Assembly (NCBI RefSeq): GCF_001439805.1
Contig: NZ_JYLK01000005.1
Coordinates: forward strand, 62,001-126,000
Direction: 5' to 3'
Length of the DNA: 64,000 nt
Source of the DNA: Pseudomonas trivialis
GTDB lineage: Bacteria; Pseudomonadota; Gammaproteobacteria; Pseudomonadales; Pseudomonadaceae
Position numbers and translations under genes: made by a program
Notes under the pieces: generated by a model
What the model was told of the DNA's origin: nothing
The model's database searches: none
Seen by the model: only the letters and a program-made list of their open reading frames with translations
Part shown: positions 1 to 64,000 of the stretch, in pieces
How positions within the stretch are numbered: the stretch's first letter is position 1
How the letters are laid out: every line of letters starts with the position of its first letter

Positions 1-72
1 TAAATGAAAATTAATCGGAATAAGAATGTTTGTGTTCCGCGTCTTGGCGCTAACTAATTGAATTACAGGCAT

Positions 73-98
73 AAAAAAACCGGACTCCAGGTCCGGTT
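73..98 (-). terminator. Intrinsic terminator downstream of bfd
   Basis: An 8-bp perfect stem (AACCGGAC / GTCCGGTT) with a 5-nt loop lies just past the bfd stop codon. On the minus strand it is followed by a run of seven T, as expected for rho-independent termination of bfd. The remaining bases 1-72 show no gene. Confidence 0.8.
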
Positions 99-115
99 CT
101 TTAAAACACGCCTAT

Positions 116-334
116 TTAAGCGTGTGTAAATTCTGCTGAGTAGGGGAGCGCGCTCTGCGCCGTTTGCAGTTGCGTCAGCGTTTCCCGTACCACTTGCTTG
201 GCGAGGCAGGCACATTTACCACACTGGCTGGCAACGCCGGTGGTTTCGCGCACTTCCTTGTAGCTGCAGCAACCTTCATAGATTGCTTCGCGGATTTGTC
301 CGTCGGTGACGCCAGTACAAAGGCACACATACAT
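116..334 (-). CDS. bfd: Bacterioferritin-associated ferredoxin Bfd
   Basis: A 72-residue [2Fe-2S] protein. Family knowledge: Bfd docks on bacterioferritin (BfrB) and passes electrons to the core so that stored iron is released in the cytosol. The four cluster ligands are visible as C4, C6, C38 and C41 (CxC then CxxC), the spacing known for Pseudomonas Bfd. The MYVCLC start is preferred over an in-frame upstream start four codons earlier because the family begins there. A Fur-box-like sequence lies about 50 bp upstream, which fits low-iron induction. The bfr partner is not in the window and would lie to the left. Confidence 0.93.
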   Translation of the reverse strand: MYVCLCTGVTDGQIREAIYEGCCSYKEVRETTGVASQCGKCACLAKQVVRETLTQLQTAQSALPYSAEFTHA

Positions 335-385
335 AGGGAGAACCATCGCGGTGTGAGGCTTGAATGCGTTGGATCTTAATGTTAA

Positions 386-400
386 CGAGAATGATTGTCA
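386..400. promoter_or_regulatory. Putative Fur box upstream of bfd
   Basis: The sequence CGAGAATGATTGTCA fits the 7-1-7 Fur consensus TGATAATnATTATCA at 11 of 14 non-central positions. It sits 52 bp upstream of the bfd start. Fur control of bfd is known in Pseudomonas; the site itself is inferred from the match. Confidence 0.6.
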
Positions 401-577
401 AAGTACATTCACAGGGTATTTCCCGGCGTGGCGCCCGCACTGACGAACGGTTTTTTCAGTGTATGATGCTCGGTCTTCACGAAGCGTGACTGCGTCACAG
501 GTCTGTCGCTTAAACGCGGCAGACTCAAGGCCGGTCCTGTTACTTCAATCTTCACCCTTAACATCAGGAGATACCCA

Positions 578-1180
578 ATGAGTGTACTCGTCGGCAAACA
601 AGCCCCGGATTTCGACGTACCTGCCGTGCTCGGCAATGGCGAAATCGTAGACAGCTTCAAGCTGTCTGAAGCCATCAAAGGCAAATACGGCCTGGTGTTT
701 TTCTACCCGTTGGACTTCACCTTCGTCTGCCCGTCCGAGCTGATCGCGCTGGACCACCGCATGGACGATTTCAAGGCACGCAACGTTGAAGTGGTTGCCG
801 TGTCCATCGACTCCCATTTCACCCACAACGCGTGGCGCAACACGGCCATCAACGATGGCGGCATCGGCAAAGTCAAATACACCATGGCTGCCGACATGAA
901 GCACGAGATTGCCAAGGCCTACGACGTTGAATCCGAAGGCGGCGTGGCGTTCCGTGGCGCGTTCCTGATCGACGACAAGGGCGTTGTGCGCTCGCAGATC
1001 ATCAACGACCTGCCGCTGGGTCGTAATATGGAAGAGCTGATCCGTCTGGTCGACGCGCTGCAGTTCCACGAAGAGCACGGTGAAGTCTGCCCTGCCAACT
1101 GGAAAAAAGGCGACAAGGGCATGACCGCTTCCACCGAAGGCGTTGCGGCTTACCTGACCGAGAACGCCGGCAAGCTGTAA
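578..1180 (+). CDS. Typical 2-Cys peroxiredoxin (AhpC/Prx family)
   Basis: A 200-residue cytosolic peroxidase that reduces H2O2 and alkyl hydroperoxides. The peroxidatic cysteine is C51 in the FVCP motif, and the resolving cysteine is C171 in EVCP near the C-terminus, as in typical dimeric 2-Cys enzymes. A GG-I-G segment is present at about residue 94, but the C-terminal YF motif linked to overoxidation sensitivity is absent, so a robust enzyme is inferred. The ATG is preceded by AGGAG about 7 nt upstream. It is a single-gene unit ending at a strong terminator. The matching P. aeruginosa neighbour of bfd is PA3529. Confidence 0.93.
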   Translation: MSVLVGKQAPDFDVPAVLGNGEIVDSFKLSEAIKGKYGLVFFYPLDFTFVCPSELIALDHRMDDFKARNVEVVAVSIDSHFTHNAWRNTAINDGGIGKVKYTMAADMKHEIAKAYDVESEGGVAFRGAFLIDDKGVVRSQIINDLPLGRNMEELIRLVDALQFHEEHGEVCPANWKKGDKGMTASTEGVAAYLTENAGKL

Positions 1181-1196
1181 GCCGAATTCGAGGTAC

Positions 1197-1228
1197 AAAA
1201 AAACCGGCCTGTGAGGGCCGGTTTTTTT
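1197..1228. terminator. Bidirectional terminator between prx and rnt
   Basis: A GC-rich hairpin (AAACCGGCC / GGCCGGTTT) has an A-run before it and a T-run after it, so it can end transcription of the plus-strand peroxiredoxin and the minus-strand pyrC-rnt unit. Confidence 0.85.
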
Positions 1229-1250
1229 ATGGGGGCGTTCGGAGAGAGTC

Positions 1251-1922
1251 TCAGTCGCCGAAATCTTCCCAGCCGCCCATCTGCTTCCACCGGTTGACAA
1301 TGCCGCAGAACAGCTCGGCGGTCTTCTCGGTGTCGTAGCGCGCCGAGTGGGCCTCGCGGCCGTCAAAGTCGATACCAGCGGCCTGGCAGGCCTTGGCCAA
1401 CACCGTTTGACCATAGGCCAGGCCGGCGAGGGTGGCGGTGTCGAAGCTGGAGAAGGGGTGGAACGGGTTACGCTTCATGTCCAGGCGCGCCACGGCGGCG
1501 TTCAGGAAGCCCAGGTCGAAGCTGCTGTTGTGACCCACCAGGATTGCGCGTTTGCAGCCATTGGCTTTCAACGCCTTGCGTACGCCACGGAAGATATCGG
1601 TCAGCGCCGCTTCTTCGCTGACCGCCATGCGCAGCGGATGATCGAGCTTGATGCCGGTGAACTCCAGGGCGGCCGCTTCGATGTTCGCGCCTTCGAACGG
1701 CTCGACGCGGAAGAAATGCGTGTGTTCCGCAAACACGAAACCCTGCTCATCCATGCCGATGGTGGTGGCGGCAATTTCCAGCAAGGCGTCGGTGGCGCAG
1801 TTGAAGCCTCCGGTTTCTACGTCGATGACAACCGGCAGATAGCCGCGAAACCGCTCGGCCATCGGATGACGGGAACCGCCACCGCTGTGCTCGTGTTCGT
1901 CGTCGTAATGGTCTTCACTCAC
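1251..1922 (-). CDS. rnt: Ribonuclease T
   Basis: A 223-residue DEDD-family 3'-5' exoribonuclease that trims the CCA end of tRNAs and the 3' ends of stable RNAs. Exo motif I is VIDVETGG (D34, E36), motif II is [10 protein letters not shown], and motif III is the C-terminal HSARYD segment, so all acidic ligands are present. Translation starts with GTG at 1922, which overlaps the pyrC stop (GTGA), so the two genes are translationally coupled. The first 20 residues are acidic and His-rich, as is usual for Pseudomonas RNase T. It ends before a shared bidirectional terminator. Confidence 0.95.
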
Positions 1923-2965
1923 TTGCTTTCCTCCAGCAGGCGCCAGCGCAGTGTTTCACCGGCGCGCAGCGGGATTACGGTCAGCTCGCCAAACGGCAGG
2001 CTGGCGGGGGCGGTCCAGTCTTCGCGGACCAGGGTGATGCGGTCGGTATTGGCCGGCAGGCCGTAGAAGCGCGGGCCGTTGAGGCTGGCAAACGCTTCGA
2101 GCTTGTCGAGCGAATTGCGCGATTCAAATGCTTCGGCGTACAGCTCGATGGCAGCATAGGCGGTGTAGCACCCAGCACAACCACACGCGGCTTCCTTGGC
2201 GTGCTGGGCATGGGGCGCCGAATCGGTGCCAAGGAAGAACTTCGGGTTGCCGCTGGTGGCGGCGTCCAGCAAGGCCACCTGGTGGGTGTTGCGCTTGAGG
2301 ATCGGCAGGCAATAGAAGTGCGGCCGAATCCCGCCCACCAGCATGTGGTTGCGGTTGTACAGCAGGTGATGGGCAGTGATGGTCGCGCCGACGTTTTCCG
2401 AGGCTTCGGTGACGAACTGCACGGCGTCAGCGGTGGTGATGTGCTCGAACACCACCTTGAGGGTCGGGAACAGCTCGACCACGCGACGCATGTGCTCGTC
2501 GATGAAGATCTTCTCGCGGTCGAACACATCCACGTCGCCACGGGTGACCTCACCGTGGATCAACAATGGCATGCCGACCTCTGCCATGGCTTCGATGGCC
2601 GGCAGAATCTTGTCGATGCTGGTCACGCCGGAGTCGGAGTTGGTGGTGGCGCCCGCCGGATACAGCTTGGCGGCGTACACAAAACCGCTGGCACGGGCTT
2701 CGCGAATTTCTTCAGGCTGGGTGCGGTCGGTGAGGTAGAGCACCATCAACGGTTCGAAGTGGCTGCCGGCCGGTCGTGCAGCGAGGATGCGCTGGCGATA
2801 GGCATCGGCTTGCGCGGCATTGCGCACCGGAGGTACCAGGTTGGGCATGATGATGGCGCGGCCAAACGTGCGCGCTACATCGGCCACGGTGTGGGGTAAC
2901 GCAGCACCATCGCGAAGATGAATATGCCAGTCGTCGGGACGCAGCAGGGTCAGGCGGTCGGACAT
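1919..2965 (-). CDS. pyrC: Dihydroorotase (class II)
   Basis: A 348-residue zinc enzyme of pyrimidine synthesis that cyclises carbamoyl aspartate to dihydroorotate. The metal-binding HIH motif is at residues 14-16 ([10 protein letters not shown]), and the lysine that is carboxylated in this family lies in YAAKLYP. The [14 protein letters not shown] start matches the family and excludes 20 upstream in-frame residues. It is the first gene of a two-gene pyrC-rnt unit. Length and sequence are those of E. coli-type PyrC rather than the inactive PyrC' found next to pyrB. Confidence 0.95.
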
Positions 2966-3121
2966 TGGGGATTCCAGGCGGGTCAATCTGGTGGGAATGC
3001 TACCGGAAAAGACTGTTGCAGGCACTCGCTATCAAGTTTTGCAGGATGCGACCGATAGCTGGGGGTATGCCTTAACGACGTATGACGCCTTGATGTGTTG
3101 TAGAAACCAGTGGAGCCGCCC

Positions 3122-4030
3122 GTGCGCCAGCATTATCTAGCCCTGCTCAGTGTGTTCGCCAGCCTGCCTGCAATGGCCCTCACGTTCCAGACACGTCTGG
3201 AGAACATTGAGTGGAAGGTGGAAGGCGATCAGTTCGAGTGCCGCCTGACCCAGCCGATCACCGATTTCGGCTCGGGCGAGTTCGTGCGCCGCGCCGGCGA
3301 GCAGGCGACTTTTCGCCTCAAGGCTTATAACGGTGCACTCGGCGCGGGCTCGGCGACGTTGCTGGCGGCCGCTGCGCCGTGGCAGCCGGGGCGGGGCGAT
3401 ATCAATCTGGGCGCGGTGCGGGTCGGCAGCGGCGATGTGCTGTTTAACAGTTCCCAGGCCCAGGCCGGGCGCCTGTTCACGGGCCTGCTGGAAGGGCGCA
3501 GCCCCACTGTGCGCCATTACGGGCGCGAGGGCGGCTACTCGGAGGTTCGCCTGTTGCCGGTGAAATTCAACAAGGCTTTCAACGACTATCAGCTGTGCAC
3601 CGCCAAACTGTTGCCGATGAATTACGATCAGGTCAAACAGACAGAAGTCGGCTTCCCCGGCGGTGGCGTTGAACTGGATGCCGCCGCCAAGCAGAAACTG
3701 TCGGTGATTCTGGCGTACCTGAAAGCCGATCCCACGGTTAACCATATGGAACTGAATGGTCACTCCGACAACAGCGGCAATCGCCTGACCAACCGCGATG
3801 TCTCGCGCCGTCGCGCCCTGGCGGTGATGGACTACTTCAAGGCCAATGGGATCCCGGAATCGCAGATCACCCTGCGATTCCACGGTGAAAGCTACCCCTT
3901 GGCGCCCAACACCAATGCGGCCAACCGCGCGCGCAACCGTCGTGTGAACATCCAGCTTGAACGCGTGGCCGCCCCGGAAAAACCGGCACCGCAGGCTACC
4001 GCTCCAGGCAATCCGGCGCACACCTCATAA
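3122..4030 (+). CDS. motY: MotY-type flagellar stator-ring protein, OmpA C-terminal domain
   Basis: About 302 residues. A signal peptide ends near SLPAMA, followed by an N-terminal beta domain and then an OmpA/MotB peptidoglycan-binding domain at about residues 185-290 (MELNGHSDNSGNR). Family knowledge: MotY forms a periplasmic T-ring that holds the MotA/MotB and MotC/MotD stators. The GTG at 3122 is chosen because GGAG lies 6 nt before it; another GTG at 3110 would overlap that ribosome site. The position between pyrC and argG is the same as motY (PA3526) in P. aeruginosa, which supports the name over a generic OmpA protein. Confidence 0.88.
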   Translation: MRQHYLALLSVFASLPAMALTFQTRLENIEWKVEGDQFECRLTQPITDFGSGEFVRRAGEQATFRLKAYNGALGAGSATLLAAAAPWQPGRGDINLGAVRVGSGDVLFNSSQAQAGRLFTGLLEGRSPTVRHYGREGGYSEVRLLPVKFNKAFNDYQLCTAKLLPMNYDQVKQTEVGFPGGGVELDAAAKQKLSVILAYLKADPTVNHMELNGHSDNSGNRLTNRDVSRRRALAVMDYFKANGIPESQITLRFHGESYPLAPNTNAANRARNRRVNIQLERVAAPEKPAPQATAPGNPAHTS

Positions 4031-4159
4031 GGTGCGACCCTCGGTCGCGCCGTCGACATAATCTGTCGCTTTATCTTCATTTGCTGTCGCGCCCCTGTAA
4101 ATTCACGGTTTTGATCGGTAGAATCGTCGCCTTTCCGTACAACCCCGTGGAGTGATGGC

Positions 4160-5377
<1,218 letters not shown>

Positions 5378-5395
5378 GTGTTCGAGCTGATCTGA

Positions 5396-5427
5396 AAAAG
5401 GCCCCTTGTTCGAGGGGTCTTTTTTTG
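5396..5427 (+). terminator. Intrinsic terminator of argG
   Basis: A CCCCT / AGGGG stem extended by flanking pairs, with a short loop, is followed by seven T, 20-50 bp after the argG stop. Confidence 0.85.
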
Positions 5428-5991
5428 AATGGAATGAACGTAGAACGAATATTCTGTTTATTGACGTTTAATTTATTTGGATATTAAACGCTCCGTTTTC
5501 AATTGGCGCGCCTCTTTCTAAAAGTTCACAAAGTCGAATGAATTATTTACACCTGAGTAGGAACTGTCTCTTACAGAAAAATCACTCAAAGGAGTACGGC
5601 GTAAATGTAATGCGCTGAAACTTCTGTAGGAATTTTACGGTGTGAACGCCTATGTTGAATGGAACTGAATCAAAGGAAGTGTTTTCACCTGCCCGATCCT
5701 GTGAGTGTCACAAGCAAGGGGCATTTCCTGAAAGTCGTGTGCGCCATGTTTACGGCCGACCCTTTAATCGGTGCGTATTTCACTCAAAATATGTAGGGGG
5801 GCGGAAAGTTCTGAAAGGCTGCATAAAATCGAATGCATCCTCATCGTTGTTTTTTTGTAGGCTAATTCCGATATCGTTGTGGCTTGGGTCTCTGCTTGCT
5901 GTTGCTCGGGGGGGAACACTATGCCAACTAGGAAACGACTAGGCTATTGTGTTTGCTCTGAATAATTCGAACAGCGAAATTGGACTTTCTT
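5428..5991. other. AT-rich 560-bp intergenic region with no convincing gene
   Basis: This stretch is clearly more AT-rich than its neighbours. It contains one open frame (5652-5942) without a ribosome site and with poor codon use, which I do not call. It probably holds the upstream control region of the response regulator gene at 5992 and may hold an unrecognised small RNA, but no specific site can be supported. Confidence 0.5.
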
Positions 5992-6624
5992 ATGAATAAA
6001 GTGCTGATCGTGGATGATCATCCCGTGATTCGTCTTGCTGTGCGTATGCTGATGGAACGTCATGGTTATGAGGTCGTTGCAGAGACCGATAACGGTGTCG
6101 ACGCGTTGCAACTTGCGCGGGAGCATATGCCGGACATTGTGATACTGGATATTGGAATTCCCCAGCTCGACGGGCTGGAAGTTATTTGCCGACTGTCTTC
6201 CAGCAAACAACCATCGCCCTTCAAGGTGCTGGTGCTCACCTCGCAGGCACCTGGCCATTTCTCCATGCGCTGCATGCAGGCCGGCGCAGCGGGCTACGTC
6301 TGCAAGCAGCAGGACCTGACCGAGTTGCTGAGCGCTATCAAGGCTGTGCTTTCCGGCTACAGCTACTTCCCGAATCAGGCATTGAATTCGGTGCGCTCTA
6401 CCATCGGCAACGCCAGTGAAGCGGACATGGTCGAGCGCCTTTCCGGGCGCGAGATGATGGTGTTGCAACAGTTGGCTCGCGGCAAGACCAACAAGGAGAT
6501 CGCAGACGGCATGTTTCTCAGTAACAAGACCGTCAGTACCTACAAGACGCGCCTGCTGCTCAAGCTCAATGCCCGCTCACTGGTGGACCTGATCGAGCTG
6601 GCCCAGCGCAATGGGTTGGTCTGA
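5992..6624 (+). CDS. NarL/LuxR-type response regulator (BvgA/EvgA-like)
   Basis: 210 residues: receiver domain at 1-120 with the acidic pair D8-D9, phospho-acceptor D53 (ILDIGIP) and a conserved K near 104, then a LuxR-type helix-turn-helix at about 145-205 (LSGREMMVLQQLARGKTNKEIA). The ATG at 5992 (MNKVLIVDDHP) is the conserved start; a TTG four codons earlier is ignored. No sensor kinase is adjacent, so it is an orphan at this locus. Its targets cannot be read from sequence. It ends just before a terminator that belongs to the convergent gene. Confidence 0.85.
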   Translation: MNKVLIVDDHPVIRLAVRMLMERHGYEVVAETDNGVDALQLAREHMPDIVILDIGIPQLDGLEVICRLSSSKQPSPFKVLVLTSQAPGHFSMRCMQAGAAGYVCKQQDLTELLSAIKAVLSGYSYFPNQALNSVRSTIGNASEADMVERLSGREMMVLQQLARGKTNKEIADGMFLSNKTVSTYKTRLLLKLNARSLVDLIELAQRNGLV

Positions 6625-6650
6625 AACGCGGATCGGCCTATCTACACCGG

Positions 6651-6680
6651 CAGAAAAAAGCCTCCACGAAGGGAGGCTTC
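6651..6680 (-). terminator. Terminator between the response regulator and the PA3496-type gene
   Basis: A GCCTCC / GGAGGC hairpin with loop ACGAAG is followed on the minus strand by TTTTTT. It mainly serves the minus-strand gene at 6699-6881. Confidence 0.75.
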
Positions 6681-6698
6681 CGGCCGCTTTCGGTTGCA

Positions 6699-6881
6699 TC
6701 AGAAATCGAAATCGTAGTCGGCCAACTGTTTTTGCAAGCGTCGCTCTTCCAGAAGATTGTCGATGGTGCGGCGTTTGCTCAAATTGGTCTTGGCCACCTC
6801 AACCACAGGCGTCTCTGCCACGTCGTCATCCGTCTCAACGAGGTCGTCGTCCACTTCCAGTTGTTCTTTGCCAGTGCTCAT
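6699..6881 (-). CDS. Small acidic PA3496-family protein
   Basis: 60 residues, very acidic in the first half (DDDLVETDDDVAET) and basic in the middle (KRRTIDNLLEERRLQKQL), ending YDFDF. I recognise it as the family named after PA3496, which lies beside nth in P. aeruginosa, the same context as here. It is sometimes annotated as a putative envelope integrity protein, but its biochemical role is unknown. No signal peptide or membrane segment is seen. A ribosome site (GGAGTTAACCTT region) precedes the ATG. Confidence 0.75.
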   Translation of the reverse strand: MSTGKEQLEVDDDLVETDDDVAETPVVEVAKTNLSKRRTIDNLLEERRLQKQLADYDFDF

Positions 6882-6988
6882 AAGGTTAACTCCGGGCTAA
6901 GACTGCCGTTGGCGCTCCTTATAACGATAATCCACGGGCGGGTAAAAAAGATTTTTTCAATCGTCGAATCAATAAAACCAATGATTGC

Positions 6989-7627
6989 TCAATCGTCGGA
7001 GGTTTTTTCTTTGTACTCACACAGGTCTTCGATGCGACAGCTGCCGCAACGGGGCTTGCGTGCCTGGCAGACATAGCGCCCGTGCAGGATCAGCCAATGA
7101 TGGGAATCGAGCAGGTACTGTCTGGGCACAAACTTCATCAGCTGCCGTTCCACTTCCACCACGTTTTTCCCGCGGGCAATGCCGGTGCGGTTGCTGACCC
7201 GAAAAATATGCGTATCCACCGCCATGGTCAGTTGCCGGAACGCGGTGTTCAGCACCACGTTGGCAGTTTTGCGTCCCACGCCGGGCAGGGCCTCCAGAGC
7301 CTCGCGGGTTTGTGGCACTTCACCGCCGTGGAGCTCCATCAGCATGCGGCAGGTCTCAATGACATTTTTTGCCTTGCTGTTGTACAGGCCGATGGTCTTG
7401 ATGTATTCGGACAATCCTTCAACACCCAGCGCATGGATCGCTGCCGGCGTGTTTGCGACCGGATACAGCCTGGCCGTGGCCTTGTTGACGCCGACGTCCG
7501 TGGACTGCGCCGAGAGAATCACCGCAATCAGTAACTCGAATGGCGATGAGTAGGCCAGTTCGGTCTTGGGTTCCGGGTTATCTTCGTGAAGCCTGCGGAA
7601 AATTTCTAGGCGTTTGGCGGCGTTCAT
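6989..7627 (-). CDS. nth: Endonuclease III
   Basis: A 212-residue base-excision repair glycosylase and AP lyase for oxidised pyrimidines. The helix-hairpin-helix LPGVGRKTA carries catalytic K120, and the catalytic aspartate is D138 (VDTH). The C-terminal [4Fe-4S] ligands are C187, C194, C197 and C203, the exact C-x6-C-x2-C-x5-C spacing of E. coli Nth. It is transcribed after the RsxB-like gene (24-bp gap), probably as one unit with it, an arrangement also seen in gamma-proteobacteria with rsx-nth operons. Confidence 0.96.
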   Translation of the reverse strand: MNAAKRLEIFRRLHEDNPEPKTELAYSSPFELLIAVILSAQSTDVGVNKATARLYPVANTPAAIHALGVEGLSEYIKTIGLYNSKAKNVIETCRMLMELHGGEVPQTREALEALPGVGRKTANVVLNTAFRQLTMAVDTHIFRVSNRTGIARGKNVVEVERQLMKFVPRQYLLDSHHWLILHGRYVCQARKPRCGSCRIEDLCEYKEKTSDD

Positions 7628-7651
7628 CGGGCGGGTGTTCCTTGCTGGGGG

Positions 7652-8434
7652 TCAGCGTGATGTTGAGGTGGGTTCAAGCAGTGCGGCCAGTGCGCGTTCC
7701 GCCGCCTCGAATTGCTGCTGCAGGATGATCAGTTGTGACTGCTGTTCAAACGTCGGCGGGTGACCGAACGCCTTCAGGGATTTATGCAGCTGCGCGCGAC
7801 TCATCGCGACGCCCACTTTGGCTTTCTTGATGGCCGCTTCGGCGGCATCGATCGGTTTGGGGGCGGCAGGGAGTGGCCGCTGGACCCGCGCCAGGCGCTC
7901 GGCAGTCCTGTGTGTGTCTTCGCGCTTCAGGCGTGCGCTGCGTTGTTCGAAGCGACGCCTCGCCCGGTCGCGCTTGATGCTGCGCAAATAGCGTTGATGA
8001 TCATTGGCCGCGAGGTCGCCGACAATCGGCAGCGCGGTGGTCAAGGGACGCATTTCGATGCAATCGACCGGGCAGGGCGCAACGCACAGGTCGCAGCCTG
8101 TGCATTCATCGATGATCACGCTGTGCATCAGCTTTGCGGCGCCGACAATGGCATCCACCGGACACGCCTGAATGCATTTGGTACACCCGATGCACTCGGC
8201 CTCGCGGATGTAGGCAACCTGTGCAGGGGCTTCGCCACGGGTCGTGTCCAGCTCCAGCACGGGCACATTCAGCAGACGTGCAAGCCCGACGACGGTCTCC
8301 TGCCCGCCGGGTGGGCACTTGTTGATTGCCTCGCCGAGCGCGATGCCCTCGGCGTAAGGCTTGCAGCCCGGGTGCCCGCACTTGCCGCATTGGGTCTGCG
8401 GTAACAGCGCGTCGATACGTTGAATCAGGCTCAT
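7652..8434 (-). CDS. rsxB: RnfB/RsxB-like polyferredoxin, orphan and without membrane anchor
   Basis: 260 residues. The N-terminal four-cysteine motif C16-x2-C19-x4-C24-x15-C40 is the RnfB-type [4Fe-4S] domain. Two ferredoxin motifs follow ([12 protein letters not shown] and [12 protein letters not shown], about residues 83-125), then a basic, probably helical C-terminal half of about 130 residues not found in E. coli RsxB. Unlike E. coli RsxB there is no N-terminal transmembrane helix. No rsxA, C, D, G or E gene flanks it, so a classical Rnf/Rsx membrane pump is not supported here. Electron transfer, perhaps linked to Nth or SoxR-type redox control, is inference only. Confidence 0.8.
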
Positions 8435-8453
8435 GCGTTGAAACCTGTCATCA

Positions 8454-10505
8454 CTACTTGATGCGCTGCCCCGGCTTGGCGCCGCTGTCAGGACTCAGCA
8501 GGTAGATTTCCTCACCGCCAGGACCGGCGGCCATTACCATGCCTTCCGAGATGCCGAACTTCATTTTCCGCGGCTTGAGGTTGGCGATCATCATGGTCAG
8601 GCGCCCATCCAGCTTGGATGGGTCCGGGTACGCGCTCTTGATGCCGGAGAACACGTTGCGCTGCTCGCCACCCAGGTCCAGCGTCAGGCGCAGCAGTTTG
8701 TCGGCACCTTCCACGGCTTCGGCCTTGAGAATCAGTGCCACACGCAGGTCCACGGCGGCAAAGGCGTCAAAGTCGATTTCCGGCGACAACGGGTCCTTGG
8801 CCAGTTCGCCGTTGCCGGCTGGGGCAGATGCGCCCGTGTCGGTCTGGCTGGCGATGAGGTCTTCCTTCGAGGCGTCGGTCATGGCCTGGACTTTCACCGG
8901 ATCGATGCGAGTCATCAGGGGCTTGAATGCGTTCAACTGATGATTAACAAGCAGTGTGGCGTGATCGTTCCAGGTCAGCGGGGCTACATTGAGAAACGCC
9001 TCGGCGTCGGCCGCCAGCAGCGGCAGCACAGGCTTGAGGAAGATCACCAACTGGCGGAACAGGTTGACGCCGGTGGCGCAGATTGCCTGCACTTCAGCTT
9101 CCTTGCCTTCCTGCTTGTTCAGCGACCACGGTGCCTTGTCGGCGATCCACGCATTGGCGCGGTCGGCCAGGCCCATGATTTCGCGCATGGCACGAGCAAA
9201 GTCGCGGGCTTCATAGGCGTCCGCAATGCCTGGCGCAGCGGTCAGGAAAGCCTCGGTCAGCTCCGGCGCGGCATTCTCTGCCACCATGATGCCAGCGTTG
9301 CCCTTGTGGATAAACCCGGCACAGCGGCTGGCGATGTTGACGACTTTGCCTACCAGGTCGGAGTTGACCTTCTGTACGAAGTCCTCCAGGTTCAAGTCGA
9401 GGTCGTCTACGCCGCGCCCCAGCTTGGACGCGTAGTAGTAACGTAGATATTCCGGCGACAAGTGGTCCAGGTAGGTGCGCGCCTTGATAAAGGTGCCACG
9501 GGACTTGGACATCTTCTGACCATTGACGGTCAGGTAGCCGTGCACGGCAATACCGGTCGGCTTGCGATAACCCGAGCCTTCGAGCATCGCCGGCCAGAAC
9601 AGGGCGTGGAAGTTGACGATGTCCTTGCCGATGAAGTGGTACAGCTCGGCGGTGGAGTCTTTGGCCCAGAAGGCATCGAAGTCCAGGTCCGGCGTACGGT
9701 CGCACAGGTTTTTGAAGCTGGCCATGTAGCCGATTGGCGCGTCCAGCCACACGTAGAAATACTTGCCCGGCTCGCCCGGAATCTCGAAGCCGAAATACGG
9801 CGCATCGCGGGAAATGTCCCACTGCTGCAGGCCGGCATCCAGCCATTCGGCAATCTTGTTCGCGACGGCCTCCTGCAGGGTGCCGCTGCGGGTCCAGGTC
9901 TGCAGCATCTGCTGGAAATCCGGGAGCTTGAAGAAGAAGTGCTGTGAGTCCTTGAGCACCGGCGTGGCGCCGGAGATGGCCGACTTCGGATTCTTCAGGT
10001 CAGTGGGTGCGTAGGTGGCGCCGCACTTCTCGCAGTTGTCGCCGTACTGGTCATCGGTGCCGCATTTGGGGCAGGTGCCCTTGATGAAGCGGTCGGCCAG
10101 GAACATTTTCTTTTCCGGGTCGAAATACTGGGTGATCGAACGCGTATCAATGTGCCCGGCATCACGCAGGCGCGTGTAGATCTGGCTCGACAGCTCACGG
10201 TTTTCTTCGGAGTGGGTCGAGTGGAAGTTGTCGAAATCCACCAGGAACTCGGCAAAGTCGGCGCTGTGTGCAGCCTGCACGTTGGCGATCAGTTGTTCCG
10301 GGGTAATCCCTTCCTTTTCGGCGCGCAGCATGATGGCCGAACCATGGGCGTCGTCCGCGCAGACATAAATGCATTGGTTGCCGCGATGCTTCTGGAAGCG
10401 CACCCACATATCGGTCTGGATGTACTCAAGCATATGGCCAAGATGGATGGGACCATTGGCATAGGGCAGGGCGCTGGTGACGAGGATCTTGCGTGGCTCG
10501 GACAT
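8454..10505 (-). CDS. metG: Methionyl-tRNA synthetase
   Basis: 683 residues, the long (MetG1) form. The HIGH signature appears as HLGH in [14 protein letters not shown], the zinc knuckle as [17 protein letters not shown] near 145-165, KMSKS as KMSKSRG near 335, and a C-terminal Trbp111/EMAP-like tRNA-binding domain from about residue 575 ([15 protein letters not shown]). It charges tRNA-Met in the cytosol. The start [18 protein letters not shown] is the family start. It is divergent from apbC, with about 170 bp between them for two promoters. Confidence 0.97.
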
Positions 10506-10676
10506 GGGGCTCGGCTACTTGATGAAACGGAGGTCGGCCACTATAAAGCGCCGGGCGATTTATTTCACCCCGTGGCGCTGTTTCAGTCTCTTGCACACAG
10601 CCGAAAGCATGCCGTTGAGCGGCCGGAACGGTTAGGATAGCCGCCTGTTTCAGTCAGTCTTTTTCGGGAGTTGCCC

Positions 10677-11771
10677 ATGAGCGCCGTCAATCGCGCAGCG
10701 GTGGAAGCCGTTCTTCGCCAGTACACCGACCCCTATTTGAACCAGGACCCGGTGAGTGCCGGTTGTGTACGCGCCATCGAGGTCCAGGGTGACCAGGTAG
10801 CTGTCCAGCTTGAGCTTGGCTACGCCGCAGGCCTGTTCAAGCGCGGCTGGGCGCAGATGCTGCAGATGGCCATCGAAGGCCTGGACGGCGTGCGCACAGC
10901 CACGGTCGACATTCAGTGCGTGATCGCGCCGCACAAGGCCCAGGCGCAGATCCCTGGCCTGGCCAATGTCAAGAATGTGATCGCGGTGGCATCCGGCAAG
11001 GGCGGCGTGGGCAAGTCCACCACGGCCGCCAACCTGGCCCTGGCCCTGGCACGTGAGGGCGCGCGGGTGGGCATTCTCGATGCCGATATCTACGGCCCCA
11101 GCCAGGGCGTGATGTTCGGTATCGCCGAAGGCGCGCGGCCTAAGGTCAAGGACCAGAAGTGGTTCGTGCCGATCGAGTCACTGGGGGTGGAAGTCATGTC
11201 CATGGCCTTTCTCACCGACGACAACACACCGATGGTGTGGCGCGGGCCGATGGTGTCGGGCGCGCTATTGCAATTGGTCACCCAGACCGCCTGGGGCGAC
11301 CTGGACTACCTGGTGATCGACATGCCGCCCGGCACAGGGGATATCCAGTTGACCCTGGCGCAGAAAGTCCCGGTGGCCGGCTCGGTCATCGTCACCACCC
11401 CCCAGGACCTGGCGCTGCTTGACGCCAGGAAGGGCGTGGAGATGTTCCGCAAGGTCAACATCCCGGTACTGGGCGTGGTGGAAAACATGGCCGTGCACAT
11501 CTGTTCCAACTGCGGGCATGCCGAGCATCTGTTTGGCGAAGGCGGCGGTGAAAAGCTGGCGAGCCAATACGGCGTCGAGCTGCTGGCGTCGTTGCCGCTG
11601 TCGATGAGCATTCGCGAGCAGGCCGACGGCGGCAAACCCACCGTGGCAGCAGAACCCGATGGCCAGATCGCCATGGTTTATCAGGAACTGGCGCGCCATG
11701 TCGGGGCGCGCATCGTCTTGCAGGAAGCGGCGGCGCCGGCAATGCCGACCATTACGGTCAGCGACGACTGA
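10677..11771 (+). CDS. apbC: Iron-sulfur cluster carrier ATPase ApbC/Mrp
   Basis: 364 residues: an N-terminal MIP18/DUF59 domain (1-85), then a ParA/MinD-type P-loop NTPase with the deviant Walker A GKGGVGKST near residue 108 and the C-terminal CxxC (CSNCG) near residue 282 that binds a labile [4Fe-4S] cluster at the dimer interface. Family role: scaffold or carrier of Fe-S clusters to apo-proteins. The ATG at 10677 has GGGAG six bases upstream, so an in-frame TTG at 10671 is rejected. The metG-apbC divergent pair is standard in Pseudomonas. Confidence 0.94.
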   Translation: MSAVNRAAVEAVLRQYTDPYLNQDPVSAGCVRAIEVQGDQVAVQLELGYAAGLFKRGWAQMLQMAIEGLDGVRTATVDIQCVIAPHKAQAQIPGLANVKNVIAVASGKGGVGKSTTAANLALALAREGARVGILDADIYGPSQGVMFGIAEGARPKVKDQKWFVPIESLGVEVMSMAFLTDDNTPMVWRGPMVSGALLQLVTQTAWGDLDYLVIDMPPGTGDIQLTLAQKVPVAGSVIVTTPQDLALLDARKGVEMFRKVNIPVLGVVENMAVHICSNCGHAEHLFGEGGGEKLASQYGVELLASLPLSMSIREQADGGKPTVAAEPDGQIAMVYQELARHVGARIVLQEAAAPAMPTITVSDD

Positions 11772-11853
11772 GCCTCACACTGCAGGCGCCAGTACGCTCG
11801 CGCCTGCACAACTGCGCTTCAAGCGTGTCATTGCGCTTTTACGCAATCGCTGG

Positions 11854-11871
11854 TGTAAGCATTGGCTTACT
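11854..11871. promoter_or_regulatory. GacA upstream activating sequence
   Basis: TGTAAGCATTGGCTTACT matches the GacA box TGTAAG-N6-CTTACA in 11 of 12 fixed positions. It lies about 170-190 bp before the rsmZ-like transcript start, which is the distance known for the rsmZ upstream site in fluorescent pseudomonads. Confidence 0.85.
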
Positions 11872-12007
11872 TTTCCGTAAGTGTTTGGTTTTTTTACTCG
11901 CCATGTCCGACTTGAATCGCTGCGAGAGTTTTCTATCCTGTTGAAAAACAACAATTATTTAAAGAGTCTTGAGCTCATGGGCCTGTCAGCAGCTCCGTAG
12001 CATCCGG

Positions 12008-12035
12008 TTGAACATCCCTTGGAACTCTTTAACAT
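12008..12035 (+). promoter_or_regulatory. Sigma70-type promoter of the rsmZ-like RNA
   Basis: TTGAAC (12008-12013) and TAACAT (12030-12035) are 16 bp apart and would start transcription near 12042-12044, exactly where the conserved RNA begins. Confidence 0.7.
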
Positions 12036-12043
12036 CAGCCCTG

Positions 12044-12176
12044 TGTCCACGGAATGACACGGCCATCAAGGAACGGTGGTTTGAAGGAACGTCGCAGGAT
12101 GCGATTCATCAGGACGATGAAAAAGGAATACAGGGACAGGGAAGAAATGTGGGCGGGTCATACCGCCCCTTTTTTT
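12044..12176 (+). ncRNA. rsmZ: RsmZ-like regulatory RNA that titrates RsmA/RsmE
   Basis: The transcript begins TGTCCACGGAATGACA, a short 5' hairpin presenting GGA, and carries eight GGA motifs (near 12051, 12070, 12081, 12092, 12106, 12124, 12134 and 12140) before an intrinsic terminator. The middle portion (GATGCGATTCATCAGGACGATG) closely resembles the RsmZ RNA I know from P. protegens. Family role: the GacS/GacA system induces the RNA, which sequesters the translational repressors RsmA/RsmE and so derepresses secondary metabolism and exoproducts. A GacA box and promoter precede it and fdxA lies beyond it, as in other species, where rsmZ lies between rpoS and fdxA. An open frame across it (11969-12193) is a chance reading. 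Confidence 0.9.
12150..12176 (+). terminator. Intrinsic terminator of the rsmZ-like RNA
   Basis: The stem GGGCGG / CCGCCC, with loop GTCATA, is followed by seven T. This is the typical end of Rsm RNAs. Confidence 0.9.
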
Positions 12177-12230
12177 CGCCTGCAGAAAAGTGAACTACCT
12201 GCCCGTTAACTACCTGCCCCTGGAATGCAA

Positions 12231-12255
12231 AAAAAAGGCCTTGTGGGCCTTTTTC
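12231..12255. terminator. Terminator of fdxA (bidirectional)
   Basis: AAAAGGCC / GGCCTTTT with an A-run before and a T-run after, located 20 bp past the fdxA stop on the minus strand. Confidence 0.8.
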
Positions 12256-12274
12256 ATTGGGGCGGTGGCGCGTT

Positions 12275-12598
12275 TCAGCGCTCCAGGAATTCGATCTTGC
12301 CTGTCTTGCCGTCCCACTCGGCCGCGTCCGGCAGCGAGTCTTTCTTTTCGGTGATGTTTGGCCAGATTTCCGCCAGCTCGACGTTCAATTGAATGAAGTT
12401 TTCCATACCCGCCGGAATTTCATCCTCGGAGAAAATCGCGACGGCCGGGCATTCAGGCTCACACAGGGCGCAGTCGATGCACTCGTCCGGGTGGATGACC
12501 AGGAAGTTCGGGCCTTCGTAGAAGCAGTCCACCGGACACACTTCTACGCAGTCGGTGTACTTGCACTTGATGCAGTTGTCGGTGACGACGAAGGTCAT
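12275..12598 (-). CDS. fdxA: Seven-iron ferredoxin FdxA
   Basis: A 107-residue [3Fe-4S][4Fe-4S] ferredoxin of the Azotobacter FdI type. Cysteines C9, C17 and C50 fit the 3Fe site (Cx7C pattern), and C21 with C40, C43 and C46 fit the 4Fe site. The long acidic C-terminal tail with a terminal LER is usual in Pseudomonas and Azotobacter. It is a cytosolic low-potential electron carrier. The gene lies between the rsmZ-like RNA and mutS, and both neighbours are typical for fdxA in the genus. Confidence 0.93.
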
Positions 12599-12740
12599 TT
12601 CTAATTCTCTCCTCAGGCGGCGGCAGCGAAACCCCTTGTGGCGGGGTTCGCGAGGTTCGGGAGCGATAGTCTGCAGGCCAGGCTAAACGCCTGCAGCATC
12701 CCAAACCGCGCGAGAGTCTACCAGCTTGCAAGCGTCTGCG

Positions 12741-15332
12741 TTATATCCGAGTCTTCAGTGCATATAACATTTCGAGTGCTTTGCGCGGCGTCAGGTCATC
12801 GAGGTCGAGTTTGGCCAGTTCGTCCAGCACCGGGTGGGGCAAACTGGCGAACATGTCGCTCTGATGCGGCGCAGCGGGTTTCCTGCTGGCTTTGGCGGGG
12901 CTGGCCACCACGTTTTCGTTGGGCAGCGCCGTGGTTTCCAGGCGGCTGAGGTGCTCGCGGGCGCGGGTGATTACGTCGCCGGGCACGCCGGCCAGTTGTG
13001 CCACGGCCAGGCCATAACTCTGGCTGGCCGGGCCTGGCAGTACATGGTGCAGGAACACGATGCGCTCGTTGTGCTCAGTGGCGTTAAGGTGCACGTTGGC
13101 CACCAGCGGCTCGCTTTCCGGCAGTACTGTCAATTCGAAGTAGTGGGTGGCAAACAGCGTATAGGCACGCAGGTGCGCCAGGCGCTCGGCCGCCGCCCAG
13201 GCCAGGGACAGGCCGTCGAAGGTACTCGTGCCGCGTCCGACTTCGTCCATCAGCACCAGGCTGCGCTCGGTGGCGTTATGCAGGATGTTGGCGGTTTCGC
13301 TCATCTCCACCATGAAGGTCGAACGGCCACCGGCCAGGTCATCGCTGGAACCGATCCGCGTGAAAATGCGGTCAACCAGCGACAACTCACAGCTCGCCGC
13401 CGGCACAAAGCTGCCGATATGCGCCAGCAGCACAATCAAAGCGGTCTGACGCATGTAGGTGGATTTACCGCCCATGTTGGGACCGGTGATCACCAGCATG
13501 CGGGTATCGTCGTCCAGCGCCAGATCGTTGGCCACGAACGGCGTGGTCAAGACCTGTTCCACCACTGGGTGGCGACCCTGCACGATGCGCATGCACGGCT
13601 CGCTGACAAAACGCGGGCAGTTCAAGTCCAGGTTCAGCGCACGCTCGGCCAGATTGCTCAGCACATCCAGTTCCGCCAGGGCGGCTGCGGTGTCCTGCAA
13701 AGGGGCAAGGCGGCTGATCAGGTCTTCGAGCAGGGCTTCATAGAGCATTTTTTCCCGCGCCAGGGCCCGGCTCTTGGCCGATAGCGCCTTGTCTTCGAAC
13801 GCCTTGAGCTCAGGCGTGATAAAGCGCTCGGCCCCTTTAAGCGTCTGGCGACGCTGATAGTCGATGGGCGCCGACTCGGCCTGCTTGCTTGGCAACTCGA
13901 TAAAGTAGCCGTGCACACGGTTGTAGCCGACTTTCAGGTTGGCCAGGCCCGTTCGTGCCTTTTCTCGGGCTTCCAAATCGATCAGGAACTGACCGGCGTT
14001 TTCGCTCAAGGATTGCAGCTCGTCCAGCTCGCTGTCGTAGCCGGTCTTGAGTACTCCGCCGTCACGGATGATGGCGGGCGGGTTGTCGATAATGGCTTTT
14101 TCCAGCAGCGCGGCCAGATCAGGATACGTACCGGCCGTCACCGCCAACTGTTGCAGGTGCGGCGTGTCCAGTTCGGTCATCGCGTCTTGCAACTGCGGCA
14201 GCGCGCTCAAGGCATCACGCAGTCGCGCCAGGTCACGGGGCCGCGCGTTGCGCAGACCGATCCGCGCCAGGATGCGCTCGATATCACCGATTTCCTTGAG
14301 TTGCGGCTGCAGCTTTTCAAAGCGATAGCCGTCCAGCAGGCAGGTGATGGACGTCTGCCGCGCTTGCAGCACGCTCAAATCCCGCAGCGGACGGTTCAGC
14401 CAGCGGGTCAGCAAGCGACTGCCCATGGCGGTCTGGCAACGGTCGACCACCGATTGCAGGGTGTTGTCACGCCCGCCGCTGAGGTTGGTGTCCAGCTCCA
14501 GATTGCGACGGCTGGCGCCGTCCAGCACCACGGTATCGTCCAGCCGCTCATGACGCAGGCTGCGCAAGTGCGGCAGGGCGGTGCGCTGGGTTTCCTTCGC
14601 ATAGCTGAGCAGGCAGCCAGCCGCGCCAATGGCCAGGGTCAGGGTTTCACAGCCGAAGCCTTTAAGGTCCTGCACCGAGAATTGCTGACACAAGCTTTTC
14701 AGCGCCGAGTCACGCTCAAAATCCCACGGCGCGCGACGCTTGGTCCCACGGCGCTTTTCCGCCGGCAGGTCTTTGGGCCAGTCATCCGGTATCAGCAATT
14801 CCACCGGATTGATACGCTCAAGCTCCGCCAGCAGGTTCTCCCAGCCCTTGATCTCCAGTACGCTGAAATTGCCGCTGGTGATATCCAGTACCGAAAGCCC
14901 GAACAGACGCTCGTCACCCAGCACCGCCGCGATCAGGTTATCGCGGCGCTCATCCAGCAGCGCCTCATCACTCACCGTGCCCGGCGTAATGATGCGCACC
15001 ACCTGGCGTTCCACCGGTCCTTTGCTGGCGGCCGGATCGCCGATCTGCTCACAGATCACCACCGACTCGCCCAGCTTGACCAGCTTGACCAGATAGCCTT
15101 CCAACGAATGGTAAGGAATCCCGCACATCGGAATCGACTGCCCCGCCGATTGCCCTCGCGCTGTCAGGGTGATGTCCAGCAGCTTGGCCGCCTTCTTCGC
15201 GTCTTCGTAGAAGATTTCGTAGAAGTCGCCCATGCGATAGAACATCAACTGATCAGGGTGCTGGTTTTTCAGGCGCCAGTACTGCTGCATCATTGGGGTG
15301 TGGGAAGACAGATCGGAGCTGTTTTTACTCAT
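12741..15332 (-). CDS. mutS: DNA mismatch repair protein MutS
   Basis: 863 residues. The mismatch-recognition domain with the Phe-x-Glu wedge appears as FYEIF near residue 38 ([11 protein letters not shown]), the connector and lever domains follow, and the C-terminal ABC-type ATPase has Walker [10 protein letters not shown] near 618 and a Walker B segment [11 protein letters not shown]. The start [18 protein letters not shown] is chosen because the family begins shortly before TPMMQQY; 19 upstream in-frame residues look non-coding. It marks the left chromosomal boundary of the tailocin region. Confidence 0.97.
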
Positions 15333-15510
15333 TGGATAGTAGGCAAATTCGTTGAAAGTGGTGGGGCAAAGGGGCGCTTGGCCCAGCATTTATTGCGATG
15401 GGCGCAAGGTTAACACGCGAGGTCGGGGGTTCGCAGGTTGCAAACGGCCCGGTAAAACACAAAAGGAGGACGGCGCACTTGTTCAAATGTGCCGCTCCCT
15501 TTTTTGGCGC

Positions 15511-16095
15511 TTAGTCCGGTTTCTGCCTGGACCGAAACGCCGCCACTTTCATGCGATTGCCACAGGTCGCCATGCTGCACCAACGGCGGCGGTGGGATTT
15601 GCTCAAGTCGTGGAAGAGCAGAATGCAGTCATGCGCCTCGCACTGGCGTACGAATTCGAACTTGTCGCCCGTCACCACATTCACCAACGCATCGGCTATC
15701 GGCCATAGCAAGCTTTCCGGGCTGCTGTCCGTTCGCTGAACGCCCAGCCGATATCCCTGCGTCTGGCTCTCCCATTCCAGCCTGCTGACCGGGCGACCTG
15801 CCTCAAGCACCTGGTTGATCACGCCGAGATCCACCGCCACGCCATTCATTGCCGCGTTCACCAGCGCCCTCGCAGCGTCACGCAGCTGACGTGCTTCGGC
15901 GAGCAGCCCTTCGGGCGCTTGCAGTTCAGCGTTCTTCGGCAACAGCCCAGCCGTGCTGAGCCAATCCATCACGCTTTGATCATCGCTGAGGCAGTCATGC
16001 TGTTGCTCGCCCACGCCGTACTGACTGTTGATGAAGTCGAGGGCGAGGTTGTCAGCCAGGAAGGGGGCGCCGGAGGCGGTATTGATCGAGGTCAT
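15511..16095 (-). CDS. ABATE / CGNR zinc-finger transcriptional regulator
   Basis: About 194 residues. The N-terminal ABATE-like domain is marked by NLALDFINSQYG, and the C-terminal treble-clef zinc finger contains the family signature CGNR (MATCGNRMKVAAFRSR) with upstream cysteines (QCEAHDCILLFHD). Family members are probable stress or ligand-responsive DNA-binding regulators. The MTSINTASG start is preferred; 20 further upstream residues are in frame but unlikely. It is divergent from the hydrolase at 16188 across a 92-bp gap, which suggests that it controls that gene. Confidence 0.8.
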   Translation of the reverse strand: MTSINTASGAPFLADNLALDFINSQYGVGEQQHDCLSDDQSVMDWLSTAGLLPKNAELQAPEGLLAEARQLRDAARALVNAAMNGVAVDLGVINQVLEAGRPVSRLEWESQTQGYRLGVQRTDSSPESLLWPIADALVNVVTGDKFEFVRQCEAHDCILLFHDLSKSHRRRWCSMATCGNRMKVAAFRSRQKPD

Positions 16096-16187
16096 GGTGT
16101 TATGTAACTCATAAAATATGTTTGACAGGTTACCAAAAATATACGTAACCTTCAAACCTCAAATTAAACGGTTACAAGGAAATCGCC

Positions 16188-17129
16188 ATGACTGCTTCCA
16201 AACCCATTGCCGCCGCCGGGCTCGCGGCTTCTCTGCTGGTAGGCGGCGCGCAAGCTGCAGATGCAGAGCGCCAGGTTCATTACCGCTACGAGCAAGTAGG
16301 CGACGTGAAAGTGTTCTACCGTGAGGCAGGCAACCCTGCTGCACCGACGGTATTGCTGCTTCATGGTTTCGCCGGCTCATCGTTCATGTTCCGCGACCTG
16401 ATTCCCGAACTCGCCGATCGCTTTCACGTGATCGCGCCGGATTTGCCAGCGTTCGGCTTCACCGAAGCGCCTGCGCGGGGCGACTACCCCTACACATTCA
16501 GCCAACTGGCGAAGACCGTCGGCCAGTTCACCGAACAGCTCAAGCTCCAGAAATATGCGCTGATGGTTCACGACTACGGCGCGCCAGTGGGATGGCGTCT
16601 TGCGGTCGCCCATCCGGAGCGGGTCACTGCGATCATTTCGCAAAACGGCAACGCGTATGAGGAAGGCCTGGGCGACAGCTGGGCGCCTATCCAGAAGTAC
16701 TGGAACGCACCCACGCAACAGAACCGCGAAGCGCTGCATGACTTCCCGACACCAGCTTCCATCAAGTGGCAATACCTTGAAGGGGTTGCCGACAAGAGCA
16801 CGGTATCGCCGGACGGTTACACCCTGGAAGGCCTGCAGATCACGAAACCGGGCAATGTGGATATCCAGCTGGACCTGTTGCTGGATTACGCCTCGAATGT
16901 CGCCATGTACCCCGCGTTCCAGGCGTACTTTCGCAAGTACCAGCCACCGTTGCTGGCGGTGTGGGGAAAAAACGATCCGTTCTTCCTGCCGGCCGGAGCG
17001 CAGGCGTGGAAGCGCGATCTGCCCAAGGCGGATATTCGCTTTTACGACACCGGGCACTTCGCGCTGGAAACCCACAGCAGGGAAATCACGCCGGTGATTC
17101 GTGAGTTTCTGGATAAAAACGTTCGTTAG
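16188..17129 (+). CDS. Exported alpha/beta hydrolase with Asp nucleophile (epoxide hydrolase / dehalogenase type)
   Basis: 313 residues. The first 24 residues form a signal peptide ending AQA. The fold is shown by HGFAGSS (oxyanion HG), the nucleophile elbow VHDYGAPVG (D in place of Ser), the acid in WGKNDPFF and the catalytic histidine in DTGHFALE. An aspartate nucleophile is the mark of epoxide hydrolases and haloalkane dehalogenases rather than esterases, but the substrate cannot be told. It is divergent from the CGNR regulator, its probable controller. The pair sits at the mutS edge of the tailocin and may be cargo. Confidence 0.8.
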   Translation: MTASKPIAAAGLAASLLVGGAQAADAERQVHYRYEQVGDVKVFYREAGNPAAPTVLLLHGFAGSSFMFRDLIPELADRFHVIAPDLPAFGFTEAPARGDYPYTFSQLAKTVGQFTEQLKLQKYALMVHDYGAPVGWRLAVAHPERVTAIISQNGNAYEEGLGDSWAPIQKYWNAPTQQNREALHDFPTPASIKWQYLEGVADKSTVSPDGYTLEGLQITKPGNVDIQLDLLLDYASNVAMYPAFQAYFRKYQPPLLAVWGKNDPFFLPAGAQAWKRDLPKADIRFYDTGHFALETHSREITPVIREFLDKNVR

Positions 17130-17343
17130 AAGCGGTGCCCATGCCTGTCCAAGGACAGGAAGGGCGCTCGGTTTGGAAGCCGTATTCACTCCCACATCAA
17201 GCGCACTGAGCGCGGTAACCTGGCGAGGCTGAGAATGAATATTCTCGGTCTCTGGCCTTGGCGAATGTCTGATCTGTTAGCGTTTTCGATGTCGGATGCT
17301 TTTTTACTATCAAATTAAAGTGACGATAACCGCTTTCAAGGGC

Positions 17344-17360
17344 GGCATTATCGCAATGCC
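17344..17360. promoter_or_regulatory. Inverted repeat upstream of the tailocin repressor gene
   Basis: GGCATT-ATCGC-AATGCC has perfect 6-bp arms. It lies about 80-100 bp before the repressor start, with a TATAAC hexamer at 17376-17381 and a degenerate copy of the ATGCAT-N2-ATGCAT operator at 17391-17404. It is a candidate autoregulatory region; binding is not shown. Confidence 0.35.
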
Positions 17361-17441
17361 GTATCACGATTCCGCTATAACGCACAAAATATGCAAATCA
17401 GCATTTGCCAAGCGCCAGATCTCCCGGCACTATCTGCCGTT

Positions 17442-18176
17442 ATGCAAAAACGCAACGTTTCAATCGTCCTTAAAGAGCTGCTGGACCGCGACCGGATCTC
17501 CCCCACGGAGCTTCACCGGCGCACCGGTGTGCCTCAATCCACCCTGTCCCGAATCCTCAGCGGCAAGATCGTTGACCCGTCGGACAAGCACATCTCCCGC
17601 ATCGCCGAGTACTTTCGCGTCAGCACCGATCAGTTGCGCGGACGCGCGGCCGTTGGCGCTCCGCGGGACGAAGAGCGCGACCCGATGCATTCTGAACTCA
17701 AGGACATAAGCCTGTGGGACGACGACACCCCCGTGAATGACGACGAGGTGTCGATCCCTTTTCTGCGTGAGGTTGAATTGGCTGCTGGATCAGGAAGATT
17801 CGTCATCGAGGAAAGCGAGAAGGCCAGCCTGCGGTTCGGCAAGCGCAGCCTGCGGCATAACGGTGTGCAATTTGATCAGGCCAAGTGTGTGACGGTGCGT
17901 GGCAACAGCATGTTGCCGGTGTTGCGTGACGGCGCCACGGTCGGGGTAAATGCAGGCAAGAGCGGCATTGGCGATATCGTTGACGGCGACCTGTATGCAA
18001 TCAATCACAACGGGCAATTGCGGGTTAAACAGCTCTATCGCCTGCCTTCCGGGATTCGCCTGCGCAGCTTCAATCGCGATGAGCACCCGGACGAGGACTA
18101 CAGCTTCCAGGATATTCAGGACGAGCAGATCAGCATCCTCGGTCATGTGTTCTGGTGGGGCATGTACGCTCGCTAA
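17442..18176 (+). CDS. Tailocin repressor, XRE helix-turn-helix plus LexA/S24 autoprotease (PrtR-like)
   Basis: 244 residues from the ATG at 17442; an in-frame ATG 17 codons earlier (17391) is possible but overlaps an operator-like sequence. The helix-turn-helix PTELHRRTGVPQSTLSRILSG is N-terminal. The S24 peptidase domain keeps the Ser nucleophile in GNSMLP (S156), the Lys base in RVKQL (K196) and an Ala-Gly cleavage site (A115-G116, in LAAGSG). Family knowledge: RecA-stimulated self-cleavage after DNA damage inactivates such repressors and turns on pyocin or tailocin genes. No PrtN-like activator is present, so direct repression of the holin-side promoter is inferred. An intrinsic terminator follows. 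Confidence 0.88.
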   Translation: MQKRNVSIVLKELLDRDRISPTELHRRTGVPQSTLSRILSGKIVDPSDKHISRIAEYFRVSTDQLRGRAAVGAPRDEERDPMHSELKDISLWDDDTPVNDDEVSIPFLREVELAAGSGRFVIEESEKASLRFGKRSLRHNGVQFDQAKCVTVRGNSMLPVLRDGATVGVNAGKSGIGDIVDGDLYAINHNGQLRVKQLYRLPSGIRLRSFNRDEHPDEDYSFQDIQDEQISILGHVFWWGMYAR

Positions 18177-18192
18177 CCTTCTTCTGTAAGAC

Positions 18193-18220
18193 AAAACCTG
18201 CCAACGAGCAGGTTTTTTTT
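18193..18220 (+). terminator. Intrinsic terminator of the repressor gene
   Basis: AACCTGC / GCAGGTT with loop CAACGA, followed by eight T, lies 17 bp after the repressor stop. It separates repressor transcription from the tailocin operon. Confidence 0.88.
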
Positions 18221-18262
18221 CGCCTGTTAAACGGCTCAACCCCCAGTCCGGCCTGGCTGAAA

Positions 18263-18330
18263 ATGCATTCGTGCATTTCATCAAGGGAAATAAATGCATT
18301 TATGCATTGACTGTATATGCATACATGCAT
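18263..18330. promoter_or_regulatory. Three tandem ATGCAT-N2-ATGCAT operator-like dyads
   Basis: Three 14-bp near-perfect dyads occur at 18263-18276 (ATGCATTCGTGCAT), 18294-18307 (ATGCATTTATGCAT) and 18317-18330 (ATGCATACATGCAT). They start 31 and 23 bp apart, so they lie on about the same helix face for the first pair. The second touches the -35 and the third fills the spacer of the promoter at 18307-18335. They are the obvious operators for the S24 repressor encoded just upstream; this assignment is inference. Confidence 0.75.
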
Positions 18331-18335
18331 ATTCT
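18307..18335 (+). promoter_or_regulatory. Main tailocin promoter
   Basis: TTGACT (18307-18312) and TATTCT (18330-18335) are separated by 17 bp, giving a predicted start near 18342. Operator-like dyads overlap the -35 and the spacer, so bound repressor would block RNA polymerase. Confidence 0.7.
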
Positions 18336-18341
18336 TCACCT

Positions 18342-18696
18342 CAAGCCAGCCAACAAGGTCTGGTGGAGGCGGCAAGGATGCCGCCAGGGAAGACAGGGAA
18401 GGCACGCAACATCGGCAAGGATGCCATCGAAGCGATGGCAGGGAAGCCAGGCAACACCGGCAAGGATGCCGACGCTCTTTAGGGGTACCGCTTCAAAAAC
18501 AGGCAGCGATGAACCGGCCTTAACGGTTCAGAGGGTTGGCAACTGGCCCGGGTGTGCAGCGTAAAGCACCAGAAGCAGTTATCCGGCAGACAGGGATCGT
18601 GGTCGGAAAAACATTGAGGGAAGGACCGTACCGCGCCAGTAGCGCCGAACGTCCGCGGACAGCATTACTGAAAAGCCCGGGCAACCGGGCTTTTTG
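18342..18696 (+). ncRNA. Tailocin leader RNA with tandem CAAGGAUG hairpins, candidate RsmA/RsmE-binding RNA
   Basis: From the promoter at 18307 to a terminator at 18671-18695 there is no credible gene but a structured repeat. GGCAAGGATGCC occurs at 18371, 18414 and 18459 (spacing 43 and 45 nt), each a short stem presenting AAGGAT in the loop; the first extends to a 6-bp GGCGGC/GCCGCC stem. AGGGAAG segments lie between the units. CAAGGAUG is the core of the known CsrA/RsmA recognition sequence. Seven GGA occur in the first 110 nt and about twelve overall. It could be a free small RNA ended by the terminator, or a 5' leader of the holin operon, whose ribosome site also contains AGGAGG. Function is inferred; no homologue is known to me. 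Confidence 0.55.
18671..18695 (+). terminator. Intrinsic terminator or attenuator before the holin gene
   Basis: AAGCCCGG / CCGGGCTT with loop GCAA, followed by TTTTT, lies 70 bp before the holin start and downstream of the main promoter. Unless it is read through, it would stop most transcripts before the lysis and tail genes, so antitermination or attenuation is possible. Confidence 0.75.
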
Positions 18697-18765
18697 GAAT
18701 GCCTACCTATCGAACTATTTGTAAATGAAAAACGGACTATCCAGTGCTCAGCCAGGAGGCGTGAC

Positions 18766-19104
18766 ATGACAAACGAACAACAAGCGTTAGCGGAAATGCC
18801 TATCTGGCTGGTCATCATATTGGCGGTGATCGGCGGGGTATCCGGCGAAATGTGGCGTGCCGACAAGGAAGGCGCCCGTGGCTGGTCGCTGATTCGGCGC
18901 CTGGCGCTGCGCTCCGGGGCTTGCATGGTCTGCGGCGTTTCAGCCCTGATGCTGTGTTACGCCGCCGGCATGTCGATCTGGACGGCCGGTGCCATTGGCT
19001 GCCTGACCGCCATGGCCGGCGCTGATGCCGCCATCGGGCTCTACGAGCGCTGGGCGGCCAAACGTATCGGGGTCAATGAAGGCCCGCGCCAGGATCCGCG
19101 TTAA
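18766..19104 (+). CDS. Phage holin
   Basis: 112 residues with hydrophobic segments at about 11-28 (PIWLVIILAVIGGVSG), 46-66 and 70-85 and a charged C-terminus (ERWAAKRIGVNEG), matching a class of prophage/pyocin holins (LydA-like). It would form the inner-membrane lesion that releases the endolysin encoded at 30125. A strong AGGAGG ribosome site lies 8 nt upstream of the ATG at 18766. It is the first gene of the tailocin operon, away from the other lysis genes, as is usual in fluorescent Pseudomonas tailocins. Confidence 0.8.
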   Translation: MTNEQQALAEMPIWLVIILAVIGGVSGEMWRADKEGARGWSLIRRLALRSGACMVCGVSALMLCYAAGMSIWTAGAIGCLTAMAGADAAIGLYERWAAKRIGVNEGPRQDPR

Positions 19105-19126
19105 TTGCTGCAAGGAAGCCACTGAC

Positions 19127-19642
19127 ATGACGCTCATCGAAAAACCCTCCCAATTGCCGCAAGCCATCGGCCAGGCGCTGCACGCCGCCTTCCCCGACCT
19201 GAAAGTCGGCAGCCATCAGGACTTTCAGGAGGGCGGCGCAAACACCGGCGTGCAGGTCACGGTCGAGGGCAATGGCCCCGGCATCCGCTCGCCCGAAGGG
19301 CGCAAGGCGCACGCCCTGGCCCTTTCACTCAAGGCCATGGTTGCTCCGGGTGCCTTGCCGTTCGATGCCTGCGACCTGGCCAGCCAACTGATGGATCTGG
19401 TACTGGACAACCGATGGGGGCTGCCCCAGGCACAGTGTGATTTGCCGACGAACATCGTTGCCGCTCCATCTTCTCGGACCGGTGCAGCAACGGACTACGA
19501 CACTTGGGCTGTTTCCTTCACCCAAACCCTCTACATCGGGCCGGTGCTGCTCAACGACCCTACAGGCCAGCCCCTGTTTGCCCGCACCTGGGAAGTCACC
19601 AACATCAATGACCCTGACCAATACAAGCCACTGGCGGAGTAA
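19127..19642 (+). CDS. Putative tail completion/terminator-like protein
   Basis: 171 residues, soluble, with no signal peptide. I do not recognise a family with certainty. The pattern of an N-terminal helix (LPQAIGQALHAAFP), an alternating beta middle and a C-terminal WAVSFTQTLYIG strand resembles Mu gp37-like or tail-terminator proteins, and it lies immediately before the baseplate V gene (3-bp gap). The start at 19127 has AAGGAAG upstream. A role in ending the tail tube is inference from position and shape. Confidence 0.55.
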   Translation: MTLIEKPSQLPQAIGQALHAAFPDLKVGSHQDFQEGGANTGVQVTVEGNGPGIRSPEGRKAHALALSLKAMVAPGALPFDACDLASQLMDLVLDNRWGLPQAQCDLPTNIVAAPSSRTGAATDYDTWAVSFTQTLYIGPVLLNDPTGQPLFARTWEVTNINDPDQYKPLAE

Positions 19643-19645
19643 CTC

Positions 19646-20257
19646 ATGTTCGACGCGCTCTTACGCATGCAGCTGGGGCCGATTGTCGAGCGCCTGGCAG
19701 AAATGGAAAGCCAGCTCGAAGACCTGTATCGACGTGCCGACAGTTTCTGCCGAATCGGCGTTTGCCAGCAGGTCGACGCCGCCGCCAATACCTGCAAGGT
19801 CAGCCATGGCGATCTGCTCACGCCGGCTATCCGCTTTTTCAATCCCAGTGCCGGTGCGCAAACCGAAACGCGCATTCCGTCGGTGGGTGAGCAGTGCCTG
19901 TTGCTCAACTACGGCGGCGGTGAGGGGGGCGCGCAGTCCGTGGCCTTGTTCGGCCTCAACAGCAGTTTGTTTCCGCCAGTGTCCAGCGTGGCGTCGTTAA
20001 CCCGGCGCCGTCATCAGGACGGTACGCAGAGCGACTACGACGATGCCAGCCACACGTTCAACTGGGTCAACGGCCCGACCACCTTTACCGGCTCGCGCGA
20101 ACAGATCGAGGCCAGGGTCGGTGCCACCAGCCTGATCCTCAACGCCCAGGGCATCACCCTGCAAATCGGCGGCACCGCGTTGTTGCTCGACGCCGGCGGT
20201 GCGCATTTCAGCGGCCCGGTGGTGGACCACCAGGGGCGCCTCATCAGCCCCCGATAA
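19646..20257 (+). CDS. Baseplate spike protein V
   Basis: 203 residues. After an N-terminal helix, the gpV/gp45 OB-fold carries the hallmark PAIRFFNPSAGAQTETRIPSVGEQ block, followed by a beta-helical needle-like C-terminus (SREQIEARVGATSLILNAQGITLQIGG). In P2-type contractile tails this trimer forms the membrane-piercing spike under the baseplate. It is followed in order by W, J and I, the standard P2-like baseplate gene order. Confidence 0.88.
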   Translation: MFDALLRMQLGPIVERLAEMESQLEDLYRRADSFCRIGVCQQVDAAANTCKVSHGDLLTPAIRFFNPSAGAQTETRIPSVGEQCLLLNYGGGEGGAQSVALFGLNSSLFPPVSSVASLTRRRHQDGTQSDYDDASHTFNWVNGPTTFTGSREQIEARVGATSLILNAQGITLQIGGTALLLDAGGAHFSGPVVDHQGRLISPR

Positions 20258-20266
20258 GGACATCCC

Positions 20267-20599
20267 ATGATCGGTATCGACCGAAACAGCGGGGCAGCCG
20301 TCGATGACTGGCTGCAATTCGTGCAGCGCGCCACCCGAGCGCTCACCACTCCCTTGGGCACTCGCCAGAAGCGTCCGTTGTACGGCTCGCGGGTGCCGCA
20401 ACTGCTGGGCCAGAACCTTGGCGATGACCTGCTGATTCTTGCGCAGAGCCACGCCGCCCAGGCGTTCTATAACGCACAGAACGGCATCGGCGACTTTCAA
20501 CCCCAGGTCATCGTCGCCACTCGCCAGGGGGCCGGCTTGCTGCTGCGGTTCTCCGGCACCTGGAAAAATCGCCAACAAACCTTCGAGGTCGTGACATGA
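20267..20599 (+). CDS. Baseplate wedge protein W (gp25-like)
   Basis: 110 residues of the GPW/gp25 family, recognised by TPLGTRQKRPLYGSRVPQLL and the C-terminal beta strands. It is a small wedge protein that anchors the first sheath ring in contractile tails. Its stop overlaps the J start (ATGA), so translation is coupled. Confidence 0.88.
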   Translation: MIGIDRNSGAAVDDWLQFVQRATRALTTPLGTRQKRPLYGSRVPQLLGQNLGDDLLILAQSHAAQAFYNAQNGIGDFQPQVIVATRQGAGLLLRFSGTWKNRQQTFEVVT

Positions 20600-21591
20600 G
20601 CATGCTGATCCCAGGCCAGAACCAGCTGGCGGAACCGGCCATCATTGCGGTGGACGAGTTCGAACCCTTGCTGGCCGAATTCAAGGCGTTCGTGGTGGAT
20701 TATGTTGCCACCCGCGCGCCGCAAAGCGCGGCCAAACTCAAGGTCAGCCTCGACAACGAAAGCGAACTGCTGACCCTGGCCCTGGAAGCCTTTTGCGTGC
20801 GTCTGCAAGCCCATGAGCGCAAATACAACGCCCGCATCAAGCAGATGCTGGCGTGGTGGGCCACCGGCAGCAATTTGGATGCACGCCTGGCCGATATGGG
20901 CCTGGAACGTCAGGTGCTGGACCCCGGCGACCCGGCCGCTTTCCCGCCGGTGCCGCCGACCCTGGAAAGCGACGACGACGCCAGGCTGCGCTACTACCTC
21001 GCTCCCCACGCCCCGGCCGCCGGCTCGCGCATGCAGTACCGCCGCGAAGTGTTCACCCTCGGCGAACGCCCTGCGGTGAATGTGCAGAGCGCGACGCCGG
21101 GCGTGGTCACCGTCACGTATACCTTCGACCCGGATGGTTATGCGGTGCGGGTCAAGGATGGCAATGGGCGGCGAACCGCACCGGGTGAAGTCATGGTCAC
21201 CGTCCTGGCGCGAGAGGGCGATGGCACGCCGTCTGCGGACTTGCTGGACGGCGTGCGACGGCATTTCGCACGGCCGGATGTACGTCCGGAAACCGACCTG
21301 GTCAGTGTGCAAGGCGCGCACATCCTGCCGTACAAAATCCGTGTGGTCGCCAAGATCAACGCCGGACCGGATTCCGGACTCACCCAGGTCGCCGCGCAAA
21401 AGCTGCTGCAGGAGTACGCCGAGTCCTGCCATCGCCTGGAAGGGCGGGTGGACCCGAGCTGGATCGACTATGCCATCCACAGTGCTGGCGCGGCGCAACT
21501 GCAGATCCTTGAACCGCTGGAGCCGATTGTCAGCTCGGCGTTCGAGGCTCCGTATTGCACGGGTGTCGAGGTGGAGGTGCTCACGCTATGA
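20596..21591 (+). CDS. Baseplate protein J
   Basis: 331 residues, the P2 gpJ / T4 gp6-like wedge protein that builds the baseplate ring. Family features include the N-terminal IIAVDEFEPLLAEFKAFVVDYV segment, the YNARIKQMLAWWATGSNLDARLADMGLER helix region and the central strand block with the TVLAREGDGTPS loop. The start at 20596 overlaps the end of W and its stop overlaps the start of I, both as ATGA. Confidence 0.9.
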   Translation: MSMLIPGQNQLAEPAIIAVDEFEPLLAEFKAFVVDYVATRAPQSAAKLKVSLDNESELLTLALEAFCVRLQAHERKYNARIKQMLAWWATGSNLDARLADMGLERQVLDPGDPAAFPPVPPTLESDDDARLRYYLAPHAPAAGSRMQYRREVFTLGERPAVNVQSATPGVVTVTYTFDPDGYAVRVKDGNGRRTAPGEVMVTVLAREGDGTPSADLLDGVRRHFARPDVRPETDLVSVQGAHILPYKIRVVAKINAGPDSGLTQVAAQKLLQEYAESCHRLEGRVDPSWIDYAIHSAGAAQLQILEPLEPIVSSAFEAPYCTGVEVEVLTL

Positions 21592-22226
21592 GTGAACCCA
21601 AAGCGAGTGTGTTGCCGGCCAACAGTTCACCGCTGGAAAAGGCACTGGATTTGGCGTTCGGGGTATTGCTCGACCGGGTCATGCCGCCGTTTCCAGCGCT
21701 GATGAACCCGCTGCAGACCCCGAGCGAGTTTCTTCCTTATCTGGCTGCCGACCGTGGAGTCAGCGAATGGGATGCCGACGCCAGCGAGTCTGAAAAGCGC
21801 CTCACCGTGGCCCTGTCCTGGCAGATCCAGCGTCAGGCTGGCACCCCCAAGGCATTGAGCCATGCGGTGGAGTCACTGGGTTTTACCCCCGACATCCGTG
21901 CCTGGTATCAGCAACAACCCATCGGCGCGCCATATACCTTCGACGTGCAGGCGATCATTGGGCGCAGTTGGTCCAGTGGCGATCACAATCGGCTGATCCG
22001 CCGCATCAACGCCGCGAAAAGCGAGCGGGACCAGGCCACGATCACCCTTGTTCACGAGACCGAAGGTCAGCTTGCGCTCACCCAGGTTCTCGATGCCCCG
22101 TTAAGCGACGGGGAGTTGTATCTGGACGGCGCGTTGCCGGAATTGGCGCTGACTGCCCGGCTTAACAGTACCGGGCTCGCCCGGCACTACACCATTAACG
22201 ACTACGACCTCAGGGCGCAGCCATGA
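21588..22226 (+). CDS. Tail protein I
   Basis: 212 residues, P2 gpI family. It contains FLPYLAADRGVSEWDADASE and the WQIQRQAGTPKALSHAVESLGF region diagnostic of the family. It connects the baseplate wedge with the tail fiber base. The ATG at 21588 lies inside the J stop overlap; an apparent upstream extension is rejected. Confidence 0.88.
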   Translation: MSEPKASVLPANSSPLEKALDLAFGVLLDRVMPPFPALMNPLQTPSEFLPYLAADRGVSEWDADASESEKRLTVALSWQIQRQAGTPKALSHAVESLGFTPDIRAWYQQQPIGAPYTFDVQAIIGRSWSSGDHNRLIRRINAAKSERDQATITLVHETEGQLALTQVLDAPLSDGELYLDGALPELALTARLNSTGLARHYTINDYDLRAQP

Positions 22227-22753
22227 CAGATGACATCACGCGCCTGGTGCGCTTCACCTCCAAGGGATTGGATGAAGTGCTGCAGGCAAAGAACCAGGGC
22301 TTGAAAGGCGAAATCACCCACATCGGCGCCGGCACCGGCCGCTACAACCCCGACGGCACTGAAGTTGCCCTGCGCGATGAGCGCCAGCGGGTCGCCATTG
22401 TGGATTACGAAGACCTGGGCGACCACCAGCTCAGGATGGCCGCGCTGTTTGACGGCGACGGCGAGTATGAAATTGGCGAGTTCGGATTTTATCTCGCCAG
22501 TGGAACCTTGCTGGCGGTGTATGCCGTGGCCGGGAAGTTGCTGACGTATAAAGCGGCGGCGGCGCGGGTGCTGCAAAAATTTACGTTGGATGTTTCGCCG
22601 TTGCCGGCGGACAGCGTGACGATTGTGGTGGGGAGTGACAACTTGAATTTGTTGTTGGCTGAGGAGATCGCGATCATGGCCGCCGCGTCAGTAGGCAATA
22701 TGTCCCGGCACGTGGATTTAATGCTCAGGGTCAGGCAACTGGAAGCAAAGTGA
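22223..22753 (+). CDS. Tail fiber base protein (DUF3751 N-terminal module only)
   Basis: 176 residues, the baseplate-attachment domain of P2-type tail fibers (TDDITRLVRFTSKGLDEVLQAK and a THIGAGTGRYNPDGTE block), ending shortly after the module at HVDLMLRVRQLEAK. Full tailocin fibers are usually several hundred residues longer, so the shaft and tip are missing from this frame. The next frame opens at once (GTGA overlap at 22750) and may supply the distal part. ATGA coupling to gene I. Confidence 0.82.
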   Translation: MTDDITRLVRFTSKGLDEVLQAKNQGLKGEITHIGAGTGRYNPDGTEVALRDERQRVAIVDYEDLGDHQLRMAALFDGDGEYEIGEFGFYLASGTLLAVYAVAGKLLTYKAAAARVLQKFTLDVSPLPADSVTIVVGSDNLNLLLAEEIAIMAAASVGNMSRHVDLMLRVRQLEAK

Positions 22754-23583
22754 GGGCACTTGCAAAAGTGCTGGAAAGACTAATTGACAGGGAGTTGATG
22801 ATGGGAATTGAAGCGACTATCACGAAAGTTGTAGATGCGTGTAACAAACTTACCGATGAGGTAACCAACCAGATCGGCAAAATCGATGCGCGTGTAGAGG
22901 CTGCGCAAGCGCAGTTTTCTGCCTGGCGAGCCACTGTGCAAGCCAAGGATATCAATGGCCGTGCGTCCTACACTCAGGAAATTGATTTGACCGGACTGTC
23001 CACCGACATTTTTTACCCTGTCTGGTGGCGTATGCCGGGTAATGAGCAAGGCGTTTCGGAGATTATCATCTCCAGAAATTACGCTCAAAATCAGGAGTTG
23101 AATCCGTTCAAAAATAATTTTGACACTCACGTTGCCGGCTTGAATCTTCAGATGGAAGGCTGCGGTATTCCCTGGAATGGAGATGCAAACTTTCTGACTA
23201 TAAAGCGCATTTCCCAAACTTATCGAGAAACGGCGCGTAAAGCGCAGTTCGGCATGTTTTGTATTGTTCGCCCCGTCACCGGTCTTAAGCCGATCTGGCT
23301 GAACCTTACGCCGGGTGCTTTTACTACTTCGCCGCTGGAGTCCGGTTGCTACCTGCGTGGAGGGTTGACTTATCTCGTCACTAAAAGTTTCCAGGCGCCT
23401 GTGAACTTCAGCCGTGTGGATGAAGAAGTGGAGCTGAGTCGATCGGTTACGCCAGAGTATGAAATTTCCTGGAAGGTCAAACCGTTCGCGATGACGGCTT
23501 CTGAGTTGGGTGCAACCTATCCGGAAAGTAACACCGCCTACACGTTGGATAACGATAAGCGCTATGCAGTGAAAGGAGTATGA
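22750..23583 (+). CDS. Probable separate distal tail fiber / receptor-binding protein
   Basis: 277 residues from a GTG that overlaps the previous stop (GTGA); ATG codons at 22798 and 22801 with AGGGAG just upstream are alternative starts. It begins with a coiled-coil-like segment (VVDACNKLTDEVTNQIGKIDARVEAAQ) and continues as a beta-rich domain with many Trp, Tyr and Asn residues. No family is recognised. Its base composition is lower in GC than the rest of the cluster, as expected for a swapped host-range cassette. Its place between the fiber base and the assembly chaperone suggests the adhesive tip. Confidence 0.6.
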   Translation: MRALAKVLERLIDRELMMGIEATITKVVDACNKLTDEVTNQIGKIDARVEAAQAQFSAWRATVQAKDINGRASYTQEIDLTGLSTDIFYPVWWRMPGNEQGVSEIIISRNYAQNQELNPFKNNFDTHVAGLNLQMEGCGIPWNGDANFLTIKRISQTYRETARKAQFGMFCIVRPVTGLKPIWLNLTPGAFTTSPLESGCYLRGGLTYLVTKSFQAPVNFSRVDEEVELSRSVTPEYEISWKVKPFAMTASELGATYPESNTAYTLDNDKRYAVKGV

Positions 23584-23585
23584 CC

Positions 23586-23888
23586 ATGGCTCGCACTATC
23601 AAAAAGCTGCTTTTGGCCTCGGGCGAAACACTTATTAACGTTCCAGCGGATCGTCCAACCTTGATTTCGCTGGGTTTCAGCGAACTTCGCGCCAACGAAC
23701 TGTGCGAGGCCGCCGAGAGCGATGCCAGACTCGAAGAGGTCATCACTGCACGTCGTACGCTGTACATGACACAGGCCGATCCTCTGTTTCTGGAGTGGCA
23801 GTACGACGAAACCCCGGAAAAGGAAAAGGCCTGGCGCGATAAAGTGGCCGAAATCAAGGCGCTCTATCCGCTGCCTGACCGTATCTGA
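23586..23888 (+). CDS. Tail fiber assembly chaperone-like protein
   Basis: 100 residues. The C-terminal DPLFLEWQYDETPEKEKAWRDKVAEIKALYPLPD segment is the mark of a phage tail assembly chaperone family. The ATG at 23586 is 8 nt after AAGGAG; an ATG at 23580 overlapping the preceding stop is too close to it. Such proteins fold the cognate fiber, so it should match the fiber cassette before it. A terminator follows. Confidence 0.75.
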   Translation: MARTIKKLLLASGETLINVPADRPTLISLGFSELRANELCEAAESDARLEEVITARRTLYMTQADPLFLEWQYDETPEKEKAWRDKVAEIKALYPLPDRI

Positions 23889-23894
23889 AACCCC

Positions 23895-23949
23895 ACCGCG
23901 AAAGCGGTTTTTTTTCGCCTCCCCAAAGCCCCTCCCGCAGGGGCTTTGG
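23895..23949 (+). terminator. Terminator after the fiber cassette plus a second hairpin
   Basis: ACCGC-GAAA-GCGGT followed by eight T (23895-23915) is a good terminator. A second perfect 10-bp stem, CCAAAGCCCC / GGGGCTTTGG (23923-23949), lacks a long T-run. Together they could lower transcription into the sheath and tube genes or process the mRNA. Confidence 0.7.
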
Positions 23950-23974
23950 CGTTTTCCACCTGGAGAATTTCACC

Positions 23975-24148
23975 ATGCCCACCCGCCAAACCTACACCGT
24001 CCTCATCCCATTCCCCATCGGAGGTGGCCACTGGTCCACCGCTGGCGAGGAGCTGGAACTGCTGGACGTCGAAGCATCCGCGCTGCGCACCGCCGGCCGT
24101 CTGGAACTGACCAGCGTCCTCAACTCCACCCCCAAGAAGGCTGAATAA
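23975..24148 (+). CDS. Small tailocin protein before the sheath gene
   Basis: 57 residues, beginning MPTRQTYTVLIPFPIGGGHW and ending STPKKAE. The TGGAGAATTTCACC before the ATG is a good ribosome site, and the stop is 2 bp before the sheath start, so it is clearly a translated member of the operon. A short reading frame at this place is common in Mu- and P2-like tail operons (gp38/DUF2635-like position). The function is unknown. Confidence 0.7.
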   Translation: MPTRQTYTVLIPFPIGGGHWSTAGEELELLDVEASALRTAGRLELTSVLNSTPKKAE

Positions 24149-24150
24149 TC

Positions 24151-25317
24151 ATGGCTGAGGTTTTGAACTTCGAGCACAACGGCATCACCGTCAACGCCAC
24201 CGAGTCCCCCGAGGCCATGGGTGGTCTGGGCGATAACGTGATCGGTCTGGTCGGCACCGCGCCGAACGCCCACGGGTCGATCCCGAAAAACGCGCCGTTC
24301 CGTATCAACAGCTTCACCACCCAGGCACTGCTGGACCCCACCGGTACTGAGTCGGGCACGCTGTTTCAAGCGGTGTACCAGATCCTCAAAGTGGTGAAGG
24401 TGCCGGTCTACGTGGTGATCGTGGAGGAGGGCGCAACCCCGGCCGACACCCTCAACAACGTGATTGGCGGCAACGAACCCGTTACCGGTCGCAAGCTGGG
24501 CCTGGCGGCCCTGAGCAGCGTCCCTGAAGACCTGACCATCATCGGCGCCCCGGGCTTCACCGGCACCAAGGCCGTGGCCAGCGAGTTTGCTGCCTTCGGC
24601 AAGCGCATCAAGGCCCGTGTGGTGCTTGATGGCAAAGACACCAGTGTGGCCGACCAGGTGACCTACAGCGGTGAACTGGGCGGTGCCGACCTCGGCTTCG
24701 ACCGCTGCCTGCTGGTGCACAACATGCCGTCGGTGTACTCCAAGGCGGCGAAGAAAAACGTGTTCCTGTCGCCATCGTCCCTGGCCATCGCCGCACTGGC
24801 CAAGGTCAAGCAGTGGGAAAGCCCGGGCAACCAGGTGACCTTCGCCGAAGACGTTTCCCGCGTGGTCGAGTACAACATCCTCGACACCTCCACCGAAGGC
24901 GACCTGCTCAACCGCTATGGCGTGAGCTACTACGCCCGCACCATCCTCGGCGGCTTCTCGCTGCTGGGTAACCGTTCCCTCACCGGCAAGTTCATCAGCT
25001 ACGTCGGCCTGGAAGACGCCATCAGCCGCAAGCTGGTCAAAGCCGGGCAAAAAGCCATGGTCAAGAACCTCACCAAGTCTTTCATGGACCAGGAGGTCAA
25101 GCGCATCAACGATTGGCTGCAAACCCTGGTGGCCGACGAAACCATTCCCGGCGGCAGCGTGTACCTGCACCCGGAATTGAACAGCGTCGAGAAGTACAAG
25201 AACGGCACCTGGTTCATCGTCATCGACTACGGCCGCTACGCGCCGAACGAACACATGGTTTATCAACTCAACGCCCGCGATGAAATCATCGAGCAGTTCC
25301 TGGAGGACGTTCTCTAA
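24151..25317 (+). CDS. Contractile tail sheath protein
   Basis: 388 residues, P2 FI-like. The N-terminal linker FEHNGITVNATESPEAMGGLGDNVIGLVGTAP is typical, as is the C-terminal conserved domain (GRYAPNEHMVYQLNARDEIIEQFLEDVL) that makes the inter-subunit mesh. The presence of a sheath makes this an R-type (contractile) rather than F-type particle. The stop TAA shares its final A with the tube ATG. Confidence 0.95.
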   Translation: MAEVLNFEHNGITVNATESPEAMGGLGDNVIGLVGTAPNAHGSIPKNAPFRINSFTTQALLDPTGTESGTLFQAVYQILKVVKVPVYVVIVEEGATPADTLNNVIGGNEPVTGRKLGLAALSSVPEDLTIIGAPGFTGTKAVASEFAAFGKRIKARVVLDGKDTSVADQVTYSGELGGADLGFDRCLLVHNMPSVYSKAAKKNVFLSPSSLAIAALAKVKQWESPGNQVTFAEDVSRVVEYNILDTSTEGDLLNRYGVSYYARTILGGFSLLGNRSLTGKFISYVGLEDAISRKLVKAGQKAMVKNLTKSFMDQEVKRINDWLQTLVADETIPGGSVYLHPELNSVEKYKNGTWFIVIDYGRYAPNEHMVYQLNARDEIIEQFLEDVL

Positions 25318-25823
25318 TGTTTACCAACCGAGTCAGACAGGCCATTGCGGCCACCCTTCAAGGCCTGCCGTTGTCCGCGACCGTTGAGGAGTTCACCCCG
25401 CCGAAGATCGAATTCGAGATGGAATCCATGTCCGGTGGCCGCTTCATTGCTGAAGAAATGGCCAAGAGCGGCAAGGTGCTCAATGCCACCTTGATCCTGC
25501 AGGGGGCCGGCCCGGAAATCATGCTGGCCCTGGGCGTACGCACGGGCGACGACATCCTGCTGAACGTGCGTGAGGCCGGCCAGGATCAGGACGGCAAGAC
25601 CTATTTCACCTACCACACGGTCGGCGGCAAGTTGAAATCCCTGGGCGAAGCCAAGCTGAAAATGGGCGAAAAGGCGCTCACCACGCTGGAGCTGTCGTGC
25701 CGCACCTACAACCGCCTGGAAAACGGCATTTCGGTGATCGACATCGACGTGCGCACCCAGAAGTTTGTGCTCAACGGCGTCGACATTCTCGGCGACGCGC
25801 GCCGCGCCGTACTGATGCCCTAA
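25317..25823 (+). CDS. Major tail tube protein
   Basis: 168 residues, P2 FII family, recognised by the partnership with the sheath and by FTPPKIEFEMESMSGGRFIAEEMAKSGKV and the strand-rich remainder. It forms the hexameric inner tube. It is coupled to the sheath by TAATG. A REP doublet lies in the gap after it. Confidence 0.92.
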   Translation: MFTNRVRQAIAATLQGLPLSATVEEFTPPKIEFEMESMSGGRFIAEEMAKSGKVLNATLILQGAGPEIMLALGVRTGDDILLNVREAGQDQDGKTYFTYHTVGGKLKSLGEAKLKMGEKALTTLELSCRTYNRLENGISVIDIDVRTQKFVLNGVDILGDARRAVLMP

Positions 25824-25853
25824 GCATTCCGGCAACCTGAAGCGCGCACGGTT

Positions 25854-25944
25854 TATGTGGGAGCTGGCTTGCCTGCGATGGCATCACCTCGGTTCAGCAA
25901 ATACACCGAGTCGCCTGCATCGCGGGCAAGCCCGGCTCCCACAT
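25854..25944. repeat. REP doublet (inverted pair)
   Basis: A left arm beginning TGTGGGAGCTGGCTTGCCTGC and a right arm ending GGGCAAGCCCGGCTCCCACA are inverted copies around a short variable centre, the form of mobile REP/REPIN elements in this genus. It lies inside the tailocin operon between the tube and gene E. Confidence 0.8.
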
Positions 25945-26005
25945 TGACCGCGCCCGGCTTCACGGTTGCGGTGCTTTTATCCCACGTTCATCAAGGAATA
26001 GCCCC

Positions 26006-26578
26006 ATGGCCTGGATGCCACCGCTGCATCGCCTGCTGTCCCCGATCACCGCCGACACCGGCGCTGCGATCGAGCAGGTGCAACTCAAACCGCTGTTCTA
26101 CGCCGCGCAAAAAGACGCGCTGGCCCGGGCCGGTGATGACGAGGACGACCAGTTTTTCGAACTGGCGAAACTTGCCACCGGCCTGTCGGAAAAAGAGCTC
26201 GACCAACTCAAGCGCCCGGACTACGTGAGCATCGCGCAATACGTGCATGAAATGTCGACTCGCCCGGCGTCGTTCTTCCTGCAAACGCACGAAGAAAGTC
26301 GCCACGACCAACCCGTCCAGTTGCTGCTGCCGCTCCATGCCGCTGGGCGCACGCTGACCGAACTGCCCCTGGAAATGCCCGCCCTGCGTGCCACCAAGGT
26401 GATGAAAAAACTCGCCACCAACAAAGAGCGCGCCGAGTTCATCACCGCTCACTGCACCGGCCTGATGATCCCTGACCTGGGCGACTTGACCGTGCCCGAC
26501 TGGACAGAACTGCAGGAGCGCATCGACGATTTTTTAAATCAACCGGCGGACTTCTTTCGCAGCGCGACATCGAAGTGA
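26006..26578 (+). CDS. Tail assembly chaperone E (zero-frame product)
   Basis: 190 residues, the phage tail assembly protein E family (ALPLEMPALRATKVMKKL region, then helices). It normally chaperones the tape measure during tail assembly. Near its 3' end the heptamer T TTT TTA (26530-26536) is in the phase required for -1 slippage, and the -1 frame stays open to 26700, giving a longer E+E' fusion. The zero-frame product stops at 26578. Confidence 0.82.
   Translation: MAWMPPLHRLLSPITADTGAAIEQVQLKPLFYAAQKDALARAGDDEDDQFFELAKLATGLSEKELDQLKRPDYVSIAQYVHEMSTRPASFFLQTHEESRHDQPVQLLLPLHAAGRTLTELPLEMPALRATKVMKKLATNKERAEFITAHCTGLMIPDLGDLTVPDWTELQERIDDFLNQPADFFRSATSK
26530..26536 (+). other. -1 programmed ribosomal frameshift signal (T TTT TTA)
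   Basis: The slippery heptamer is read as GAT TTT TTA in the E frame. P2 gene E uses T TTT TTG in the same place. After slippage the frame continues AAA TCA ACC and stays open for 54 further codons. Confidence 0.8.
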
Positions 26579-26700
26579 TCCTTGATGTGGTACCGCTGGT
26601 TTACTCGGTAACTGAAGCGGACATCCTCGATTGGGATGCCGCAAAAGCGTTGCGCCGCTACGACATCGCGATCACTCGCCTTGGCGTCAAACAGGAGTAA
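26536..26700 (+). CDS. E' extension in the -1 frame (expressed as E+E' fusion)
   Basis: 54 residues in the -1 frame after the slippery site, reading KSTGGLLSQRDIEVILDVV and ending ITRLGVKQE, stop at 26698-26700. There is no start codon of its own. The sequence looks like real protein (segment LVYSVTEADILDWDAAKALRRYDIAI), and the stop is 5 bp before the tape measure ATG, exactly where P2 E' ends relative to T. The fusion would be about 231 residues. Confidence 0.75.
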   Translation, partial: KSTGGLLSQRDIEVILDVVPLVYSVTEADILDWDAAKALRRYDIAITRLGVKQE

Positions 26701-26705
26701 GCGGG

Positions 26706-28496
26706 ATGCAGAATACCTATTCGCTCGCCTATGCCGTGGCCAGGGATGGTCAGGGCGTTTTCGGTCGCGCAGAGGGCGCCAATGATGCCGATATTGCCAG
26801 TCCAGGCGCGCTGTCAGCTCACAGTTCAGGCCAACTCGCGGGCTTGCCTGCGCTGTCCGAAACAGTGGCTGCGCTGACCAACGCGAATCTGAAGTTTGAT
26901 GAACTGGCGCAGTCGCTGGGCACCTTGCGCGAGGGTGTGGACTCGCTCGACACCGTCTTGTCATCGTTGAGAACCCTTGATCGGCAGCCTGTGCGCAGGG
27001 ATGAGCGGACAGAATCAACAACGCTGTCTGAGTCCACTTCGAGCACGTCTGTGGATCAGCGGCAAACCCGCGAGGCCCTGACGCTAGGCAGCGCGCAGAT
27101 CACTGATCTGGCCAGTGCGCTGCAGTATTCGGGCAGCAACCTGACGCTTGATAAAACAGCCCGCTCGGAACAGTCGATCAGCGTGCTGCGCGAAGCATCC
27201 AGTGCAAGCGAAACACGCTTTTCCACGACCCTGGACGCCGCACCGGTGTGGGGCGAAGCGCTGTGGTTGAAGGCCAGGACCGGCCTGACGCAGAGCGCCA
27301 ATAGCGCTGTTGAAGGTTCACCGGCTTTGGCCAGCGCGGTCAAAACGGCGCAGGCCGTGGTATCGACCACGGTGACACCGGTGATTTCCGAAGTCCTTTC
27401 AGGATTGGGAGAAACGATTAAAAGCCGGGTTGCAGGCAATGTGGTCGATGCCACCCTTGGCAGGCTCCCCGGCATTGGCAAGCTGTTCAAGGACGGCGGT
27501 TTTGATGGCGAAAAGGGCAAAGACGCGCACTGTTGCTGCGCCAGTCCACTGTCCTTCGGCGCGCCGGGTGCGCTGGGCGGATCTGCGGCGCAGATGCCCG
27601 AGAGTGTTGGCGATACGGTACGCAGGAAAGACAAGGCCAAACCCGCCGCGAACAAGAAGCGGCGCGTCGGGCTTCCGAGGCCGGGCCAACCGGTTGCGCG
27701 CCAGCCCCTGGCATTCGGCAGCGAGCAACCCCTGCAACGCCAACCTCGGGCAGCCGGCCCTGAGCAATCCGCGCAACGCCAACCACTGCATCCCGCGCCG
27801 CTTATCAGGCCAGCCCCCGCACTCAATGCAATGGGCCAGCCGCCAGTGCCGTTCGACGCGGCTCGTGTGGCCCCGCCGTCGACGCAACTTCCCGGCAATT
27901 CGCTTGCCGCCCCTGGTGCGCCGGCAGCCATCCGACCGTTGGCTCGCAGCAGCGAAAAAGGCCTGGCGGCAGGTCTGTCCGGCACGCTGGCCAGGCTGGA
28001 GTCCGGCGCTGCTCGTCGCCTGGGCCCATTGAAGTACGTCGACACGGCCATCGATGTGGTGCAGGGCTTACGCAATGGTGACGTCAATGCCGTCGGCGCC
28101 GGTTTGAGTACTGCCGGTGGCGCCTGGGCTGGCGCTTCCGCTGGCGCCGCACTTGGCACCCTGGTCTTCCCGGGTGTCGGTACCGCCATCGGCGGCGCCA
28201 TTGGCGGTTTGCTCGGCAGTGAAGCGGGCGCCTGGCTCGGGGACAAAGTGTTTGGCTCAAGCGATCGTCTGCCCGCGCCCAACGCGCTGAGCAAGGAACT
28301 CACCCGCGCAAGCACGGATAACGTCCAGGTCACACTCTCGCCGAGCATCCAGATCACCGGCGTGAACCCGGCGGACGCCCAGCAGGTGGTCAATCAGGTG
28401 ATCCAGGCCCTGCAGTTCCAATGCCTGCCGATGGTGACCGACACCCTGGGCATCCGACGCAACGCGGCACTGGCCGATCCATCAGGAGGTGATTGA
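26706..28496 (+). CDS. Tail tape measure protein
   Basis: 596 residues. The N-terminal half has helical, Ser/Thr-rich segments. The middle (about 300-410) is rich in Pro and Gln with degenerate repeats (RQPLAFGSEQ, QRQPRAAGPEQ, QRQPLHPAPL). A hydrophobic glycine-zipper stretch lies at about 455-520 (GAALGTLVFPGVGTAIGGAIG). Tape measure length sets tail length; at about 1.5 A per residue this gives roughly 90 nm. The ATG at 26706 follows the E' stop closely. A CCC cluster near residue 278 is unusual. The stop overlaps the start of gene U (TGATG). Confidence 0.82.
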   Translation: MQNTYSLAYAVARDGQGVFGRAEGANDADIASPGALSAHSSGQLAGLPALSETVAALTNANLKFDELAQSLGTLREGVDSLDTVLSSLRTLDRQPVRRDERTESTTLSESTSSTSVDQRQTREALTLGSAQITDLASALQYSGSNLTLDKTARSEQSISVLREASSASETRFSTTLDAAPVWGEALWLKARTGLTQSANSAVEGSPALASAVKTAQAVVSTTVTPVISEVLSGLGETIKSRVAGNVVDATLGRLPGIGKLFKDGGFDGEKGKDAHCCCASPLSFGAPGALGGSAAQMPESVGDTVRRKDKAKPAANKKRRVGLPRPGQPVARQPLAFGSEQPLQRQPRAAGPEQSAQRQPLHPAPLIRPAPALNAMGQPPVPFDAARVAPPSTQLPGNSLAAPGAPAAIRPLARSSEKGLAAGLSGTLARLESGAARRLGPLKYVDTAIDVVQGLRNGDVNAVGAGLSTAGGAWAGASAGAALGTLVFPGVGTAIGGAIGGLLGSEAGAWLGDKVFGSSDRLPAPNALSKELTRASTDNVQVTLSPSIQITGVNPADAQQVVNQVIQALQFQCLPMVTDTLGIRRNAALADPSGGD

Positions 28497-28879
28497 TGCG
28501 ACAACAAATGGTGCTCGGCGACTTTATATTCGGCCTGTCCCGAGGGTTCGCCTATTCCACGCTGTCCCGCGCCAGCGATGGCGGCTGGCAGGACCTGGCG
28601 ATTATCGCCAGCAAGCCGCAGTCGCGACAGAACGGCCAGAAGCTGGAAAAACTGACCTTCGGCGGTACCGCGATGTACGCCGTGGGCATGCAGCGACTGG
28701 ACGAACTGCGCGCCTTGCAGAATACCCGCGCGCCGCTGCCGCTGGTCGACGGTATCGGCCGCAATTGGGGCCTGTGGCGGATCAATTCGGTGACGGAAGC
28801 CCAAAGCAACGTGATCGATGACGGCACCGCCATGGTCATGACCTGGACTCTTGAACTGGAGGAATTCGTTAATGCGTAG
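28496..28879 (+). CDS. Tail protein U
   Basis: 127 residues, P2 gpU family, recognised by MVLGDFIFGL near the start and the FGGTAMYAVGMQRLDELRAL block. It acts at the baseplate/tail end in P2-like assembly. AGGAGGT lies 5 nt before the ATG at 28496, and the start overlaps the tape measure stop. Its 3' end overlaps gene X by 8 bp. Confidence 0.88.
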   Translation: MRQQMVLGDFIFGLSRGFAYSTLSRASDGGWQDLAIIASKPQSRQNGQKLEKLTFGGTAMYAVGMQRLDELRALQNTRAPLPLVDGIGRNWGLWRINSVTEAQSNVIDDGTAMVMTWTLELEEFVNA

Positions 28880-29084
28880 AGTGCGAAGTATTGCCGGGGA
28901 TTCGGTCAACCTGCTGCTCTACCGGGAGCTGGGCCGTTGCGACGATAGCGCGGAGGAAACGCTTTGGCGTCTGAACCCTGAGCTTGCCGAGTACGGCCCG
29001 GTGCTGCCGGCAGGCGTGTGGGTGATCGTGCCTGAACTGGCGTCGCGGCCTTCTGCCGTGCGTCCCGTTTCGGCCTGGGATTAA
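28872..29084 (+). CDS. Tail protein X (LysM-like)
   Basis: 70 residues of the P2 gpX family: a short LysM-like fold, ending in the usual GVWVIVPEL pattern. In P2-like tails it is thought to help the baseplate hub contact peptidoglycan. The start at 28872 has GGAGGAA upstream and lies within gene U. Confidence 0.85.
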   Translation: MRRVRSIAGDSVNLLLYRELGRCDDSAEETLWRLNPELAEYGPVLPAGVWVIVPELASRPSAVRPVSAWD

Positions 29085-29093
29085 GGAGGCGAC

Positions 29094-30104
29094 ATGACAC
29101 AGGGATTTACCCCCAGCGTGGAGTTTTACGGCGCCAATGCGGCGCTGCTCAATCAACGCTTGATGCATTGGAGTCACACTGATGCGGCGGGCATTGAGGC
29201 CGATCGGCTGGAACTGACCCTCAATATCGAGGGCCTGGAGGGCTTGCCCAGCCTGAGCGGCAAGATCGGCCTGCGAGTCGGTTATCAGGAGTCCGGATTG
29301 GTGGAGAAAGGCGAGTTCGTGATTACCCAAAGAACGCCGGTGCTGTTTCCCATGCGCTTGATGATCGTCGCCACTGCTGCACCTTTCAGCGTGCAGGATG
29401 CCAGTGGCTATCGTCAGCGTCGCTCTGCCAGTTACGGGCCGACCACCCTGGGCGCACTGTTTCGCCAACTGGTCAGTCGCCACGGCTATTCACCGCGCGT
29501 GGCGCCCGAGCTGGACGGGATCGCGATTGCCCACGTCGACCAGTCCAACGAAAGCGACATGGCATTCATCACCCGTTTGGCCAAGCGTTATCGTGCGGTG
29601 ACCAAGCCGATCAACGAGCTGTATGTGCTGGCGGAGGCCGGGCGGGTCAAGTCGCTTTCCGGTCAACTGTTGCCGGACGTCACGTTATCGGTGACCCGCG
29701 ACAATCGCCCCGGTGAACCGGCCTTCATCACCGCCACGCTCGACGAAAAATCGCGCTCGAAGTACATGGGCAGTCGCGCTGCCTGGTGGGATGCGGCAGC
29801 GGGCAAGCAACGTGTGGCCCAGGTTGGCGTCGCGCCGTTCAAGACACTGCGCCAGCGCTATCAGAACCAGGCCGAAGCGCAGTCCGTTGCTGAAGCGGAA
29901 TTGCGCCGTGTCGGCCGCGAGGGCCTGACATTGATGATCGATTGTCCGGGTAACCCGCTGCTGGCTGCCGAAGGTCTGTTGCTGCTGGATGAATCCTGGC
30001 CGTCGTACATGCAGGGGCGCTGGTCGATCAATAAGGTGACGCACGTGGGGGATCCGGCGACGGGCTATCGCAGTTCCATCATTGCAGGCGGTTTGTCGGC
30101 CTAG
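29094..30104 (+). CDS. Late control D / tail hub protein
   Basis: 336 residues, P2 gpD family (phage late control gene D protein), the structural hub that carries spike V. The family look is clear: TPSVEFYGANAALLNQRLMHWSHTD at the start, the YRQRRSASYGPTTLGALFRQLVSRHGY region, and the C-terminal KVTHVGDPATGYRSSIIAGG. AAGGAGG precedes the ATG. In a tailocin it functions as hub, not as a late-gene regulator. Confidence 0.9.
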   Translation: MTQGFTPSVEFYGANAALLNQRLMHWSHTDAAGIEADRLELTLNIEGLEGLPSLSGKIGLRVGYQESGLVEKGEFVITQRTPVLFPMRLMIVATAAPFSVQDASGYRQRRSASYGPTTLGALFRQLVSRHGYSPRVAPELDGIAIAHVDQSNESDMAFITRLAKRYRAVTKPINELYVLAEAGRVKSLSGQLLPDVTLSVTRDNRPGEPAFITATLDEKSRSKYMGSRAAWWDAAAGKQRVAQVGVAPFKTLRQRYQNQAEAQSVAEAELRRVGREGLTLMIDCPGNPLLAAEGLLLLDESWPSYMQGRWSINKVTHVGDPATGYRSSIIAGGLSA

Positions 30105-30124
30105 ACTTTTCCAGAGTAATAACC

Positions 30125-30682
30125 ATGGTGATATCACTCGCGCAGCTTATTAATGTCATGCCCTTGTCCCGCCCCAGAGCGGGCTTGTTTTTAACCGCGT
30201 TGAATGACGCCAGCGCCCGCTATGAGATCAATACCGCAAAACGCTGGGCGGCGTTCCTCGCACAGATCGGCCACGAGTCCGGCCAACTGCGCTATGTGCG
30301 CGAACTGGGCAGTGATCAATACCTCAGCAAATACGACACCGGTACCCTGGCCGCGCGCCTGGGCAATACGCCCCAAGCCGATGGCGACGGCCAGAAGTAT
30401 CGGGGCAGGGGCCTGATCCAGATCACCGGGCGGCGCAACTACGTGGCCTGCAGCCAGGCATTGTTCGATGATGATCGCCTGCTGCAACACCCTGAACTGC
30501 TGGAGCAGCCGCAGTGGGCCTGTGCGTCTGCGGCGTGGTTCTGGCAGAGCAATGGCCTGAACGCGCTGGCTGATACAGACCAGTTCACTGCCATCACGCG
30601 GCGCATCAATGGCGGACTTAATGGCCTGGAGGATCGTTTGCAATTATGGGCGCGGGCGAAGGCGGTGTTATGCGCTTTCTAG
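30125..30682 (+). CDS. Endolysin, glycoside hydrolase family 19
   Basis: 185 residues, chitinase-like lysozyme. The catalytic glutamate region is FLAQIGHESGQLRYV, and the substrate-binding block KYRGRGLIQITGRRNY is intact. There is no signal peptide, so export depends on the holin at 18766. It would cut peptidoglycan to release particles. It overlaps the Rz gene by 13 bp. Confidence 0.9.
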   Translation: MVISLAQLINVMPLSRPRAGLFLTALNDASARYEINTAKRWAAFLAQIGHESGQLRYVRELGSDQYLSKYDTGTLAARLGNTPQADGDGQKYRGRGLIQITGRRNYVACSQALFDDDRLLQHPELLEQPQWACASAAWFWQSNGLNALADTDQFTAITRRINGGLNGLEDRLQLWARAKAVLCAF

Positions 30683-31182
30683 CGGTGTATCGACTGATCG
30701 GTCTGGGCCTGTTGATTGCCGTGGTGTGGCAGGTGCAGGCCTGGCGTTTGGGGGCGCAGCTTGAGCGCCAGTCGGCAGCCCATGCACAGGCGCTCAGCCA
30801 GCAAAGCCAGGCAGCGTTGCGCCAGCAACAGGCAGAACAGGATAAACGCCTGGCCCTTGAGCAGCAGCTCAGCGCCAGCGACAAACAACATGCACAGGAG
30901 TTGAGCGATGCCCAACGTAACCAGACTGCTCTGCGTGACCGTCTGGCCACTGCTGATGTGCGGCTGTCAGTCCTTCTCGACCCCGACGACGCCATCGGTT
31001 GCAGTGCAGTGCCCGCCCCCACCGCCGCCGGCAGCGTGGTTCATGCAGCCCCGCGAGCCCGACTTGACCCGGCGCATGCTCAGCGAATTATCGGCATCAC
31101 CGACGACGGTGATAACGCCCTGATCGCCTTGCGAGCGTGCCAGGCCTATGTGCGAGCGATTGTGCGAGCGATTGTGCGTTAG
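30670..31182 (+). CDS. Rz-like inner-membrane spanin
   Basis: 170 residues: an N-terminal membrane anchor (FLAVYRLIGLGLLIAVVW), then a long Gln/Ala-rich coiled coil (about 25-100), as in i-spanins. The start at 30670 lies inside the lysin gene. A second gene for the outer-membrane partner is nested in the +1 frame. The C-terminus ends in a short duplicated RAIVRAIVR, from a tandem copy of GCGATTGTGCGA. Confidence 0.85.
   Translation: MRFLAVYRLIGLGLLIAVVWQVQAWRLGAQLERQSAAHAQALSQQSQAALRQQQAEQDKRLALEQQLSASDKQHAQELSDAQRNQTALRDRLATADVRLSVLLDPDDAIGCSAVPAPTAAGSVVHAAPRARLDPAHAQRIIGITDDGDNALIALRACQAYVRAIVRAIVR
30908..31123 (+). CDS. Rz1-like outer-membrane lipoprotein spanin, nested in Rz
   Basis: 71 residues in a different frame wholly inside Rz: a signal peptide (TRLLCVTVWPLLMCGC) with a lipobox-like Cys, then a proline-rich stretch (PPPPPPAA). 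Nested Rz/Rz1 is a known arrangement in phages. Rz and Rz1 together fuse inner and outer membranes at the last step of lysis. The match of topology and location is strong despite a divergent lipobox. Confidence 0.8.
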   Translation: MPNVTRLLCVTVWPLLMCGCQSFSTPTTPSVAVQCPPPPPPAAWFMQPREPDLTRRMLSELSASPTTVITP

Positions 31183-31263
31183 CGTCTTGATGCACTCTGC
31201 AACTTGCATGGTTGTTCGGCTCCTGTAGGGTAGGCGAACGCCCGCCCACTTCCGGAGACGACC

Positions 31264-31764
31264 GTGAACGAACTCACCCAGCTTGCCGCTGAACTTGGCC
31301 GCCGTTTGCAGGTGCTCAATGCCCATGTCACCACGGCCGAATCGTGTACGGGCGGCGGCATCGCTGAGGCCATCACGCGAATCCCCGGCAGCTCGGCCTG
31401 GTTCGAGGCGGGTTATGTCACTTATTCCAATCGGCAGAAGACTCGGCAATTGAATGTGCCGGAGCCGTTGTTCGCTAAGGTTGGGGCGGTCAGCCAGCAG
31501 GTGGTGGAAGCGATGGTGCGTGGCGCGCAGGAGAAAAGCCTGTCGCGCTTTGCCGTGGCGGTCAGTGGCGTGGCCGGCCCGGATGGCGGTTCGCCGGACA
31601 AACCGGTGGGCACCGTCTGGCTGGCGTGGGGGGTGGGTGATGAGGTGTCGGCGCAGCTGGCGCACTTTCCCGGCAACCGGGATGAGGTCCGCCGACAAGC
31701 GGTAAAGGCCGCGCTGGAGGGCTTGTTGCGACGAGCTGCAGCAGAAATGGAAAATCAGGGGTAG
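31264..31764 (+). CDS. pncC: Nicotinamide-nucleotide amidase PncC (CinA C-terminal domain)
   Basis: 166 residues, the stand-alone CinA C-terminal domain that deamidates NMN to NaMN in pyridine nucleotide recycling. Family motifs: TAESCTGGGIAEAITRIPGSSAWFEAGYVTYSN and the GVAGPDGGSPDKPVGTVW block. Translation starts at GTG 31264 with GGAGACG upstream. It lies upstream of recA, as usual in Pseudomonas, and marks the right edge of the tailocin insertion. Often annotated cinA. Confidence 0.93.
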   Translation: MNELTQLAAELGRRLQVLNAHVTTAESCTGGGIAEAITRIPGSSAWFEAGYVTYSNRQKTRQLNVPEPLFAKVGAVSQQVVEAMVRGAQEKSLSRFAVAVSGVAGPDGGSPDKPVGTVWLAWGVGDEVSAQLAHFPGNRDEVRRQAVKAALEGLLRRAAAEMENQG

Positions 31765-31791
31765 GCGATCTCTGATCTTTGTGGAACAATA

Positions 31792-31807
31792 CTGTCTACT
31801 TATACAG
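31792..31807. promoter_or_regulatory. LexA (SOS) box of recA
   Basis: CTGTCTACTTATACAG is a perfect CTGT-N8-ACAG LexA site 40 bp before the recA start. Confidence 0.9.
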
Positions 31808-31847
31808 GTGTTGGCCGCCAGGCCTTATTGATTACGTGAGGACTTTA

Positions 31848-32906
31848 ATGGACGACAACAAGAAGAAAGCCTTGGCTGCGGCCCTGGGTCAGATCGAACG
31901 TCAATTCGGCAAGGGTGCCGTAATGCGTATGGGCGATCACGACCGTCAGGCGATCCCGGCTATTTCCACTGGCTCTCTGGGTCTGGACATCGCGCTCGGC
32001 ATTGGCGGCCTGCCAAAAGGCCGTATCGTTGAAATCTACGGTCCTGAATCTTCCGGTAAAACCACGCTGACCCTGTCGGTGATTGCGCAGGCACAAAAGA
32101 TGGGCGCCACCTGCGCGTTCGTCGACGCCGAGCACGCCCTCGACCCTGAGTACGCCGGCAAGCTGGGCGTCAACGTTGACGATCTGCTGGTTTCCCAGCC
32201 GGATACCGGCGAGCAGGCCCTGGAAATCACCGACATGCTGGTGCGCTCCAACGCCATCGACGTGATCGTGGTCGACTCCGTGGCAGCCCTGGTACCCAAG
32301 GCTGAAATCGAAGGCGAAATGGGCGACATGCACGTGGGCCTGCAAGCCCGTCTGATGTCCCAGGCGCTGCGTAAAATCACCGGTAATATCAAGAACGCCA
32401 ACTGCCTGGTGATCTTCATCAACCAGATCCGCATGAAGATCGGCGTGATGTTCGGCAGCCCGGAAACCACCACCGGTGGTAACGCGCTGAAGTTCTACGC
32501 ATCGGTCCGTCTGGATATCCGCCGTACTGGCGCGGTGAAAGAAGGTGACGAGGTAGTCGGTAGCGAAACCCGCGTTAAAGTCGTGAAGAACAAGGTCGCT
32601 CCGCCGTTCCGTCAGGCTGAGTTCCAGATTCTTTACGGCAAGGGTATCTACCTGAACGGCGAGATGATCGACCTGGGCGTGCTGCACGGTTTCGTCGAGA
32701 AGTCCGGTGCCTGGTATGCCTACAACGGCAGCAAGATCGGCCAAGGCAAGGCCAACTCGGCCAAGTTCCTGGCAGAGAACCCGGATATCGCGGCCACGCT
32801 TGAGAAGCAGATTCGCGACAAGCTGCTTACCGCAGCGCCGGATGTGAAGGCTGCCGCCAACCGTGAGCCGGTTGAAGAAGTGGAAGAAGCTGACACTGAT
32901 ATCTGA
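31848..32906 (+). CDS. recA: Recombinase RecA
   Basis: 352 residues with Walker [10 protein letters not shown] near 67 and the DNA-binding loops intact ([16 protein letters not shown]). It drives strand exchange and co-protease cleavage of LexA and of the tailocin repressor encoded upstream. The [17 protein letters not shown] start is the family start; 23 upstream in-frame residues are not used. It is controlled by the LexA box at 31792 and followed by recX after 8 bp. Confidence 0.98.
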
Positions 32907-32914
32907 AGCAAACG

Positions 32915-33382
32915 ATGACCGTTGTATTGGATACACTCGTCGCCGTTCGGCGCACTGCAATGGACCTGCTCGCTCGCCGCGAGCATGGTCGGGTCGAGCT
33001 GACGCGGAAATTGCGTCAGCGCGGCGCAGAGTCCGAAATGATTGAAACAGCTCTGGACCGTTTGACGGAAGAAGGGCTGCTGTCGGAATCCCGTTATCTC
33101 GAAAGTTTCGTGTCCTATCGGGCCCGCTCCGGTTATGGCCCTGCGCGAATCCGCGAAGAGCTGAGCCAGCGCGGTCTGCAGCGTGCCGATATCGACCTTG
33201 CCCTGCGCGAGTGCGGTATTAGTTGGCAAGCGCAACTGGAAGACACCTGGCGTCGCAAGTTTTCTGGCCATCTGCCAATTGATGCCAGGGAGCGCGCGAA
33301 GCAGGGACGTTTTTTGAGTTATCGCGGTTTTTCGATGGACATGATCAGTCGCTTGTTAAGCGGCCGGGATATGGACGATTGA
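32915..33382 (+). CDS. recX: RecA regulator RecX
   Basis: 155 residues made of three-helix repeats typical of RecX ([42 protein letters not shown]). It binds in the groove of RecA filaments and limits their activity. It is co-transcribed with recA. Confidence 0.94.
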
Positions 33383-33439
33383 ACAGCATATAAGTAGGTG
33401 GGAGGGTTAAGCCTCTTCGTACCTTGAACGCGCTTGTAG

Positions 33440-33694
33440 TTAGAGCGCGATGCGGACTCTGGTGTTATAGGGGTAAAAGTCATTACATCGAACGGCGCGG
33501 TTACCTATATTCCATTTTCAGCGGGTAACACGCTGACACCTATCGCTGTTTCCGTCCAGTCTGATGTGAACGGTGATTCGGTAAATGACATTAATGTACT
33601 GGCAACTCGTAAATCCGATAATGCGCAGCTCAATATCTACCGTGATTTGAATGGCGCGTTCATCAAGACCGTTGATAATTCCGCCATCAAATAA
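33440..33694 (+). pseudogene. C-terminal remnant of an FG-GAP/VCBS-like repeat protein
   Basis: An open frame without a start codon encodes about 84 residues that look like genuine protein, with SDVNGDSVNDINVLATRKSD and a final LNGAFIKTVDNSAIK before TAA. The D-x-N-G-D-S-x-N-D pattern resembles calcium-binding FG-GAP/VCBS repeats of surface or secreted proteins. The frame is closed upstream by TAG at 33437, there is no ribosome site, and the composition is more AT-rich than the surroundings, so it appears to be the tail of a lost gene. A REPIN follows directly. Confidence 0.5.
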
Positions 33695-33707
33695 TGCGTG
33701 TAAAAAA

Positions 33708-33797
33708 TGTGGGAGGGGGCTTGCTCCCGAAAGCAGTGTTTCAGTCAGTACAACGGTGACTGAACTATCGCTATCGGGAGCAAGCCCCCTCCCACAT
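33708..33797. repeat. REPIN (inverted REP pair)
   Basis: Arms GTGGGAGGGGGCTTGCTCCC and its exact inverse enclose a variable centre. It is nearly identical in its arms to the element at 39625. Confidence 0.9.
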
Positions 33798-33834
33798 TGA
33801 ACGCATTTTGCAAAATTTAAGGCACTGTGCAGAA

Positions 33835-33867
33835 AAGGCCCACTATGAAAATAGTGGGCCTTTTTTT
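33835..33867. terminator. Bidirectional terminator
   Basis: GGCCCACTAT / ATAGTGGGCC with loop GAAA, an A-run before and a seven-T run after, 10 bp past the stop of the minus-strand LOG-family gene. Confidence 0.9.
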
Positions 33868-33876
33868 GCTCAACAA

Positions 33877-34989
33877 TCAAGCTGGCTCCGGCGCCACTCG
33901 CTGCTGTGCTTTCCCTTGGGCCTCTGCCCAGTTCTCCGGCAAGTTGATGTAATCCACCAGCTCACGCAAACGGCCTTGATCGCGACCATTGAAGTTGAAC
34001 ACCAGTCGCGTCAGGTGGCTGAACTTCGGTTCATCGTGATCTTCCCCGGTGTAGGCCCGTTGCTGGAATTCTCCGCTCAAGCGCAGGCTGGCGAACTCAT
34101 TTTGAAGGTGAGCCATTGCACGCTCGCTGAGGGCGTGATGCATGCGCAGCACAAATTCCCGCTTAAGCCAGCGGGTGGAATGGAAGTTGGCATAGAACTG
34201 GTTGATTTCTTCCACTGCTTCTTCTGCGCTGTACACCAACCGCACCAGCTTGAGGTCGGTGGGCAGGATATAGCGGTTGGCTTCCAGTTGGCTGCGGATA
34301 AAGTCCAGGGCGCCTTGCCAGAAACCGCCTCCCGGTGCATCCAGCAACACCACGGGTACCAATGGGCTTTTGCCGGTCTGGATCAACGTCAACACTTCCA
34401 GCGCTTCATCCAGCGTGCCGAAACCGCCGGGGCACAGCACCAACGCATCGGCTTCCTTGACGAAGAACAGTTTGCGGGTAAAAAAGAAATGGAAGGACAG
34501 CAGGTTATCGGTGCCATCGATGGTCGGGTTGGCGTGCTGTTCAAACGGCAGGGTAATGTTGAACCCCAGGCTGTGCTCCAGGCCTGCACCTTCATGCGCC
34601 GCAGCCATGATGCCGCCACCGCCACCGGTGATGACCATCAGGTCAGAGCGTGCAAGGGCGGCGCCGACTTCCCTTGCAAGTGCGTACAACGGACTTTCCA
34701 TCGGCGTCCGGGCTGAGCCGAACACGGTTACCTTGCGCCGGCCCTTGAACTGCTCCAGCACGCGAAAGGCATGGTCCAGCTCGCGGATGGCGCGCAGGGT
34801 GATTTTGGCATTCCAGCGGTCCCGGTCGTCCTGGGCCATGCGCAGGACGGTAAGAATCATGTCGCGATATAAAGGGATGTTCTGACTATTGGGGGCGATC
34901 AGTTTGAGCTGCGCGTCGACCTGCTGCGTGAGATCAGTCCCGTTTTCTTCAAAGTGACGTAATAGAAGCTCATTCGATTCATAAGGCAT
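33877..34989 (-). CDS. LOG-family (TIGR00730) nucleotide monophosphate phosphoribohydrolase-like protein
   Basis: 370 residues with a Rossmann-type core at about 85-265 containing GSARTP, TGGGGGIMAAAHEGA and the hallmark PGGFGTLDE. This is the lysine decarboxylase-like/LOG motif whose members split base from nucleotide monophosphates. The flanking N- and C-terminal helical extensions resemble the larger PpnN-like branch, but it is shorter than E. coli PpnN (about 454 residues). The substrate is not known. It stands alone with its own terminator. Confidence 0.8.
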   Translation of the reverse strand: MPYESNELLLRHFEENGTDLTQQVDAQLKLIAPNSQNIPLYRDMILTVLRMAQDDRDRWNAKITLRAIRELDHAFRVLEQFKGRRKVTVFGSARTPMESPLYALAREVGAALARSDLMVITGGGGGIMAAAHEGAGLEHSLGFNITLPFEQHANPTIDGTDNLLSFHFFFTRKLFFVKEADALVLCPGGFGTLDEALEVLTLIQTGKSPLVPVVLLDAPGGGFWQGALDFIRSQLEANRYILPTDLKLVRLVYSAEEAVEEINQFYANFHSTRWLKREFVLRMHHALSERAMAHLQNEFASLRLSGEFQQRAYTGEDHDEPKFSHLTRLVFNFNGRDQGRLRELVDYINLPENWAEAQGKAQQRVAPEPA

Positions 34990-35203
34990 TCAACTTCTCC
35001 TTTTTTGCCCTGAAAAATATTACAGAACAGCAGTGAAACTGCTGCGAGCGAAAGGATGGGATGGCTTGATCATGGGCCGAAAAACCCTTGGCTGGCAACC
35101 GCTTATTGGCGGTCAAGCAAGTGTCTGGCTGTACGGGAGAAACTGACGCGGGGGAGTCACGCGCCCAGGGTCCTGGGCACGAGGGGATCGGATCAAGCAG
35201 GGC

Positions 35204-35644
35204 TTACTTTTTCTTTTTCGCTGCAGTCGGTGCCGGGCAATCCGCTTCCACGAACTTGACCGACGCCACAGGGCGGTTGGTCTTGTTCTCGGTAATTTCG
35301 TAGCGCATGACCGCGCCCTTGGCCATCAGTTCGCGGTAACCCGGGTTCAGGCACACGCTCTGACCCAGCTGGAAATACACCGCCTTGGGGTTGGCGCGCA
35401 TCTGTTCGGCGCGGTCAGGCAGAACGCTGAGGTGATCGATCAGTTGCATGCCTTCAACGGTGTAGGCCACTTCCAGGGTTTTTTCGTCGATTTCCCGGGG
35501 CAGGTCCTTGTTGCTTTCGGCCGCGACGCTTTGCAGCTTCCTGTTCATTTGGGCCTCCAGCAGCGAGGCCGCCTGGGCGCCAACAGGCAGCACCAGCGCG
35601 AGGGCGATGGACGGGGCAGCAAGGCGCAGCATGGAACGCAGCAT
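35204..35644 (-). CDS. PA3611-family exported protein
   Basis: 146 residues with a signal peptide ending AQA at about residue 25, a compact mature domain with two cysteines (SVCLNPGYRELM and VEADCPAP) and a lysine-only tail (AKKKK). I recognise it as the family named for PA3611, described as a quorum-sensing-regulated virulence factor in P. aeruginosa. Its order relative to recX and the LOG-family gene fits that neighbourhood. Its molecular function is unknown. Confidence 0.78.
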   Translation of the reverse strand: MLRSMLRLAAPSIALALVLPVGAQAASLLEAQMNRKLQSVAAESNKDLPREIDEKTLEVAYTVEGMQLIDHLSVLPDRAEQMRANPKAVYFQLGQSVCLNPGYRELMAKGAVMRYEITENKTNRPVASVKFVEADCPAPTAAKKKK

Positions 35645-35823
35645 GGAACTCTCCTGATTCGGTTACTGGTGCATAGACCTGCCACAGGGCTGTGCGTTCA
35701 GTGGCGCGAGATTATAGGTGAGCCCTGGCCGCTACAGCCAGGCGTATCGCTGGTAAACTGCGGCCACTTTTGCCTTCCACGAGTTTTTCCCGTGTCGATT
35801 GACCCGATTTTGCGGCGCACCCG

Positions 35824-36549
35824 ATGAGCCACGCCGTTTTCCGCCTGCGCACCGAGCGCCTGGCGCGAGCCGTGCGCCCTTTCCTCAACCGTGGTTCGCG
35901 CGCCGAACGTTGCCCCAATTGCCGTGTGATTCCCGAGTATTGCCTGTGCGCCTGGCGACCAGAGGTCCACGCCCGGTCAGCCATGTGCCTGTTGATGCAC
36001 GATGTTGAACCAATGAAACCCAGCAACACCGGCTGGTTGATCGCAGATGTCATTCACGACACCACAGCGTTCGCCTGGTCGCGCACCGAGGTTGATCCGG
36101 GCTTGCTCACCGTGTTGGCCGACCCGCAGTGGCAACCCTACATCGTGTTTCCCGGTGAGTTCGTGACGCCTGAGCGTGTGGTCAGCGAAGTTCGCGTGGA
36201 GGAGGGCAAGCGCCCGTTGTTCATTCTGCTGGACGGCACCTGGAGCGAGGCGCGCAAGATGTTTCGCAAGAGCCCCTACCTGGAACATCTGCCGGTGCTG
36301 AGCCTGGCGCCGGAACAGCTGTCGCGCTACAAGCTGCGGCGCTCCAGGCGTGATGATCATTTCTGCACGGCCGAAGTTGCAGCCCTGTGCCTGGAACTGG
36401 CCGACGACCTGGCCGCCAGCGAAGTGCTCGACGCCTACCTCGACGTGTTCAGCACCCATTACCTGGCCGCCAAATTCCAGTTGCCACTGGACCCGACCGA
36501 CAACGTCCACACGCGCCTTGCGCCCTTTGTCCCGACGGCAAAGCCATGA
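35824..36549 (+). CDS. tapT: DTW-domain tRNA-uridine aminocarboxypropyltransferase
   Basis: 241 residues. A zinc-knuckle-like RCPNCRVIPEYCLC is N-terminal, and the signature DGTW (LDGTWSEARKM) is central, as in E. coli YfiP/TapT, which makes acp3U47 in tRNA from SAM. MKPSNTGWLI matches the family SN-T motif. It belongs to the TDD/DTW superfamily; the precise tRNA target is inferred. Confidence 0.8.
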   Translation: MSHAVFRLRTERLARAVRPFLNRGSRAERCPNCRVIPEYCLCAWRPEVHARSAMCLLMHDVEPMKPSNTGWLIADVIHDTTAFAWSRTEVDPGLLTVLADPQWQPYIVFPGEFVTPERVVSEVRVEEGKRPLFILLDGTWSEARKMFRKSPYLEHLPVLSLAPEQLSRYKLRRSRRDDHFCTAEVAALCLELADDLAASEVLDAYLDVFSTHYLAAKFQLPLDPTDNVHTRLAPFVPTAKP

Positions 36550-36667
36550 TGGCAAGGTAACGCTACATCCCGCTAAAATGCCCACGGCGTAGTGCTTGAC
36601 CCTCCAGGCAGCGCTGAGCAAGCCGGGCGCCGATCAGGGGCCCCATAAAAACAGGATCATTTAATCA

Positions 36668-37318
36668 ATGGCCACATACGAAATCCTGATAGCCGATGAC
36701 CATCCGCTGTTTCGCAGTGCGCTGCATCAGGCCGTCACTCTGGGCCTGGGGGCGGATGTTCGCCTGGTCGAAGTGGCCAGCATTGCCGAACTGGAAGCGC
36801 GCCTCACCGAAAAATCCGACTGGGACCTGGTGCTGCTCGACCTGAACATGCCGGGCGCCTATGGCTTTTCCGGGCTGGTGCTGCTGCGTGGCCAGTATCC
36901 GCAGATCCCGGTGGTGATGGTCTCGGCCCAGGAAGACGCCGATGTAGTGGTGCGCTCCAAGGAGTTTGGCGCCAGCGGCTTCATCCCCAAGTCCAGTGCG
37001 ATGGAAGACATTCAGCAGGCGGTGCGCACGGTATTGGACGGTGATGTGTCGTGGCCGCCGCAGGCGTTTGAAGAAATCAACGTGTCCGATGAAGCCAAGG
37101 CTGCCCGCGATGGCCTGGCGAGCCTGACGCCCCAGCAGTTCCGCGTATTGACCATGGTCTGCGAAGGCCTGCTGAACAAGCAGATTGCCTACGAGCTGAG
37201 CGTGTCGGAAGCGACCATCAAGGCCCACGTCACGGCGATCTTTCGCAAGCTTGGGGTGCGTACGCGAACCCAGGCGGCGTTGCTCTTGCAACAACTTGAG
37301 TCAATTTCGCAGCATTAA
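36668..37318 (+). CDS. erdR: LuxR-type response regulator ErdR
   Basis: 216 residues: receiver domain with DD at 11-12, phospho-acceptor in LLDLNMPG (about D58) and a C-terminal LuxR helix-turn-helix (LTPQQFRVLTMVCEGLLNKQIAYELSVSEATIKAHVTAIF). ErdR in P. aeruginosa (PA3604) governs ethanol and acetate use and lies beside dgkA, as here. The sensor is not linked. Confidence 0.88.
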   Translation: MATYEILIADDHPLFRSALHQAVTLGLGADVRLVEVASIAELEARLTEKSDWDLVLLDLNMPGAYGFSGLVLLRGQYPQIPVVMVSAQEDADVVVRSKEFGASGFIPKSSAMEDIQQAVRTVLDGDVSWPPQAFEEINVSDEAKAARDGLASLTPQQFRVLTMVCEGLLNKQIAYELSVSEATIKAHVTAIFRKLGVRTRTQAALLLQQLESISQH

Positions 37319-37393
37319 GCTGTTACCGCTTCACGCTTTTTTGACTTTGCGTGATCTAGCTTCCCCACTCCTTTGGTTCAGTTGCCTACATCT

Positions 37394-37756
37394 ATGTCGC
37401 CTTTCAAGGGTCAAACCGGTATCAAACGTATCTTCAACGCTGGGGGGTATTCTCTGGATGGCCTGCGCGCAGCCTTCACCGGCGAGGCGGCCTTTCGTCA
37501 GTTGGTGCTGCTCAACGTCGTGCTGGTGCCGTTGAGCTTTTTTCTGAATGTCAGCCGTGTCGAGCGGGCGCTGATGATCGCGGTGTGCCTGTTGGCCTTG
37601 ATCGTCGAGCTGCTCAACTCGGCGGTGGAAGCGGCCATTGACCGCATCTCCCTGGACCTGCACCCGCTGTCGAAGAACGCCAAGGACATGGGCAGCGCCG
37701 CGCAGTTTGTGGCGCTGACCATGATCGCGCTGGTGTGGGCCGTGATCCTCGTCTGA
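37394..37756 (+). CDS. dgkA: Diacylglycerol kinase
   Basis: 120 residues with three membrane helices and the conserved active-site segment ELLNSAVEAAID. It phosphorylates diacylglycerol released by membrane-derived glucan decoration, returning it to phospholipid synthesis. The ATG at 37394 gives the family start (PFKGQTGIKRIFNAGGYS); an upstream TTG is unlikely. It sits 76 bp after erdR, with no terminator visible between them. Confidence 0.93.
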   Translation: MSPFKGQTGIKRIFNAGGYSLDGLRAAFTGEAAFRQLVLLNVVLVPLSFFLNVSRVERALMIAVCLLALIVELLNSAVEAAIDRISLDLHPLSKNAKDMGSAAQFVALTMIALVWAVILV

Positions 37757-37759
37757 TCC

Positions 37760-38686
37760 TCAGGCAATGCTCGGCAGCACGATCTCGTCGCTGCGCTGGA
37801 CGCCTGCGGTGAAGGCGCGGCACAGCTCCAGAAACTCGCGCATCGCCGAGGTCTGGTATTTCTGTTTATGCCAGATGAAGTAGAACTGCCGGGCCAGGTC
37901 CAGGTCCGGTGTTTCCACCGGCACCAGGCTGCCGCGGCGAAACGCGTCGCGCAGCGCCAGGCGCGAGATGCAGCCAATACCCAGGCCCGACTCCACCGCG
38001 CGTTTGATCGCTTCGGTGTGTTCCAGCTCCAGACGAATATTCAGGGTGCTGCGGTGATGGCGCATGGCTTGGTCGAAGGTCAGCCGCGTGCCCGAGCCTT
38101 GTTCGCGCAGAATCCACGCTTCACGGGTCAACTCGTCCAGACTCGCCGTGCCGCGTTTAGCCAGGTGATGTTGCGGTGCGCAAAACACTACCAGCTCGTC
38201 CTCCACCCAGGTTTGCACTTCGATATCCGGGTGACTGCAGTCGCCTTCGATCAGCCCCAGGTCAATTTCGTAGTGCGCCACCTGATGCACGATGTTGGCC
38301 GTATTCTGCACATGCAGCTTCACCTGACTCTCCGGGTGCTGCTGCATGAAGCTGCCGATCAGCAGGGTAGCCAAGTAATTGCCGATGGTCAGGGTCGCGC
38401 CGACTGCCAGGGAGCCGAAGCCGGACTTGCCGTTGAGCAGGTCTTCGATCTCCTTGGCCTGGTCCAGCAGCGCCACTGCCTGGGGCAACAGTTGATGGCC
38501 GAGGGCGTTGAGGCTCAGGCGTTTGCCGGCGCGGTCGAACAATTGGCAGCTGGATTGACGCTCCAGCTCAGTGATCGAGGTGCTGGCGGCAGATTGCGAT
38601 AAGGCCAGAAGGCCAGCAGCGCGCGAAACGCTTTCCTGCCGGGCGACGGCGACGAAAACTTGCAGTTGACGGAGAGTAAATCGCAT
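37760..38686 (-). CDS. finR: LysR-type regulator FinR
   Basis: 308 residues: an N-terminal winged helix (MRFTLRQLQVFVAVARQESVSRAAGLLALSQSAAS) and a periplasmic-binding-like effector domain. It is divergent from fpr, the arrangement of finR-fpr in P. putida and P. aeruginosa, where FinR activates fpr under superoxide and iron stress. The start at 38686 is the conserved MRFTLRQ; 29 upstream in-frame codons are not used. The finR-fpr gap of 125 bp is AT-rich and should contain the binding site. Confidence 0.88.
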   Translation of the reverse strand: MRFTLRQLQVFVAVARQESVSRAAGLLALSQSAASTSITELERQSSCQLFDRAGKRLSLNALGHQLLPQAVALLDQAKEIEDLLNGKSGFGSLAVGATLTIGNYLATLLIGSFMQQHPESQVKLHVQNTANIVHQVAHYEIDLGLIEGDCSHPDIEVQTWVEDELVVFCAPQHHLAKRGTASLDELTREAWILREQGSGTRLTFDQAMRHHRSTLNIRLELEHTEAIKRAVESGLGIGCISRLALRDAFRRGSLVPVETPDLDLARQFYFIWHKQKYQTSAMREFLELCRAFTAGVQRSDEIVLPSIA

Positions 38687-38811
38687 ATCGATATAACCGA
38701 TAACCCTTATCTTAATAATCCAGTTAACAGATATTGTCGCCGCCATTAGAATGCTGTGCAATTGCGCATCCACACCTTTGGCGCAGACCCATTTCCAGGA
38801 GTCCCCCGTAC

Positions 38812-39591
38812 ATGAGCAACATGAACCACGAGCGTGTCCTCAGTGTTCATCACTGGAACGACACTCTGTTCAGCTTCAAGTGCACCCGCGATCCGGGCCT
38901 GCGCTTCGAGAACGGTCAGTTCGTGATGATCGGCCTGCAACAGCCCAACGGCCGCCCGCTCATGCGCGCTTACTCCATTGCCAGCCCGAACTGGGAAGAG
39001 CATCTGGAGTTCTTCAGCATCAAGGTGCCGGATGGCCCGCTGACTTCCCAGTTGCAGCACTTGAAGGAAGGCGACGAGATCATCATCAGCAAAAAACCGA
39101 CAGGCACCCTGGTGCTTGACGACCTGAAGCCGGGCAAACATCTGTATCTGCTCAGCACTGGTACTGGCCTGGCGCCCTTCATGAGCGTGATTCAGGACCC
39201 GGAAACCTACGAGCGTTTCGAAAAAGTGATCCTGTGCCACGGCGTGCGTTACGTCAACGAAGTCGCCTACCGCGAATTCATCACCGAGCACCTGCCGCAG
39301 AACGAGTTCTTCGGCGAGGCCCTGCGTGACAAGTTGATCTACTACCCCACGGTGACCCGCGAGCCGTTCGAAAACGAAGGCCGCCTGACCGACCTGATGC
39401 GCAGTGGCAAGCTGTTCACCGACATCAGCCTGCCGCCGATCAACCCTGAGGACGACCGCGCCATGCTGTGCGGCAGCCCGAGCATGTTGGACGAAACCAG
39501 CGAAGTGCTGAACAGCTTCGGCCTGAAGGTCTCGCCGCGCATGCGTGAGCCGGGTGATTACCTGATCGAACGCGCCTTCGTCGAAAAGTAA
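38812..39591 (+). CDS. fpr: Ferredoxin-NADP+ reductase
   Basis: 259 residues, subclass I bacterial enzyme. The FAD motif RAYSIAS, the NADP motif LLSTGTGLAPFMS and the C-terminal ERAFVEK are present. It passes electrons between NADPH and ferredoxins such as Bfd and FdxA, both encoded in this window; in P. aeruginosa Fpr with Bfd mobilises BfrB iron. AGGAG precedes the ATG at 38812. Confidence 0.96.
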   Translation: MSNMNHERVLSVHHWNDTLFSFKCTRDPGLRFENGQFVMIGLQQPNGRPLMRAYSIASPNWEEHLEFFSIKVPDGPLTSQLQHLKEGDEIIISKKPTGTLVLDDLKPGKHLYLLSTGTGLAPFMSVIQDPETYERFEKVILCHGVRYVNEVAYREFITEHLPQNEFFGEALRDKLIYYPTVTREPFENEGRLTDLMRSGKLFTDISLPPINPEDDRAMLCGSPSMLDETSEVLNSFGLKVSPRMREPGDYLIERAFVEK

Positions 39592-39624
39592 TAGCGAGCC
39601 AGTCACAACACAGATCCAAAAAAA

Positions 39625-39715
39625 TGTGGGAGGGGGCTTGCTCCCGATGACGGTGGATCAGTCACCCGAAACAGTGACTGACACTCCGCTATCGGGAGCA
39701 AGCCCCCTCCCACAT
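39625..39715. repeat. REPIN (inverted REP pair)
   Basis: The same GTGGGAGGGGGCTTGCTCCC arms as the element at 33708, in inverted orientation around a different centre. It lies between convergent fpr and trmO, where it may also act as a transcription stop. Confidence 0.9.
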
Positions 39716-39727
39716 CTGGTTTGCGTG

Positions 39728-40423
39728 CTATTGAGCTGGGAGCACTTCCAGCACGCAAATCATCCCGGGCTCAGGATAATGCCAGCGCACATCCACATCC
39801 CAGAACTGCGCCCCATATTCGCGCTCTGACGTTGGCACCTGATACGCCGGCCTCGGGTCTTGCGCCAGACACTGCTCGATCAGTTCCACCAGCGGCTCGT
39901 CCAGACGCTGGGCGTGCCCTTGTGCCTGCTGCAACGCAGTCTTGAGCCACTGCACGCCGATCAATTGTGGCGCAGCACTGGCGACGTCGTTGGTGGCGGT
40001 GTCGATGATGTCGGCATACGGCACGTACGGTTTGATATCCAGCACCGGCGTGCCGTCGAGCAGATCGATCCCGGAAATCCACAGCCGGCCCGCTTCCACG
40101 TTGTCCAGCTTCACCACCGACTGGCCGATGCCATTGGGCCGGTGGGTGGCGCGTGTGGCGAACACGCCCATCGACGTGTTGCCGCCCAGGCGCGGCGGGC
40201 GCACTTTGAGGCGCGGCTTGTCTTCCAGCGCTTGATGGAACAGAAACAGCAGCCACACATGGCTCACCTGCTCCAGGCCCTGCACCGCCTCACCCTTGTC
40301 GAACGGCGCCACCAGTTCCAGCACGCCCCGTGCCGCAGGCGCCAATTGCGGTTGGCGCGGAATGGCGAACTTCTCCTTGAAGCAGGAGCGCACGAAGCCG
40401 ACAGGCGAGACGTTGTAGCTCAT
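39728..40423 (-). CDS. trmO: tRNA t6A37 methyltransferase TrmO
   Basis: 231 residues of the TsaA/YaeB beta-barrel family. It contains FATRATHRPNGIGQSVVKL, the SAM-binding block, and LDGTPVLDIKPYVPYAD. It methylates t6A37 of tRNA-Thr. The gene lies 3 bp from the DUF1456 gene, probably as one unit. Confidence 0.93.
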   Translation of the reverse strand: MSYNVSPVGFVRSCFKEKFAIPRQPQLAPAARGVLELVAPFDKGEAVQGLEQVSHVWLLFLFHQALEDKPRLKVRPPRLGGNTSMGVFATRATHRPNGIGQSVVKLDNVEAGRLWISGIDLLDGTPVLDIKPYVPYADIIDTATNDVASAAPQLIGVQWLKTALQQAQGHAQRLDEPLVELIEQCLAQDPRPAYQVPTSEREYGAQFWDVDVRWHYPEPGMICVLEVLPAQ

Positions 40424-40426
40424 GGC

Positions 40427-40888
40427 TTACGCACGAACCCGCAGCGTCAGGCCCTTGAGGAAGTTACGCAGCAACTGATCGCCGCACGGGCGGTAGTTGG
40501 TGTGGCCGAACTTGCGAAACAGTGCGCTCAGCTCCGGCTTGGACACCGGAAACTCGGCGGCCTTGAGGATGGCGTGCATGTCGTCTTCCTTCAGTTCGAA
40601 GGCCACGCGCAGCTTCTTGAGGATAATGTTATTGGTCACCGGCGTTTCGATCGGCTGCGGCGGACGGCTTTCGTCCTTGCCACGCTTGAAGATCACCAGA
40701 CCATCGAGGAAGTGCGCCATGACTTCGTCCGGGCAGAACACAAAGCCTTCTTCCTCATCCTTCTTGAGGTAGGTCAGTAGGTCTTCCTTGGTCACGTCCA
40801 TGCCGCCGATCTTGATGATCTCGACCATCTTGTTGTCGCTGATGTCGAGCATGTAGCGCACGCTGCGCAGTACGTCGTTGTGAATCAT
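40427..40888 (-). CDS. DUF1456 (YehS-like) protein
   Basis: 153 residues made of two similar helical halves (MIHNDVLRSVRYMLDISDNKMVEI and NIILKKLRVAFELKEDDMHAIL), the duplicated DUF1456 unit. No catalytic motif is visible. It is soluble; the function is unknown. The start MIHNDVLR is the family start. It is immediately upstream of trmO. Confidence 0.85.
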   Translation of the reverse strand: MIHNDVLRSVRYMLDISDNKMVEIIKIGGMDVTKEDLLTYLKKDEEEGFVFCPDEVMAHFLDGLVIFKRGKDESRPPQPIETPVTNNIILKKLRVAFELKEDDMHAILKAAEFPVSKPELSALFRKFGHTNYRPCGDQLLRNFLKGLTLRVRA

Positions 40889-40958
40889 GGTGGGCAATCC
40901 TGGTATTCAACTGAGGACACCGCCCAATCAGGCGGTGTCGAGAAAAGGGGAGTGGCGT

Positions 40959-41669
40959 TTAGAACTTCTCTTTGCCGGACAGATAGCGCCATTGGCCCAC
41001 CGGCACCTTGCCGATGGACACGCCGCCGATACGGATGCGGCGAATGGCGACAACCTTCAGGCCAACGGCTTCGCAGAACAGTGCGATCACGCCCGGTTGC
41101 GGATTTTTCATCGCAAAACGCAGGCGGTTTTCGTTCTGCCAGCTGGCCTTGACTGGCGGCAATTCCTTGCCCTTGTATGTTAGGCCGTGGTTCAGGCGGT
41201 TAAGGCCGTGGGCAACCATGTCGCCTTCGACCTCCACCACATATTCCTGTTCGATCTTGGCGGCATCGGCGGTCAGCTTGCGCAGGATCTTCCAGTCCTG
41301 GGTGAACACCAGCAGGCCACTGGCCTTGGCTTGCAGGTCAGCACTGGCGGTCAGGCGCAGGAAATGGCCCTTGAGCGGGCGCTTGCTGAAACGGTGCTCT
41401 TCGGACAGCGTCTCGGCGCTGATCGAGGCCATCGCCGTCTCGGCATCCACGCCGGCCGGGGCGTGCAGCAGAATGGTCACCGGCTCCGGCACGGTGGCCT
41501 TGGCCTGCGGGTCCAGTTCGACCTTTTGCGTGGTGACCTTGAACTGCGGCTCGTCGATCACTTCACCGTCCACCGAGACCCATCCGCCTTCGATAAACAG
41601 CTCAGCCTCCCGACGGGAGCAACCGACCAGTTCAATAAGGCGTTTGGAGAGGCGTATGGGGTCAGTCAT
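40959..41669 (-). CDS. S4-domain rRNA pseudouridine synthase-like protein with altered catalytic site
   Basis: 236 residues: an S4 RNA-binding domain (1-50, IRLSKRLIELVGCSRREAELFIEGGWVSVDG) followed by an RsuA/RluE/RluF-type domain with GLLVFTQD and the C-terminal RIRIGGVSIGKVPVGQWRYL. In the family the catalytic Asp lies in RLDxxTxGL, five residues before that Gly. Here the segment reads ADLQAKASGLL, with Gln at that place and the only nearby Asp two residues earlier. So it may be a shifted or inactive site, and the protein may act as an RNA-binding factor. I keep the family call but not the reaction. Confidence 0.72.
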   Translation of the reverse strand: MTDPIRLSKRLIELVGCSRREAELFIEGGWVSVDGEVIDEPQFKVTTQKVELDPQAKATVPEPVTILLHAPAGVDAETAMASISAETLSEEHRFSKRPLKGHFLRLTASADLQAKASGLLVFTQDWKILRKLTADAAKIEQEYVVEVEGDMVAHGLNRLNHGLTYKGKELPPVKASWQNENRLRFAMKNPQPGVIALFCEAVGLKVVAIRRIRIGGVSIGKVPVGQWRYLSGKEKF

Positions 41670-41736
41670 GACAAGGGCCGTAACAAAATGGGGCGCCTAT
41701 TGTACCTGCCTGGCGCCGGTTAATCCCGGCCCCATT

Positions 41737-42225
41737 TCAGCGCGAATGAAAATGTGGGGGCGGGCTTGCCATGGGGGGCTGACGCAAACGCAGATGCAGT
41801 AACGGATAGGGCTGGCCCAGGCCGTCATGGGCTGTGCGTCCGACCACTTCAAAACCCTGCTTGAGGTAAAACCCCAGTGCCTCGGGGTTTTGCTCATTCA
41901 CATCAAGCGCCTCGGCATTCAAATGCTCGATTGCATAGCGCAGCAATTGACGGCCCAGGCCCAGGCCTCGGTGCAGCGGGTCGATAAACAGCATTTCGAC
42001 CTTGCCCGCCGCCACCCCGGCAAAGCCGGTGATGCGCTGGCGCGTGTCCTTGGTGCACACCAGCATCACCGCATCGAGGTAGCGGGTGAGCACCAGGTTT
42101 TTCAGTAGCACAATGTAACTGTCCGGCAGGAAATCGTGAGTAGCCCGCACCGAGTCTTCCCAGATGCGCGTCAACTCTGCGTAGTCGCCGGTGTTGGGTG
42201 TATGGATGACCGAATGCTCGCGCAT
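41737..42225 (-). CDS. GNAT acetyltransferase, YjaB-like
   Basis: 162 residues. The acetyl-CoA binding motif is DPLHRGLGLGRQLL, and the C-terminal DVNEQNPEALGFYLKQGFEVVGRTAHDGLGQPYPLLHL matches E. coli YjaB closely. The start MREHSVIHTP is preferred; a longer upstream frame is non-coding in character. The substrate is unknown. Confidence 0.85.
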   Translation of the reverse strand: MREHSVIHTPNTGDYAELTRIWEDSVRATHDFLPDSYIVLLKNLVLTRYLDAVMLVCTKDTRQRITGFAGVAAGKVEMLFIDPLHRGLGLGRQLLRYAIEHLNAEALDVNEQNPEALGFYLKQGFEVVGRTAHDGLGQPYPLLHLRLRQPPMASPPPHFHSR

Positions 42226-42274
42226 GTCCGCTGCTCCTTGCCTCGCTCTGCTCTGATGGGCAAAACAATAGACC

Positions 42275-42314
42275 CAAAAAAGCCCCGCCTCTCGTCCAGA
42301 GGCGGGGCTTTTGT
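42275..42314. terminator. Bidirectional terminator between rimO and the acetyltransferase gene
   Basis: AAGCCCCGCCTCT / AGAGGCGGGGCTT, a 13-bp perfect stem, with A-run and T-run flanks. It serves rimO, which ends at 42329 on the minus strand. Confidence 0.9.
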
Positions 42315-42328
42315 ATTTCTTTACAGCG

Positions 42329-43669
42329 TTAGTCGCGCTTTTCGGCCCACAGGTCGTATTCGTCGGCATCGGTCACGGTGCACCAGACCTTGTCGCCCGG
42401 CTTCAGGCCGCTGGCGTCGTCGATAAACACGTTACCGTCGATTTCCGGTGCATCGAAGAAGCAGCGGCCAACGGCGCCTTGCTCGTCGACTTCGTCGATC
42501 AGCACTTCGATTTCCTTGCCGATGTGCAATTGCAGGCGCGCCGAGCTGATCGCCTGCTGGTGCGCCATGAAACGCTCCCAACGGTCCTGCTTGACGTCGT
42601 CCGGCACCACGGCCAGGTCCAGCAGATTGGCCGGAGCGCCTTCCACCGGGGAATACTGGAAGCAGCCGACGCGATCCAACTGTGCTTCAGTCAGCCAGTC
42701 CAGCAGGTACTGGAAGTCTTCTTCGGTTTCGCCGGGGAAGCCAACGATGAAGGTCGACCGGATGATCAGTTCCGGGCAGATCTCGCGCCAGTTTTTGATG
42801 CGCGCCAGGGTCTTGTCTTCGAACGCCGGGCGTTTCATCGCCTTGAGCACCTTGGGGCTCGCGTGCTGGAACGGGATGTCCAGGTACGGCAGGATCTTGC
42901 CGGCGGCCATCAACGGGATCAGCTCGTCCACGTGCGGGTACGGGTAGACGTAGTGCAGGCGCACCCACACACCCAGGCTGCCGAGGGCTTCGCAGAGTTC
43001 GGTCATGCGGGTTTTCACCGGCGCGCCGTTCCAGAAACCGGTGCGGTATTTCACGTCGACGCCGTAGGCGCTGGTGTCCTGGGAAATCACCAACAGCTCT
43101 TTGACCCCGGATTTGACCAGGCGCTGGGCCTCGTCGAGGACATCGCCCACCGGACGGCTGACCAGCTTGCCGCGCATCGACGGAATGATGCAGAAGCTGC
43201 AGCTGTGGTTGCAGCCTTCGGAGATCTTCAGGTACGCATAGTGACGCGGCGTCAGCTTGATGCCCTGGGGCGGCACCAGGTCGATCAGCGGGTTGTGGTC
43301 CTGACGCGGCGGCACCACCTTGTGCACGGCGTTGACCACCTGCTCGTACTGCTGCGGACCGGTGACGGCCAGAACGCTGGGGTGCACGTTGCGGATATTG
43401 CCTTCTTCCACACCCATGCAGCCGGTCACGATGACCTTGCCGTTTTCCTTGATGGCCTCGCCGATCACTTCCAGCGACTCCGCCTTGGCCGAATCGATGA
43501 AACCGCAGGTGTTGACCACCACCACGTCAGCGTCCTGATAGGTGGACACCACGTCGTAGCCTTCCATGCGCAGTTGGGTCAGGATGCGTTCGGAGTCGAC
43601 CAGAGCCTTCGGGCAACCCAGGGAAACAAAGCCAACCTTGGGGTTGGCTTTTGCGATGGTGGTGGACAT
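42329..43669 (-). CDS. rimO: Ribosomal protein S12 methylthiotransferase RimO
   Basis: 446 residues: N-terminal MTTase domain ([16 protein letters not shown]), radical-SAM motif CNHSCSFC near 158, and a C-terminal TRAM domain. It converts Asp89 of S12 to beta-methylthio-Asp. The start at 43669 is conserved. The first 18 codons and 150 bp of upstream sequence are duplicated almost perfectly at 48490-48695, so the gene start seen here may be an element-supplied copy (see findings). Confidence 0.95.
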
Positions 43670-43819
43670 GTCTAACCTCGGTATTGAATGACGCCGCCGG
43701 TCGGGCACGACAAGGCGGTTGCCGGGCACTGGGTGTGCCTCTGATCAAAAAGTGCGCAATTCTAGCGATGGGCGGCGCGCTTGACCAGCTTTATGCGGGG
43801 AAATGCGACGAGTGCTGCG
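43614..43819. repeat. 206-bp direct repeat, left copy (rimO 5' end and upstream)
   Basis: Identical to 48490-48695 except for one base (T at 43794, C at 48670). It covers codons 1-18 of rimO and 150 bp of leader, and ends with the 20-bp core shared with two other places. The pair brackets 4.88 kb of foreign-looking DNA. Confidence 0.95.
43800..43819 (+). repeat. 20-bp core repeat, copy 1 of 3
   Basis: GAAATGCGACGAGTGCTGCG; also at 48676-48695 and 49591-49610 in the same orientation. It probably marks junctions of inserted modules (att-like). Confidence 0.85.
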
Positions 43820-44269
43820 GCTCTGGCTGCCAGCAGGCGATGTAGTGTGGTGAGTCGGCGGCGATCCTGGCCTACCCGCTGCCATCGCATCTGCGCCACG
43901 CCCATCTGCCCGTAGTCTTGAGTCGGAACCTGTCAGCATGCCGGGCTGCGCTTCTTCATTCCGAATCAGCCCAACGCTTGCGTCGACGCGCCGTTCTTTA
44001 AAGCCTAGCTGCCCGTTATCAAGCGATGGATAGTCTGGTCCGGTTTTATCTGGCAGCAGCAGGGTGACGGGAAGTGTTCGTGAGCAGTCGAGCTGCGAGC
44101 TTCTTTGGCATTCGCGCGCCGCTGCAGCTGCCGTGGAACTATTCGACGACTACCAGGGCAACCAGAGCGCAATGATTGTCGCCCTTCCCGGATTGCGACC
44201 AGGCGCAACGCTCAACTACGGCGAGCGCATCACCAGTGTGGCGCTCATCGACAACCAGATGGCCATCCG
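43820..44269. other. Left end of the rimO-kup island, no intact gene
   Basis: 450 bp after the core repeat with no convincing gene until a phage fragment opens near 44064. Short frames on both strands lack ribosome sites. No integrase or transposase remnant is recognised here. Confidence 0.5.
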
Positions 44270-44297
44270 ATGGACTATGCAATCCGCCGCAGCGTAG
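44064..44297 (+). pseudogene. C-terminal remnant of a phage tail/baseplate gene
   Basis: The frame ends FDDYQGNQSAMIVALPGLRPG followed by TLNYGERITSVALIDNQMAIRW and a natural stop. It looks like the end of a structural protein, with no start or N-terminal domain. Its 3' end overlaps the start of the baseplate V-like gene by 28 bp, as in an intact phage operon, so the DNA was cut from a tail gene cluster. The exact family (perhaps hub or injection protein) cannot be told. Confidence 0.5.
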
Positions 44298-45241
44298 AAC
44301 GGCAATTCCCCGAACTCACCGGCGGTTACCACCTGCCGCGCTTTGCCCGTGTTGTTGCCGTGACCGACGCCCCGGCCGACGCCGGCATCTGTGACGACTT
44401 CCGGCCTCGCTATGCGGTGGATATTGAGGTCATGGGGCCGGACGGCGAGCCAGATCCCAAGCTGCCGATCCTGGCCGGCGTACCGCTGCCCCTGCCCACC
44501 GGCGGCGAGGAAATGGGCATTTATGCATTCCCGGAGGAGGGCACCCAAGTAGTGGTGTGCTTTGCCTATGGCCTGCCGAACAAGCCTTATATCCAAACCA
44601 TTCTGCCCCACGGACTGAGCATGCCCAGCGTGCCGAAGGGTGACCAAGTGTGGCAGCACAGCGAGGCCTGTCAGCAGCGTGTCGACGCGGACGGCAACTG
44701 GCTGCGCCAAACGGACAGCAAGATTCGCGACAAGGCGATCGAGCGGGAAGTAGAGGCGATGGGGAACACTGAGCGTTTCCAGAATCACATCAGGACGGTG
44801 GATGACCATTCAAAGGAGTCAGTGGGTGGAATCAAAACTATCGAGGCTTTGGGCGCGCTCAAGCTGCTTTCGGGCGGATCTGCAAGCTTGGCGGCGGTGG
44901 ACGACCTGCACCAGGCGACCGGACGGGACTTGAACCTAGTGGTGGGGCAGAAGTGCAATGTCACTGTGGGTGGCGATATGGAGGAAAGGATCGAGGGGCT
45001 TCGCAGGAGCGTGGCAGCGGGCAGTCAGCGACTGGTAGCGCCCAAGACCTGGTTGGGATCCGAAAACTTGAACGTGTTGAAGGTACTATGTGATCTGCTG
45101 GAATTGGTAGAACGGATGAACATGCAAATTGCTGCGCATGTTCATGGTCCAAGCCCAACACCCAGTAACTCCGCAGAATTCACTAATGCAGGAGTAACTG
45201 CACACGCTTTAGCAAAGAATACAATTGCTATCACAGCATGA
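44270..45241 (+). CDS. Phage baseplate assembly protein V-like, isolated
   Basis: 323 residues from the ATG at 44270. The N-terminal OB-fold reads HLPRFARVVAVTD then PRYAVDIEVMGPDGEPDP, with EMGIYAFPEEGTQVVVCFAYG, the gp45/gpV pattern. A repetitive beta region follows (ATGRDLNLVVGQKCNVTVGGD), and the C-terminus has an HVHGPSPTPSN motif. It is not similar in detail to the tailocin V at 19646, so it comes from another phage type. No other tail gene is present, so it is probably nonfunctional in this context. Confidence 0.65.
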   Translation: MDYAIRRSVERQFPELTGGYHLPRFARVVAVTDAPADAGICDDFRPRYAVDIEVMGPDGEPDPKLPILAGVPLPLPTGGEEMGIYAFPEEGTQVVVCFAYGLPNKPYIQTILPHGLSMPSVPKGDQVWQHSEACQQRVDADGNWLRQTDSKIRDKAIEREVEAMGNTERFQNHIRTVDDHSKESVGGIKTIEALGALKLLSGGSASLAAVDDLHQATGRDLNLVVGQKCNVTVGGDMEERIEGLRRSVAAGSQRLVAPKTWLGSENLNVLKVLCDLLELVERMNMQIAAHVHGPSPTPSNSAEFTNAGVTAHALAKNTIAITA

Positions 45242-45257
45242 GATAAAGAAAGTGCTT

Positions 45258-47036
45258 TTATTTATTCCTCCGCCTGCCAGGCCATTCTGAGAGAAAATTT
45301 TCGCCGTATTTCTGAAACCAGTAATTTCTATACGGCAATACAACGATTCGCAATGTTAACCACCATAACATTGCAGATGCTTCGCTATTAAGGTGTGAGC
45401 TGGGTATATACCCATGTGAAACTTGATTTCTGAGATCTCCGTAGACTTTATCAGTTAGTATGGTTTTTAAGTGAAATAGTGTATCTCCAAACTCGTCGAC
45501 TAATTTTGGATACTCTAATAGGACCTTGAGGCCATCTCTTTCTTGGTCACCATCACCATGGATGCGTGTGGACTCTTCATCTAACTGCTCTAGCACATAT
45601 CGCAATGAATTTTCAATTTGCGGAATAAGTAAATGGCTTGACAGCAAGAAGTCGCCGTGAAAACCTGCCGTAAGACCTCGTGAATAAAACTCTTTATGAT
45701 CAGAAGGGATAAATGGGTTATTTACAATAAATGGCGACAACACTTCTTTGTCAAAATAAAAAGTGTTCACGATCGCTTCAGTTGCGGGCAATACATATGC
45801 TCGCGCTGTTAGTGCGTGATCGTTCCTTAGAAGTGTTGCCAGGTGGTTTTCAATGGCAGCGTCGTTTCCGTTTTCGTTGAAGTCAGCACCCGGCGTTTTA
45901 GCTACAATCATCCCCTCAGAATCTATATGATCTGCACCTAGGTCTGCAAAAATGGAGTTCATAACTGTCTTTTTTACCACGCCTCGTAGATCGTCGATTT
46001 TAGAGGGGGTGGTGACTACTAATGCGAGCCGAAATATACAGTCAAAAACATCTGTTCCTATGACAATTTTTTCTGCTGTTTTTACCTGTTCAGACATATC
46101 TCCGGAGGAGATTTCAAAATCGCCCATATGATGCTTTAGTTCGCGTTGATGCTCACGTAGTTTTTTATAAAGCTCGGCTTGTTTTGGTCTTGAGTTAGGC
46201 GTTTTTCGTATGGTTTCAATCGCCGACATTAAGCAGCCTACGCTAACTGCACTATCATGGTAATCAGCTTCAGTCTCATGGCAGCGTGAAATTTTTCTTA
46301 TTGCAGAATACTCACTTTCTTTGTCTTTCATGCTTGATGCACATGTTTGGCATACTTCTAAAAAAAGTACTGAGCGCCTAAAGGCTTTTTTGTCAAAAAG
46401 CTCATCCGCCATTCTTTCGGCTAATGAATAAAGATACTGATCATCCTTTATAACGAATTCGCAAGCAAGTCTAATTAGCTGGGCAGGGTAGTCTATAAGT
46501 TTTTCGTCGGTTAATAATAGGGCTACATATTCAGTCGCCAAATTATATTGGCTGCCTTGTGAGCGCCGGAGCATATGGCCGAGCCGTAATGCCCGTTCTA
46601 TTCTTGATACCGCTTTAAATCTATTATCTAAAATAAGCATTTTTGCGGAGTCGATATATGACACTACTGCCAGATGTGCTTGCTCTAGACCTCCTGCCTT
46701 CCTACACCAAACCAAGTCGCTTAACCGTGCTCTCATGTCGGCATTATTTATTTTTTTGGTTATGGCTGCCATACAAAATAAAGAATTTTCATTGAAGTCT
46801 TTAATGCTGGATGAATGAGTTTCTGCATACTGGAAGTAAGGCTTGAAAGGTACTCTAGCATCTGAAGGATCCAGCATCATAGATGATATGTGATGAAGTA
46901 GTTCTGCAGCGTTTTTAGGCTCTATGTTGTCAGTCGCCATATAGAGTTCGGTGCAATCAAGTGAGTTTTCTATGCTCGGTAGATTGATTATGGAAAGCAT
47001 TTCTATTGAAGATACTTTGAGATTGCCAATTTCCAT
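45258..47036 (-). CDS. DUF4209-like protein with RNxxxHG motif, candidate defence gene
   Basis: 592 residues, markedly AT-rich compared with the chromosome. The C-terminal region carries DLRNQVSHGYIP, the RNxxxHG signature of DUF4209, which resembles the RNase-type HEPN motif, preceded by GDTLFHLKTILTDKVYG and a segment QIENSLRYVLEQLDEES. The N-terminal 400 residues are helical with no recognised catalytic motif. The ATG at 47036 has GAGGA 5 nt upstream; an ATG four codons earlier overlaps that site. It is convergent with the phage fragment and divergent from the HEPN-HTH gene. An anti-phage or abortive role is inference from the motif and island setting. Confidence 0.7.
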   Translation of the reverse strand: MEIGNLKVSSIEMLSIINLPSIENSLDCTELYMATDNIEPKNAAELLHHISSMMLDPSDARVPFKPYFQYAETHSSSIKDFNENSLFCMAAITKKINNADMRARLSDLVWCRKAGGLEQAHLAVVSYIDSAKMLILDNRFKAVSRIERALRLGHMLRRSQGSQYNLATEYVALLLTDEKLIDYPAQLIRLACEFVIKDDQYLYSLAERMADELFDKKAFRRSVLFLEVCQTCASSMKDKESEYSAIRKISRCHETEADYHDSAVSVGCLMSAIETIRKTPNSRPKQAELYKKLREHQRELKHHMGDFEISSGDMSEQVKTAEKIVIGTDVFDCIFRLALVVTTPSKIDDLRGVVKKTVMNSIFADLGADHIDSEGMIVAKTPGADFNENGNDAAIENHLATLLRNDHALTARAYVLPATEAIVNTFYFDKEVLSPFIVNNPFIPSDHKEFYSRGLTAGFHGDFLLSSHLLIPQIENSLRYVLEQLDEESTRIHGDGDQERDGLKVLLEYPKLVDEFGDTLFHLKTILTDKVYGDLRNQVSHGYIPSSHLNSEASAMLWWLTLRIVVLPYRNYWFQKYGENFLSEWPGRRRNK

Positions 47037-47581
47037 TTGCGTCCTCATTTCTGCAACTGAGCTATGAATGTGAATAACTTAAAAAGTCGATTATTAAAAA
47101 TATCATTAAAATAAAAAAACTCCAGAAAAAGCACTTATCCCCCTCCCGCCGACGGGCTTCGTGTCGTTTTTTTGTGCAAACGAGAGGGGGGGCAATCAGG
47201 GTTACCGACTAGGCCTGCTGCGGGCTCTAGGGGGCGTTACGCGGTTTCACTGTGTGTGAGGCTGTGCGACAAAATGCAATGGCTTCACACTGCGTCAGAT
47301 TAAATAGGTGAATCGGACGGATAGCTGTGACGCCCGGAATACGGGGGCAATCTTTAAAAAAAGTCCATAGTGGAGGCGTTTTGTGATTTTGAATGGCTCT
47401 GCCGGTAGCACATTTTTTGTTTTCCTCATCGGACATTTTTCGACCTTGAAGCCTTGCTCTGCGGGGCTTAAAGCTGAATAGCCGCTTTTCGTAGCTTTGT
47501 AATGCCGAATTGGCACTGTAGGTACTATCAAGAACCGCATATGCACTCCAAAAGCACGCGCCACTTCCGAGTAAGGCTGCA
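47037..47581. other. Divergent intergenic region inside the island
   Basis: 545 bp. The left third is very AT-rich and probably holds the promoter of the DUF4209 gene. A hairpin ending GTGTCG-TTTTTTT lies near 47150-47173. Two overlapping minus-strand frames (47227-47436 and 47295-47582) are open but lack clear ribosome sites or recognisable domains, so I do not call them. Confidence 0.4.
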
Positions 47582-48424
47582 ATGAAAATACACCGTCCTT
47601 ATGGCCTCGCGCCCACTACGTTAGAAGCAGACATTCTCAAGCTCCGAGCTTTCGAAATGGTCCTGATCCTTTTTTACATGGAAGACTTGAAGTCGTTCAT
47701 TGTCGAAAGCATTGAAACCACTCGTAAGATCAACGGCACCGCTACGTCCTTGCCCAAAATTAAGATGGATGCAGCAAGGAAGCTCCTCGTTGCAGAAGGA
47801 TGCATATCCCAAGCAGAGAGCGACGAGATTCTCAGGCTAGTGGACTACCGAAACACCATCGGACACCAGATTCACGCCCTAACCTGCGACATTGGCGCTT
47901 ATTCGGAGCTTGGCGATTTTGACCCTAAAACCTATGAGTCCGTGCGTAAGTACGATTACTCAGCTGCCAAAGGCGCTGGTCAGCTTCGCAAAAAGGTAAG
48001 CGAAGGAATGGCTGAAAAATTTTGCTTGCGTGCGAATTTCAATGGCCTGAGGTTCGAGGCAGCAGAGCGCATTTACGTGAAAGAGATTCAGCGTCTGACA
48101 ATAAAGGTTAATCAGCAAATCCGACAGCTTAACGAAACCCTCAAGATGACAGCTGCCGTCATACGCGAAATTCCGAAGTCCGTCATGGATCGTGCCCAGC
48201 CTGGTCACCCAAGAAATATTAAAAATAATGGGACGCTCAGCAAGCTCGGTACGATCTGTGTCTTTCAGCTATTTGACGCCAATGCGACACCCCTTGCCGT
48301 TGCGTACCTAATGAGGATTTCAGTGCGGTCCGCAAATAATTGGCATAAGAAATGGGGCAGGGCTAACGCAGCAGACGCTGGTGTGAGTCAGAAGCTCGAC
48401 TCGCCTAGGGCCAAGAAAGATTGA
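47582..48424 (+). CDS. Unknown protein with HEPN-like RNxxxH motif and C-terminal helix-turn-helix
   Basis: 280 residues, not recognised as a named family. The N-terminal half is helical and contains DYRNTIGHQIH (R90, N91, H95), the R-x4-H form typical of HEPN ribonucleases. The C-terminal 50 residues (TICVFQLFDANATPLAVAYLMRISVRSANNWHKKWGR) look like a helix-turn-helix. An RNase or RNA/DNA-binding defence factor is possible. Codon use is intermediate between island and chromosome. It is divergent from the DUF4209 gene; both carry RNxxxH, which suggests a functional pair or independent cargo. Confidence 0.6.
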   Translation: MKIHRPYGLAPTTLEADILKLRAFEMVLILFYMEDLKSFIVESIETTRKINGTATSLPKIKMDAARKLLVAEGCISQAESDEILRLVDYRNTIGHQIHALTCDIGAYSELGDFDPKTYESVRKYDYSAAKGAGQLRKKVSEGMAEKFCLRANFNGLRFEAAERIYVKEIQRLTIKVNQQIRQLNETLKMTAAVIREIPKSVMDRAQPGHPRNIKNNGTLSKLGTICVFQLFDANATPLAVAYLMRISVRSANNWHKKWGRANAADAGVSQKLDSPRAKKD

Positions 48425-48489
48425 AACCTTGATCTTTTGAGCCGCCGTGCGGGCTCTCTCAAGGCTGTATATTTTGAGAATCGTTAGGA

Positions 48490-48695
48490 CAACCCAGGGA
48501 AACAAAGCCAACCTTGGGGTTGGCTTTTGCGATGGTGGTGGACATGTCTAACCTCGGTATTGAATGACGCCGCCGGTCGGGCACGACAAGGCGGTTGCCG
48601 GGCACTGGGTGTGCCTCTGATCAAAAAGTGCGCAATTCTAGCGATGGGCGGCGCGCTTGACCAGCTTTACGCGGGGAAATGCGACGAGTGCTGCG
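48490..48695. repeat. 206-bp direct repeat, right copy (truncated rimO 5' end)
   Basis: One mismatch to 43614-43819. It contains the rimO leader and 18 codons, after which the frame continues only briefly (GCPNDSQNIQP, then stop). It is therefore a displaced or transported rimO start, with its minus-strand promoter aimed at the HEPN-HTH gene. Confidence 0.95.
48676..48695 (+). repeat. 20-bp core repeat, copy 2 of 3
   Basis: GAAATGCGACGAGTGCTGCG at the right end of the 206-bp repeat. It separates the DUF4209/HEPN module from the toxin-antitoxin module. Confidence 0.85.
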
Positions 48696-48724
48696 TGGGT
48701 ATTTTGTAGCCGCTTGCCATGTTC

Positions 48725-49060
48725 TCAAGCGTGGGCGTCCTGTTCTGAGCGATGCGCGACAACTCTGGACATGCCCACACCTAGCGCCTGTAGTACTTTC
48801 AGGAGAGTGGAGAGCTTTGGATCGCCGCCCGCTGCTATTGATCTGTAAAGATTTGCTCTGTTGAGTCCCGTGTTCTGAGACAAGTGGAGCATGCCGCCGC
48901 GCGCTTCCGCGACACGCCGGACGGCGACGAGGAAGGCGTCCTCACCACCCGCTTCATCAATTTTTTCAAGCGCGACGCAGAGGTATTCGAGCGCAAATGC
49001 TTCGTCGTTTCGGAGCATTTCAAGGACGCTGTCTTCATGAGAGCGAGTACCAGTATTCAT
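48725..49060 (-). CDS. HigA-like antitoxin (addiction module antidote)
   Basis: 111 residues: a helical N-terminus and a C-terminal XRE-type helix-turn-helix (LSQNTGLNRANLYRSIAAGGDPKLSTLLKVLQALG), matching the probable addiction module antidote family that pairs with RelE-like killers. It neutralises the toxin and represses the operon. Its ATG overlaps the toxin stop (ATGA), so synthesis is coupled. The toxin-first order is that of higBA-type loci. Confidence 0.85.
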   Translation of the reverse strand: MNTGTRSHEDSVLEMLRNDEAFALEYLCVALEKIDEAGGEDAFLVAVRRVAEARGGMLHLSQNTGLNRANLYRSIAAGGDPKLSTLLKVLQALGVGMSRVVAHRSEQDAHA

Positions 49061-49380
49061 TGTTGCTGCACCTTGTAGGATTTCCAGAGAGTCTTGGCCT
49101 GATCAATGTCGTTCTGCTGTCTGACCTTTGATCCACCGCCCAGCAGCAAAATAATTCTTCGATCCTGAATTGCGTAATACACGCGAAAGCCGGGGCCGAA
49201 GTCGAGTTTCATCTCAAACACCCCACCACCAACCGGCTCGGTCATTCCGAAGTGGCCAAGGGCTGCTCGGTCCAATCGGGTGGTGATTCTTGCTTTTGAT
49301 CGCTTGTCTTGCACGGTGTCCAGCCAAGCTTGATAGATATCCACACCGTTGGCAGACAGTACATGCTTCACTTCGTACAT
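49057..49380 (-). CDS. RelE/HigB-like toxin (addiction module killer)
   Basis: 107 residues of the RelE/ParE superfamily. The ARITTRLDRAALGHFGMTEPVGGGVFEMKLDFGPGFRVYYA region and the ILLLGGGSKVRQQNDIDQAKTLW end are typical of the phage-derived Gp49-like/HigB group, which cleave mRNA on ribosomes. It is the first gene of the toxin-antitoxin unit; the upstream 200 bp is AT-rich with candidate promoters. Confidence 0.87.
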   Translation of the reverse strand: MYEVKHVLSANGVDIYQAWLDTVQDKRSKARITTRLDRAALGHFGMTEPVGGGVFEMKLDFGPGFRVYYAIQDRRIILLLGGGSKVRQQNDIDQAKTLWKSYKVQQQ

Positions 49381-49749
49381 AATAAATGTACTTTAAAAGA
49401 GACATTTCGATGATTGAGTTTCTATATCGACTGAGCGTGTTATGCCGAGCCTCAATTGAAATAATCAGGTAATCCGGTCGAGAGTTCCGGTTCCGCCGCC
49501 CAGGCACGACTGCTGAGTGGGGCGAAAATATACGGTCGGCAGTAGGTATGATCAATGAAGGCAAAAAGGCTCTAATACGACTTGATCAGCGAAATGCGAC
49601 GAGTGCTGCGCTATGCTTCGCGCCTCTGCTCACGGGCCAGTCCCGTGAGTCAATAAAACGTCTGTTACGAGAAGTTAAACGGCGCATGCTAGGGTCCGCT
49701 CAGGTGCGTTGTTTATAAATGGCCGCAGGTCAAAGGGCAGGAGTGGTTG
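49381..49749. other. Upstream region of the toxin-antitoxin unit and of kup
   Basis: Contains the third 20-bp core at 49591, then a short CACGGG/CCCGTG hairpin at 49638-49654 and the kup leader. No gene is supported; a short minus-strand frame (49214-49564) overlaps the toxin in another frame and is rejected. Confidence 0.5.
49591..49610 (+). repeat. 20-bp core repeat, copy 3 of 3
   Basis: GAAATGCGACGAGTGCTGCG, preceded by CTTGATCAGC, which echoes CTTGACCAGC upstream of copies 1 and 2. It marks the right boundary of the island next to kup. Confidence 0.85.
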
Positions 49750-51651
49750 ATGGGTCAGGCAAGTAGTCAGGCGGCGGGTGCCGAGCATTCAAACGCCAAG
49801 CCGATAGGCATGCTGGTGGCGGCGGTCGGGGTGGTTTACGGCGATATCGGGACCAGCCCGCTCTATACCCTCAAAGAAGTATTCACCGGCGGTTATGGGG
49901 TGCAGGTCAACCATGACGGCGTGTTGGGGATCCTGGCGCTGATTTTCTGGTCGCTGATCTGGGTCGTGTCGATCAAATACATGCTGTTCGTGCTGCGCGC
50001 CGACAACCAGGGCGAGGGCGGCATCATGGCCCTGACCGCACTGGCGCGACGCGCGGCGGGGGAGCGCAGGAAGCTGCGCAGTTTCCTCGTGGTGTGCGGC
50101 CTGTGCGGCGCGGCGCTGTTCTATGGCGACAGCATGATCACCCCGGCGATCTCGGTGCTGTCGGCCGTGGAAGGCCTGGAGCTGGCCTTTGATGGCGTGG
50201 ATAAGTGGGTGGTGCCCATCGCGCTGGTGGTGCTGGTGGCGCTGTTCCTGATCCAGAAGCACGGCACCGACCGCATCGGCAAGCTGTTCGGGCCGGTGAT
50301 GGTCACCTGGTTTCTGGTGCTCGGCGGCCTTGGCGTGTACGGCATCACCCTGCACCCCGAAGTGCTCAGCGCATTGAACCCGATGTGGGCCGTGCGTTTC
50401 TTCGAGGCCCACCCCGGCATCGGCGTGGCGATTCTGGGCGCGGTGGTGCTGGCGTTGACCGGTGCCGAAGCGCTGTACGCCGACATGGGCCACTTCGGGC
50501 GCAAGCCCATCGCCCGCGCCTGGTTCATCCTGGTGCTGCCGGCGCTGGTGCTCAATTATTTCGGCCAGGGCGCCATGCTGCTGGGCGATCCTGAAGCCGC
50601 GCGCAACCCGTTCTATCTGCTGGCGCCAAGCTGGGCGCTGATCCCGCTGGTGGGGCTGTCCACCCTGGCCACGGTGATTGCATCCCAGGCGGTGATTTCC
50701 GGGGCGTTCTCGTTGACGCGCCAGGCGATCCAGCTGGGTTACATCCCGCGCATGCACATCCAGCACACCTCCAGTGCCGAGCAGGGCCAGATCTACATCG
50801 GCGCGGTGAACTGGTCGCTGATGGTCGGTGTGATCCTGCTGGTGCTGGGCTTCGAGTCCTCCAACGCACTGGCCTCGGCCTACGGCGTGGCCGTGACCGG
50901 CACCATGCTGATGACCACCATCCTGGTGTCGGCCGTGATGCTGCTGCTGTGGAAATGGCCGCCGATCCTGGCCGTGCCGGTGTTGCTCTGCTGCCTGTTG
51001 GTGGACGGGCTGTACTTTGCCGCCAATGTGCCGAAGATCATCCAGGGCGGCGCCTTCCCGGTGCTGGCGGGGATCGTGCTGTTCGTGTTGATGACGACGT
51101 GGAAGCGCGGCAAGCAGCTGCTGGTGGAACGCCTCGACGAGGGCGGCCTGCCGCTGCCGATCTTTATCAACAGCATCCGTGTGCAACCGCCTCACCGCGT
51201 GCAGGGCACGGCGGTGTTCCTTACCGCGCGGCCCGACGCAACGCCCCATGCGCTGCTGCACAACCTGCTGCACAACCAGGTGCTGCATGAGCAGGTGGTG
51301 CTGCTGACGGTGGTCTACGAAGACATTCCACGCGTACCCGCCTCCCGGCGCTTCGAGGTGGATGCCTACGGCGAAGGCTTCTTCCGGGTGATCCTGCACT
51401 TTGGTTTTACCGACGAGCCGGATGTGCCCCAGGCGCTGAAGTTGTGCCATCTGGAAGAGCTGGATTTCAGCCCGATGCGCACCACGTATTTCCTCAGCCG
51501 CGAAACCGTGATCGCCTCGCGCATCAAGGGCATGGCACGTTGGCGCGAAGCGCTGTTCGCCTTCATGTTGAAGAACGCCAACGGCAATCTGCGCTTCTTC
51601 AAGCTTCCGGTAAACCGGGTGATCGAGCTGGGCACTCAGGTCGAAATGTAG
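49750..51651 (+). CDS. kup: Potassium uptake protein Kup
   Basis: 633 residues: about 12 membrane helices in the first 430 residues (starting [22 protein letters not shown], the diagnostic KUP/HAK motif) and a soluble C-terminal domain of about 200 residues. It is an H+/K+ symporter in the inner membrane. The ATG at 49750 has GGCAGGAG upstream; a TTG one codon earlier is not used. A terminator follows. Confidence 0.95.
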
Positions 51652-51665
51652 ACCGCTGTACCTCC

Positions 51666-51696
51666 GGGAGCCGGCAATCGGCTCCCGTCTTTCCTT
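51666..51696 (+). terminator. Terminator of kup
   Basis: GGGAGCCG / CGGCTCCC with loop GCAAT, followed by a T-rich GTCTTTCCTT stretch. Confidence 0.7.
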
Positions 51697-51776
51697 CTGA
51701 ACCCTGTGTGATCGACGGTTGTCGACTAGGCTCAAGGCACCGTTGATGTGCCCACAGATCCCGAAAGAGGTGCGCC

Positions 51777-52883
51777 ATGAGTCAACTGCTCGAACCCTAT
51801 ACCCTGCGCCAATTGACCCTGCTCAATCGCATCGTGGTCTCGCCGATGTGCCAGTACTCCAGTGTCGATGGCCTGGCCAACGACTGGCATCTGGTCCACC
51901 TCGGCAGCCGTGCGGTGGGCGGCGCCGGGCTGATCTTTACCGAGTCCACCGCAGTGACCGCCGAGGGCCGTATCACTGCCCAGGACTTGGGGTTGTGGAA
52001 CGATGCACAGATCGAGCCGCTGCAACGCATCACCCGGTTCATCGCGGCCCAGGGCGCGGTGGCCGGCATCCAGCTGGGCCATGCCGGACGCAAGGCCAGC
52101 ACCCACCGTCCGTGGATTGGCAAGCATGGCAGCGTCAAACCGGAAGACGGCGGCTGGGTGCCGGTGGGGCCCTCGCCGATCGCATTCGACCCTCAGCACA
52201 CCCAGCCCACGCCGCTGGACGAAGGACAGATCCAGCAAGTGATCGCCGACTTCGTGGCAGCCGCCCGGCGCGCATTGACGGCAGGTTTCGAGGTGGTGGA
52301 AATCCACGCCGCCCACGGCTACCTGCTGCACCAATTCCTTTCGCCCATCAGCAACCAGCGCCGGGATCAGTACGGCGGTTCTTTCGAAAACCGCATCCGC
52401 CTGGTGCTCGAAGTGACCCGCGCGGTACGTGAAATCTGGCCTCAAGAGTTGCCGCTGTTTGTGCGTGTGTCGGCTACCGACTGGGTTGAAGACGGCTGGA
52501 ACCCCGATGAAACCGTGGAGCTGGCGCGTCGCCTGAAGGCGCTGGGCGTCGACCTGATCGACGTCTCCTCCGGTGGCACCGCCGCCAACGCCGAAATCCC
52601 CACCGGCCCTGGCTACCAGACGCGTTTTGCCGAGCGTGTGCGCAAGGAATCCGGGATTGCCACGGGCACGGTTGGCATGATCACCGAGCCGGCCCAGGCC
52701 GAGCATATCCTGCGCACCTGCCAGGCGGACCTGATCTTCCTTGCCCGTGAACTGCTGCGCGACCCGTACTGGCCCCTGCATGCCGATGATGACCTGGGTG
52801 GGCGCAAGGCGACCTGGCCGGCGCAGTATCAGCGCGCGACCCATCGCGACCAGCCGATCCATGAGTCTGACCTGCGCGATTGA
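51777..52883 (+). CDS. Old-yellow-enzyme reductase (YqjM/XenA-like NADH:flavin oxidoreductase)
   Basis: 368 residues, an FMN TIM-barrel ene-reductase. C25 in SPMCQYSSV is the redox-tuning Cys of the YqjM/XenA class, HAGRKAS is the FMN loop, and the substrate His pair lies in EIHAAHGYL. It reduces activated C=C bonds and some nitro compounds with NAD(P)H. GAGGTGC precedes the ATG. It is a single gene with its own terminator; the physiological substrate is unknown. Confidence 0.9.
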   Translation: MSQLLEPYTLRQLTLLNRIVVSPMCQYSSVDGLANDWHLVHLGSRAVGGAGLIFTESTAVTAEGRITAQDLGLWNDAQIEPLQRITRFIAAQGAVAGIQLGHAGRKASTHRPWIGKHGSVKPEDGGWVPVGPSPIAFDPQHTQPTPLDEGQIQQVIADFVAAARRALTAGFEVVEIHAAHGYLLHQFLSPISNQRRDQYGGSFENRIRLVLEVTRAVREIWPQELPLFVRVSATDWVEDGWNPDETVELARRLKALGVDLIDVSSGGTAANAEIPTGPGYQTRFAERVRKESGIATGTVGMITEPAQAEHILRTCQADLIFLARELLRDPYWPLHADDDLGGRKATWPAQYQRATHRDQPIHESDLRD

Positions 52884-52902
52884 TCCCGCGCAGGCTGTAC
52901 CG

Positions 52903-52930
52903 AAACCCACCCTGACCCGGTGGGTTTTTT
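52903..52930 (+). terminator. Terminator of the OYE gene
   Basis: AAACCCACC / GGTGGGTTT with loop CTGACCC, followed by TTTTTT. Confidence 0.85.
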
Positions 52931-53097
52931 GCGCCTGGATTGTGAGATGCGGCTGTAGGTATTTGTTACCGAAGTAATTTATTTAAGTGAATACTCTAAA
53001 AAAATCCCACACGTGACAAGATTGTTTCTACGCTTAGGGTAAGTCTGGTTTCTGGCCCAGGAAGTCAGTCGGTTTGCCCGCGAAGGTATTGCGCTTC

Positions 53098-53340
53098 ATG
53101 GCAGGCAAAGAATGGGCACAAGGAGTATTTGATCGTTATCAGGAGAAACAGTCCATGGCCAAGTCCTATGGTGTAGCGGGTGTGGTGGCGTGTTTTCTGA
53201 CCCGCAGGATGTCCCTGCGTGGTCGCAGGTTGAGTTCGGACGAGGCTGAATTGCTGGCGCAGTATCGCGCCCTGACCGAGGACGATCAGGTGGCGATGCG
53301 GTATCTGGTGGGGGCGATGAAGAGTGTGTCGCGGTTTTAA
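53098..53340 (+). CDS. Small hypothetical protein
   Basis: 80 residues from the ATG at 53098, helical, ending LSSDEAELLAQYRALTEDDQVAMRYLVGAM, which resembles the C-terminal tail of some phage-type repressors. A second ATG at 53155 would give 61 residues. The ribosome site is weak. No family is recognised; codon use is compatible with a real gene. Confidence 0.45.
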   Translation: MAGKEWAQGVFDRYQEKQSMAKSYGVAGVVACFLTRRMSLRGRRLSSDEAELLAQYRALTEDDQVAMRYLVGAMKSVSRF

Positions 53341-53734
53341 AACCAGCGAAAATCAACTGTGGGAGCGGCGGTGCGACGATTCGACTTGCCCGCGAAGGCG
53401 ATTTTTCGGTGTACATATCCGTTTCTGCGGTAACGGCTGCTGGAGGTTCCGCTCTTACAGCGGGTCACTTTTTGAAGAGCGCAAAAAGTAACCCAAAATG
53501 CTTCGCCCCAACACTCGGCACCTCCAAAGCCTGCGTTCGGCCAGCGTGTTTGACGGGGCGCTCCAGATCAAAAGCAAAAGCGTGGCGGCCTTAGAGCCGA
53601 CCGGTATCGGGGCGTGTGAGCGCGATCAACTGTGGGAGCGGGCTTGCCCGCGATGACGGCAGGCCAGTTGCTACATGAACGACTGACTCATCGCTATCGC
53701 GGGCAAACTCGTTCCCCTATTTATAACCGACGCC
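53341..53734. repeat. Intergenic repeat-rich region with REP doublet (53628-53722)
   Basis: Holds a single REP-like arm at 53360-53400, a repeat I recognise from many Pseudomonas intergenic regions (GCGGGTCACTTTTTGAAGAG then GCAAAAAGTAACCCAAAATG, 53459-53503), and a REP doublet with arms GTGGGAGCGGGCTTGCCCGCG and its degenerate inverse. No gene is supported. Confidence 0.7.
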
Positions 53735-55360
53735 TCACGTGTATTTGCGCTTATCCGGCGCAGGCGGGAAGTACTGGTACAGCCAGGTTTCACTCAAGGT
53801 GCGGTCCTGGGTCCGGATAAACAGGCGCAGCTCCACCGGTTCCACGCTGTCACTGGTGGGGTACCAGTCGAACAGGATGCGGTAGCCCTTGATGTTGTCG
53901 AGCACCAGCACGCTGAAATCCTTCACCTCACCGTGGGAGCAGGTCACCACCGGCTCGATGCCGGTGCCGGCGGGCAGGCGGTCCAGGCCGCCGCCCTTGA
54001 AGTCCACGGCAAAGCGCCGCGCCCACACGTCGGGGTAATGCTCGCCAGGTGCCCAACCTTCGGTAAATCCGCCCATGCCGGAGCGGGTTGCGTCGACCTG
54101 CGCCAGCGGCGTGCTGACTGGGGGCAGGGCGCTCCAGTACAGCTTGTAGCCGTAATTGAGGGAGTCACCGGCAGCGACGGGCTTTTTCGGGGTCCAGAAG
54201 GCCACGATATTGTCCAGGGTCTCGCCGGTGGTGGGGATTTCGAGCAGGTCAATCGAGCCCTCGCCCCAGGCGGTGGTCGGTTCCACCCACAGGCTGGGGC
54301 GCTTGCTGTACCAGTCCACGGTGTCCTGATAGCTGGCGAACTCATGGTCGGTCTGCACCAGGCCGAAGCCTTTTGGGTTGGTGTCGGCAAACGCGTTGAA
54401 CTGCAACTTGGCCGGGTTGTTCAACGGGCGGCACACCCATTCGCCATTACCGCGCCACATCGCCAGGCGGTCCGAATCGTGGATTTGCGGGTGGATGGTG
54501 TCGCACATGCGCCGCTCATGGGTGCCGCAGCTGAACATGCTGGTCATCGCCGCGATGCCCAGTTGTTCGATGGCGGTACGCGCGTTGATATGCGCATCGA
54601 TTGCCATCACCACCTGATTGGCCTGGCAGTCGATATCAAAGCGATAGGCACCGGTGGCGCTCGGCGAGTCGAGGAGGGCGTAGACCACAAAGCGCGTGGC
54701 GTTCTTCTCCGGGGTCTCGAACCAGAACTGCGTGAAGTCGGGGAATTCCTCGCGTTTTTTTGCGTAGGTATCAATCGCCAGGCCGCGCGCCGAAAGGCCG
54801 TACTGGCCGGTGGAATCCACCGCACGGAAATAGCTGGCGCCCAAAAATGACAACACGTCATGACGGTCCAGCTCCGGCGCCTTGAACAGCTTGAAGCCGG
54901 AGAAACCCAGGTCGCCGGTCAGTTGTTTGGTATCCACCGTGGTCTTTTCATAGTTGAACAGCGACGGGCGGAAATGCACCTCACGGGCTTCGCGGGTTTT
55001 GGGGTCGACGCTGTGCATGCGCACCGGCGTCTTGAAACCCATGCCGACGTGGAAGAACTGCACATCCAGCTGGCCATTCAGCTCTTTCCACAGCGAGTGA
55101 TTGCCGTCGTAGCCAATCGCGTTGAAATTTTGCGGGGTCATGTTCGCCAGCGTGGGCGGCAGCACCTGCCGCGTGTCTTTGTAGGCAGAGCCGGCGAGCT
55201 GTTTGGCCTGGGCCTTGAGCGTTTCAAAATCGAATGCCACGGCCTTGCCATCGGCGGCACGGTTACCGGCCCATGCCTGCGCGGCCAGCAGGCCACTGGC
55301 CGACAAACCGGTGTAAGCCGCAATGGCCATGGACGCTTTGAGCAAATTCCTGCGATGCAT
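53735..55360 (-). CDS. opgD: Periplasmic glucan biosynthesis protein D
   Basis: 541 residues. The start [23 protein letters not shown] is a twin-arginine signal, as in E. coli OpgD (MdoD), whereas OpgG uses Sec. The mature region has the OpgG/D family sequence ([27 protein letters not shown]). It shapes osmoregulated periplasmic glucans, the pathway that also generates the diacylglycerol recycled by DgkA. No terminator is obvious after it; REP elements follow. Confidence 0.92.
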
Positions 55361-55694
55361 AGAGACAACCTGTCGTGAGCAAATCCCGCGCCGTTCCTGG
55401 CACGTACTGGATCAGAAATAACGGTTCGGACATGCCTTCGGCCAAACGCAACGGACATTAAACAGACGCCGGTTAGCTTAAGCGGTTCGATAGGCAAGGA
55501 AAATTGATTGATGGCATTGTGCTTGCGCTGCATGTGCGACAAGACATTTCCAAGCCAGCGAAGGGGCGGCTGCACAGGTCAAGCTACAAAGGTGGTGTTA
55601 CATCTGGAAGCACTCTAGCGAGCAGTAAATTTGGCACTTGGTTTTACGCTGGGGTCTGTTTGTCCTATGTACCCCAAGTGCCTGGAGGCTATTT
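55361..55694. other. Divergent promoter region of opgD and the TerB-like gene
   Basis: 334 bp between two divergent genes. The half near 55600 is AT-rich. No specific binding site or small gene can be supported. Confidence 0.5.
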
Positions 55695-56402
55695 ATGAAT
55701 ACCCGTGGATTGCTCGATCAGTTGCTTAAGTCTGGTCAGGACATGTTGCAAAAGAAAGCTGGCGGCCAGCGCAAATCGGATGAAAAGGGCGCCCTGGATG
55801 GCCTGCTCGGCAGCGGCGGTCTGGGCAGCCTGCTCGGCGGCGCAGGCGGTGGCGCGCTGGCGGCGGGCGCCATGGGCCTGCTGATGGGCAACAAGAAGGC
55901 GCGCAAATTCGGCGGCAAGGCGCTGACCTACGGCGGTCTGGCCGCCCTGGGCGTCATCGCCTACAAGGCTTACGGCAACTGGCAGGCGCAGCAGGCCAGT
56001 GCGCCCCAGAGCGAACCGCAGACCATCGACCGCCTGCCGCCGGCTCAGGTCGAGCAGCACAGCCAGGGCATCCTCAAGGCGCTGGTCGCCGCCGCCAAGG
56101 CCGACGGGCATGTCGACGAGCGTGAGCGCGCGCTGATCGAAGGCGAGTTCACCAAACTGGACAACGACCGCGAACTGCAAAGCTGGCTGCACGCCGAACT
56201 CAACAAACCCCTGGACCCCGCCGATGTGGCCCGCGCCGCAGGCACCCCGGAAATGGCTGCCGAAATGTACATCGCCAGCGTGATGCTGGTGGACGAGGAA
56301 AACTTCATGGAAAAGTCATACCTCGACGAACTGGCCCGCCAGCTCCGGCTGGAACCCGGCCTGAAGGCCGAACTGGAGAAGCAGGTGCGTCTGGCTCAGT
56401 AA
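55695..56402 (+). CDS. DUF533 / TerB-like inner-membrane protein
   Basis: 235 residues: a Gly-rich hydrophobic segment at about 40-75 (GSLLGGAGGGALAAGAMGLLMG), a possible second membrane segment (GLAALGVIAYKAYG), then a helical TerB-like domain (ILKALVAAAKADGHVDERERALIEGEF). It is like E. coli YebE. The role is unknown, perhaps envelope or metal stress. TGGAGG precedes the ATG at 55695. Confidence 0.85.
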   Translation: MNTRGLLDQLLKSGQDMLQKKAGGQRKSDEKGALDGLLGSGGLGSLLGGAGGGALAAGAMGLLMGNKKARKFGGKALTYGGLAALGVIAYKAYGNWQAQQASAPQSEPQTIDRLPPAQVEQHSQGILKALVAAAKADGHVDERERALIEGEFTKLDNDRELQSWLHAELNKPLDPADVARAAGTPEMAAEMYIASVMLVDEENFMEKSYLDELARQLRLEPGLKAELEKQVRLAQ

Positions 56403-56442
56403 ATACAGGCGGTACGCAATCAATGATGTGGGAGGCCCGCTT

Positions 56443-56580
56443 CTTGTGGCGAGCGGGCTTGCCCGCGTTGGGGTGCGAAGCGCCCCCAATGAAGGAACCC
56501 TCGGTATACCTGATACTGCGCGCAGGCTGGTTTTGGGGCTGCTGCGCCGCCCAACGCAGGACAAGCCTGCTCGCCACAGG
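56443..56580. repeat. REP-like inverted pair
   Basis: TTGTGGCGAGCGGGCTTGCCCGCG at the left (two overlapping parts) and GGACAAGCCTGCTCGCCACA at the right are inverted copies around an unrelated centre; a different REP class from those at 33708 and 39625. Confidence 0.75.
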
Positions 56581-56703
56581 GATGTGCTTGCTTGAAGCAG
56601 TCAGTACTTTTGATACAAACGCACCGCCATCGCAAGCGGCCCCCCTCGCACATTCCGCTCAGCTATACTCCCCTCCATTTGAATGGCCCTTCGAGGAATT
56701 ACT

Positions 56704-58326
56704 GTGAAGAACTGGACGTTGCGCCAACGGATTTTGGCGAGCTTTGCGGTCATTATCGCGATCATGTTGCTGATGGTCGTGGTGTCCTACTCACGGTTGC
56801 TGAAGATCGAAGTCAGTCAGGAAGCCGTCAGGGATGATGCGGTGCCTGGGGTCTACTTAAGCTCCATGATCCGCAGCGCATGGGTCGACAGCTATTTGCA
56901 GACCATCGACATCATCGGCCTGCGCGAGGAAAAGACCCTCACCAATGCCGACAAGAATGACTACAAGTCCTTCGAAGCGCGTATCGAGCAGCAGATGGCC
57001 AACTATGAAAAAACCGTGCATGACCAGGCCGATCGCATGGAGTTCGACAACTTCAAGGCCGCGCACATCAATTACAACAAGGTTCTGGCCCAGGTGCTGG
57101 AACGCGTTGAAGCCAATGACCTGCCCGGTGCCAGCGTGTTGCTCGAAGAGCAATTGACGCCGATCTGGACCGAAGGGCGCATGAAGCTCAATGACATCAT
57201 CACTGAAAACAAGAACGTGTCCGACCGCGCCACGGCGGCCATTGATGAGGCCGTGCTGTCGGCCAAGATCAGCATGGTGGTGTCGCTGATCATCGCCGTC
57301 CTCGCCGCCGGCCTGTGTGGCCTGTTGCTGATGCGCGCGATCATGGCGCCAATGAAGCGCATCGTCGAGATCCTCGAAACCATGCGTACGGGCGACCTGA
57401 GCAAGCGCCTGAACCTGGAGCGCAAGGATGAGTTCAACGCGGTGGAAACCGGCTTCAATGACATGATGACCGAGCTGACTGCCCTGGTGTCCCAGGCCCA
57501 GCGTTCCTCGGTGCAGGTCACCACTTCGGTCACCGAGATTGCCGCCACCTCCAAGCAGCAGCAGGCCACCGCCACCGAGACCGCCGCCACCACCACCGAG
57601 ATCGGCGCGACGTCGCGGGAAATCGCCGCCACGTCCAAAGACCTGGTGCGCACCATGACCGAAGTGTCCACCGCCGCCGATCAGGCCTCGGTGGCTGCCG
57701 GCTCCGGCCAGCAGGGCCTGGCGCGCATGGAGGAAACCATGCATTCGGTGATGGGCGCCGCCGACCTGGTGAACGCCAAGCTGGCGATCCTCAACGAGAA
57801 GGCCGGCAACATCAACCAGGTGGTGGTGACCATCGTCAAGGTTGCCGACCAGACCAACCTGCTGTCGCTCAATGCTGCCATCGAGGCCGAGAAAGCCGGT
57901 GAATACGGGCGCGGTTTTGCCGTGGTCGCCACCGAAGTGCGACGCCTGGCCGACCAGACCGCCGTGGCCACCTACGACATCGAGCAGATGGTGCGCGAGA
58001 TCCAGTCGGCGGTGTCCGCCGGGGTGATGGGCATGGACAAGTTCTCCGAAGAAGTGCGCCGCGGCATGTTCGAAGTGCAGCAGGTGGGCGAGCAGCTGTC
58101 GCAGATCATCCACCAGGTACAGGCGCTGGCGCCGCGGGTGTTGATGGTCAACGAGGGCATGCAGGCCCAGGCCACCGGCGCCGAGCAGATCAACCACGCG
58201 CTGGTGCAACTGGGCGATGCCAGCAGCCAGACCGTGGAGTCGCTGCGCCAGGCCAGCTTTGCCATTGATGAACTGAGCCAGGTTGCGGTGGGTCTGCGCA
58301 GCGGCGTGTCGCGTTTCAAAGTCTGA
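56704..58326 (+). CDS. wspA: WspA, surface-sensing methyl-accepting chemotaxis protein
   Basis: 540 residues from GTG at 56704 (GAGG 8 nt upstream; an ATG seven codons earlier overlaps that site). Membrane helices at about 10-32 and 186-208 enclose a small four-helix periplasmic domain, then HAMP (about 210-265) and an MCP signalling hairpin with the tip [32 protein letters not shown]. WspA detects surface contact or envelope stress and drives WspE, leading to c-di-GMP synthesis by WspR (outside the window). First gene of a coupled operon. Confidence 0.93.
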
Positions 58327-58838
58327 TGAGCGAACTCGCGGCTAAACGCGGCGCCGTTACGGCAGCGAAAAAGGCGTTGTTCCTGCTGTTCCACATCGGC
58401 AGCGAACGCTTTGCCCTCAAGGCCACCGAAGTGGCCGAGGTGCTGCCGCGCCTGCCGCTCAAGCCCATCGCCCACGCGCCCGCCTGGGTGGCGGGCATTT
58501 TTGCCCATCGCGGCGCGCTGGTGCCGGTCATTGACCTGAGTGCGCTGACCTTCGGCACCGCCGCCCAGGCCCGCACGAGCACGCGGCTGGTGCTGGTCAA
58601 CTACCAGCCGCAATCCTGGGCCGAACCTCGTCGGTTGGGGCTGATCCTTGAACAGGCCACCGACACGCTGCGCTGCGACCCCGCCGAATTCCAGCCCTAT
58701 GGCCTGGACAATCGCCAGGCGCCATACCTGGGGCCGGTGCGCGACGATGAGGCGGGCTTGACGCAATGGATTGGCGTGAATGACCTGCTGACTGAAGACG
58801 TGCGCGCCTTGTTGTTCTCTGCCGAGTTGAGCCTATGA
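58326..58838 (+). CDS. wspB: WspB, CheW-like adaptor
   Basis: 170 residues of the CheW fold (LFHIGSERFALKATEVAEVLPRLPLKPIAHAPAWVAGIFAHRG). Couples WspA to WspE. Its ATG shares the last A of the wspA stop (TGATG). Confidence 0.9.
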   Translation: MSELAAKRGAVTAAKKALFLLFHIGSERFALKATEVAEVLPRLPLKPIAHAPAWVAGIFAHRGALVPVIDLSALTFGTAAQARTSTRLVLVNYQPQSWAEPRRLGLILEQATDTLRCDPAEFQPYGLDNRQAPYLGPVRDDEAGLTQWIGVNDLLTEDVRALLFSAELSL

Positions 58839-60100
58839 GCAATGACCCGCGCTTTTTTGCCTATTTGAAAGAACGCATCGGCCTGGACGTCGCGTCGGTG
58901 GGCGAAGCCATTATCGAGCGTGCCGTGCGCCAGCGCAGCCAGGCGGTGCAGGCGCAGACAGCGGACGAGTACTGGCAGCACCTGCAACGTTCCCACGACG
59001 AACAGCAGGCGCTGATCGAAGCGGTGATCGTCCCCGAGACCTGGTTTTTTCGCTATCCCGAATCCTTCGCGACCCTCGCTCGGTTGGCCAGGGCACGACT
59101 GGACGAGCTCAACCAGTTGCGCGCCTTGCGCATTCTGAGCTTGCCATGCTCCACCGGCGAGGAGCCCTATTCGATCGCCATGGCCCTGCTCGATGCCGGC
59201 CTTGCGCCGCATCAGTTCAAGGTGCAGGGCATGGACGTCAGCCCGCTGTCGGTGGAACGAGCACGGCGCGGCGTATACGGCAAGAATTCGTTTCGTGGCG
59301 GCGACCTCGACTTTCGCGACCGTCACTTCAGTGAACAGGCCGATGGTTACCACATCGCCGACCGCGTGCGCGAACAGGTGCGCCTGCAAGTCGGCAACCT
59401 GCTCGACCCGGCCCTGCTCGCCAATGAGTCGGCCTATGATTTCGTGTTCTGCCGCAACCTGCTGATCTACTTCGACCAGCCGACGCAACAGCAAGTGTTC
59501 GACGTGCTCAAAGGCTTGACTCACCTGGACGGTGTGCTGTTCATCGGCCCGGCAGAGGGCAGTCTGCTGGGGCGCCACGGCATGCGTTCGATTGGCGTGC
59601 CGCAGTCGTTTGCCTTCAGCCGCCACGCGGAGCCAGTGAAGCCGGCGCCGGTATTTACACCCACGCCCACGCCCGTGCTCGCACGCAGCGCCGCTCCGAT
59701 GCCGATGCCGGTCAAGCCGCGACCGTTCAGCACGGCCAGCGCTCAGGTGGTGCCGATCAAGGCGCTGCCCTCCGACACGGCCGACTTGCTTGGCCAGATT
59801 GCCACCCTGGCCAACGCTGGCAAGAGCGCCGAAGCCCGCGCCGCCTGCGAGCGCTATTTGAGCAACCACCCGCCGGCCGCCCAGGTGTTTTATTGGCTGG
59901 GGCTGCTCAGCGATGTGGCCGGCAGCGCCCTGGAAGCCCAGGGTTATTATCGAAAAGCCTTGTACCTGGAACCCCAGCACCCGCAGGCCCTGATGCACCT
60001 GGCCGCGTTGCTCGAGTCCCAGGGTGACAGCGCGGGTGCGCGTCGCCTGCAGGCACGTGCCGCGCGCAGCGAGCGAGCTGACAGTGAGTCCAAACGATGA
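58835..60100 (+). CDS. wspC: WspC, CheR-type methyltransferase with TPR tail
   Basis: 421 residues: CheR domain (1-265) with the SAM motif LSLPCSTGEEPYSIAM and VFCRNLLIYF, a proline-rich linker (about 270-300), then TPR-like helices (AAQVFYWLGLLSDVAGSALEAQGYYRKAL). It methylates glutamates on WspA, raising activity. ATGA overlap with wspB. Confidence 0.92.
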   Translation: MSNDPRFFAYLKERIGLDVASVGEAIIERAVRQRSQAVQAQTADEYWQHLQRSHDEQQALIEAVIVPETWFFRYPESFATLARLARARLDELNQLRALRILSLPCSTGEEPYSIAMALLDAGLAPHQFKVQGMDVSPLSVERARRGVYGKNSFRGGDLDFRDRHFSEQADGYHIADRVREQVRLQVGNLLDPALLANESAYDFVFCRNLLIYFDQPTQQQVFDVLKGLTHLDGVLFIGPAEGSLLGRHGMRSIGVPQSFAFSRHAEPVKPAPVFTPTPTPVLARSAAPMPMPVKPRPFSTASAQVVPIKALPSDTADLLGQIATLANAGKSAEARAACERYLSNHPPAAQVFYWLGLLSDVAGSALEAQGYYRKALYLEPQHPQALMHLAALLESQGDSAGARRLQARAARSERADSESKR

Positions 60101-60795
60101 GTAGCACCAAGGCGCTCGACATCACCGGCCTGGACCTGACCCTGGCCGACACTCAGGCCATCGACGATTGCTGGAACCGCATCGGCATCCATGGCGACAA
60201 GTCCTGCCCGCTGCTGGCGGAGCACATTCACTGTCGCAACTGCTCGGTGTATTCGGCCGCCGCCACGCGGTTGCTGGACCGCTACGCCCTGCAACAGGAA
60301 GACCGCCGCCCGGCGGCGGCCGAGGTCGATGAGGACATCGTCACCCTTTCCCTGCTGATGTTCCGTCTCGGCGAGGAATGGCTGGGCATCGCCACGCGCT
60401 GCCTGGTGGAGGTGGCGCCGCTGCAGCCGATCCATTCCCTGCCGCACCAGCGTTCCCGTGCGTTGCTCGGCGTGGCCAATGTGCGTGGCGCGCTGGTGGC
60501 GTGCCTGTCGTTGGTCGAACTGCTCGGCCTGGACGCCGCCGGCGCCGGGGCGACAGGTGGGCGGGTCATGCCACGCATGCTGATCATCGCCGCGCAGGAT
60601 GGCCCGGTGGTGGTGCCGGTGGACGAGGTCGACGGCATTCATGCGGTCGATGAGCGCACCTTGAAGGCGGCATCGGCCTCCGGCACCCAGGCCAGCGGGC
60701 GCTTTACCCAGGGTGTTCTGCAGTGGAAGGGCCGCAGCCTGCGTTGGCTGGACGAGGCACAATTGTTGTCCGCCGTGACCCGGAGCCTCACATGA
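60097..60795 (+). CDS. wspD: WspD, CheW-like adaptor with N-terminal cysteine cluster
   Basis: 232 residues. The N-terminal 60 residues hold KSCPLLAEHIHCRNCSVY, three cysteines in a metal-site-like spacing, then a CheW domain (FRLGEEWLGIATRCLVEVAPLQPIHSLPH). It is the second adaptor of the Wsp complex. ATGA overlaps on both sides. Confidence 0.9.
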   Translation: MSSTKALDITGLDLTLADTQAIDDCWNRIGIHGDKSCPLLAEHIHCRNCSVYSAAATRLLDRYALQQEDRRPAAAEVDEDIVTLSLLMFRLGEEWLGIATRCLVEVAPLQPIHSLPHQRSRALLGVANVRGALVACLSLVELLGLDAAGAGATGGRVMPRMLIIAAQDGPVVVPVDEVDGIHAVDERTLKAASASGTQASGRFTQGVLQWKGRSLRWLDEAQLLSAVTRSLT

Positions 60796-63077
60796 CCCCC
60801 GACCAGATGCGCGACGCCTCGCTGCTGGAACTGTTCAGCCTGGAAGCCGATGCGCAAACCCAGGTGCTGAGCGCCGGCCTGCTGGCCCTGGAACGCAACC
60901 CCACCCAGGCCGACCAGCTCGAAGCCTGCATGCGCGCCGCGCACTCGCTCAAGGGCGCGGCGCGCATCGTCGGCGTGGACGCCGGGGTCAGCGTGGCCCA
61001 CGTGATGGAGGACTGCCTGGTCAGTGCCCAGGAAGCGCGCCTGTACCTGCAACCCGAGCACATCGACGCGCTGCTGCAGGGCACCGACTTGCTGATGCGC
61101 ATCGCCACGCCGGGCAACGACGTTTCGCCTGCCGATATCGCAGCCTATGTGGCGCTGATGGAGCGCTTGCTGGATCCGTCGCAGCCCACGGCAAAGATCG
61201 CAGCGCCAGCCGAGCCGGCTCCGGCCTCGACACCTGTGGTGCAAGCCTTGGCGCTTGAGCCCGAGCCCGAACCTGCGCCGCCTGCCGCCAGCGAGCCCGC
61301 GCGTCAGGGCAAGCGCATGACCGAAGGCGGCGAACGCGTGCTGCGCGTCACCGCCGAGCGCTTGAACAGCCTGCTGGACCTGTCCAGCAAATCCCTGGTG
61401 GAAACCCAGCGGCTCAAGCCGTATCTGGCCAGCCTGCAACGCCTCAAGCGCATTCAAAGTCAGGGCGTGCGCGCGCTGGACTCCCTGGACGGCCAGCTCA
61501 AGACCCTGAATCTCAACCTCGAAGCCCAGGAAGCCCTCACCGACGCCCGTCGCCTGCTGAGCGAAGCCCAGGCCCTGCTGGCGGAAAAAACTGCCGAACT
61601 GGACGAGTTCGGCTGGCAAGCCGGGCAGCGTGCCCAGGTGCTTTATGACACCGCGCTGGCCTGCCGCATGCGCCCATTTGCCGATGTGTTGACGGGGCAG
61701 GCGCGCATGGTTCGCGACCTTGGCCGCACCCTGGGCAAGCGGGTGCGCCTGGAGATCGAGGGCGAAAAGACCCAGGTCGACCGCGACGTGTTGGAAAAAC
61801 TCGAAGCGCCGCTCACCCATTTACTGCGCAATGCCGTCGACCATGGCATTGAAATGCCCGAGCAACGCGTATTCGCCGGCAAGCCCGCCGAGGGCCTGAT
61901 CCGCCTGCGCGCGTCCCATCAGGCCGGGTTGCTGGTGCTGGAACTGAGCGACGATGGCAATGGCGTCGACCTGGAGCGCCTGCGCGGCAGCATCGTCGAT
62001 CGGCACCTGTCGCCGCTGGAAACCGCCCTGCGCTTGAGCGAGGAGGAGCTGCTCACGTTTCTGTTCCTGCCGGGCTTCAGCCTGCGCGACAAGGTCACCG
62101 AAGTGTCCGGGCGCGGGGTCGGCCTGGATGCGGTGCAGCATATGGTGCGGCAACTGCGCGGCGCGGTGGTGCTGGAGCAAACGGCGGGGCAGGGCAGCCG
62201 CTTCCACCTGGAAGTGCCGTTGACCCTGTCGGTGGTGCGCAGCCTGGTGGTCGAAGTCGGCGAAGAGGCCTACGCCTTCCCGCTGGCCCACATTGAGCGC
62301 ATGTGCGACCTGGCCCCCGACGACATTGTGCAACTGGAAGGCCGCCAGCACTTCTGGCACGAGGGCCGGCATGTCGGCCTGGTCGCCGCCAGCCAGTTGC
62401 TGCAGCGCCCGACAGGGCAGAATAATGACGAAACCCTGAAAGTGGTGGTAATCCGCGAGCGCGATGCGGTGTACGGGATCGCCGTGGAGCGCTTTATCGG
62501 TGAGCGCACGCTGGTGGTGCTGCCGCTGGATGACCGCCTTGGCAAGGTCCAGGATATTTCCGCCGGCGCCTTGCTCGACGATGGCTCGGTGGTGCTGATC
62601 GTCGATGTGGAAGACATGCTGCGCTCGGTGGACAAACTGCTCAACACCGGCCGCCTCGAACGCATCGCCCGGCGCAGCCAGCAGGCCACCGAAGCGCCGC
62701 GCAAACGCGTGCTGGTGGTGGACGACTCGCTCACCGTGCGTGAGCTGCAACGCAAACTGCTGCTCAATCGCGGCTATGAAGTGGCCGTGGCAGTCGACGG
62801 TATGGACGGGTGGAACGCATTGCGCTCCGAAGACTTCGACCTGCTGATCACAGACATTGATATGCCTCGTATGGACGGTATCGAATTGGTCACACTCCTG
62901 CGCCGAGACACCCGCCTGCAATCGTTGCCGGTGATGGTGGTGTCCTACAAGGACCGCGAAGAAGACCGACGTCGAGGACTTGACGCCGGCGCCGACTATT
63001 ACCTGGCCAAAGCCAGTTTCCATGATGACGCCCTGCTTGACGCCGTGGTCGAACTGATCGGAGGCGCCCGGGCATGA
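60792..63077 (+). CDS. wspE: WspE, hybrid CheA histidine kinase with receiver domain
   Basis: 761 residues: Hpt domain with phospho-His H51 (AAHSLKGAAR), a Pro/Glu-rich linker (about 130-170), the dimer/ATPase region with N-box HLLRNAVDHGIEM and GRGVGLDAV, a CheW-like domain, and a C-terminal receiver with phospho-acceptor in LLITDIDMPRMDG. It phosphorylates WspR and WspF. The ATG at 60792 overlaps the wspD stop. Confidence 0.94.
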   Translation: MTPDQMRDASLLELFSLEADAQTQVLSAGLLALERNPTQADQLEACMRAAHSLKGAARIVGVDAGVSVAHVMEDCLVSAQEARLYLQPEHIDALLQGTDLLMRIATPGNDVSPADIAAYVALMERLLDPSQPTAKIAAPAEPAPASTPVVQALALEPEPEPAPPAASEPARQGKRMTEGGERVLRVTAERLNSLLDLSSKSLVETQRLKPYLASLQRLKRIQSQGVRALDSLDGQLKTLNLNLEAQEALTDARRLLSEAQALLAEKTAELDEFGWQAGQRAQVLYDTALACRMRPFADVLTGQARMVRDLGRTLGKRVRLEIEGEKTQVDRDVLEKLEAPLTHLLRNAVDHGIEMPEQRVFAGKPAEGLIRLRASHQAGLLVLELSDDGNGVDLERLRGSIVDRHLSPLETALRLSEEELLTFLFLPGFSLRDKVTEVSGRGVGLDAVQHMVRQLRGAVVLEQTAGQGSRFHLEVPLTLSVVRSLVVEVGEEAYAFPLAHIERMCDLAPDDIVQLEGRQHFWHEGRHVGLVAASQLLQRPTGQNNDETLKVVVIRERDAVYGIAVERFIGERTLVVLPLDDRLGKVQDISAGALLDDGSVVLIVDVEDMLRSVDKLLNTGRLERIARRSQQATEAPRKRVLVVDDSLTVRELQRKLLLNRGYEVAVAVDGMDGWNALRSEDFDLLITDIDMPRMDGIELVTLLRRDTRLQSLPVMVVSYKDREEDRRRGLDAGADYYLAKASFHDDALLDAVVELIGGARA

Positions 63078-64000
63078 AGATTGCCATCGTCAACGACATG
63101 CCGCTTGCCGTCGAAGCCCTGCGCCGCGCCCTGAGTTTCGAGCCTGCGCACCAGGTGGTGTGGGTGGCCGGCAATGGCCTGCAGGCGGTGCAACGCTGCG
63201 CCGAACTGACCCCGGACCTGATCCTGATGGACCTGATCATGCCGGTGATGGACGGCGTGGAAGCCACCCGACAGATCATGGCCGACAACCCGTGCGCGAT
63301 TCTGCTGGTGACCGTCGACCGCCAGGCCAACATGAGTCGGGTGTTCGAAGCCATGGGCCATGGTGCCCTGGACGTGGTGGACACCCCGGCACTGGGTGTG
63401 GGCAACCCCAGGGACGCGGCCGCGCCGTTGCTGCGCAAGATCCTCAATATCGGTTGGCTGATCGGCCAGCGGGGCAGCCGCGTGCGTGCCGAAACCGCGC
63501 CTCAGCGCACCATCGGCAAACCCCACAGCCTGGTGGCGATCGGCTCCTCGGCCGGTGGGCCGGCTGCCCTGGAAAGCCTGCTCAAGGGGTTGCCGCAGGA
63601 CTTTCCCGCCGCCATCGTGCTGGTGCAGCATGTGGATCAGGTATTTGCCGCCGGCATGGCCGAATGGCTGAGCAGTTCCTCCGGCCTGCCGGTGCGCCTG
63701 GCCCGTGAAGGCGAGCCGCCACAAAGCGGCGTGGTGCTGCTGGCCGGCACCAACCACCACATTCGTCTGTTGAAGAACGGCACGCTGGCCTATACGGCAG
63801 AGCCGGTGAACGAGATTTACCGGCCATCCATCGATGTATTTTTTGAAAGCGTGGCCAGCCACTGGAGTGGCGATGCCGTCGGCGTATTGCTGACCGGCAT
63901 GGGGCGCGACGGCGCACAGGGACTTAAATCAATGCGTGAACAAGGCTATTTGACCATCGCTCAGGACCAGCAGAGTTCGGCGGTGTACGGCATGCCCAAA
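63074..64000 (+). CDS. wspF: WspF, CheB-type methylesterase (partial, runs off the window)
   Basis: 309 residues visible, open at the right edge. Receiver domain with D53 (LILMDLIMP), then the methylesterase domain with nucleophile Ser in AIGSSAGGPAAL (about S159), a His in VQHVDQ and an Asp in LTGMGRDGAQG. It removes methyl groups from WspA and so resets the pathway; loss of WspF in P. fluorescens gives wrinkly-spreader, c-di-GMP-high cells. No disabling change is seen in the visible part. ATGA overlap with wspE. wspR should follow. Confidence 0.93.
   Translation, partial: MKIAIVNDMPLAVEALRRALSFEPAHQVVWVAGNGLQAVQRCAELTPDLILMDLIMPVMDGVEATRQIMADNPCAILLVTVDRQANMSRVFEAMGHGALDVVDTPALGVGNPRDAAAPLLRKILNIGWLIGQRGSRVRAETAPQRTIGKPHSLVAIGSSAGGPAALESLLKGLPQDFPAAIVLVQHVDQVFAAGMAEWLSSSSGLPVRLAREGEPPQSGVVLLAGTNHHIRLLKNGTLAYTAEPVNEIYRPSIDVFFESVASHWSGDAVGVLLTGMGRDGAQGLKSMREQGYLTIAQDQQSSAVYGMPK

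Follow-up and report, generated by a model that had tools for sequence, protein, structure and literature searches.

Phage HK022 antiterminates transcription without a phage protein, its put RNA acting through the zinc-binding domain of the RNA polymerase β' subunit, and King and colleagues have reportedly described further put-like RNAs. Lambda and HK022 each have two sites, one for the left and one for the right operon, and in lambda the order is cI-rex-oL-nutL-N, with CGCTCTTAA beside nutL. HK022 putL and putR are structured RNAs placed just 3' of an early promoter within a lambda-like immunity order, and put is about 70 nt long with two stem-loops (position of putL and size of put from the parts of PMC9378689 that concern these sites). 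The boxA element and the Nus factor complex are treated in passages of PMC5725501. The mutS-cinA/recA tailocins of Pseudomonas described in PMC7815802, a paper with neither "promoter" nor "leader" in its main text, share their locus, PrtR, holin and contractile tail genes with the tailocin analysed here.

Organization of the tailocin locus

The following features surround the leader in the window, by which we mean the whole 64-kb stretch of DNA analysed.

12042-12176, plus strand: host rsmZ (113.2 bits), with a GacA-type upstream site at 11854
17391-18176, plus strand: PrtR-like phage repressor (HTH_3 and Peptidase_S24; Pfam PF00717, 1.1e-18, and PF01381, 9.7e-9; PHROG transcriptional repressor, 6.4e-47), directly 5' of the leader promoter
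18307-18335, plus strand: sigma-70-type leader promoter TTGACT-N17-TATTCT inside TGCAT repeats (promoter scan; also seen in the leaders of relatives)
18311-18326, plus strand: LexA-like box CTGTATATGCATACAT, overlapping the leader promoter, 1 mismatch to CTGTATATNNATACAG
18766-19104, plus strand: holin (Phage_holin_3_5; Pfam, PHROG), first gene 3' of the leader
19127-31182, plus strand: tailocin structural and lysis operon (baseplate, fibre, sheath, tape measure, endolysin, spanin and others)

We take the stretch between the repressor and the holin gene to be the operon's 5' leader, made up of two functional parts. The original prediction covered half of this leader; the boxA and the conserved RNA that lie 3' of the GGA module had gone unnoticed. 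The operon itself is about 12 kb long. Among 20 tested ORFs of the tailocin cluster, PHROGs named neither an N-like gene nor a second regulator, PrtR being the only regulator named. A phage factor is possible in the tailocin case, since several of these ORFs are without a named function.

The TTGACT-N17-TATTCT promoter that had been proposed is present at 18307-18335, and it is the one site of its type in 17400-19600 (shuffle mean 0.8). The LexA consensus is CTGTATATNNATACAG. Three LexA-like sites, giving six strand-wise matches at up to 3 mismatches, were found in the 64-kb window, and none of 100 shuffles reached as many. A LexA-like box CTGTCTACTTATACAG with 2 mismatches stands at 31792-31807 directly before recA, as expected of an SOS gene. 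GacA-dependent promoters are of the type TGTAAG-N6-CTTACA. With up to 2 mismatches allowed, the window has a single site of this type, the one at 11854 before rsmZ, and none lies at the tailocin promoter. A LexA site also precedes the SBW25 tailocin, according to a part of PMC8544851. A simple scan gave no further promoter between the hairpin P6 (see below) and the holin gene.

A conserved structured RNA follows boxA

The 3' part of the leader contains the following elements.

18473-18481, plus strand: boxA CGCTCTTTA, the sole exact copy in the window
18499-18608, plus strand: conserved structured RNA core of about 110 nt
18510-18530, 18533-18549, 18551-18570 and 18582-18607, plus strand: helices P1, P2, P3 and P4 of the core
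18541-18544 with 18577-18580, plus strand: pseudoknot of the core
18623-18654, plus strand: probable helix P5 around GCGCCAGTAGCGC (inspection of relatives, uncounted)
18662-18702, plus strand: P6, a hairpin of 18 bp with one bulged A and, in the tailocin form, a terminator-like U5

The core is ordered AGGCAGCGAUG-P1-P2-P3-pseudoknot-P4. For its alignment, 75 copies were reduced to 27 at below 93% identity, from which L036 and the decayed L049 were then removed, L050 having been removed earlier. In the resulting 25 copies, 99.0% of the cells of 28 pairs are paired and 16 of the pairs are compensatory, the pseudoknot contributing one pair with a double change. No shuffle out of 500 was as good on any of five measures, and versions of the structure slid along the alignment were paired at 21-46%. 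The divergent members found by the covariance model are 98.3% paired with 17 of 24 pairs compensatory, in an alignment fitted to the model itself and with 13 of 500 shuffles reaching the count of pair types. The model alignment misplaced the pseudoknot of the distant members, which was hence read by eye: it is CUCCA/UGGAG in L334 and CUCC/GGAG in L412 and L413, and has three pairs only in the others.

A known Rfam family was rejected as the identity of the core, since no family matched 18499-18608 when 18180-18780 was searched on both strands at E up to 10. The core is a widely conserved structured element absent from the RNA library searched. Titles and opening lines of abstracts gave no description of this RNA in the literature covered, which takes in few subscription papers, and PMC10305613 on phage PseuP_224 names no such RNA in the part covered.

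At E 0.001, a search with the leader had matches in 130 of 199 genomes, in many cases only over about 18501-18709, 3' of the GGA module. With the covariance model, the core was found within the genus in 118 of 199 genomes at E 1e-4 and in 225 of 398 at E 0.001. The figures were 19 of 198 genomes (4 of 19 genera) for the family and 6 of 293 for the order, these six all belonging to the genus of the window. The window's own genome has a single copy. Temperate phages also carry the core, and boxA with the pseudoknotted RNA is the most widely conserved part of the leader, being found also in leaders that have no GGA array. In annotated phages the core is located between the repressor and genes that are read away from the repressor.

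The nine bases of boxA recur in the 16S rRNA leader of the host, both in its own genome (L325) and in three copies of a relative. For further counts we used 120 nonredundant loci, obtained from 202 exact-pattern sites by removing those at locus ends and near-identical neighbours; the set favours canonical members, and many related tailocins remain in it. A boxA with at most one mismatch lies within 150 nt 5' of the core in 71 of these loci, compared to 1 of 120 on the opposite strand. Because 49 of the 120 leaders have no good boxA, this element is not essential to the core RNA family. A promoter-like site occurs up to 230 nt 5' of the core in 109 of 120 loci versus 14 of 120 on the opposite strand. 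Its -35 box falls at -70 to -60 in 32 of 47 loci without boxA, and in the 62 loci with boxA it clusters near -90 (14), -125 (23) and -198 (21). Where at least 1.2 kb of upstream sequence was available (110 of the 120 loci), a PrtR/cI-type repressor gene is found within 2.5 kb upstream in 78, on the same strand in 77, and downstream in none.

The Com protein was considered as the conserved element and rejected. In P. fluorescens Q8r1-96 (L031) the annotated Com gene begins inside the leader and its coding part continues beyond it, and no Com-like ORF was seen in the ORF list of the window. The same Q8r1-96 element carries, at 452-538 on the minus strand and 5275-5880 on the plus strand, a C4 antisense RNA scoring 78.7 bits as well as group II intron fragments near tailocin-like genes.

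Comparison with put and nut sites

The promoter and repressor counts put the core where a put-like RNA would be expected, 3' of an early promoter and on the repressor side. HK022 putL and putR are likewise placed, and relative to cI and the leftward operator the core holds the place of nutL in lambda. It differs from HK022 put in having about 110 nt, four helices and a pseudoknot, often after a boxA. In having boxA CGCTCTTTA, the form found in the host rRNA leader, the tailocin leader resembles lambda nutL and the rRNA boxA; unlike in these, a large structured RNA comes after it. Membership of the put or nut sites by sequence was rejected for HK022 25000-40000 and lambda 33000-40000, in which the core model had no match at E up to 10. 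In contrast to the two sites of lambda and HK022, one strong copy was present in each of 38 virus or phage records (38/38), which had been chosen because they carry the core. A second copy for a right operon was sought in these 38 records and not found. Three weak extra matches scored 9.5-12.1 bits. Those of 12.1 bits (E about 0.2) in Medea1 (48139-48215; W04) and Aurca01 (32573-32649; W05) may be due to chance; in each of the two phages they lie some 10 kb downstream, on the same strand.

On balance, and with somewhat better than even confidence, we favour the reading that boxA and the core form a cis-acting antitermination signal and that the GGA array docks RsmA/RsmE. The observations behind it are the conserved structure, the position, the boxA, the variation within the GGA units and the loss of the core together with the operon. 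We infer antitermination and Nus binding; boxA and the core are probably a cis-acting antitermination RNA using host factors. The phage-derived signal would consist of boxA and P1-P4 of the core, followed by P5/P6. A boxA emerging behind RNA polymerase would load NusB-S10, the core would bind the elongation complex, and the polymerase could then pass P6 and later stop signals across the operon. Such action would resemble that of lambda nutL or HK022 putL, in tailocins probably without a phage protein; HK022 put needs none, and the tailocin case is perhaps alike. If this is true, the conserved antitermination leader is a new control step for the tailocin operons of plant-associated Pseudomonas, and there is a large family of RNA-based antiterminators outside the enterobacterial phages.

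The P6 hairpin

An intrinsic terminator had been proposed at the end of the leader. The sequence AAAAGCCCGGGCAACCGGGCTTTTTGG is present at 18671-18697, but a simple terminator scan does not flag it, and it is the tailocin form of a hairpin, P6, whose phage copies have no U run. A terminator was rejected as a family-wide feature of P6 for this reason. Since the U5 is found in the tailocin form and not in the phage forms, we take P6 to be part of the RNA and likely a stop signal only in tailocins. A long hairpin with a single 5' bulge lies 3' of the core in 83 of 120 loci (the bulge being A in 78 of the 83) as compared to 50 of 600 shuffles. An alignment of 26 copies, chosen for pairing from 53 distinct hairpins and equal in length, is 97.6% paired with 11 of 18 pairs compensatory, and 222 of 500 shuffles reached its count of pair types. 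An anchor-based count made without choosing for pairing, in which some anchors are plainly wrong, gave 235 of 328 paired cells in the lower stem, versus 105 of 246 and 114 of 328 when shifted.

In several phages P6 comes shortly 5' of a start codon, as it would if the core and P6 were a 5' structure that stabilizes the early mRNA or times the translation of the first gene. We regard such a role as unlikely, because the first genes differ from one locus to another (holin, Com-like, hypothetical, CsrA), the core ends more than 150 nt before the first start codon in the window, and neither the promoter-proximal position nor the boxA would be explained.

Loci without the tailocin operon

Six of the 64 loci bearing the GGA module have no tailocin structural genes (G164, G170, G602, G030, G550 and G622). 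They are arranged prtR-leader-holin-cinA-recA, in some cases with one gene, or a piece of a second, after the holin gene. In three of the six the core has been deleted or has decayed, with 80% identity in G164 and no match in G170 and G602, and in the other three it is kept at 93.0-97.3% identity. None of the remaining 58 loci has lost it (identity at least 96.3%). The one-sided Fisher value for 3 of 6 versus 0 of 58 is 4.8e-4, for a test that was prompted by two of the three losses (G164 and G170) and for loci that share ancestry. The loci L339-L368 were covered for 1.5 kb downstream, so that in these a loss of the operon farther away could have escaped notice, and one of the 58, L349, has no next tailocin gene within 1.5 kb downstream. 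As the core was lost in half of the operon-less loci and in none of the others, its upkeep appears to go with having an operon to transcribe. The distance from boxA to P6 is reduced to about 30 nt in G602 and about 100 nt in G170, in which P5 is kept. A seventh locus, G136, which has no GGA module, has lost the structural genes together with most of the core and P6. Beside cinA-recA, seven operon-less loci (L405, L404, L408, L409, L410, L411 and L406) keep PrtR, the promoter, the leader or a remnant of it, and the holin gene.

All six operon-less loci with the module keep 6-7 GGA. This survival is suggestive only, since the loci were found with a GGA query and the modules of the three core-less ones are slightly more diverged: their identity to the nearest relative is 0.95-0.96 against a median of 0.978 in the others, with 4 to 14 of 61 others being lower.

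These loci bear on a different explanation, in which the leader is chiefly a source of one or more trans-acting small RNAs. An RNA of about 360 nt would end at P6 and would act as an Rsm sponge through its GGA and/or on another host target through the core. The U5 at the end of the tailocin P6 fits such an RNA, as do the 6-7 GGA of the operon-less loci and the promoter, GGA RNA and hairpin kept by G170 and G602 after deletion of most or all of the core. In the phages, however, a P6 that lacks the U run comes after the core, with same-strand genes next, and the decay of the core in three operon-less loci fits a role in cis. Moreover, the six loci came from a GGA query and the GGA modules of the core-less three are not especially conserved. 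We consider the small-RNA explanation possible but doubtful, and retain the antitermination reading for boxA and the core.

The GGA module

The 5' part of the leader is made up as follows.

18343-18482, plus strand: GGA module with 7 GGA and four GGCA-N-GGA-N-GCC units, a candidate Rsm (CsrA) binding array
18371-18382, plus strand: unit 1, GGCAAGGATGCC
18414-18425, plus strand: unit 2, GGCAAGGATGCC
18437-18448, plus strand: unit 3, GGCAGGGAAGCC, not in the earlier list (GGCA-N-GGA-N-GCC at this place in relatives)
18459-18470, plus strand: unit 4, GGCAAGGATGCC

The site motif of Rsm/CsrA proteins is CANGGANG. The three copies of GGCAAGGATGCC in the original prediction were recovered at 18371, 18414 and 18459, spaced by 43 and 45 nt, and the count of seven GGA for the leader was confirmed. 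Over both strands of the window there are 29 matches to CANGGAYG; 3 of them fall within the 130 nt that begin at 18371, and the next best stretches of this length have 1. By a looser count, GGA in a loop of 5-7 nt with three closing pairs, the leader has 4, and because three other stretches equal it, GGA hairpins as such are not rare in the window. The leader from 18342 to 18705 folds better than its shuffles (z -3.58, 0 of 100).

A DNA search with 18340-18485 showed that the GGA array is kept in 64 of 398 genomes of the genus, which bears out the expectation that it would be conserved in related tailocins. The search had matched 67 genomes, of which G163, G169 and G698 were dropped (matches of 32-50 nt), as was a second, partial match in G098. 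Relatives with the leader include, among the matches listed, P. libanensis, P. rhodesiae, P. marginalis, P. lactis, P. poae, P. simiae and P. brenneri. A pattern scan of relatives gave at least 119 stretches, with boxA before the core in 46 of those listed. Among 69 distinct leaders, 68 or 69 have an intact GGA at five of the seven sites, and 66 and 57 at the remaining two. Conservation is no higher in the GGA columns than elsewhere in the module (mean 0.937 versus 0.957), the GGA mean being pulled down by one column that is GGA in the consensus only.

In 28 less redundant leaders, each of the four units reads GGCA-N-GGA-N-GCC, with unit 1 mostly ending in GCT. Of the 48 unit columns 8 are variable, and 6 of the 8 are N positions (hypergeometric P 5.9e-5). 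GGA is kept in 112 of 112 units, and no GGA column is variable (P 0.08 by itself). Since the variation falls mostly on N and never on GGA, the array is likely to consist of Rsm/CsrA sites, and we regard the module, from this pattern of substitutions, as a likely set of candidate docking sites for host Rsm regulators. Covarying GGA stems had also been predicted. Only 1 of 19 pairs is changed on both sides and 238 of 500 shuffles equal that; because the stems are nearly invariant, covariation neither supports nor refutes the hairpins, and we rejected it as proof of them.

The repeats could instead have arisen by chance through tandem duplication, or belong to the antitermination site as a boxB-like element. 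They stand immediately 5' of boxA, their units of 43-45 nt look duplicated, and short hairpins that contain GGA are common across the window. Against this, the units vary mostly on N and never on GGA, and some leaders have the core and boxA without the array, so that we find this origin improbable and keep to candidate Rsm sites.

The leader has several GGA in common with the decoys RsmX, RsmY and RsmZ (RF00166 clan), four of them here in CANGGANG units able to sit in hairpin loops. It differs from them in having a LexA-like box and no GacA-type site, and in being part of a tailocin leader. Membership of RsmZ (RF00166) by score was rejected, the match to 18350-18482 being weak at 22.9 bits against a gathering score of 44. 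Of 7 GGA-bearing relatives, 3 had an RF00166 match, with scores of 22.2-25.6 bits (E 0.03-0.26).

The original prediction offered a further role for the array, that RsmA/RsmE bound to the leader represses the holin in cis and Gac/Rsm thereby decides lysis. The array does lie upstream of the holin gene, and work on SBW25 ties gacS and the tailocin to plasmid cost (PMC8544851, in part). Yet 284 nt, including the core and P6, separate the end of the array from the holin start, and the Shine-Dalgarno sequence of the holin gene, CCAGGAGG, does not contain CANGGANG. The same part of PMC8544851 suggests that the gacS link could run via PFLU4242 and does not mention the leader. We consider control of the holin in cis very unlikely. 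Of the Rsm target or sponge proposed for this region, the conservation of the array and a unit variation like that of Rsm/CsrA sites stand, while covarying stems and holin control find no support.

Under the reading that we favour, the GGA module, present in one tailocin group, would dock host RsmA/RsmE. Its transcript would come from a PrtR/LexA-type (SOS) promoter and not from a GacA promoter, and it would titrate Rsm proteins, or these would modulate the leader. We infer Rsm binding and SOS control from the motif units and the LexA-like box, and on that basis an SOS-driven Rsm decoy is plausible. Through the array, SOS-induced killing may be directly connected to Gac/Rsm, the network in control of secondary metabolism.

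A more far-reaching proposal is tentative. Temperate phages of Pseudomonas might use boxA and the pseudoknotted core as an unlisted family of antiterminators that work by RNA alone, and domesticated tailocins would have kept it for transcription of the whole operon. In the P. fluorescens group it would have been fused to an SOS-driven Rsm decoy, so that one leader would, upon DNA damage, release the killing operon and free Gac/Rsm-controlled traits, and this decoy half would have been kept as a free-standing RNA after loss of the operon. We rate this as possible, with the chances leaning against it.

Two further observations concern Rsm and CsrA genes. Some 6 kb separate host rsmZ from the tailocin leader, so that an Rsm decoy driven by Gac has a possible SOS-driven counterpart close by. 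The genome encodes three homologues of CsrA, and parts of PMC7366521 describe CsrA homologues that are carried by Pseudomonas plasmids and phages. In a locus from another genus of the same family (L414, genome G787; core at 2001-2111, minus strand), an ORF for a CsrA homologue begins right after the core and P6 and matches PF02599 at 1.9e-19 over its first 39 residues, which places a CsrA under the same leader RNA.
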